Part shown: positions 1-28,646 of the stretch, piece after piece | Numbering within the stretch: the stretch's first letter is position 1 | Layout: every line of letters starts with the position of its first letter | IMG/VR virus record: IMGVR_UViG_3300025276_000162 | Location: 1 to 28,646 of that record | Direction: 5' to 3' (one strand) | DNA length: 28,646 nucleotides | Source of the DNA: a virus | Program-made: the position numbers and the translations under genes | The notes under the pieces: generated by a model | Seen by the model: only the letters and a program-made list of their open reading frames with translations | Database searches by the model: none | Told to the model about the DNA's origin: nothing

Positions 1-48
1 GAATATCAATATCAGGTAATATTAGTATAGGCAAAAAGGAAGAATAAA

Positions 49-318
49 ATGGCAAGAGAAAACGCACAAATAGCACAAGACTACTCAGCAATGCTGGGCA
101 GTGTAAGTGTTATTACAGAAGTTATAGCGACGCATAACAAAGGTGGTTCAGCAACGGATGAAGACTTTTGTAACGACATGACAGCAGCAGAAAAGAAAGA
201 GCGTACAGCTAGAAGTAAAGGTTATTTAGTTCATATGAAGGCATTAGATGATTGGGGTAGCGAAGATATGACTCCAGTAACAAATGCAATTAGCGCGGCT
301 ACAACCTTTATAGGATAA
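49..318 (+). CDS. small phage protein of unknown function
   Basis: This encodes an 89-residue soluble, polar protein with no signal peptide or membrane segment. An AGGAAG ribosome binding site lies 6 bases before the ATG. The sequence is Ala/Thr rich, with a charged middle (residues about 45-60, AAEKKERTARSKG) likely to be helical. I do not recognise a named family. It is the first gene of a co-directional plus-strand run that leads into the virion genes and is probably transcribed late with them. A minor virion or assembly role is inference from position only. The upstream 48 bases are AT rich, and I could not define a promoter there. Confidence 0.75.
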   Translation: MARENAQIAQDYSAMLGSVSVITEVIATHNKGGSATDEDFCNDMTAAEKKERTARSKGYLVHMKALDDWGSEDMTPVTNAISAATTFIG

Positions 319-344
319 ACAAACCATAAAATAGGGAGAAAATT

Positions 345-587
345 ATGGCTAAAAAAGAAGAAGTTAAAGAAAACGTAATTAATATTGACGGGCAAGATTT
401 TACAGAGAAATCTCTGTCTCAATCGTCTAAATATTTAATTGCTCAGATTAAGGATTTGGAGGCGCAACAAAGCAATCTTCAATTCCAAATGGATCAAAAG
501 TTAGCGGCTCTTAGTGTTATGAGGGCTAAACTTGCTGAATCTTTAAAGCCTGAAGAAATAGAAGAGGCTATCGAAGCAGCTTCCTAA
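345..587 (+). CDS. small coiled-coil phage protein (DUF6447-like)
   Basis: An 80-residue protein with GGGAGAA seven bases ahead of the ATG. The N-terminus has the pattern INIDGQDFTEKSLS, followed by a long heptad-like helix (residues about 28-70, with IAQIKDLEAQQ and MDQKLAALSVMRAKLAE) and an acidic tail. This arrangement, an 'NIDG' strand and then a helix that pairs with itself, matches small phage proteins I associate with DUF6447; the family name is from memory. Its role is unknown. It lies 26 bases after the previous gene and 21 before the large virion gene, so it belongs to the same late operon. Confidence 0.78.
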   Translation: MAKKEEVKENVINIDGQDFTEKSLSQSSKYLIAQIKDLEAQQSNLQFQMDQKLAALSVMRAKLAESLKPEEIEEAIEAAS

Positions 588-608
588 AAAAATGAAAGAT
601 GTTGACCT

Positions 609-2504
609 ATGCCTTTAACCAAGTTACAGTTTAAACCCGGTATTAACAGAGATGTAACGTCCTACTCTAACGAAGGTGGTTGGGTTGACTCGGACAAAGT
701 ACGTTTTCGGCTAGGGTTTCCAGAGAAAATAGGTGGTTGGGTTAAGTATTCCTCAAACGCTTTTTTGGGGACCTGCCGTGCTTTGCATACGTGGGTTACT
801 TTAAACGGTACGCAATACCTTGGACTAGGTACGCATCTTAAATACTACTTAGAAATAGGCCAGTCCTTTAGTGACATAACGCCTATTCGAAAAACAAGTA
901 CAAACTCTATTACCTTTGCAGCAACCGACGGATCTTCTACTCTTACGGTTACAGATTCTAGCAACGCTTCTGTTGTAAATGATTTTGTAACGTTTTCTGG
1001 AGCAGCGTCTTTAGGCGGCCTTGTTACAGCGGCGGTGTTAAATCAAGAGTATCAAATAATTGGTATTACCAGTGCAAACGTTTATACAATAACGGCTAAA
1101 AGCACTGCGGGGGTTACAGTTACTGCTAATTCTAGTGATAGTGGAAACGGTGGTTCTGGAGTAGATGGCCTTTATCAACTTAACGTTGGCTTAGACACAG
1201 AAGTTGGCGGCACGGGTTGGGGCGCGGGAACTTGGGGCCGTAGTACGTGGGGTTCTGGCGCGGACATCAGTTCCGTAACCTCGTTACGTCTTTGGAGTCA
1301 CGATAACTTTGGTGAGGATTTACTGATAAACCCAAGAGATGGTGGCGTTTTCTATTGGGATGCTTCTGCTACGAATGCTTTTACCACAAGAGCTGTGGAA
1401 ATAGGCACGTTAACAGGGGCTTCTGACACACCAACAATAGCAAAACAAGTTATGGTTTCGGATAACAGCAGGCACGTTATTGCCTTTGGCACAAACACAA
1501 TTGGTACAACAATTCAAGACTCACTGTTAATACGGTTCTCGGACCAAGAATCTTTTCTTAACTGGACCCCGCAAGCAACAAACTCCGCTGGAGATTTACG
1601 AATTGGGTCTGGTTCTAATTTTGTTCGTGCTATTGAAACCAAACGAGAGATTTTAATCTGGACCAATAGTTCATTGCAAACAATGCAATACTTAGGACCA
1701 CCGTTTGTTTTTGGTATTCAACCTTTAGCCACAAACATTACAATCATGGGAGCAAATTCAATAGCTGCCGTGCAAGATACCGTTTACTGGATGGGCAAAG
1801 ATTGTTTCTATGTGTATGACGGACAGACAAAACAATTGCCTTGCACCGTTAAAGAAGAAGTTTTCTTTAACTTTAACTCTGGTCAAGAAGAAAAAGTATA
1901 TGCAGGTATAAACTCTGAGTTTAGCGAAGTAACTTGGTTCTATTGTTCTGACGATAACTCTGTATCTAATGGTGGAGACGGTCAAAACAACAAGTACGTA
2001 ACATATAACTTTGCGGAAAACCTTTGGTATTATGGCACTATGCCAAGATCTGCTTTCTTGGACCGTGGGCTACGAACTTTCCCAACTGCAACAGAAGACG
2101 GTTACTTGTATAGCCATGAAGTTGGATATGACGAAGACGGTGTGGCAATGACCTCTACTTTAGAGTCTAGTCCAATTGAACTAGGAGACGGACAAAAGTT
2201 TGTTGCCATTAGCCGTGTGATCCCAGACTTTACTTTTCAAGGTTCCACAACCAGCTCTCCTGTTGTTAATATGACGATGAGTATGCAAGATTTCCCTGGT
2301 AGTTCTTATGGTCAAACCGAAACCAACTCTACAACTTTAACTGCAAGTTCCACAACCACGGTTCCTTTTGAACAGTTTACACAAAAAGCAGACGTAAGAC
2401 TAAGAGGTAGATCTTTTGCTTTAAAGGTTGCGTCATCAGGTGCTGGAGTCAGATGGAGATTAGGTAGTCCAAGAATTAACACTAGAGAAGACGGTAGAAG
2501 ATAA
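609..2504 (+). CDS. large virion protein, probable tail / head-completion protein
   Basis: A 631-residue protein. The N-terminus (KLQFKPGINRDVTSYSNEGG, then SDKVRFRLGFPEKIGGW) is a signature I associate with podovirus-type structural proteins in marine phages. They resemble in layout the P22 gp10 / T7 gp12 tail-completion class, where a 'pG..rd.t....gg..d...vRfr.G.pekigGw' start precedes a beta-propeller-like body. The rest is beta-rich, Ser/Thr/Gly rich, with repeated 'W...tp', 'RDGGVFYW' and 'YVYDGQTKQLP' blades, and a C-terminal stretch (about 530-631) ending in RGRSFALKV and RWRLGSPRINTR. It overlaps the next gene as TAATG. The ribosome binding site is weak. The virion role is fairly safe; the exact position in the tail is inferred. 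Confidence 0.8.
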   Translation: MPLTKLQFKPGINRDVTSYSNEGGWVDSDKVRFRLGFPEKIGGWVKYSSNAFLGTCRALHTWVTLNGTQYLGLGTHLKYYLEIGQSFSDITPIRKTSTNSITFAATDGSSTLTVTDSSNASVVNDFVTFSGAASLGGLVTAAVLNQEYQIIGITSANVYTITAKSTAGVTVTANSSDSGNGGSGVDGLYQLNVGLDTEVGGTGWGAGTWGRSTWGSGADISSVTSLRLWSHDNFGEDLLINPRDGGVFYWDASATNAFTTRAVEIGTLTGASDTPTIAKQVMVSDNSRHVIAFGTNTIGTTIQDSLLIRFSDQESFLNWTPQATNSAGDLRIGSGSNFVRAIETKREILIWTNSSLQTMQYLGPPFVFGIQPLATNITIMGANSIAAVQDTVYWMGKDCFYVYDGQTKQLPCTVKEEVFFNFNSGQEEKVYAGINSEFSEVTWFYCSDDNSVSNGGDGQNNKYVTYNFAENLWYYGTMPRSAFLDRGLRTFPTATEDGYLYSHEVGYDEDGVAMTSTLESSPIELGDGQKFVAISRVIPDFTFQGSTTSSPVVNMTMSMQDFPGSSYGQTETNSTTLTASSTTTVPFEQFTQKADVRLRGRSFALKVASSGAGVRWRLGSPRINTREDGRR

Positions 2505-2827
2505 TGTCAGGAAATATAACAGCCTTTCCAAAACTTCCAGTACCTACGCAACAAGTAGATGTGCGGTACTTAACAGATCTGGTGCGTGCTCTAGAATCTT
2601 TTATAAATCAAGTACAAAACCCTGGACCTCAAAGAGGTACAGCGCAAACTCTTACTAATCTACAATTTGGTAATGATGTTGGTTTGGAAGAAGGGGCTTT
2701 GTATGTTACTAATTGTATTAACACTAATAGCCCTGGTTATGTAAGAATATCGTTGTTGAATGTAAGTGCCTGTGAAGGTTTAGATGGAACAGGTTCTGTA
2801 GGTACAGTTACCGTTGCTGTTTCTTAA
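2504..2827 (+). CDS. small unknown protein of the virion operon
   Basis: A 107-residue protein whose ATG shares a base with the stop of the preceding virion gene (TAATG), so translation is likely coupled. Residues about 20-45 (VDVRYLTDLVRALESFINQ) look helical; the remainder is beta-rich and Gly/Thr/Asn rich and ends in a repetitive GTGSVGTVTVAVS strand. No membrane segment and no catalytic motif are visible. The short helix followed by a beta domain would fit a small tail or fibre-attachment protein, but that rests only on context. Confidence 0.75.
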   Translation: MSGNITAFPKLPVPTQQVDVRYLTDLVRALESFINQVQNPGPQRGTAQTLTNLQFGNDVGLEEGALYVTNCINTNSPGYVRISLLNVSACEGLDGTGSVGTVTVAVS

Positions 2828-2848
2828 CGTGATGAGAAGGTTTAAAAT

Positions 2849-3619
2849 ATGTTAGGTTCTCTTTTAGGTGGCATTGCTGGGTTGTTGATTCCTGGTGGAG
2901 GAGGTTTTCTAGCTTCTACTATTGGCTCTGCTGTTGGTGGGTTGCTTTCTGGGCAAAACCCTAAAGACGCTATTAAAAATTCTTTAATCTTCGGCGGTGT
3001 TAACTACATGTTCCCTGGTGTGGCTAACGCATTACAACAATCCTCTATTGGAAGAAGTGCAACAAGTGCTCTCGGTAACATGGGCATAGGTTCAAACAAA
3101 GGACTAGCAGCATTAGCTAATACTGCTCCAACGACAAGCGCATCGGCGGCATCAGGGATAGCCTCTGCTGCAACAAAGGGTCCTTCGGTCAGACAGATTT
3201 ATAACTACGCTAATTTAGGATCAGGTATTGGTAGTCTTCTCAGTCAAGATAAACAAGGTTCTACAGAACCCCATCCTGACTACACTGGAGAAATTGACCG
3301 ATCAGAGTTTACAAAAAACCTATATGCGAATAAGTATAATGGTGAAAGATACGATACCGTTGAAGAAAGAGATGCTTCTGAACGTAGATATGCTGAAGAT
3401 ATAGGATTAGGTTATGCCCGTGGTGGTTATATCGAAGGTCCAGGTACTGGAAGAAGTGATGACATCCCAGCGCAAATATATCAAGGCGGTGTCCCGGTGC
3501 AAGAAGCACGACTCTCGGATGGAGAATTTGTTATGACGGAGCAGGCAGTAGAAAATGGTGGCGGAGCAGCTGCAATGTATGCAAGAATGAAACAACTTGA
3601 AAACGGAGGGCCTGCATAA
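2849..3619 (+). CDS. probable internal virion / tail-associated protein with SDGEFVMT motif
   Basis: A 256-residue protein. Residues 1-35 form a Gly/Leu-rich hydrophobic stretch with LLGGIAGLLIPGGGG and STIGSAVGGLLSG, like the small 'glycine zipper' segments of phage ejection proteins. The C-terminal third carries GGYIEGPGTGRSDDIPAQI followed by EARLSDGEFVMTEQAVENGG. This 'G.GtG.SDdIpA.l..GEfVmt..AV...G' element is widespread in phage virion proteins and tape-measure ends; its function is not established, although it probably binds another virion component. It ends as TAATG on the next gene. Placement in the internal virion group is an inference from this motif and the neighbours. Confidence 0.78.
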   Translation: MLGSLLGGIAGLLIPGGGGFLASTIGSAVGGLLSGQNPKDAIKNSLIFGGVNYMFPGVANALQQSSIGRSATSALGNMGIGSNKGLAALANTAPTTSASAASGIASAATKGPSVRQIYNYANLGSGIGSLLSQDKQGSTEPHPDYTGEIDRSEFTKNLYANKYNGERYDTVEERDASERRYAEDIGLGYARGGYIEGPGTGRSDDIPAQIYQGGVPVQEARLSDGEFVMTEQAVENGGGAAAMYARMKQLENGGPA

Positions 3620-5532
3620 TGGCTGAACAAACAGTAGTAAGCAGAACGGAACTACCTGACTGGCTTAGAACGTTTCAAGAAGACATACTTACAAGGGCAC
3701 AAGGCCTTGGCAGTCAGCAAATTACCATGCCAGAATATGAAGTTGCAGGTCGTACTCCTTTTCAACAACAAGCATCGCAGATGGCAGCGCAGGGCCTTGG
3801 ATCTTATATGCCAATGCTTCAAGCAGGGGCAACAAGCGTTGGTCAAGGTGTAGGTGCTACGCAACAAGGTATACAAAACTTAGGACAAGCGGCGCAAATG
3901 GCACAAAATGCTTATGCTGGTGCACTGCCCTATCAACAACAAGCCTATAATGCCATGAGTCAAAGTATTCCTACAACTCTTGCTGCCGCACAAGCAGGGC
4001 AACAGTTATCTGCTGCGGGACGAGAAGATTTAGGAGCTGCCGCTGGACAGGTTTTAGCCGCTGGGCAACAAGGACAACAGGCCGCAACTGGTGGAGCACA
4101 AGGTATTTTAGGTGCATCACAGCAAGGACAGGCTGGAATACTTGGCGCTGCTGCTCAAGGACAAGATGTAGCCGCTGGTGGAGCACAAGGTATTTTAGGT
4201 TCTGCCGCTCAAGGACAAGAAGCGGCAAGAATTGGATCTCAAGGATTGTCACAACTTTCCCAACAGTCCCAACTCACTGGACAACAGTCCGCTTCTAATA
4301 TTCAAAGTGAAGCAGCGAGAGCAGAAGAGGCAAGACAGTTTGGTTTAGGTACAGCTAAAGCTGGTATTGCAGGGCTTGAAGGTGCTTCTGAAAGATTTGA
4401 TCCCTCTCAAACAGGGGCGTTTATGAATGACTTTGAAGGTGCCGCTGTTCAACAGGCTCTTTCCGACATCCAACGTGCAAGTGATATTAAGAGCCAAGGA
4501 CTTGACGCGCAAGCAGTACAGGCTGGAGCGTTTGGTGGTTCAAGAGGAGCCATTCAACAATCAGAATTAGATAGAAGTACGTTAGAACAACAGGGCCGAA
4601 CAGCTGCTGGAATGCGCCAACAAGGATATGAAAGCGCATCGCAACGTGCACAAAAAGCATATGAAGACGCACTAGGAAGACAGATTCAATCCTCTCAAAC
4701 TATGGGGCAGCTTGGTCAAGCAGGTGCCGGAACTTCATTACAAGCAACGCAAACAGGAATGCAGGGTGCACAACAAGCAGGAGCTATGGGTTTATCAGGC
4801 CTTGCTCAAGCGGGACAACAAGGTCAAGCGGCTACAGGGCAAGCTATGCAAGGTGCACAAATGGGAATGCAAGGAGCACAGCAGGCAGGAGCTATGGGTT
4901 TACAAGGCGCACAGATGGGAATGCAGGGTGCACAACAGGCTGGCGCAATGGGAATGCAAGGCGCACAACAAGCAGGATCTATGGGAATGCAGGGTGCACA
5001 ACAAGCAGGATCGGCAGCTGCTCAAGCAGGTGGGCTCTCGGCCCAAGGTGCACAACTTGGTATGCAAGGCGCACAGATGGGAATGCAAGCGGCAAACCAA
5101 GCATCGAACATTGGTCAAGGAATCGGGCAACTTGGAACACAGTACGGGCAACTTGGTATGCAAGGCGCTGGTCAAATGGGTACGATTGCTGGTCAATACG
5201 GTGCAATGGGTCAAGGCTTGGGTGGTTTAGGAATGAACCAAGCGCAGTTGGGCGAAGCACAACAAGGTCTACAGTCAAACGATTTACAAACACTAACGCA
5301 ACTTGGTGGTCAGGAACAAGCACAGTATCAAGCACAATTGGATGCGGCTCGTCAGAACCAGTACCAAAACACTATGCAACCATATCAACAACTTGGCTTC
5401 TACTCAGATATCTATCAGGGTATGCCTTCATCGCAATCAACCTTTACACAGACCAATGCACCAGGGCCAAGCACACTCTCTCAACTTGGTGGCCTAGCCC
5501 TTGGCGGGTATGGTATGTACAGAGGCGGGTAA
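3619..5532 (+). CDS. Gln/Ala/Gly-rich repetitive internal virion protein
   Basis: A 637-residue protein. The N-terminus (ELPDWLRTFQEDILTRAQGL) is followed by an almost entirely helical, Gln/Ala/Gly-rich body. Residues about 150-205 repeat 'GAQGILG...QGQ'; residues about 378-495 repeat GMQGAQQAGAMG many times. Residues about 255-325 (RFDPSQTGAFMNDFEG, AFGGSRGAIQQSELDRSTLEQQ) form a less repetitive conserved core. The C-terminus ends in Gly/Tyr-rich GGYGMYRGG. Long amphipathic Ala/Gln helices suit an elongated ejection or core protein packed in the head. It starts in a TAATG overlap and is followed 12 bases later by the next virion gene. No enzyme motif is visible. Confidence 0.8.
   Translation: MAEQTVVSRTELPDWLRTFQEDILTRAQGLGSQQITMPEYEVAGRTPFQQQASQMAAQGLGSYMPMLQAGATSVGQGVGATQQGIQNLGQAAQMAQNAYAGALPYQQQAYNAMSQSIPTTLAAAQAGQQLSAAGREDLGAAAGQVLAAGQQGQQAATGGAQGILGASQQGQAGILGAAAQGQDVAAGGAQGILGSAAQGQEAARIGSQGLSQLSQQSQLTGQQSASNIQSEAARAEEARQFGLGTAKAGIAGLEGASERFDPSQTGAFMNDFEGAAVQQALSDIQRASDIKSQGLDAQAVQAGAFGGSRGAIQQSELDRSTLEQQGRTAAGMRQQGYESASQRAQKAYEDALGRQIQSSQTMGQLGQAGAGTSLQATQTGMQGAQQAGAMGLSGLAQAGQQGQAATGQAMQGAQMGMQGAQQAGAMGLQGAQMGMQGAQQAGAMGMQGAQQAGSMGMQGAQQAGSAAAQAGGLSAQGAQLGMQGAQMGMQAANQASNIGQGIGQLGTQYGQLGMQGAGQMGTIAGQYGAMGQGLGGLGMNQAQLGEAQQGLQSNDLQTLTQLGGQEQAQYQAQLDAARQNQYQNTMQPYQQLGFYSDIYQGMPSSQSTFTQTNAPGPSTLSQLGGLALGGYGMYRGG
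4753..5092 (+). repeat. tandem coding repeat (GMQGAQQAGAMG units)
   Basis: Degenerate tandem repeats of about 30-36 bases built on 'atgggaatgcaaggagcaca' encode 10-12 residue units ending in QQAGAMG or QMGMQGA. The copies are near-identical at DNA level between 4860 and 5010, which points to recent expansion. All units are multiples of three, so the frame is preserved. The copy number is likely to vary between related phages. Confidence 0.85.
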
Positions 5533-5544
5533 TAAGGAACTGAC

Positions 5545-8115
5545 ATGAACAACGTTAACAACCGGAAGATGTTTGCTAAACGCGATGCAAGAAACAAGCT
5601 TGCTGAGATGGGTGGAATTATGTCCTCCTCTCCAGAACTACTGGGCGAAGCACAGAAGTTTGCTAATGGTGGTTCTACTTATGTCCCTAATCAATTTGCA
5701 ATGCCTGACAGAAGACGTTTAGAGGATTCCGCTTTTACGCAATACGGCATGACGCTTAATGCAGATAATACTTTATCTCCTTATAAGACTGCATCAGATG
5801 CTTTATATGATCGTACAATGGCTGGTCAATCTAATTCTTTTTCCGCAAGTCAACCTGGTGAAGAAGAAAACGAAAATGTTGTTAGAGCACAGTTACTTCA
5901 AAGGTTTGGTGACAGGATTGGTGACAGTATTTTAAACACTGCAAAACAATTAAGGGCTAAAGCTAGAATACTTGGCGGGGTTCCAGACATTTTAGCTTCA
6001 TACGTTCAAGAAGCAACTGGGTTGGTTCAATCTACTTTAGGTTTTACAGAGGCGGGGGCTACAAGTTTTGACGATGCAGAAAAATTAAGAACAGATACAT
6101 TAAAAAATATGGGAAGTTCTGCTTCAGACCTTTTAAACCTTTCAAATGAAGGCCGCAGTCTCTCTCTAATGCCAGACATGTCAATAGACCGTTATGGTTT
6201 AAATGTCCCAGGAGGAGATTCTCCTAGAGAACGAATACGAAGATTAAACGCACAAAAGGAAAACGCTAGTCAAGTAGAGTATGAAGCTGGGCTTCCTGCT
6301 TTAAGAGAAAAGTTATCGGCTCTTGAGGGCAACGATCCAATGGGTATGCTTTCTGATACGTTTGTTGGTTCAATACAAAGACCCGAAGGTGGATATAGTA
6401 CAGAGATGAGCAACTTGTCTCCAGCCCCTGGTCAAGCAGAGGCTATATTTGGCACGGGAGCAGGAGCACGGTTTGCTGGTTCTGAGTTCACGGACTTTGA
6501 ACAGTTGGCTAAAGACAACCCAGAAATGATGGCAGCTAATTATGGAATGTTACAAGCGCAAGACGCAATGACTAACCAAGGTATAGTAAATTCTTTAGAT
6601 CCTGAATCAAGAGCCGCGCTTAGTGCTCAACAAGACTTAACGAGAGAAGAGTTTCTTAATCGTATGCCTGAACCATCTGGGAATGTAACACCTCTAAGTA
6701 AAGATCTTCAGTTAATGCCTTCTGAGCAAGCTCTTGCTGAAGCAAGTGATTACAATACTGCAAGAGATATTGCTCGTGCTAACGAAGCAGCAGCAAGTGA
6801 TTACAATACTGCAAGAGATATAGGCCAGGCTAACGAAGCAACAGCAAGGGACATCGGTGCGGCTAACGAAGCAGCTGCCATGTTTAATCAGCCAGGTGGT
6901 ATAAACTCACAGGGTCCTAACCCAGAAGTAACACCAGGGTATGTTTTTGATCGAGAACTGTTTCAAGCAAATGCTTCAAAGAACGAAGAGAACCAAACAG
7001 CCATAGACAATGCTACAGAATCTTTACTAAGGGCTAATACAAAAGAAGAAAAAGACACAATGAGAGAAGAGTATCTTAATCGTGTGTCCGATGACCCCGA
7101 AGTAGATGAAAATACTTTTATAAACAAACTTGATGGGTGGTTGACCAGTTTTGATGATGCTGTATTTGGTAGAAACAATGCTGCAAAAGTTGCAGCTGTT
7201 GTTGGAGAAGTAATAACTCCTGATGGATCTGGTCTTGAAGGAAACACTACAGAAGAATTAAAGGCGTTAGCACTTGCTGATAGCGATGAAGAAAAAATTG
7301 TAAATAATAATAAGAAAGCTAGTAGTAATGGTAATGTTGTTACTACCTCGACTGCTGAAAATAATATTTTAAGTTCAGTCGAACAGGGTAATGCTGCATT
7401 AGATCTTGCTCTGGGGGGAACAGGGGAAGTGTCCACAAGTACAACCCTAACACAAAAAAACAAAGAGATGCAGAAGTTGTATCAAGAGATGTTTGGTGAA
7501 GACGAGAAAGAAGTTGCCGCTGCTAAGTGGAACCAACTTGCAATGGTTGGGTTTGCAATTGCCGCTGGCAAAGATCCAAACGCCCTAACAAATATAGCCG
7601 CTGGATTACTGTCTGGTGCCAAACAAAAAAGACAAGATGTAGCAACAAGAAAAGCTAGAAGAGACAAGATTAAAATGTCAGCGTTTGATGCAGCCCTTTC
7701 TGGATCAGCAGCGGATAAAAAATTTGGAAGAGATTTAACAATTGCTAAAATGAAACTTGATGCAACAGGAGGTTACAGTAAAGATCAAAATCCGAATAGA
7801 ACGTTTTATCAACTTCTTCAAACTAATATAGATGCTTATCAAAAAACATATTTAGATATGCCTCCAAAAGACGCAAATAACAAGGCTTTAACAGGGGAGG
7901 CTTTAACAGATTTTATAAGGAAAAAAGCAACAGAAGATGCTTTGTCTACAGTCCAATTAAGAACTCCAACGTTTAGTCTTAAAAACTATGTACCACCGGA
8001 TGATGACTTAAGTATTCCAACTATTTCTACAAGAGAAGAATTTGATGCACTTCCTAGTGGGGCTGTATTTAATTCAATGTTTGAAGGTAAACTCGTAAAG
8101 CAGACGAAACCATAG
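5545..8115 (+). CDS. large internal virion protein
   Basis: An 856-residue protein with AAGGAACTGAC before the ATG. The N-terminus (RKMFAKRDARNKLAEMGGIM, SSPELLGEAQKFANGG) is a pattern I know from phage virion proteins of this operon type. The body is polar and helical; residues about 400-445 hold 2.5 copies of a 17-residue repeat (ASDYNTARDIGQANEAT type). Residues about 650-730 (EMFGEDEKEVAAAKWNQLAM, then VGFAIAAGKDPNALTNIAAG) resemble a region shared by many marine phage internal proteins. The C-terminus has ISTREEFDALPSGAVF, a short domain that I recall at the ends of other virion proteins. It sits between the repeat-rich protein and the 1348-residue protein, spaced 12 and 9 bases. It is probably ejected with or lines the DNA channel; this is inference. 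Confidence 0.8.
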   Translation: MNNVNNRKMFAKRDARNKLAEMGGIMSSSPELLGEAQKFANGGSTYVPNQFAMPDRRRLEDSAFTQYGMTLNADNTLSPYKTASDALYDRTMAGQSNSFSASQPGEEENENVVRAQLLQRFGDRIGDSILNTAKQLRAKARILGGVPDILASYVQEATGLVQSTLGFTEAGATSFDDAEKLRTDTLKNMGSSASDLLNLSNEGRSLSLMPDMSIDRYGLNVPGGDSPRERIRRLNAQKENASQVEYEAGLPALREKLSALEGNDPMGMLSDTFVGSIQRPEGGYSTEMSNLSPAPGQAEAIFGTGAGARFAGSEFTDFEQLAKDNPEMMAANYGMLQAQDAMTNQGIVNSLDPESRAALSAQQDLTREEFLNRMPEPSGNVTPLSKDLQLMPSEQALAEASDYNTARDIARANEAAASDYNTARDIGQANEATARDIGAANEAAAMFNQPGGINSQGPNPEVTPGYVFDRELFQANASKNEENQTAIDNATESLLRANTKEEKDTMREEYLNRVSDDPEVDENTFINKLDGWLTSFDDAVFGRNNAAKVAAVVGEVITPDGSGLEGNTTEELKALALADSDEEKIVNNNKKASSNGNVVTTSTAENNILSSVEQGNAALDLALGGTGEVSTSTTLTQKNKEMQKLYQEMFGEDEKEVAAAKWNQLAMVGFAIAAGKDPNALTNIAAGLLSGAKQKRQDVATRKARRDKIKMSAFDAALSGSAADKKFGRDLTIAKMKLDATGGYSKDQNPNRTFYQLLQTNIDAYQKTYLDMPPKDANNKALTGEALTDFIRKKATEDALSTVQLRTPTFSLKNYVPPDDDLSIPTISTREEFDALPSGAVFNSMFEGKLVKQTKP
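6742..6876 (+). repeat. 51-base tandem coding repeat
   Basis: Two adjacent 51-base units start at 6742 and 6793 and share their first 28 bases exactly; a partial third copy follows to about 6876. They encode ASDYNTARDIARANEAA, ASDYNTARDIGQANEAT and ARDIGAANEAA inside the 856-residue virion protein. The phase is preserved and the units look like a helical spacer. Confidence 0.85.
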
Positions 8116-8124
8116 GAGAAAATT

Positions 8125-11100
8125 GTGGCAGAACTATTTGGTATTCCTGTTGAGCAGTCTACTCAAGAACTATTTGGTGTCCCTGTTGAAGAGGAACAAG
8201 AAGAAGAACAGTCTACTTTGGGGACAATGGCAGATATAGGCCAAGGGATTGGCGCTGGTCTTATGAATGTTCCGCAAGGGATTGCAGAGTTAGGCGCTCT
8301 AGGAATAGATATTGCTTTTGATACAAACACAAGCCAAGGAACTACTGAGTTCTTTGAAGATGCAAAGGAAACTTTAAACCTTACACCAGAAGGTACAGCG
8401 GGAAAGGTTGCAGAGGGAATTACAACTTTTGGAACAGCGTTTATTCCTATCGCTGGTTGGTTAAGTCGTGCCAACACTGTAGCAAGAGGTGGAAAAACTC
8501 TAGCTAATTCTAGTAAATTTATGAAGACTGCTGAAAAGTTTGGTGGTAGTGCTGTAGGAAAAAAACTTATAAACAACCGTCTTAAACTAGCAGCAGGAAC
8601 AGCGCTGGGTTCTGGAATGGCAGACGTATTAGTTGCACCGTCTACTTTTAACACATTATCTGATTCCTTTGATGCACTACCAGACTTTTTAAAAACAGAA
8701 GAAGACACGAAACTAACCGGAAGTGATGAAGCTTGGCGTAGGTTTAGAAACAAAATGCGTTTTGGCGTAGAGGGCGTTGGATTAGGTGCCGCAGGAGAAG
8801 CAGTGTTTCCAGTTGTTGGACTTGCGGCAAGAGCACCAGCTTATATACCAGGTGTTCCAACGGCGGCACGTTTAATTGGAAATGGTTTTGATAAGGTAGG
8901 AGAAAAATTAGGAGCTAATCAGTTTCTTAAAAAGTATTTTACTGCGTCTGGTCTTACACCTCGTGACTTATACGAAGGCATTGAAGGCGTAAAAGATTTT
9001 AGTAAAGCAACAACTAGAGATGCAGCAAAACGTTTTATTGCTTTTGACAACGCTGCAAAGAAAGTTGTGGGAAGAACAAAACTATTTGGTAAAGGTAAAG
9101 ACGGAATACAAAAAGCCCATGACGATCTGTATAAATATTTAACAGGCGCCATAGACGAAGGCACCATGACGAAAGCACATGGAGGTGGTGTTACCAGTGC
9201 GGCTAAAAACATGAGAGATCAAGTCGATGGTTTAACAAATGTCTTTATGAGAGAAATAGAAAACTCTGGGTTAGAGGCCCCTGCAAAGCAAGCGTTGTTA
9301 AAACAATTCTCTGATCAACAAGGACAATACCTAAGAAGATTGTATGAAGTACATTTACGTCGTCCCGAACAATTTGTTATGAATACAAAGTTATATGATG
9401 AATCAATCTTAGATGTTACTAGAAAAATGATGTCAGACACTCCAAAGATGTCTTTAAATGAAGCAAAAAACCAATCAAAACTTATTATAGATGGAATGTT
9501 GGGAAGACACACTGTAGATTATGGGCTTACTCCAGAGGCTTATGTAAAACTTCAAAGCAAAGCTCTTAAAACAAAACCTTTTGGAGACAAACCTTTATTT
9601 AAAATATCTGAAGGAATGTTAAAAGATAGAAGTAAATACTTAGACGAGTCCGCAAACCTTAGAGCCTTACTTGGAGAAATTAAAGATCCAAAAGAATTAT
9701 ACTTACGCACAATAGATCAGATGTCTCAAACGCTTTCAGCAAACCAATTGTACAAACAATTTGCAACGCAAAATAAAACTAATTTTAATGGAGCGATTGC
9801 AAAGTTTAACAATGGTGGGAGACCATTAGCTGTTGCAGGAAAAGAACTTTCAGAAGATCAAGCAGCCTTTTTAACTAACAATGGATACACAAGGCTTGGA
9901 GATGTAACAGATGAACTAAATATTACCGATGCTCAAAAAGTTTTTGGCGGTAAGTACGGAGCATTGACTGGGGACTTTGTTCCTAATGAAGTATATGATT
10001 CTTTAACTGTTGCAGCAAGAGCAACTAATCCTTTACAAGAAGCGTTGGCTATCTCTCTACAAGCCAAGGGCTTATCGCAAATGACAAAGACTGTGTTAAA
10101 TCCTTTATCGCAAATTAGAAACTTTCACTCAGGTATATTTATGGTGGGAGCCAATGGTAATATAGCAAGGGACATGAGTATCTTTGAAAGCAGCCGCCTT
10201 ACAGTGGGTAGAATAAAAGACATGGGAGATGCTGAGTTTAGAGAGACATTCAACATGCTTCAGAAGACAGGGCTTGTAGATCAGAACTACGTGGTCAATG
10301 AATTTAAAGCCTTGTTAGATGAGGGGGCTGATTTAAAAGTTGCTGGTAAAATAGCTGACCTATCAAAACGTTCTATAGATAAAATACCTTTTGCACGAGC
10401 TGCTTTAAAGGGCGCACAAAACGTCTACTCTGGTACAGATAACTATTGGAAAACAGTAGGATACCTTGGAGAGAAAGCAAAATACAGCGCAGCATTTAGA
10501 AGGTCTGGCTTAGATCCTGACAACCTTGGTGCAATTACAGATGATTTAGTAAATGCTGGACTGGCGCCCAGATCTACAGAGTTCAGTGGTGGCATAGACT
10601 TTATGGATCTAATGAGCACTGATATAGTAAAAGCAACAATGCCTACATACAGTCGTGTTCCAGAGTTAGTTAAAACAATTAGACGTATTCCTGTTGTTGG
10701 TAACTTCATGGCTTTCCCTGCTGAAATAATTAGAACAACAACAAACATTACAAGACAGGGGTTAAAGGAACTAGGGTTTAAATCTTCTCCAGAGTTAATT
10801 CAAAAAATTGGAGCAAAACAAGCTGCTGCATTACAAAAACAAATCCGTGCGATAGGTGCTAAACGATTGAGTAACTACGCTGCAATGGCTTACGTTGCTC
10901 CGGTTGCTGCACAGAAAGCAGCGATGGGTGCACTAGATTTTACTCAAGAACAGTTAGATGCGTTAGAGCTTGAGGCTCCTCCTTGGATGAAGGGACATAC
11001 GTTAATGCCTATTAGTCATACGCCTGGTAAAGCAGAGTATGTAGATCTAAGTTATATGATGCCTTATGATTTTATGGCAGCGCCTGTTCGTGCCGCAATG

Positions 11101-12171
11101 CAAGCGTACTCAGAAACAGGAGAAGTTACAGACTCTCAAGCAAAACAAGTTATGGAAGCTGGTAAAATAGCTTTGTTAAAACTTATGGAACCGTTTGCCT
11201 CTGAAGCATTGCTTTCAGAAAGAATTGCTGACGTGTTTTATCGTGATGGTGTCACAAGGTCTGGATCACGATTTATTGCAGAAGGAGAAAGCGATGGAGA
11301 CAAATTAAAGAAAGGTTTTAATCACATCATTGCAGGGTTTAGTCCAGGTGTTTTAGACATGTTCTATCAAGAACGGGGCGGTAAGTTTCAACCAGGAAGA
11401 CTTACTAAAGCTATAACTAATACCCCTGGTGGCTATGGTGAGAATTTTACATTAGCGGAAGAAGCCGCAAGTATGTTAACTGGGTTCCGTGAAATGGAAG
11501 CAGACCTAAACAATACTTTTTACTATAAAGGTGCAGAGTATAAAGGAAATAGAAGTGGTTTATTAAGAGAATTTAAAAAAGTAGCAGGAAGAAATGACTC
11601 TACAAATGAATCTGTTATAGCAGCATTCCAAGAAGCCAATAGAGATTTGTTAACACAACAATCACAATTGTTTGCACATATAAACGCCGCAAGAACATTA
11701 GGATTAAGTAACGCAGAAATTAGAAGGTCCTTATCAAAACAAGCTAGAATGGGAAGAAGAGAAATAAGTTTTGCAATGAGAGGAAAGTTTCTTCCTTTTA
11801 CAATATCTAGCGATCTTATACGACAAATTAGACAAGAAACAACAATGCTAGGTCAGCCAAGAGTGATTGAAACGTTACCTTTGTTAGAATTAAGAAACAT
11901 AACTAACCAACTTAAAAACATTGACCTAAACCCTGAAGAACGAGTACAGGAACAACCTGTCAATCAAGAATTATTTGGAGTTCCCGTTCAACCAAAAGCG
12001 CCTGTCAATCAAGAATTATTTGGAGAACCAGTATCCCAGAACAACGTAGCTCCAAGTGTTTTATCTACTGGCACGGTGAACAAAGATAACACGGTTAATA
12101 CAACAAAAGTTCTAGCTGGAACCAATCCGCTTACGCAAATGATTGCCGAGCGTCAAAGTGCCAACACCTAA
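8125..12171 (+). CDS. giant internal virion (ejection) protein with terminal ELFGxPV motifs
   Basis: A 1348-residue protein starting with GTG, preceded by AGGAGAAAATT at good spacing. The N-terminus repeats AELFGIPV and QELFGVPV within 25 residues, and the C-terminal 90 residues repeat NQELFGVPV and NQELFGEPV. Residues about 30-160 are Gly/Ala-rich with hydrophobic helices (GIGAGLMNVPQGIAELGALG, TTFGTAFIPIAGWLS), of the sort that could insert in a membrane. The middle is long and helical with many Lys/Arg; the region near 980-1010 has LMPISHTPGKAEYVDLSYMM. No lysozyme or transglycosylase motif was found. Size, order and composition fit the largest ejection protein (T7 gp16-like role). The stop overlaps the stop of the convergent DNA polymerase gene by four bases. 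Confidence 0.78.
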   Translation: MAELFGIPVEQSTQELFGVPVEEEQEEEQSTLGTMADIGQGIGAGLMNVPQGIAELGALGIDIAFDTNTSQGTTEFFEDAKETLNLTPEGTAGKVAEGITTFGTAFIPIAGWLSRANTVARGGKTLANSSKFMKTAEKFGGSAVGKKLINNRLKLAAGTALGSGMADVLVAPSTFNTLSDSFDALPDFLKTEEDTKLTGSDEAWRRFRNKMRFGVEGVGLGAAGEAVFPVVGLAARAPAYIPGVPTAARLIGNGFDKVGEKLGANQFLKKYFTASGLTPRDLYEGIEGVKDFSKATTRDAAKRFIAFDNAAKKVVGRTKLFGKGKDGIQKAHDDLYKYLTGAIDEGTMTKAHGGGVTSAAKNMRDQVDGLTNVFMREIENSGLEAPAKQALLKQFSDQQGQYLRRLYEVHLRRPEQFVMNTKLYDESILDVTRKMMSDTPKMSLNEAKNQSKLIIDGMLGRHTVDYGLTPEAYVKLQSKALKTKPFGDKPLFKISEGMLKDRSKYLDESANLRALLGEIKDPKELYLRTIDQMSQTLSANQLYKQFATQNKTNFNGAIAKFNNGGRPLAVAGKELSEDQAAFLTNNGYTRLGDVTDELNITDAQKVFGGKYGALTGDFVPNEVYDSLTVAARATNPLQEALAISLQAKGLSQMTKTVLNPLSQIRNFHSGIFMVGANGNIARDMSIFESSRLTVGRIKDMGDAEFRETFNMLQKTGLVDQNYVVNEFKALLDEGADLKVAGKIADLSKRSIDKIPFARAALKGAQNVYSGTDNYWKTVGYLGEKAKYSAAFRRSGLDPDNLGAITDDLVNAGLAPRSTEFSGGIDFMDLMSTDIVKATMPTYSRVPELVKTIRRIPVVGNFMAFPAEIIRTTTNITRQGLKELGFKSSPELIQKIGAKQAAALQKQIRAIGAKRLSNYAAMAYVAPVAAQKAAMGALDFTQEQLDALELEAPPWMKGHTLMPISHTPGKAEYVDLSYMMPYDFMAAPVRAAMQAYSETGEVTDSQAKQVMEAGKIALLKLMEPFASEALLSERIADVFYRDGVTRSGSRFIAEGESDGDKLKKGFNHIIAGFSPGVLDMFYQERGGKFQPGRLTKAITNTPGGYGENFTLAEEAASMLTGFREMEADLNNTFYYKGAEYKGNRSGLLREFKKVAGRNDSTNESVIAAFQEANRDLLTQQSQLFAHINAARTLGLSNAEIRRSLSKQARMGRREISFAMRGKFLPFTISSDLIRQIRQETTMLGQPRVIETLPLLELRNITNQLKNIDLNPEERVQEQPVNQELFGVPVQPKAPVNQELFGEPVSQNNVAPSVLSTGTVNKDNTVNTTKVLAGTNPLTQMIAERQSANT

Positions 12172-14078
12172 CCAACCTCGCCCCAGTTATCCCCTAGTTC
12201 TTCGTCTACCTTAGAGGGAACCTTGAGAATATGATCCAAGCCCGTCTCCATAATCTCCGTGATCCTTGTTGCTTGCTCCTGGTTCTCTACTGAAAAGCAC
12301 AGTTCGTCATGCACCGTGAGCATTGGAACAAGGCCCTCCTTATGGCAGTCCGCCATTGCCTTCTTAGTTTGGTCAGCAGCACTGCCCTGTATGAGTTTGT
12401 TCAGAGCCTTGTAAGTAAAGGCGCGTCTCAAGTTCATACCGTATTCTTTCTTGGCATCCTCAAGACTCATAGGTTTGTTGTACCCAAAGGTCTTGGGTTC
12501 CCAAAGATGAAACCTGCACTTGCGTCCCAAGAGTGTGCGAATAACGCCGTGGTTCTGTGCCTGTGCGCTTGCAATCTCCGCTAGGCCTTTAACAAAGGGA
12601 GCCTTAGTGTGGTGCGTTTCAAGTAGTTCTTTCGCATCCTCCTTTGTAACAGCCAACTGGTTGGCTAACTTAGCCACGCCCATTCCGTACATAATCCCAA
12701 GGTTAACGGTCTTGGCTTCCTTACGTGTGATTCCTGCAAAGTCTGCCACCATCTGGTGTAGATCCACATCCCCTGTGTGGTACTCATCCACAATTGTATC
12801 AACCATCGAGTGCTTGCGTGAGTCTGGTAGGCTTGCTGCAAAGTGCACCAAGAGCCTTGGTTCTTGACTTGCGTAGTCAAACGATCCCCACTTGCATCCC
12901 TCATCAGGAATAAACAAGCCTCGGATTAGTTTCTTAATAACAGGATCTCGTGCAGGGATTTGCTGTAAGTTAGGGTTGGAGCTAGAAAATCTCCCCGTTA
13001 CAGTTCCTCCGTCATCGGACCTTAGTTGGTGGAACTCCGCATGTATCTTGCCCTTGTGCTCATGACGCAAGATGCTGTCAATGAATGTACTGTCTGCTTT
13101 GTCCGCCTCACGCAGTTTAACGATCGCCTGGGCCACTTCGTGTGGATGGGAGGACAGGTACTGCTTGGTAAAGGATGGTGCCCCTGCTTCCGTCTTAGGA
13201 TACTGTAGGTTCAACGATTCAAACACAGTCTTAACTGACGACCCTGCCCACGGTTCTATCTCTATGCCAGTCTTGTCTTTGATAAACGCACGTAGCTCCT
13301 TGGTTCTAACTTGTAATTGTTTCTTTGCTACATCTGCCTGGTCAATGTCTACTCGAACACCTCTCTGTTTCATCTTCACCATCAAGGGTATCAGGCTTGT
13401 TTCTAATTCCCACACGTTCCAGAGTTCCTGCTTGTCTAGTTCAATCCGCAATCGCTCCCATAACTTGAGCGTCATCACGGCGTCTTGCTCGGCATAGGCT
13501 CCAACCTTTGAGGGTGGTAGGATCCACATGTCTGCCTTTGGATCGATGCCCCAGTCCTTTGCTGTTGCTCGAAGCAGCCGCTCGTCTTTCCGCATGTCGA
13601 TCCAATCACGACCTAAGTTGTTTAGGCTGTAGGAAAATCTGTTCTCGTCAACGATAGCCCCTGTTACCATTGTATCAATGATCCGACCTTGTATATCAAC
13701 GCCCTCCGCACTTAGCCAACCCGCATCGTAGGTCGCATTGTGCATGATCTTATCTATGTGGGGTGTTGCCATCTGCTTCTTGAACCATTTCATCGTAACC
13801 TTTGGATCTAGGTTGTGTCCGTTCTGGTGCCGGATGGGAAAGTACCCATAGTAATCCCCTGCTGCAACAGCGATGCCAACTATAAACCCATCGTTCCTTG
13901 CCCACCCTGGGCCAAACTTCTTTAGGTTGGGGTCGCATGTCTCAAGGTCCACGGCTATTTGTTTATATCCTGTAAGGTCTGGATACTCCGTTGGTATGTT
14001 CCAATCCTTGTCGATAATATCTATATCCATGCGCTCAAGAAAGTTTATTGTACTCTTGTCTTTACGGTCCCTTGCCAT
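12168..14078 (-). CDS. polA: family A DNA polymerase with 3'-5' exonuclease
   Basis: Replicative DNA polymerase of 636 residues from the ATG at 14078, chosen because it overlaps the upstream stop as TAATG; an in-frame extension to 14123 lacks support. The exonuclease domain has D44/E46 (VDLET), N114/D118 (HNATYD) and Y195/D199 (YAEQD). The polymerase domain has TGRFSSSNPNLQQIP, motif A with D401 and E406 (FDYASQEPRLL), motif B (R452, K456, L460, Y464 in TRKEAKTVNLGIMYG) and motif C H590-D591-E592. All catalytic residues are present. There is no 5'-nuclease domain, as usual in phages. The residue equivalent to E. coli Phe762 is Leu. It is the distal gene of the leftward replication operon. Confidence 0.97.
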   Translation of the reverse strand: MARDRKDKSTINFLERMDIDIIDKDWNIPTEYPDLTGYKQIAVDLETCDPNLKKFGPGWARNDGFIVGIAVAAGDYYGYFPIRHQNGHNLDPKVTMKWFKKQMATPHIDKIMHNATYDAGWLSAEGVDIQGRIIDTMVTGAIVDENRFSYSLNNLGRDWIDMRKDERLLRATAKDWGIDPKADMWILPPSKVGAYAEQDAVMTLKLWERLRIELDKQELWNVWELETSLIPLMVKMKQRGVRVDIDQADVAKKQLQVRTKELRAFIKDKTGIEIEPWAGSSVKTVFESLNLQYPKTEAGAPSFTKQYLSSHPHEVAQAIVKLREADKADSTFIDSILRHEHKGKIHAEFHQLRSDDGGTVTGRFSSSNPNLQQIPARDPVIKKLIRGLFIPDEGCKWGSFDYASQEPRLLVHFAASLPDSRKHSMVDTIVDEYHTGDVDLHQMVADFAGITRKEAKTVNLGIMYGMGVAKLANQLAVTKEDAKELLETHHTKAPFVKGLAEIASAQAQNHGVIRTLLGRKCRFHLWEPKTFGYNKPMSLEDAKKEYGMNLRRAFTYKALNKLIQGSAADQTKKAMADCHKEGLVPMLTVHDELCFSVENQEQATRITEIMETGLDHILKVPSKVDEELGDNWGEVG

Positions 14079-14332
14079 TAGTCTTCCCCACCCAGTGCAG
14101 CGTAGCCACAGATGTCTACCCAACTATCCTCGTGTTCTGGTGTCTCGATCAAACGTGACACCTTTAATTGAACCAGGCATAAATACACCTGGTCAACTGT
14201 TATGTCTTGATCAAGAATCACCGACCATAGCCTTGCCACACGCATGTGATTCGTGGTTGCATCACCATAATCCTTGGCTCTGGGACCATTGATGTAGCCC
14301 TCTGCTTTTTGTAGTATCTCTTCTCGTTTCAT
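14078..14332 (-). CDS. DUF6378-like phage protein
   Basis: An 84-residue protein with pattern R(A)KDYGD near residue 20, HMRVARLWSVIL, then LVQLKVSRLIETPEHEDSW and VDICGYAALG at the C-terminus. This 'YGD...N....a.lWs......K..Rl......Ds..D..GYaAl' layout is that of the phage family DUF6378 (from memory), small helical proteins next to replication or nucleotide genes. The function is unknown. The His/Asp residues and fold suggestion recall MazG-like all-helical nucleotide hydrolases, which is speculative. It starts inside the helicase stop (ATGA at 14332-14329) and ends on the polymerase start (TAATG), so all three are translationally coupled. Confidence 0.85.
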   Translation of the reverse strand: MKREEILQKAEGYINGPRAKDYGDATTNHMRVARLWSVILDQDITVDQVYLCLVQLKVSRLIETPEHEDSWVDICGYAALGGED

Positions 14333-15858
14333 ATTTCATACCTGTATTTCTTGATTGATTCTAAAATGTGTAAGTTCTTCTTGGTTCTCGTAACGCCCAC
14401 ATAAAACGCACGATGCTCATCGTCTGGATGCATACTCTCAGTGCAAGCCTTCGTTGATCCCGTATAAACTAAACAGTTGTCATCCTCCCCACCCTTCATC
14501 GCATGAAACGTGGACAACTTAATGCGAGGCGTATCCATAATACTCTCCCCTGATTCCTCAATAACCTCAATGTATAACCTATCATTTCTGCCCAAGTTCA
14601 TTATAGAAAAACAACTACGATCTATCGGTGCCTTCATCCCATACTCCCGAACCAAATCGTTATAGCTTAACGAACCATCTTCCGGTGCTGCTTCCAACAA
14701 GGTGCTCGAACCTCGCTTCACAACTGCGCTGTCCCCCTGCTTGGGTACATTCTTATATAGGTTCTTAATTAAATAAACCCCGACGCGCTCACCATTCTGC
14801 AATCGACGCCATATCTCTATGCCCTCCGCTACCTCTGGCTTTATACTAGGCCTTCCTTTTATGCTGTACAAAAACCCGAAGCTCCTAACCTGGTCAGCGA
14901 AGTCTGATACGTAGCTGTTGGTTCGAGCCATGATGGTCCACGAACCTGTATCCAAAGGTACACTTGCAAGACTGTTGTGCCAAGTAACCGAGCCTTGTTC
15001 TTTAGCTGGAGAAAACTCCTTAACCTTCCTGGTATGAATGCGTTTAACAATACGCTTGGAAAGATTAAACACTTCCACAGGCATTCGATAAGACTTAGTA
15101 AGGATCTCCACTGTGTCAGAGACTTCCAAGAACTCGTTTACATCAACCCCTGTCCACCGATGGATTGCCTGGTCGTCATCCCCTGCAAGATAAACCTTCT
15201 CCGCTCTCTTGGACATGATATTAACCATCTCCCATTGCACTGGCGTTAAGTCTTGTGCCTCGTCAACGATTAATAGATCCAAGTAAGGTGGTTCAGCTAT
15301 CTCAATATACTTCTCTATGAAGTCTGCAAAGTCTACCTTCTGCATCTTACTCTTATATTCTTGCAATTGTTGCTCAACCTGTTGCAATTTAGCAAACCAA
15401 ATTGTATAATTCGCCGCTTCATTATATTCCTGTTGCAGCGGTATCCTCCTTGATCGAGCACGCGCCACCATATCAAGGTACGTCTTTCCCGATCCTCCAA
15501 TATGAACTTGAGGTAATCCATCATCAGGAGACACCCCGTCCCTACTATCTATAAGAATGCCCAACAAACTTCCGAGTTCCTTGTAGTCTTTTGCCTTCAT
15601 CAGATCGTCTGACTGCAACCCAAGTCCCCAAAAGGCTGTGGCATGTAGCGTTTTAAAGTGGGGCAGCTCCTTCTCTGTTAAAGAAAACTTGGAGCAAGCA
15701 CGTTCAATGGCTTCGGCAATCGCCTTACGTGTAAACGAAATGAAGGCAATCCTAGAAGGATCGCCCCCGTTATCCAAATACTCTTGGATAATCTCCATGA
15801 GTGTGTAAGTCTTACCGCAACCAGGTGGACCAAAGATAATAGTGCTATTCTTTATCAT
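14329..15858 (-). CDS. UvrD/Rep-type superfamily 1 DNA helicase
   Basis: A 509-residue ATP-dependent DNA helicase for fork unwinding or recombination. Walker A is GPPGCGKT (10-17), motif Ia ISFTRKA (40-46), Walker B LIVDEAQD (196-203), motif III AGDDDQAIHRW (225-235) and motif IV SYRMP (256-260). Near the C-terminus are STFHAMKGGE (motif V) and YVGVTRTKKNL (motif VI). Domains 1B/2B are short compared with the cellular enzymes (about 670-720 residues), common in phage versions. The ATG lies at 15858, 14 bases inside the end of the AlpA-like gene. It works with the adjacent polymerase and primase. Confidence 0.94.
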   Translation of the reverse strand: MIKNSTIIFGPPGCGKTYTLMEIIQEYLDNGGDPSRIAFISFTRKAIAEAIERACSKFSLTEKELPHFKTLHATAFWGLGLQSDDLMKAKDYKELGSLLGILIDSRDGVSPDDGLPQVHIGGSGKTYLDMVARARSRRIPLQQEYNEAANYTIWFAKLQQVEQQLQEYKSKMQKVDFADFIEKYIEIAEPPYLDLLIVDEAQDLTPVQWEMVNIMSKRAEKVYLAGDDDQAIHRWTGVDVNEFLEVSDTVEILTKSYRMPVEVFNLSKRIVKRIHTRKVKEFSPAKEQGSVTWHNSLASVPLDTGSWTIMARTNSYVSDFADQVRSFGFLYSIKGRPSIKPEVAEGIEIWRRLQNGERVGVYLIKNLYKNVPKQGDSAVVKRGSSTLLEAAPEDGSLSYNDLVREYGMKAPIDRSCFSIMNLGRNDRLYIEVIEESGESIMDTPRIKLSTFHAMKGGEDDNCLVYTGSTKACTESMHPDDEHRAFYVGVTRTKKNLHILESIKKYRYEI

Positions 15859-16066
15859 AGGTCTTCTCCCTTGGTCGAGAGTTTACCCAATCCTCTATCT
15901 CCATGAGCACCCACCTACTGGCAGTACGCTTGTTGGACTCATCTCCTAGCACTAAGGGTTGAGGGAAATCCCCTGCCTTAGTCCATTTGTATATTGCTGA
16001 TGTCGAGACGCCAAGCAGTGCAGCTACCTCCGACACACGCAAAAGTCGATTAGAAGGGGATGTCAT
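15845..16066 (-). CDS. AlpA-family helix-turn-helix protein
   Basis: A 73-residue DNA-binding protein: LLRVSEVAALLGVSTSAIYK (8-27) is a winged-helix/MerR-type HTH, followed by WTKAGDFPQPLVLG (the wing) and SRWVLMEIEDWVNSRP, the classic AlpA/excisionase-like ending. Members regulate prophage genes or act in excision, but no integrase is visible here, so a role as transcription or replication regulator is more likely. It overlaps the primase end by 17 bases and the helicase start by 14, so it is embedded in the replication operon rather than next to a lysogeny switch. Confidence 0.88.
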   Translation of the reverse strand: MTSPSNRLLRVSEVAALLGVSTSAIYKWTKAGDFPQPLVLGDESNKRTASRWVLMEIEDWVNSRPREKTYDKE

Positions 16067-17582
16067 CTGAAACCTCCGTGATGTTTAAGTCTATATATTC
16101 CTCCTCAAAAGCAGGAACCCACCATACTCGAAGCGTGGATCTCTTTCCATCCTCGCGTTGTATGTTCTGATGCCCATGAGCATCCGCACCATTGTTTAAA
16201 GTCTTCAATGCTTCTTGGACCTGTGCCCTACTGTAAAAAGTAAAATGTCGGTTGTGCAAATATAACATAAGACCAGAGATTGTGAACCTTGTAAGACCTT
16301 CCTCGGTCCAGGGCTTTCCCATCTCTAGTTCTTCTGGCACTATAGCCTTTATACGGCTCGTACAGTAGGCTCTAAGGTGTTCCTTAAACTGACCCACCAT
16401 CGTTAGTTCTTCGGGCACCTCAAGGTATGTAGCACCCAACATTAAATTACTGACCGCTACCTGCCAGGACTGGGCTTTAACAGTTGGCGGCATGATATTA
16501 ATCTGCTCCATGCAAGCACGTTGCCAAAGCGTTTGATTCTGTAGCTGCTCTGTTGAAAGTTGTACACGTTTCCCACCTACATCCATAAAGTATAATCGAG
16601 GCTCGGATAAAAGAGTTGTAAGCCCACCCATCTGTGGCATCTCAGGTTGATCCCCACCAACACCGTACTTCTTGGTCTTACAAATCTCCTTATCGCAGTA
16701 ACTCTTAAATGGTTCCTGCTCACAGGTGTAAAAGTATTCTTTCTTGTTCAGTGATTTAACTAGGTTTGTTACCTCTGTCGCTGGCAAGGGATCCGCACAT
16801 AGCGTTCGGTTAATATCCTCGAACTTTGAAACCCAATCGTCGGGGTTCTTCAAACGGCAGTAAACACCGCACATAAACAACGTTTTGTTTCGCTCCTCGG
16901 ATATCTGTCCTTGGCTCGTGATGTGTTGTAGGCAGGGCGGTCCATCTGTAAAATACTTTCTTGGTCCGCCTAGCTGCATGGACTCTAACTGGTTCAATGC
17001 AACACGCTCAGACTCAATCAGATTTAAAAACTTATCAAGTTCGAGAGCGTCGCCCTTTGCATTAAACCCATAGCGCATGGTTTCTTCTGCTTTAAAGTAT
17101 GGTATGTTAATAAAGTTACCAACATCCCCTCGCTCTGCTAGGATTGAATCTTGTTTGGGAAAGATCTCGCACCCAGAAAACCCTAGTGCAATAGACATCT
17201 CCGTCAGGTACTCACGTATAACGGAGGCCTGTTCGTATTCTTTTAAAAATAAATATAAGTGTGCCCCACCAGACTTAGACCGACAGTGAACCAACGGTAG
17301 CTTTAATTTGTATATCTTTTGTGTAAGTGATTTATGATCTAGGTCATACGTGTCAATGTCCAGTGCTCCAAACTTGCACATGTTATCTTCATTGATTGGT
17401 ATAGCACCCACACCTTGAACACCGTCAATGTGTTCTTGTATCTTCTCAACGGTCATAGGTTCTCGAACGATCCGACTATCTGCTTCAGCCTTGCCGTTCC
17501 TTCCTACTCTTCCAACCGTCGTCGTACCGTGTGCCACGGTTGACCCTTGAAAAGCTTTCATAAGTCTTTCTGCGTAAGACAT
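16050..17582 (-). CDS. archaeo-eukaryotic-type (AEP) primase with SSB-like C-terminal tail
   Basis: A 510-residue primase candidate. The catalytic AEP motifs are D75/D77 (FGALDIDTYD), H108 (SKSGGAHLYLFL) and E139 (CEIFPKQ), which resembles the TOTE-type AEP group. Residues 210-310 hold C217, C287, C296 and C301 in a context like YxCxxxP...CDKEIC...KYGVGG, probably a metal or Fe-S site as in primase accessory domains. The C-terminal domain (about 320-500) has no helicase Walker motif and may be a DNA-binding helical domain. The protein ends in SDDIPF, like bacterial SSB tails. It likely synthesises primers for the phage polymerase. An AAGGA site precedes the ATG, directly after the T-run of a terminator. 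Confidence 0.85.
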   Translation of the reverse strand: MSYAERLMKAFQGSTVAHGTTTVGRVGRNGKAEADSRIVREPMTVEKIQEHIDGVQGVGAIPINEDNMCKFGALDIDTYDLDHKSLTQKIYKLKLPLVHCRSKSGGAHLYLFLKEYEQASVIREYLTEMSIALGFSGCEIFPKQDSILAERGDVGNFINIPYFKAEETMRYGFNAKGDALELDKFLNLIESERVALNQLESMQLGGPRKYFTDGPPCLQHITSQGQISEERNKTLFMCGVYCRLKNPDDWVSKFEDINRTLCADPLPATEVTNLVKSLNKKEYFYTCEQEPFKSYCDKEICKTKKYGVGGDQPEMPQMGGLTTLLSEPRLYFMDVGGKRVQLSTEQLQNQTLWQRACMEQINIMPPTVKAQSWQVAVSNLMLGATYLEVPEELTMVGQFKEHLRAYCTSRIKAIVPEELEMGKPWTEEGLTRFTISGLMLYLHNRHFTFYSRAQVQEALKTLNNGADAHGHQNIQREDGKRSTLRVWWVPAFEEEYIDLNITEVSDDIPF

Positions 17583-17598
17583 GTGTGTATCCTTGGGG

Positions 17599-17640
17599 AA
17601 AATAAAAAAAAGGAGGAGAGTGTTTGTAGCACCCCCCTCC
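17599..17640 (-). terminator. strong intrinsic terminator inside the replication operon
   Basis: Read on the minus strand, GGAGGGGGGTG (17640-17630) pairs with CACTCTCCTCC (17622-17612): 11 pairs including two G-U, with a 7-base loop (CTACAAA). It is followed directly by eight T, then ATTTT. It lies between the SSB-like gene and the primase ATG. It should end most transcripts from the 18992-17653 genes, leaving primase, helicase and polymerase dependent on read-through or antitermination. Confidence 0.85.
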
Positions 17641-17652
17641 GAGGGCTAACGC

Positions 17653-18432
17653 TTAAAACGGAATGTCATCGTCTTTCAAAGGAGCTGTGGGCGTCTCCTC
17701 TGGCGTAGCCTTTACCTCACCTGCGGCAATGGATTCACGAAAGGCCTTACCAGCCAACATGATTTCCTTAGACACGAAACCCTGGTTCTCAACTTGGTAG
17801 TTGTTCCATGAACCTTGATCATTAGTTTCTTCGGTGGTTGTAAGTTTCCACTTAGTGGTAAAATTAGCAGGAGTAATCATACCTTTTTTAGGGTGATTAA
17901 TCTTCTGCATAGCTATCTGTGTCTTCCATCGCCTACTTACTTTAAGTTGCGTAGACTTCATATCAACAACAGCAGGCTGATAGGAGCCGTCTGGATCAAG
18001 AACTAAACAAAAGTTTTGATCAGACTTAACAAGTTCATTACCATTTGGTAGAATTTCTTTTGAACCAGATCGTTGCGTCTGTTGTAACAAAGGATCATTA
18101 GCAGGTAACTCTCCTTGAAAGCCTCCACCCAAATCACGCGGTACAAACTCTAAGTATTTAACGGACTGGTAACAAGGAACAACAATTATACCTTCCTCAC
18201 CAGACCAATACTGGTTGGTAACAGTATTAAACATGTCACCCTGTTCTGCCCCCTCAATATGCTCTGGTTTCTTTTTATTTAACTGTGGTGATAATGCTTG
18301 TAGTACTCTGATAAAAGGTATTTGCATTTCACTACTGTCAAATGAAGCACCCTCCCCTGCTGTTTCCAACATATAATCGAGAACATCAGCAGATAGTGCT
18401 GTCTCTTTTGCTTTCGCTATTTCATTTGCCAT
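17653..18432 (-). CDS. phage single-stranded DNA-binding-like protein with DDDIPF tail
   Basis: A 259-residue protein. The last residues are LKDDDIPF, matching the acidic C-terminal tail of bacterial SSB that recruits repair and replication proteins. The body is not an obvious OB-fold match to E. coli SSB, but residues about 40-200 (IPFIRVLQALSPQ, NTVTNQYWSGEEGIIVVPCY, VSRRWKTQIAMQK) match a phage family found beside primase and polymerase genes. Binding of single-stranded DNA at the fork is inferred from tail, position and family. The start is the ATG overlapping the upstream stop (TAATG), with GGAGGAAAGC before it. An intrinsic terminator follows the gene. Confidence 0.78.
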   Translation of the reverse strand: MANEIAKAKETALSADVLDYMLETAGEGASFDSSEMQIPFIRVLQALSPQLNKKKPEHIEGAEQGDMFNTVTNQYWSGEEGIIVVPCYQSVKYLEFVPRDLGGGFQGELPANDPLLQQTQRSGSKEILPNGNELVKSDQNFCLVLDPDGSYQPAVVDMKSTQLKVSRRWKTQIAMQKINHPKKGMITPANFTTKWKLTTTEETNDQGSWNNYQVENQGFVSKEIMLAGKAFRESIAAGEVKATPEETPTAPLKDDDIPF

Positions 18433-18992
18433 TATGCTTTCCTCCTAATTTCAGCTGCGTTGGCTACAAATGCCCCGAACATATCGAGGTCAATTGGTTT
18501 TCCTTCCGTTATTCGTTCCTTAACAAATGCTTTTAAGGTGCCCGGATGGATGTGGGTCTTTGATACAGGATCAAAACCCTTGTCTTGCAGGATACCAACG
18601 ACGTCTCCTGCAACATTGTCTTGGCCTTTGCCAAAAGACACAGTGATATCATTCTTTATAATATCATCAAGCTTCTGACTTCTTAACCATTCAAATGCCT
18701 CTTCCCTACGACTAACAGGTATTGATGCGTGCACCATCATCTTGCGTTGTACAGTCAAACCGTCAACATCAAGACGGTCAATGCCCATCTCATCCATTAA
18801 TCCTGGTATACTCTCTACCGAAAGTCTGTGCTTTTCTTTCTTCAAACGCTTGAGTAAAGTATCTGTGTTCTCAATCTCCTGTTCTACGTTTCGGAGCTTT
18901 CGAACTAGGTCGCTCAACGTGCGGCCTGTCTCTGTGTCGATGGCTGCGACAGCAGCTTGCTCATCAAACAGGTCTTCAAATATATCTTCCAT
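18432..18992 (-). CDS. conserved phage protein, N-terminal coiled coil
   Basis: A 186-residue protein. Residues 20-60 (LSDLVRKLRNVEQEIENTD, LLKRLKKEKHRL) form a clear coiled coil. Then follow LMDEMGIDRLDVDGLTVQ, a segment with VSRREEAFEWLRSQKLDDII and ITVSFGKGQD, and a C-terminal part HIHPGTLKAFVKERITEGK, then DLDMFGAFVA. I recognise this order from phage proteins next to SSB-like genes but know no established function; the coiled coil plus small domain is reminiscent of Gam-like or DNA-end-binding proteins, which I cannot confirm. It is the first gene of the leftward replication operon, facing the divergent SNF2 helicase gene. Confidence 0.78.
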   Translation of the reverse strand: MEDIFEDLFDEQAAVAAIDTETGRTLSDLVRKLRNVEQEIENTDTLLKRLKKEKHRLSVESIPGLMDEMGIDRLDVDGLTVQRKMMVHASIPVSRREEAFEWLRSQKLDDIIKNDITVSFGKGQDNVAGDVVGILQDKGFDPVSKTHIHPGTLKAFVKERITEGKPIDLDMFGAFVANAAEIRRKA

Positions 18993-19068
18993 AAGGTTAT
19001 CCTCTTCAGGGTTGTGGTTTATAAACTACTGTGGTAGTCCATGTATGTGGACAATAGTGGAGATATGT
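18993..19068. promoter_or_regulatory. divergent intergenic control region with two dyads
   Basis: This 76-base gap separates two divergent operons and must contain signals for both. It holds two short dyads that share two bases: ACTAC-TGTG-GTAGT (19025-19038) and GTCCA-TGTATG-TGGAC (19037-19052). They could be operators. A TATAAA lies at 19020-19025 on the plus strand, but no convincing -35 pairs with it. Exact promoters were not resolved. Confidence 0.45.
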
Positions 19069-20547
19069 ATGAGTGTCAAATATAAAAATAAATTAAAGTT
19101 TAAATTAAAACCTTACGACCATCAACTTAAAGCATTAGATAAGGCGGCTGCTCGACCAGAGTATGGCTTCTTCATGGAGATGGGTACTGGTAAAAGTAAG
19201 GTCCTGTTAGATAACATAGGATATTTATTCTTAGAAGGGCAAGTAGACTTTGCTTTAATCATCGCACCCAAGGGCGTGTATCGTAACTGGGTATCCAAAG
19301 AAATACCAGAGCACATGTCTGATGACGTGCCCCATCGTGTAATCAGGTGGGTAGCTTCCCCAAACAAAAAGCAACAGGCAGAAATGCGTTCAGTTAAAGA
19401 ACCCTTTGCCGGACTAACCATCTTCGTCATGAATGTCGAAGCCTTCTCCTCGATCAAAGGTAAGAACGCAGGGGAATGGATGGGAATCAACCTGGGTCGC
19501 AACGGAATGATCGCAGTGGATGAAAGCACCACCATCAAAAACCACAAGGCTAAACGAACCAAGGCCCTGTTAAAGATAGCTTTAAAGTTTAAGTTCAGAC
19601 GATTGCTAACGGGATCCCCCATAACCAAATCACCCCTAGATATATATAGTCAGACAGAGTTTCTTAGGGCCGGGCTTCTTGGGCATGATAGTTTCTACTC
19701 CTTTCAAGGTCGCTACGCGGTCCTACAAAAGAGAACAATGGGGGCCGCTGCATTCACGCAGATCATCGGATACCGAAACCTGGACGAACTATCAGATAGA
19801 ATAGATATGTTTAGCTACCGTGTACTTAAGAAAGACTGCCTCGATCTACCCGAAAAGATATACACCGTTCGATACGTCGGCATGTCCGATGAGCAGTTTA
19901 AATACTACGAGCAAATAAGAAACCACGCTATGGTTCTCTTTGACAACGGTGAAATGACCACGGCCCCTGCTGTAATCACCCAGCTTCTACGATTGCAGCA
20001 GATTCTTTCTGGACATTTAAAAACAGATGACGATGAAATGATCACGTTTCCCTCGTCTAGGCTCACTGCATTGCAGGAAATAATTAATGAGCACGATGGT
20101 AAAGCAATCATCTGGTCTCGATTCCGCCATGACATAAAGCAAATCACCGAAACGTTAAACAAAACCTTTGGACCAGGGTGTGCCGCCTCATACTTTGGCG
20201 ATACATCTGATGATGAACGTAATGAAATCGTACAGAACTTTCAGAATCCAAACCACCCACTGAAGTATTTCGTGGGTAATCCAGCAACCGCAGGGTACGG
20301 CTTAACTTTGACCGAAGCTAATCTTGTGGTATACTACGCCAATGACTTTAATCTGGAAACACGTATCCAGTCAGAAGACAGGTGCCATCGTATCGGTCAA
20401 CGCAACCCAGTTACCTATGTAGATCTAATCAATGAAGGCACGATTGATGAACGAATAGTCAAGGCCCTTCGAGCCAAGATAGATATAGGTGCAAGAGTAT
20501 TAGGAGAGGAAGCAAGAGAATGGCTAACACTGAAACCAAAAAAGTAG
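19069..20547 (+). CDS. SNF2-type superfamily 2 helicase/translocase
   Basis: A 492-residue protein from the ATG at 19069; the reading frame is open further upstream, but that part is antisense to another gene. Motif I is FMEMGTGKSK (35-44) and motif Ia IIAPKGVYRNW; motif II is VDEST (150-154) with IKNHKAKRTK, motif III LTGSPI (180-185), and the C-terminal lobe has ATAGYGLTLTEA and SEDRCHRIGQ (motif VI), where the Arg fingers sit. The ...CHRIGQ ending is diagnostic of SNF2-like ATPases. In phages these may remodel protein-DNA complexes or take part in replication. It is transcribed away from the polymerase operon and overlaps its small partner by 28 bases. Confidence 0.94.
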   Translation: MSVKYKNKLKFKLKPYDHQLKALDKAAARPEYGFFMEMGTGKSKVLLDNIGYLFLEGQVDFALIIAPKGVYRNWVSKEIPEHMSDDVPHRVIRWVASPNKKQQAEMRSVKEPFAGLTIFVMNVEAFSSIKGKNAGEWMGINLGRNGMIAVDESTTIKNHKAKRTKALLKIALKFKFRRLLTGSPITKSPLDIYSQTEFLRAGLLGHDSFYSFQGRYAVLQKRTMGAAAFTQIIGYRNLDELSDRIDMFSYRVLKKDCLDLPEKIYTVRYVGMSDEQFKYYEQIRNHAMVLFDNGEMTTAPAVITQLLRLQQILSGHLKTDDDEMITFPSSRLTALQEIINEHDGKAIIWSRFRHDIKQITETLNKTFGPGCAASYFGDTSDDERNEIVQNFQNPNHPLKYFVGNPATAGYGLTLTEANLVVYYANDFNLETRIQSEDRCHRIGQRNPVTYVDLINEGTIDERIVKALRAKIDIGARVLGEEAREWLTLKPKK

Positions 20548-20780
20548 AATACCTAGACGCGGCTATCGAAACAATGGTTGATTATAAAAGGGGACTTCGG
20601 ACCCTGGACACTGGTGCAAAGGAACTCGCTGCACAGACTGGACTTGATCACGATGTAGCAAGAGAGTTGTTAAAGAGTATGTACAAACATAATGTTACGC
20701 AGATCCGAGGCTATACAAAAGAACCTGATCGCTTACGCCAAGGGAAGATCGGAACACCTAGCGAGACTAAAAGAAAGTAG
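20520..20780 (+). CDS. small helical protein coupled to the SNF2 helicase
   Basis: An 86-residue charged, helical protein that starts within the helicase end (AGGAGAGGAAGCAAGAGA before the ATG). Residues 30-60 (TGAKELAAQTGLDHDVAREL) look like a helix-turn-helix or a small helical bundle; the C-terminus is basic (RLRQGKIGTPSETKRK). The family is not recognised. The long overlap implies coupled translation, and it could be a partner or regulator of the helicase. A terminator follows immediately. Confidence 0.75.
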   Translation: MANTETKKVEYLDAAIETMVDYKRGLRTLDTGAKELAAQTGLDHDVARELLKSMYKHNVTQIRGYTKEPDRLRQGKIGTPSETKRK

Positions 20781-20805
20781 GGGGCAAAAGCCCCCCATTT
20801 TATTC
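20780..20805 (+). terminator. intrinsic terminator after the SNF2 operon
   Basis: GGGGGC (20780-20785) and GCCCCC (20790-20795) form a six-pair G/C stem with an AAAA loop, followed by CATTTTATT. The stem begins at the last base of the stop codon of the preceding gene. It also lies beside the end of the convergent minus-strand gene whose stop is at 20800. Confidence 0.8.
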
Positions 20806-20955
20806 ATCTTCAGCAACGGCACGTCTAATCAATACCGACATCTGTCGAGCCATTGACCGCTGTTCCTTAACTGATAAATCATACAGTAACTTGTGATCGT
20901 CTATCAACACGGCAACGTTTCTAAATTTAGGGTCTTCTTTTACTGTGGCAGCCAT
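20800..20955 (-). CDS. 51-residue ribbon-helix-helix-like protein
   Basis: A short gene with a clean AGGAGA site (20961-20966) five bases before the ATG. The product has VAVLIDDHKLLYDLS (a strand, then helix), KEQRSMARQMSVLIRRAV (second helix) and an acidic end, the layout of Arc/CopG-type ribbon-helix-helix repressors: strand, helix A, turn, helix B with 'lIrrAv'. DNA binding as a dimer is likely. It converges on the SNF2 operon and uses the shared terminator region. Confidence 0.75.
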   Translation of the reverse strand: MAATVKEDPKFRNVAVLIDDHKLLYDLSVKEQRSMARQMSVLIRRAVAEDE

Positions 20956-21015
20956 AATATTCTCCTATATGTGCTTTGTCTATATTCTATGTGTGTATAA
21001 CATGTGTTTGAACTG

Positions 21016-21180
21016 TTATTCAAGTAGTCTAGCTAACGCTATAATCTCCTCTGCTCTCTCTTTTAAACCAGGAACATGATGTAATCGCTTGGCATCCATC
21101 CTAATAATGTCCGCCTTGCGAACGATTGAATCAATAATCGGTTGGATGTTGTCTTCCTCATTACAATTACATTTAGCCAT
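21016..21180 (-). CDS. 54-residue unknown protein overlapping the methyltransferase end
   Basis: A short gene whose ATG at 21180 overlaps the last eight bases of the methyltransferase gene; AAAGGAGCAG precedes it at good distance. The product starts with CNC, then NIQPIIDSIVRKADIIRMDA and a second helix KERAEEIIALARLLE, so it looks like a two-helix protein. The family is not recognised. The overlap and ribosome binding site support it as real. Confidence 0.65.
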   Translation of the reverse strand: MAKCNCNEEDNIQPIIDSIVRKADIIRMDAKRLHHVPGLKERAEEIIALARLLE

Positions 21181-22138
21181 TTATCTGCTCCTTTATTGCT
21201 AATCCTATGTTCATTGCTATCTGTGGAACAATCGCGTTCCCTAGTCCTTTAAGTCTGTCCACCCTTCTGGGTATCCCATGAGCCACTCGACCCACGTCGG
21301 GTTCAGTTTCCCAGTTGCATCCCCTACCTCCCCAGCTATCACTTCCTCTAGGTTGGATTTGTTTCGGTTCGCTAACTGCTCCCTGTTCTCCTCCGTTATC
21401 ATCGGGTGTACTTTGTTCGCTCTGGGTGTCGGCCACATCTTCACCTCCGCACACAGATACTTCCTCTCCAACATATGCGTGTGGCTCTTGCTCCCCACTG
21501 GTCCGCAGTCCTTCCACTCCGATGCTCTGGGGGTCGGCCAGTTTCGATTTGGAATCTCCGATAGACTGTCGTTGACTGCCGCTCCTATGTTCCATCCGTG
21601 ACTGCCGTCCTTGTGACTTGGTGCTACTCCCGTTCCGCCCGTCATCGCTGTCGGAGTAGGCCACAATCCAAAGTCTGTCTCTTTTATGGGGAGCGTTGAC
21701 ACTGCAAGCTGGAACAATAAACGTCCTTGTGGAGTAGCCTTTGGCTTCCAAGTCAAGCAACACCTGGTCGAGGCCCAAGGCAATGTGACCATGAACGTTT
21801 TCGAAAACGCACCAAGTCGGTCTTTTTTGTGCAACAATTCTAAGGATGTACGGCCAGATGTGGCGGTCATCCTCAATGCCTTTTTGCTTTCCCGCGACGG
21901 AGAACGGCTGACAGGGGTAGCCCGCTGTGAGGATATCACAGTCTGGAACAAGTCTTTCTGGGTCATTAGCTAACTCCTTTACATCTGTAGCTATTGGTAC
22001 ATTTGGAAAATTCTTTGCGAGTATCTTACGACACCAAGGCTCGGTATCGCAAAATAATATGGGGGTGGACAACTGTGCCCACTCAAAACCGAGACTAAAG
22101 CCCCCGATCCCCGAACAAAGATCAACGTGTCTGAGCAT
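21173..22138 (-). CDS. C5-cytosine DNA methyltransferase (Dcm-type)
   Basis: Methylates cytosine C5 in DNA using SAM, probably to protect phage DNA or mark it. From the ATG at 22138 it has 321 residues; 22153 is an alternative start. Motif I is VDLCSGIGGFSLG (5-17), the catalytic motif IV AGYPCQPFSVAG has C76, motif VI is FENV (112-115), motif VIII APHKRDRLWIVA (149-160), and motifs IX-X near the end are RRVDRLKGLGNAIVPQIA. The target-recognition stretch (about 165-270) is low-complexity, rich in Ser/Gly/Glu/Gln, and unlike a normal TRD; it coincides with a second gene in the +1 frame. It overlaps its upstream neighbour by 17 bases. The sequence here is more G+C-rich than its neighbours. Confidence 0.93.
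   Translation of the reverse strand: MLRHVDLCSGIGGFSLGFEWAQLSTPILFCDTEPWCRKILAKNFPNVPIATDVKELANDPERLVPDCDILTAGYPCQPFSVAGKQKGIEDDRHIWPYILRIVAQKRPTWCVFENVHGHIALGLDQVLLDLEAKGYSTRTFIVPACSVNAPHKRDRLWIVAYSDSDDGRNGSSTKSQGRQSRMEHRSGSQRQSIGDSKSKLADPQSIGVEGLRTSGEQEPHAYVGEEVSVCGGEDVADTQSEQSTPDDNGGEQGAVSEPKQIQPRGSDSWGGRGCNWETEPDVGRVAHGIPRRVDRLKGLGNAIVPQIAMNIGLAIKEQING
21241..21966 (-). CDS. nested +1-frame gene, WPTP / LNPTWVEWLMG phage protein
   Basis: A 241-codon frame lying wholly inside the methyltransferase gene on the same strand, shifted by one base. It has an ATG at 21966 with AAAGGAG seven bases before it. The product carries TSGRTSLELL, then STRCCLTWKPKATPQGRLLF, three WPTP motifs (GLWPTPTAM, NWPTPRASEW, MWPTPRANK) and the ending GKLNPTWVEWLMGYPEGW. 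I recognise this order from a conserved phage family usually labelled cytosine methyltransferase although it lacks the catalytic motifs; its activity is unknown to me. Earlier internal ATGs are at 21870 and 21792. It could also be reached by frameshifting. I judge real dual coding more likely than a chance frame. Confidence 0.62.
   Translation of the reverse strand: MTQKDLFQTVISSQRATPVSRSPSRESKKALRMTATSGRTSLELLHKKDRLGAFSKTFMVTLPWASTRCCLTWKPKATPQGRLLFQLAVSTLPIKETDFGLWPTPTAMTGGTGVAPSHKDGSHGWNIGAAVNDSLSEIPNRNWPTPRASEWKDCGPVGSKSHTHMLERKYLCAEVKMWPTPRANKVHPMITEENREQLANRNKSNLEEVIAGEVGDATGKLNPTWVEWLMGYPEGWTDLKD
21974..21980 (-). promoter_or_regulatory. internal Shine-Dalgarno for the nested gene
   Basis: AAAGGAG on the minus strand, seven bases before the ATG at 21966. 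It lies inside the methyltransferase coding region (Val-Lys-Glu-Leu codons) and gives the nested frame an independent start. Confidence 0.6.
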
Positions 22139-22358
22139 TGTTGATCTCTTCATAATCTTCTGGACTAACGTCCATCCAATAAGGTTCAGTGATAAACTCC
22201 CTAGTGGTAATGCTGTCCTCAAGCATATCCATAAACCTATGGTACGCGATCTCTTCAGCTTGCTCCATAGTCTCCGCTTCTATCCCATCGTAATAACGAG
22301 AGACGGGATGCTTGCAACAATTCTGGTTCATCTCCACCTTAATGTTCCACTCAGTCAT
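22122..22358 (-). CDS. MTEWNI-family small protein, copy 2
   Basis: A 78-residue acidic protein from the ATG at 22358, chosen because the same MTEWNI start is present in the neighbouring gene and AGGAGT (22365-22370) precedes it. It overlaps that gene by eight bases (ATGACTGA). It shares MTEWNIKVE, GIEAETMEQAEEIA and FMDMLEDSITT with the copy upstream, and has an extra C-terminal extension (PYWMDVSPEDYEEIN). The 'veAet.eeAee.a...f.d' pattern is common in tiny phage proteins with a beta-alpha layout. The function is unknown. Confidence 0.82.
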   Translation of the reverse strand: MTEWNIKVEMNQNCCKHPVSRYYDGIEAETMEQAEEIAYHRFMDMLEDSITTREFITEPYWMDVSPEDYEEINNAQTR

Positions 22359-22533
22359 CAAAATACTCCTCAATCCTTATCGTTTCTTTAAGCTTATTTG
22401 TGGTACTACGATTGTCCAACAAATCATCAAAGAATAAACCATTGGCCATTTCCTCTGCCTCGTCCAACGTTTCTGCCTCCACAGTATATTTACCAACGTA
22501 GCTGTGCTCTACTTCAATGTTCCACTCAGTCAT
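22351..22533 (-). CDS. MTEWNI-family small protein, copy 1
   Basis: A 60-residue acidic protein with MTEWNIEVE, then YTVEAETLDEAEEMA and LFFDDLLDN. It is paralogous to the following gene and starts in the stop of the preceding HTH/RHH gene (ATGA at 22533-22530). The tandem arrangement shows a duplication with divergence. The function is unknown. Confidence 0.82.
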   Translation of the reverse strand: MTEWNIEVEHSYVGKYTVEAETLDEAEEMANGLFFDDLLDNRSTTNKLKETIRIEEYFDD

Positions 22534-22937
22534 CTGAACCTCTTCAAGGTAAAGAAATCCAAGAAACTTTCCGCAATGGTAGGTTTCTTTGGCGGAACTG
22601 GATCAGTCACAGATTCCTTGTTATCAAGATGCTCAATAATTGCCTGTTCAATCGTGGCGGTCTTGGAAATCCTTGTTTTGTTGCGGTATTTGTCAAGACG
22701 TTCATAAACGTCACGGCTAAGACGAACAGCCACCTGATAGCCACCAGAAGGTGGTGCTTTTTCCATGATCTTCTTCATGTCCTCAATCCAGAAACCACTG
22801 TCCTTTTTAACGTACAAAATATAATGCAGTTGGTTAGCGGTTAGATTTAACTTCTTGGCTATCTCCTTGTTCGAAAGATCGCCCTTAAACGCTAGGTCGT
22901 GCGCCTGATCTATTAGTTCCTGAGAATGTTTAGGCAT
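22530..22937 (-). CDS. HTH plus ribbon-helix-helix DNA-binding regulator
   Basis: A 135-residue protein. Residues 5-45 (LIDQAHDLAFKGDLSNKEIA, KKLNLTANQLHYIL) look like a helix-turn-helix; residues 68-105 (YQVAVRLSRDVYERLDKYRN, KTATIEQAIIEHLDN) are CopG/Arc-like ribbon-helix-helix. The C-terminus is Pro-rich, then aromatic (ESFLDFFTLKRFR). Two DNA-binding units in one small protein suggest a transcription regulator of the early region. It follows a hairpin and a TATAAT box, so it may have its own promoter. Confidence 0.8.
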   Translation of the reverse strand: MPKHSQELIDQAHDLAFKGDLSNKEIAKKLNLTANQLHYILYVKKDSGFWIEDMKKIMEKAPPSGGYQVAVRLSRDVYERLDKYRNKTRISKTATIEQAIIEHLDNKESVTDPVPPKKPTIAESFLDFFTLKRFR

Positions 22938-23008
22938 CGTTTTTTCCTTTCAAGTTAAATTATACCTACACGACACCCTCGTAAGGGTGCCGACTAGAGA
23001 TAACTTCT
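22938..23008 (-). promoter_or_regulatory. hairpin and -10 box before the HTH/RHH gene
   Basis: On the minus strand, the gap between the sigma-like and HTH/RHH genes contains CACCCT-TACG-AGGGTG (22989-22974) and, just downstream, a perfect TATAAT (22964-22959). No good -35 hexamer stands 16-18 bases upstream, so an activator or phage sigma factor may be needed. AAAGGAAAAAACG precedes the ATG. The hairpin lacks a T-run directly after it. Confidence 0.5.
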
Positions 23009-23572
23009 CTAATCTTCAAACAATTCTTTACCACGTTCTCCATAACCAAGCTCGACGGCACGTTGTTTCATCCTTCGGAGTGCGTGACCTTCAATTTGAC
23101 GCGCACGGCCTTTGGTGATACCGAAAAACTTCGCGCATTGCTCAAGGGTTTGATTTTTAACGAACCGATCAGTAATTAATTTTCTTTGCCTTGGCGTAAG
23201 CTTTGCTGAAAACTGTTTGATTGCGCTAAGTTGAGACAGGGTCTTTTCAGAAGAACCATCTGCCATAATTTGCTTTACGCCATCCAAATCTATTAACACT
23301 TCGGAGGATGCTTTCTTTAATTTAATTTCACGCATGTACTTAGGCCAGATATTCTCTGGTTCTTTGCCAACCATTGCGGCAACATCAAGAGCCAGATTTG
23401 TCCAACCTTTTTCGTTAATAGGTTTTATTTTCATCGTAACAAGAGAATTTACGGTAGAATGGTGCTGACCCATCTTCCTCGATATGTCAGCGACAGACTC
23501 ATATTTCTTGCGTATCGCTTCCAATAGCCTTGCATTGCGAACGGTAACTTTTATATTAAAATCTTCCTTCAC
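23009..23572 (-). CDS. sigma-70 region 4-like transcription factor
   Basis: A 187-residue protein starting with GTG, which overlaps the upstream stop (GTGA). Residues 15-75 hold an HTH-like domain (LLEAIRKKYESVADISRKMG, NLALDVAAMVGKEPENIWP). Residues 125-170 are a sigma region 4: LTPRQRKLITDRF, TLEQCAKFFGITKGRARQIE, HALRRMKQR, with the helix-turn-helix that contacts -35 elements. There is no region 2, so it is not a complete sigma factor and may instead bind DNA alone or redirect host polymerase. It is likely a regulator of phage early/late switching; this is inference. Confidence 0.85.
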   Translation of the reverse strand: MKEDFNIKVTVRNARLLEAIRKKYESVADISRKMGQHHSTVNSLVTMKIKPINEKGWTNLALDVAAMVGKEPENIWPKYMREIKLKKASSEVLIDLDGVKQIMADGSSEKTLSQLSAIKQFSAKLTPRQRKLITDRFVKNQTLEQCAKFFGITKGRARQIEGHALRRMKQRAVELGYGERGKELFED

Positions 23573-23748
23573 AGTTTATCCATCTGTGCTTGGATGGAAT
23601 GAATGATCCTTTGAATTGTAATCTCCTCTTCAAAAGTCTTCGCTGAACCAAGAAAAACATCAAAGGTCTGCTCAACAATTACCTTGCAATCATTCAATGC
23701 CTCTACGTAGCCCTCCGCCAGAATATCCTCTAGGCTTTCTTTATACAT
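23569..23748 (-). CDS. 59-residue unknown acidic protein
   Basis: A short gene fixed at both ends by overlaps: its ATG at 23748 shares a base with the stop of the preceding gene (TAATG), and its TGA overlaps the GTG start of the sigma-like gene. The product is helical: YKESLEDILAEGYVEALND, CKVIVEQTFDVFLG, then EEEITIQRIIHSIQAQMDKL. The family is not recognised. Confidence 0.72.
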   Translation of the reverse strand: MYKESLEDILAEGYVEALNDCKVIVEQTFDVFLGSAKTFEEEITIQRIIHSIQAQMDKL

Positions 23749-23993
23749 TATCCTTTCTCCTGATAAATTCCAGCATCCGCTAAAAGACTTTCAATCATAC
23801 CTACTTCCCAATTAAACTCGTCTTGTGCCCACTCAGAGTAGTAAATGTCTCCGTTACTATCCTCAATATAAACATCAGTATCTCCGTCTCTTGAGAAGTC
23901 TGCATCCGCAAAGGCTTGCATCCTTCGATCTGCAAGTTCAGTATACAACTGTACAAAAATCTCTGAACTTAACATTATTTTAACTTTATCCAT
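23748..23993 (-). CDS. small unknown acidic protein
   Basis: An 81-residue protein from the ATG at 23993, chosen because GGAG lies eight bases before it; ATGs at 23999 and 24011 are too close to or ahead of that site. It contains EIFVQLYTELADRRMQAFAD, DTDVYIEDSNGDIYYSEWAQ and EVGMIESLLADAGI. It is helical at both ends with a beta hairpin between. The function is unknown. It overlaps the previous gene by eight bases. Confidence 0.72.
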   Translation of the reverse strand: MDKVKIMLSSEIFVQLYTELADRRMQAFADADFSRDGDTDVYIEDSNGDIYYSEWAQDEFNWEVGMIESLLADAGIYQEKG

Positions 23994-24234
23994 TGTCATT
24001 TCTCCAATCATTTTCTTTTCTTTTGTAGGCTAGGCCACCTGCTCCAATGGCCTCAAGCATAACTGAAATGCCAGTGTGCTCACTTGGAGCACTGTCCATA
24101 GACAGATTTGTAACAAAACTCGTCACGATATGGACAAAAACTGGAACACCCATCTCACCCGAATGCTTCTCAATCAAATCACAAAGATCCGTGTTCAAAG
24201 CCTCTTCATTAAATCTTCTTTCTTTTTTAGTCAT
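23986..24234 (-). CDS. small unknown protein of the early cluster
   Basis: An 82-residue protein (ATG at 24234; a GTG directly before it at 24237 is an alternative). GGGGAG precedes it at nine bases. It begins TKKERRFNEEALNTDLCDLI and has the hydrophobic helix VFVHIVTSFVTNLSMD and the Gly-rich AIGAGGLAYKRKEND. It overlaps the preceding gene by eight bases. No family is recognised. Confidence 0.68.
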   Translation of the reverse strand: MTKKERRFNEEALNTDLCDLIEKHSGEMGVPVFVHIVTSFVTNLSMDSAPSEHTGISVMLEAIGAGGLAYKRKENDWRNDNG

Positions 24235-24412
24235 CACGCTCTACTCCCCTTAAAATATCATCCAAGACCTGATACCCATGCTGAAACATCTCATTAATAA
24301 TCTTGTCATACGTATCAATGTGCGTTGAACCATGCTTCTCGACCCACTCACCACGATCCATGTGCGTCGCATCTTCCTCCATAACAATGACCCAATTCTT
24401 AATCGCTCCCAT
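24227..24412 (-). CDS. small unknown protein of the early cluster
   Basis: A 61-residue protein from the ATG at 24412, chosen because it follows the upstream stop by one base (TAATATG) and GGAG lies seven bases before it; an open frame extends to 24466 without support. It contains IKNWVIVMEEDATHM, WVEKHGSTHIDTYDKII and a C-terminal helix. No family is recognised. Confidence 0.68.
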   Translation of the reverse strand: MGAIKNWVIVMEEDATHMDRGEWVEKHGSTHIDTYDKIINEMFQHGYQVLDDILRGVERDD

Positions 24413-24413
24413 A

Positions 24414-24911
24414 TTACATCTCCACTGATTTAATCTGGGATACCGCATCATCAAACGATAACTCATTTAAAAATGTCACGTTCTTTAGATCATCACGCTG
24501 TTCGCGTATCGTGTTATAGATAGTAGGCGATGGCTTCACCTTCTTAGGAAAAGATAAAAGATCCCCATTGTCATCCACAAAACAAACTTGCTTCAAAACC
24601 TTCTTGTAAAACTTGGATTCAAGATGATCCTCCAACAATGTATGACAAGCAAGTTCTATACTGCCATTGATCCACGTATCTTTAAAACCTTTGAATTTGT
24701 ACGCCTCACGGCAATACTCTCTCAATGCACCATACTTAGATGGAAAGTCGCCCTTGAACCTCGGATCTTGGTCATCGCGATCTGCACCACCGCGTCCCTC
24801 ATTAGAAACCATGAGGAACGGTTCACCGTTCACGTACAATACAGCATCGTAACACTGTGTCTCTTCTGACGCCCAATTAGCGTGCTTAATGTTTTTTAGT
24901 TCTAGTTTCAT
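24414..24911 (-). CDS. conserved phage protein of unknown function
   Basis: A 165-residue protein from the ATG at 24911, preceded by GGGAGAG; a longer frame to 24974 would run into the control region and looks spurious. It has KLELKNIKHANWASEETQCY, YVNGEPFLMVSNEGRGGADR and a middle part with WINGSIELACHTLLEDHLES, then a C-terminal helix. The pattern 'l.nik.a.waseEt.cy.a.lyv.g.....vsN.G.GG.d' recurs in small phage proteins in my memory, without known function. It is the first gene of the leftward early cluster, next to the GATTAC-rich region. Confidence 0.75.
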   Translation of the reverse strand: MKLELKNIKHANWASEETQCYDAVLYVNGEPFLMVSNEGRGGADRDDQDPRFKGDFPSKYGALREYCREAYKFKGFKDTWINGSIELACHTLLEDHLESKFYKKVLKQVCFVDDNGDLLSFPKKVKPSPTIYNTIREQRDDLKNVTFLNELSFDDAVSQIKSVEM

Positions 24912-25000
24912 CCTATTCTCTCCCACTTGGTTGTTGATAGATATACCGTAGACCGCAAGTAATGCCCATGTCAATAGTGGTGAGAAATAAAAATGATTGC

Positions 25001-25259
25001 AATGATTACACTATAACCCCTTTCCCAGAGATTTTGTTTTTTTTTTTTTTCAAGAGGGAAATGATGTATTCACCGTAATCAACGTAATCCGAGTATAAAA
25101 ACAAGGTGGTCCAATGCCCTAAATGATTACAACTGATTACGTTGATTACGGTAAGTTAGAAAAACCTCTACATATAGCATGTTCTCTTATTGTTATGGTT
25201 TTTTGAAATGATTACACTTTGCCCCTGTTTTGAACCCTAAGTGTAATCATTTTGTAATC
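25001..25259. repeat. GATTAC/GTAATC-rich control region, candidate replication origin or operator cluster
   Basis: The 442 bases from 24912 to 25353 have no gene. They contain nine copies of GATTAC or its complement (25004, 25075, 25084, 25125, 25135, 25144, 25210, 25243, 25254). An 18-base perfect inverted repeat (ACCGTAATCAACGTAATC at 25072-25089; complement at 25135-25152) and a 14-base one (AAATGATTACACTT at 25206-25219; complement at 25239-25252) stand out. AATGATTACACT occurs at 25001, 25207 and inverted at 25240. A long T tract lies near 25038-25050. The region separates divergent gene sets, as an origin or master regulatory site would. Confidence 0.7.
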
Positions 25260-25301
25260 ATGTTTATAGCTACCAACTATACCACAACTAGCCCTTAAGT
25301 C

Positions 25302-25331
25302 TTGATTGTTCCGTTCTGGGTGGTATATATA
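25302..25331 (+). promoter_or_regulatory. probable promoter for the terminase gene
   Basis: TTGATT at 25302-25307 and TATATA at 25324-25329 (16-base spacer; also TATATA at 25326-25331 with 18). The start of transcription would be near 25338, just before the GGAG ribosome binding site at 25343-25346. The match is good but not perfect. Confidence 0.5.
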
Positions 25332-25353
25332 GTTATACGTTTGGAGAATACAT

Positions 25354-25902
25354 ATGGTAACAGCTAAAGCTAAGATCGAAAAAGAACATGGTCGGAAGCT
25401 GACCAATAGGCAAATGACTTTTGCTAAGTTTATTGTGGAAGGAATCTATTCCAACGCAGAGTGTGCTAGGAAAGCAGGGTACGCCCATAACATAGCAAAA
25501 ACTAAAGCCTCTATACTTTTAAATGGAAGGGATTACCCACACGTTGTGGAGTACATAACTCAGCTTAGAGAGGAACGTGAGAGGCGTTATGCGGTGACCA
25601 CGTTAGGACAACTCGAACGACTACATAAGCTATCACTTGGAGCGGAAGATGCAGGACAATTTTCTGCGGCAATCAACGCTGAAAAGATCCGATCAGCACT
25701 GGGTGGTCTGACTATCGATAGACGCGAGAACATCAACACAATGGATCAACTTTCAAGAGATGAGATAGTGTCTAGACTCGCTGACTTGCAGAAGAAATAT
25801 CCGCAAGCATTTGTGATTGATGCAGACTTTAAGGATGTAACAAATGAGCCAAGGTCCAGAGGCAAGGTTTTGGAAATCAGTCCGAGCAAACCTGCCAAAT
25901 AA
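25354..25902 (+). CDS. terS: terminase small subunit
   Basis: A 182-residue DNA-recognition subunit of the packaging motor. Residues 14-50 (RKLTNRQMTFAKFIVEGIYS, NAECARKAGYAHN) are the helix-turn-helix of the Terminase_2 type, where the 'c.r.AGY' pattern is characteristic. Residues 60-115 form the oligomerisation helices (YITQLREERERRYAV, LGQLERLHKLSLGAED). The C-terminus is basic and Pro-rich. A GGAG site lies seven bases before the ATG. The large subunit is not in the window. It overlaps the next gene by 59 bases. Confidence 0.88.
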   Translation: MVTAKAKIEKEHGRKLTNRQMTFAKFIVEGIYSNAECARKAGYAHNIAKTKASILLNGRDYPHVVEYITQLREERERRYAVTTLGQLERLHKLSLGAEDAGQFSAAINAEKIRSALGGLTIDRRENINTMDQLSRDEIVSRLADLQKKYPQAFVIDADFKDVTNEPRSRGKVLEISPSKPAK

Positions 25903-26257
25903 AGCTTTTTGCACACGCATTGAGAACAAACATGGCGGCGGAGTTCCCGACGTTCATGTGGTTTGGGAGGGTCTTCCCTTCTGGTTAGAGTTGAAGGTAA
26001 CTAAAAAACACGCAATAAATGTCTCCCCTCATCAAATCGCTTGGCACATGGCATATCACGCTCGTGGAGGGCTTAGTTTCTTCTTGGTTAGGGGTCCATC
26101 CCCCAAGGACATATATTTGTTTGGAGGGGCCCAAGGAGTTGATTTACTGGAGAATGGTGTGCTCTGCGACCCTAGTGCGAGGTTTATGGACCTTGAGTCT
26201 TGCTTTGCGGCTCTGCGCCCTCGTCTTATCGATCATTATCGCTCTGCGTCCTTGTAG
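25844..26257 (+). CDS. VRR-NUC-type PD-(D/E)xK nuclease
   Basis: A 137-residue nuclease. Motifs: RIENKHGGGVPDVHVVW with D36, then LELK (E49, K51), and HQIAWHMAYHARGG with Q64, the PD-(D/E)xK core of VRR-NUC and phage resolvase-like enzymes. It likely cleaves branched DNA during packaging or replication; such genes often follow the small terminase gene. The ATG lies inside the end of that gene in a different frame. The C-terminus (CFAALRPRLIDHYRSASL) runs into a direct repeat and may be a recent extension. Confidence 0.85.
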   Translation: MSQGPEARFWKSVRANLPNKAFCTRIENKHGGGVPDVHVVWEGLPFWLELKVTKKHAINVSPHQIAWHMAYHARGGLSFFLVRGPSPKDIYLFGGAQGVDLLENGVLCDPSARFMDLESCFAALRPRLIDHYRSASL

Positions 26258-26283
26258 CTCTGCGGCTCTGCGCCCTGGTCTTA
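26206..26283 (+). repeat. 23-base direct repeat at the nuclease gene end
   Basis: TGCGGCTCTGCGCCCTcGTC plus TTA at 26206-26228 recurs at 26261-26283 with one change (g for c), 55 bases apart. The first copy lies in the nuclease C-terminal codons and the second after its stop. Further GCTCTGCG fragments occur at 26161 and 26241. The rest to 26390 is non-coding. Confidence 0.75.
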
Positions 26284-26360
26284 ATTAAAAGGACCGAGAC
26301 CCGAAGGCCCCGGCCAAGGATAGGCGTGCGGAATAGGACAAACTACACGCCTGGTCAGTA

Positions 26361-26384
26361 TGCACTGGCATCGCTGCCAGTGCA
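26361..26384. terminator. hairpin between convergent genes
   Basis: TGCACTGGCA-TCGC-TGCCAGTGCA is a perfect ten-pair stem with a four-base loop, between the convergent nuclease gene and the minus-strand gene ending at 26391. It lacks a clear T-run on either side (GGTTGTT on the plus side), so termination is likely but not certain. Another pairing, AGGCGTG (26322-26328) with CACGCCT (26346-26352), lies just before it. Confidence 0.55.
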
Positions 26385-26390
26385 AGGTTG

Positions 26391-26714
26391 TTAGCAATTC
26401 CATATTTCTTCTAGGGCTTCATCAAGTCCTATTTCATCGTCATAGTAAGAAGCGAACGCGCTTTCATCCCACCAATAACCCTCGATAGTCTTGGTTTGCG
26501 TATTGATCCAAATGTTAGGACCACCAAAGGCCACTAGAACTCTTGCACCAATATATTGTTTTTCACTAGTAACGATGTATTGAATATCTAGCACATCTTC
26601 AAGGTAGTCATACCCGTGTACGGGTTCGCCTTCTTCATTTGTTATGCCATTATCTAAGTCATGTGCAATACTATCAACATGATTTTGAAGGTTTGATTTT
26701 GGTTTAGTATTCAT
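26391..26714 (-). CDS. conserved small acidic phage protein
   Basis: A 107-residue protein with ATG at 26714 overlapping the stop of the preceding small gene (ATGA). It contains GYDYLEDVLDIQYIV, then GARVLVAFGGPNIWINTQTK and IEGYWWDESAF, ending with EIGLDEALEEIW. The 'ga.vlvAfGGPniWi.t....v.gyWw' element is conserved in small phage and bacterial proteins from memory, function unknown. Strongly acidic, which could suit a DNA-mimic or inhibitor protein, but this is speculation. Confidence 0.78.
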   Translation of the reverse strand: MNTKPKSNLQNHVDSIAHDLDNGITNEEGEPVHGYDYLEDVLDIQYIVTSEKQYIGARVLVAFGGPNIWINTQTKTIEGYWWDESAFASYYDDEIGLDEALEEIWNC

Positions 26715-26836
26715 TTTTCCACCTTTATATATTGACGCGTTAATTTGTGTTTAAAATGCAGCGCTTCTTCATCTTCATGCATAAACATGTAAAGATCTTT
26801 GATTACTTCAAAGGCTGCTTCGAATTTCTGTTTCAT
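26711..26836 (-). CDS. 41-residue unknown protein
   Basis: A very short gene with AAAGGAAATAGGACAA before the ATG and a TGA that overlaps the next start (ATGA at 26714-26711). The product is one long charged helix: KQKFEAAFEVIKDLYMFMHE, then LHFKHKLTRQYIKVEK. Its leader is nearly identical to that of the gene starting at 27299. The function is unknown. Confidence 0.65.
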   Translation of the reverse strand: MKQKFEAAFEVIKDLYMFMHEDEEALHFKHKLTRQYIKVEK

Positions 26837-26867
26837 TTGTCCTATTTCCTTTTGTTGTTATGCTCTA

Positions 26868-26896
26868 GTTATATACTATAAACAACTAAGCCACAA
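26868..26896 (-). promoter_or_regulatory. possible promoter for the 41-residue gene
   Basis: On the minus strand TTGTGG (26896-26891) and TATAAC (26873-26868) are 17 bases apart. The -35 lies inside the upstream terminator hairpin. A small dyad, TTATA-TAC-TATAA, overlaps the -10. The leader resembles that before 27299. Confidence 0.35.
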
Positions 26897-26915
26897 GTAA
26901 ATAAATACTTGTGGC
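26890..26915 (-). terminator. terminator after the 26-residue membrane peptide
   Basis: GCCACAAGTA and TACTTGTGGC form a perfect ten-pair stem with a six-base A/T loop. On the minus strand it is followed by TTAGTTGTTTATAG, a T-rich stretch. It lies five bases after the stop of the short peptide gene and right before the next promoter. Confidence 0.6.
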
Positions 26916-26920
26916 CTGGT

Positions 26921-27001
26921 TTATCCTAATAGCAGCATGATGAAGGTTAGACCAACGATGATAACTATCATCGCCAGGCCTGCTATAATATCTCTAATCA
27001 T
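26921..27001 (-). CDS. 26-residue single-span membrane peptide
   Basis: A tiny gene whose ATG lies inside the end of the preceding gene (8-base overlap, ATGATTAG). The product is MIRDIIAGLAMIVIIVGLTF followed by IMLLLG: a short charged start, then one continuous hydrophobic span of about 20 residues. It may be a membrane peptide that affects the host envelope or serves as a small holin-like or toxin-like factor. Too short for family assignment; the overlap and terminator placement support it. Confidence 0.5.
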   Translation of the reverse strand: MIRDIIAGLAMIVIIVGLTFIMLLLG

Positions 27002-27299
27002 TGTAAGTAAACTTAGATCTAATAGACACGACCTTTAGCTTTTCAAAGGCATCTTGACCCATTGATTCAATCAGATAGTAATCCCTATCCTTTGAAGGTA
27101 TTGTTCTAACTTCAGATTCCTTGCGATACGCCAGGCCATTGTCTATCGCTTCTTGTTCATAATACTTGATCTTAGAATCAACAGCTGTCTTAATCTCTTT
27201 TAGTATTGCAAACATTGTCTTATACCAAAATGTTGAACGATTACTAATGTTAGTCTTTGTTGCTTCGCTAACTTGCTTATGTAAACTTGTGATTGTCAT
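26994..27299 (-). CDS. small unknown protein with shared leader
   Basis: A 101-residue protein from the ATG at 27299, chosen because AAAGGAAATAGGACA, the same leader as for the 41-residue gene, precedes it; an open frame extends to 27365 across a promoter. Helical: ITSLHKQVSEATKTNISNRS, FWYKTMFAILKEIKTAVDSK, then RKESEVRTIPSKDRDYYLIE and a C-terminal basic end. The family is not recognised. Confidence 0.7.
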   Translation of the reverse strand: MTITSLHKQVSEATKTNISNRSTFWYKTMFAILKEIKTAVDSKIKYYEQEAIDNGLAYRKESEVRTIPSKDRDYYLIESMGQDAFEKLKVVSIRSKFTYND

Positions 27300-27320
27300 T
27301 GTCCTATTTCCTTTTTTTGT

Positions 27321-27362
27321 TATTGATATACTATCAATAGAATATAGCATGGGTGCTGTCAA
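27321..27362 (-). promoter_or_regulatory. promoter and operator-like dyad before 27299
   Basis: On the minus strand TTGACA (27362-27357), a 17-base spacer, and TATTGA (27339-27334). A perfect dyad TATTGATA-GTA-TATCAATA (27339-27321) covers the -10, as a repressor site would. The leader that follows is duplicated before the gene starting at 26836. Confidence 0.55.
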
Positions 27363-27387
27363 CAACTAACTAACAAGTAACAATCAA

Positions 27388-27492
27388 GTGACGTAGCGTC
27401 ACATCATATCAATCGTTCACCTTTTGTTCTTTAACCCTCCTTCAAGGGTTACTTGGCGCGATCCATATGGAACTTGTCGCGCGCTTCGCGAC
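27388..27492. promoter_or_regulatory. non-coding stretch with three dyads
   Basis: Between the leftward genes and the rightward ATP-grasp operon lie three short perfect dyads: GTGACG-TAG-CGTCAC (27388-27402), TAACCCT-CCTTCA-AGGGTTA (27432-27451) and GTCGCG-CGCTT-CGCGAC (27476-27492). The last two overlap the proposed start of the membrane ORF. Base composition changes here from A-rich to G/T-rich codons on the plus strand. The stretch may hold the promoter or a structured leader of the ATP-grasp operon; I could not place a promoter. Confidence 0.4.
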
Positions 27493-27725
27493 CCCCTTCC
27501 CCCCCTATTTGGCTAGGGTATCTGTGCATTTGGTCTTATTATACTGGTATTGTAGATTCATTCGGGAATATTTTCATTGGGTCACAAGCAGAGAACAACC
27601 AGCACCCAAAATTATTCGCCATGTTTTTTCATTTGGGTTTACTTGCATTCTGGTTGTTCATGGTCCATGATCCCTGTACCGAGGAGCATTATCATGGCAT
27701 CATTATTATTTGGTCAGCGTTCTGA
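27453..27725 (+). CDS. possible small membrane protein before the ATP-grasp gene
   Basis: An open frame of 90 residues with a TTG start, preceded by AAGGG four bases away, and ending 32 bases inside the ATP-grasp gene. It has two hydrophobic segments (about 20-42, PIWLGYLCIWSYYTGIVD; about 56-73, LFAMFFHLGLLAFWLFMV) and an ending with EEHYHGIIIIWSAF. An alternative ATG frame at 27467-27670 gives a less protein-like product. Neither has a clear family. I prefer the 27453 frame, because its residue pattern looks like a two-span membrane protein and it is coupled to the ligase by overlap. Confidence 0.4.
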   Translation: MARSIWNLSRASRPPSPPIWLGYLCIWSYYTGIVDSFGNIFIGSQAENNQHPKLFAMFFHLGLLAFWLFMVHDPCTEEHYHGIIIIWSAF

Positions 27726-28446
27726 TCCTAACATAGAGGTTCTTGTTCCTTATTTTGATATATTTGTTGACCAGGCTTCGGTGATTCATTGGGACTTGGA
27801 CCAAGATGCGTTGTTTGTTGATGGTGTTTCTTGTATTTTTGATTCTTATTTTGGACGTGCGAATGTGTTTGAGACGAACACGCATGTTAAGTACAACAAT
27901 TTTTATATTATGCGGAATTATGTGGAGTCGCATGTGGATATTGCGCGGTATAATTCTGATTATCATGGTGAGGTTCCTTTTAAGTTACACAATTTGATGG
28001 TTGCTAGGCGTGTTGGTTTGAAGGTTCCTTACACGGAGGCGGGATTAGGGACGCAGCGTGAGGATAGTATATTGAAGCCTGTTACGGGTGGTGCTCATGT
28101 GGTTCGTGGTTCACGGTCTTTGGTTCCTATGATTGTTCAGGATCGTGTTATTGGTTTGAACAAGCGGTTATTTATTATAGGGGATGATGCCTTTTGTTTT
28201 GGTTTGAGGTCGGATTATTTAGATTATCGTGACGACCCTGAACCTTCTCTATTTATTTCTGAGATCTCTGATGCTATAGTAGAGAAAACGCGACGTGTTA
28301 TGTTTGAGTTGGGATTGACGTTTGGAGCTGCGGATTTTATTGACGAAACTTTTTTAGAGATTAATACTATGCCTATGTTTGTTGCATTTGATCAAGTTGT
28401 GGACGGAGCGATAGCCAAGAGCATTTATTATGGATTGAGGGGTTAG
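27694..28446 (+). CDS. ATP-grasp peptide ligase (graspetide-synthetase / RimK-like)
   Basis: A 250-residue ATP-grasp enzyme from the ATG at 27694, with GAGGAG seven bases before it; the longer frame from 27577 is not supported. N-terminal part (1-90) is a pre-ATP-grasp domain. Then LHNLMVARRVGLKVPYT (98-114), the ATP-binding K128-P129 in SILKPVTGG, IVQDRVIG (147-154) and KRLFIIGDDAF (157-167), FGAADFID (210-217) with D214, and FLEINTMPMF (220-229) with the Mg-binding E222 and N224. These match the MvdC/MvdD-like ligases that make ester or amide links between side chains of peptides. The following gene, two bases away, has a matching substrate motif. Codon use (TTG, CGT, ACG) differs from the virion genes. 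Confidence 0.86.
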   Translation: MASLLFGQRSDPNIEVLVPYFDIFVDQASVIHWDLDQDALFVDGVSCIFDSYFGRANVFETNTHVKYNNFYIMRNYVESHVDIARYNSDYHGEVPFKLHNLMVARRVGLKVPYTEAGLGTQREDSILKPVTGGAHVVRGSRSLVPMIVQDRVIGLNKRLFIIGDDAFCFGLRSDYLDYRDDPEPSLFISEISDAIVEKTRRVMFELGLTFGAADFIDETFLEINTMPMFVAFDQVVDGAIAKSIYYGLRG

Positions 28447-28448
28447 GT

Positions 28449-28646
28449 ATGACAACCCGCGCTGTTGGAGAAGAAGAAGGTGGTTTTGGTGGCATGAGGA
28501 TGACGCAAGCTATGGGTGAGCAGGAGGGTGATATGATGGCTCCCCTGCTTGACTTTGCTAGACCCTCAGACATAACACTTGGTGGTTATAGTGCTGGCGG
28601 CGGCGGTAAAGCTCCTGGTATAGAAAATTCAATGGCAGTTACAACC
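28449..28646 (+). CDS. putative ATP-grasp substrate with TTxxxxEE motif (partial)
   Basis: An ATG at 28449, two bases after the ligase stop and with GAGGGG before it; open through 66 codons to the window edge, so the C-terminus is missing. The N-terminus is TTRAVGEEEGGFGG (residues 2-15), which fits the plesiocin-type graspetide core TTxxxxEE. A related copy follows at residues 19-27 (TQAMGEQEG). The rest so far is Gly/Ala/Ser rich (DITLGGYSAGGGGKAPG), like a virion protein tail. Either this is a RiPP precursor with the core at its front, or a phage structural protein whose N-terminus is modified by the ligase. Confidence 0.72.
   Translation, partial: MTTRAVGEEEGGFGGMRMTQAMGEQEGDMMAPLLDFARPSDITLGGYSAGGGGKAPGIENSMAVTT

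Follow-up and report, generated by a model that had tools for sequence, protein, structure and literature searches.

A phage ATP-grasp ligase beside TTxAxGEE-repeat proteins: a probable graspetide-type cross-linking system in metagenomic phage contigs

The window analysed here, which comprises the whole of a linear 28,646-bp IMG/VR record, ends with a gene for an ATP-grasp ligase and the 5′ part of a gene whose product carries TTxxxxEE repeats. This pair very probably represents a phage-encoded system for graspetide-type cross-linking of side chains, in which the ligase would act on the repeats. The initial annotation had proposed a graspetide-like modification of a phage protein, and the proposal is supported by the enzyme family, the conservation of the motif, the genomic linkage of the two genes, their joint presence and absence, and the covariation of two outer residues within the repeat. 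All phage data were derived from metagenomic contigs, and the system was found in no isolate phage searched. The positions of the features are listed in Table 1.

Table 1. Positions of the ligase and substrate genes, their repeats and other loci mentioned in the text
Feature	Record	Position	Strand	Basis
Virion-type genes	window	1-12171		
Terminase small subunit region	window	25354-25902		
Region with small reverse-strand ORFs only	window	26200-27450		
GAGGAG, probable ribosome binding site of the ligase gene	window	27681-27686	+	sequence
Graspetide-type ATP-grasp ligase, 250 aa; stop TAG at 28444-28446	window	27694-28446	+	alignment, PDB profile, AF2, Foldseek
GAGGGG, probable ribosome binding site of the substrate gene, overlapping the 3′ end of the ligase gene	window	28437-28442	+	sequence
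Substrate gene, 5′ part, 66 codons, running off the contig end	window	28449-28646	+	sequence, relatives
First core repeat TTRAVGEE (TTxxxxEE), from residue 2, no leader ahead	window	28452-28475	+	sequence, repeat alignment
Second repeat TQAMGEQE, single Thr...Glu form	window	28503-28526	+	sequence, repeat table
C-terminal single-motif gene	L013	4211-5371	-	
C-terminal single-motif gene	L020	5062-6195	-	
C-terminal single-motif gene	L031	927-2081	+	
Substrate, 840 aa	L024	7319-9838		
Substrate with both KTxAxGED and TTxAxGEE repeats	L036	869-2440		
Substrate with both KTxAxGED and TTxAxGEE repeats	L041	10773-13961		
Substrate with both KTxAxGED and TTxAxGEE repeats	L033	906-3344		
Graspetide-like cluster of Aureimonas altamirensis DSM 21988	L070	7436-8774		

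The ligase and substrate ORFs of the window are separated by two bases (GT), which suggests that the genes are translationally coupled. For the ligase, the TTG start further upstream in the mechanical ORF was rejected as unlikely, since the homologs keep the ATG at 27694. The N-terminus of the substrate ORF reads MTTRAVGEEEGG...MTQAMGEQEG (the same start is also given as MTTRAVGEEEGGFGGMRMTQAMGEQEG). The placement of a gene starting with TTRAVGEE two bases after the ligase was thereby confirmed, and its first motif is an exact TTxxxxEE. The second motif reported earlier, TQAMGEQEG, is present but degenerate: in M-TQAMGE-Q, the outer Thr is replaced by M and the outer Glu by Q, and both outer partners are gone. 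The truncation of this substrate, leaving one full and one half motif, counts against the proposed system. Virion-type genes open the contig, and its end falls inside the substrate gene. Only small reverse-strand ORFs were observed between the terminase small subunit region and the ligase, and the related contigs L002 and L003 have an additional 228-aa reverse-strand gene at the matching position. No genes for a terminase large subunit, portal or capsid were seen in the 28,646-bp window, so the contig probably covers only about half of the phage genome, with the rest outside its ends.

Iterative searching of viral contigs with the ligase brought the family to 43 IMG/VR contigs in addition to the window, the well-covered ones showing 33-95% identity, and an alignment of 22 homologs was taken as the ligase profile. 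The ATP-grasp residues named in the initial annotation (K128-P129, D214, E222, and N224) are present and, together with R158 and D177-Y178-R179, invariant in 22/22 homologs; these residues, R158 aside, align with KP, IDFR, D, E, and N of PsnB. In the profile search of the PDB, PsnB (7DRM, PMC10452190) was the first match (E = 1.4e-13), followed by AMdnB (9.8e-9), MdnB, CdnC, a PruB-type ligase (9bou), and MdnC; at E ≤ 0.002, graspetide ligases only were retrieved, with RimK absent. The AlphaFold2 model of the ligase (mean pLDDT 92.2, pTM 0.88) led in Foldseek to PruB, PsnB, AMdnB, MdnC, and CdnC, with ranks 1-25 occupied entirely by graspetide-type ligases and RimK appearing from rank 26. By profile and predicted fold, the closest solved relatives are graspetide ligases, ahead of RimK, D-Ala-D-Ala ligase, and other ATP-grasp enzymes; a grouping with RimK or with glutathione synthetase was not obtained.

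The NCBIfam model TIGR04187 ('ATP-grasp ribosomal peptide maturase') was matched by all 22 homologs (best 7.6e-14), and TIGR00768 (rimK_fam) weakly by four of them (best 0.005). The window ligase scored 24 bits, far below the curated TIGR04187 cut-off of 350, and passed none of the curated subfamily thresholds of NCBIfam TIGR04184, 04185, 04187, and 04192; it therefore looks like a new branch of the graspetide superfamily, outside the named subfamilies. Pfam and PHROG searches with single sequences retrieved nothing for the ligase or the substrate. The N-terminal part of the phage ligases is shorter than that of PsnB (profile position 84 corresponds to PsnB residue 140), as is the loop after the GG following KP. 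Leader recognition in graspetide ligases involves elements in this shortened N-terminal and loop region, so the reduction would suit a substrate without a leader.

The putative substrates are long, Gly/Pro-rich or helical proteins with 1-11 TTxAxGE[ED] repeats. Strict motifs in 28 substrate ORFs numbered 107; shuffling the residues 500 times gave 0.036 on average and never more than one. Only three occurred in the 102,079 residues of the neighbouring ORFs, each of them C-terminal (VTMMVGEEQG) in a single adjacent gene family of the window-type phages. Scanning viral contigs with back-translated TTMAxGEE identified 29 loci, mostly with 2-11 copies per ORF. Single motifs in unrelated ORFs of L005, L009, and L025 were taken as chance, and L004, retrieved in the first search, was discarded as a spurious match, being a short stretch of an unrelated protein. 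In L002, a 95%-identical relative of the window, the next gene encodes a Gly/Pro-rich protein with about ten repeats (TTREVGED, TTMAVGEE, TTLAMGEE, and others), and two repeats are present in L003. The Thr/Glu motif is thus not only conserved among homologous neighbours but also multiplied there. Differences between repeats of one protein fall mainly at third codon positions (2.60 per 8 codons, against 0.83 at first and 0.48 at second positions), which indicates that their peptide sequence is under selection. The substrates match no family in PHROG or Pfam, and the AF2 model of an HMO-type substrate, of low confidence (pLDDT 46), is mostly disordered, repeats included.

The substrate comprises 355 aa in L003, at least 472 aa in L020 (cut), and at least 268 aa in L002 (cut); complete substrates range from about 300 to 1,063 aa, and those of the HMO type from 500 to 1,063 aa. 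In the window and L036, the motif starts at about residue 2. Given this position and the lengths of the complete substrates, the window and L036 substrates do not show the short precursor, leader, and release of a canonical RiPP, and the system is not a canonical one. In window-type phages, VTMMVGEEQG or a similar sequence ends the gene just upstream of the terminase large subunit, and the same ligase probably takes its product as a second or third substrate. One 441-aa protein encoded after the portal gene (L010, L028, and L029) contains four near-identical tandem copies of ATTMAMGEEDGG, a candidate for a recent repeat expansion.

The motif gene immediately follows the ligase gene in the window and in L002, L003, L024, L033-L037, L040-L042, L054, L055, L071, L073, L074, L096, and L098. 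In a third lineage (L045/L012 and L051/L023), the motif gene stands just after the portal gene and the ligase kilobases away on the same contig, which counts against pairing. The motif pattern was detected in 19/19 enzyme-bearing records longer than 10.1 kb (window included), and the 17 enzyme-bearing records without it are fragments, all of 10.1 kb or less. Among 16 complete related isolate genomes (HMO-2011, CRP and HTVC phages, 023Pt_psg01, and DSL-LC04), neither the ligase, in agreement with tblastn, nor a repeat cluster was found, five single pattern matches being obtained against three in the reversed control. The tblastn search of isolate phages with the ligase and the L002 and L022 substrates gave no match. 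The ligase and the repeats are gained and lost together. The gp25 protein of HMO-2011 (L060) is collinear with the 840-aa L024 substrate (about 68% identity overall), and the repeat-bearing stretch of the latter, about 130 aa, is exactly what gp25 is without; no motif was found in the gp25 homologs of CRP-1, CRP-2, CRP-345, CRP-603, and HTVC104P. The two proteins form a natural plus/minus pair, with a clean insertion of repeats into a pre-existing gene.

In a scan of 84,980 species genomes, ligases with about 30% identity to the phage enzyme turned up twice, in Aureimonas altamirensis (L070) and in a Lysobacterales MAG (L069); both share its DYR motif and have a longer N-terminal part. The Aureimonas ligase adjoins a leader-like peptide with TTLAVGEEDGGGG, TTKALGEEDGG, and TTMAVGEEDGGG (containing ...MRTLTDGEQERVSGASAELVTTLAVGEEDGGGGFATTKALGEEDGGWATTMAVGEEDGGG...), and the Lysobacterales ligase a peptide with eight repeats, e.g., ITTLVVGEED and ITTLALGEEH; these precursors are small, about 80-110 aa. 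The occurrence of the same motif beside a homologous ligase in peptide-sized precursors is strong evidence that the phage motif is the substrate of the ligase. Such bacterial relatives are scarce or poorly sampled, since searching 300 genomes close to the Lysobacterales MAG and 398 close to Aureimonas yielded no further close bacterial homolog. A quick tree divided the phage ligases into three groups (window-type, HMO-2011-type, and portal-linked), apart from the two bacterial ones. The locus of the cultivable A. altamirensis DSM 21988 appears to be an uncharacterised graspetide-like cluster with three TTxAxGEEDGG cores.

Covariation inside the repeat was analysed with the seed TxAxGE (A, M or G at the position of A), leaving the outer residue (-1) and the outer acceptor (+6) free, which yielded 106 non-redundant repeats. 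Outer Thr was combined with Glu in 53 repeats, with Asp in 7, and with other residues in 2; outer Lys with Asp in 15 and with Glu in none; and the remaining outer residues with Asp in 17, Glu in 1, and others in 11. The association between -1 and +6 was highly significant (Fisher p = 1.6e-19), a value not to be taken literally since shared ancestry of repeats and contigs inflates the counts; the ranking against other position pairs is the better guide. In this ranking, the non-adjacent pair -1/+6 had the highest excess mutual information of all pairs (z = 7.2). Outer Thr is paired with Glu and outer Lys with Asp, and the two partners disappear jointly; concordance was seen in 96/106 repeats, a level reached in 0/20,000 within-protein permutations; permutation and ranking only partly control for the shared ancestry. 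The two positions correspond to the outer ring of the ring-within-ring hairpin known from plesiocin (PMC13097080). A hairpin connectivity in which the outer Thr pairs with the outer Glu is thus indirectly supported. As Lys at the outer position never occurs with Glu, a variant with a Lys-Asp amide is suggested for the KT..GED repeats, with about even chances of being correct. Both KTxAxGED and TTxAxGEE repeats were observed within single proteins of L036, L041, and L033.

Window-type phages are related to the pelagiphages HTVC023P/HTVC027P and 023Pt_psg01 by their DNA polymerase and by the portal of L013. Their gene order, pieced together from partial relatives, starts with the ligase and the first motif protein (window, L002, and L003) and continues with motif proteins, terminase, and portal (L013, L020, and L031). 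The substrate gene comes after the tail-fibre genes in the HMO-2011 type and between the portal and the scaffold/capsid genes in the third type. Gene position alone suggests that the substrates are virion or assembly proteins. The initial annotation had left the choice between a small peptide and a long virion protein; the long protein was found in all relatives of sufficient length, and its location in the virion is moderately favoured by the gene order. The modification would then likely make a segment of a virion protein more stable and resistant to proteases. A broader scenario, which we regard as evenly balanced, is that several lineages arm different structural-module proteins with a portable cassette of ligase and repeat module, their virions carrying arrays of ester and Lys-Asp amide hairpins as a stabiliser or a displayed protease inhibitor; a RiPP enzyme would then covalently modify virion proteins after translation.

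In the proposed mechanism, the ligase would phosphorylate Glu/Asp side chains and join the activated residues to Thr hydroxyls of TTxAxGEE in the adjacently encoded protein. Each repeat would be converted to a bicyclic hairpin with an inner and an outer Thr-Glu ester, and such bicyclic esters are the likely main product. In KTxAxGED repeats, the outer link would probably be a Lys-Asp amide, and repeats without both outer partners would form the inner ring only. The disordered repeat region would thus carry from one to about ten rigid, protease-resistant hairpins. To our knowledge, known graspetide ligases use a leader, and the absence of one before the motif in the window gene counts against this mechanism. 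From these data we infer that the reaction takes place, how exactly the residues are connected, that the substrate belongs to the virion, and which advantage is gained (stability or, as for plesiocin, multivalent protease inhibition). Modification of whole proteins appears feasible, since proteins as long as 258 aa are cyclised by a graspetide synthetase (PMC12291112).

The main functional rival keeps the same chemistry and assigns it another purpose, multivalent inhibition of serine proteases by a hairpin array displayed or released on the virion or in the host. It arises because the characterised graspetides are protease inhibitors (PMC8939145) and the potency of plesiocin rises with the number of rings (PMC13097080). 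Variability within the motif peaks at the residue that follows the second Thr (M, R, Q, A, and L) while the ring-forming sites are fixed, as would be expected if loop specificity were selected; however, this site may merely be unconstrained, the repeats sit in proteins of the structural gene block, and the protease target is only hypothetical. We consider this purpose possible but somewhat unlikely. A polyprotein precursor, cut by a protease into free bicyclic peptides directed against the host or competing phages, would agree with the Gly/Pro-rich linkers, the variable copy number known from peptide arrays, and the small peptides of the bacterial relatives. It is nevertheless improbable, as the HMO-type substrates are far larger than peptides and have conserved non-repeat domains that exist repeat-free in isolates, no dedicated protease or exporter was noticed beside the pair, and the linkers share no cleavage site by eye.

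Still less probable is a RimK-like or other amino-acid-adding ATP-grasp enzyme (e.g., for polyglutamylation) beside an acidic repeat protein, with the motif as its recognition site. ATP-grasp folds are alike, and RimK does occur in the lower Foldseek ranks and in the weak rimK_fam matches; but the profile search places PsnB first among graspetide ligases alone, the bacterial homologs adjoin short peptides with the same repeats, and glutamylation leaves unexplained both the conservation of Thr, about equal to that of Glu, and the outer Thr-Glu covariation. The least probable reading, a covalent mesh of structural protein copies formed by links between repeats of different chains, could draw on the many repeats per chain in a predicted disordered segment, but the covariation lies within single repeats, matching the intra-repeat hairpin of plesiocin, and known graspetide links are intramolecular.

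Among known systems, plesiocin (PsnB and PsnA; PDB 7drm-7drp) is the most similar to the within-repeat hairpins proposed here: TTxxxxEE occurs in multiple copies with a single ATP-grasp ligase, PsnB is the best profile match and among the best fold matches, and the covarying outer Thr-Glu pair fits its ring-within-ring hairpin. In contrast to PsnB (334 aa), the phage enzyme has 250 aa and about 18% identity over the fold; its substrate is a long structural-block protein, in the window gene with no leader ahead of the motif, and includes Lys/Asp and single-ring repeat variants. Neither an exporter nor a leader peptidase was noticed in the neighbourhood ORF maps, with some neighbours scanned against family libraries; such genes are not present in every graspetide cluster. 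The Aureimonas and Lysobacterales clusters resemble the phage pair in their ligase, DYR motif, and neighbouring TTLAVGEEDGGGG and TTMAVGEEDGGG peptides and differ in small precursors, the leader-like N-terminus in Aureimonas, the longer N-terminal part of the ligase, and their origin from bacterial assemblies. The microviridin and chryseoviridin ligases (MdnB, MdnC, AMdnB, and CdnC) belong to the same superfamily, are the next-best matches, and act in systems where Lys-to-acid amides occur along with Thr-to-acid esters, whereas their cage-like core motif is unrelated to TTxAxGEE and leader-directed, and microviridin has two ligases. The gp25 protein of Puniceispirillum phage HMO-2011 and its CRP/HTVC homologs are the same protein as the non-repeat parts of the L024/L033/L041-lineage substrate, but their genomes contain no ligase and their genes no repeat insertion. 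Esters across whole proteins were obtained by engineering of the graspetide synthetase ThfB (PMC12291112), in a laboratory construct with the leader attached, whereas the phage protein would be a natural substrate.

The chemistry and the enzyme superfamily are already known. No phage graspetide was described in the open literature searched, and phages are unmentioned in the searched text of two graspetide surveys (PMC13097080 and PMC8939145). As far as the open literature shows, a phage-encoded graspetide-type ligase is new, as are the putative use of large phage proteins as natural substrates and the insertion of repeat cassettes into pre-existing structural-module genes. If the proposed modification is true, it would be a new class of phage protein modification, and RiPP chemistry would not be limited to small natural products, since phages would apply it to large proteins, at least some of them modified without a leader before the motif. 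The compact ligase may then recognise a motif of about eight residues anywhere in a protein, which would be of use in protein engineering, and the Lys-Asp repeats predict an ester/amide switch within one enzyme family. The finding would also connect phages evolutionarily with bacterial graspetide clusters.
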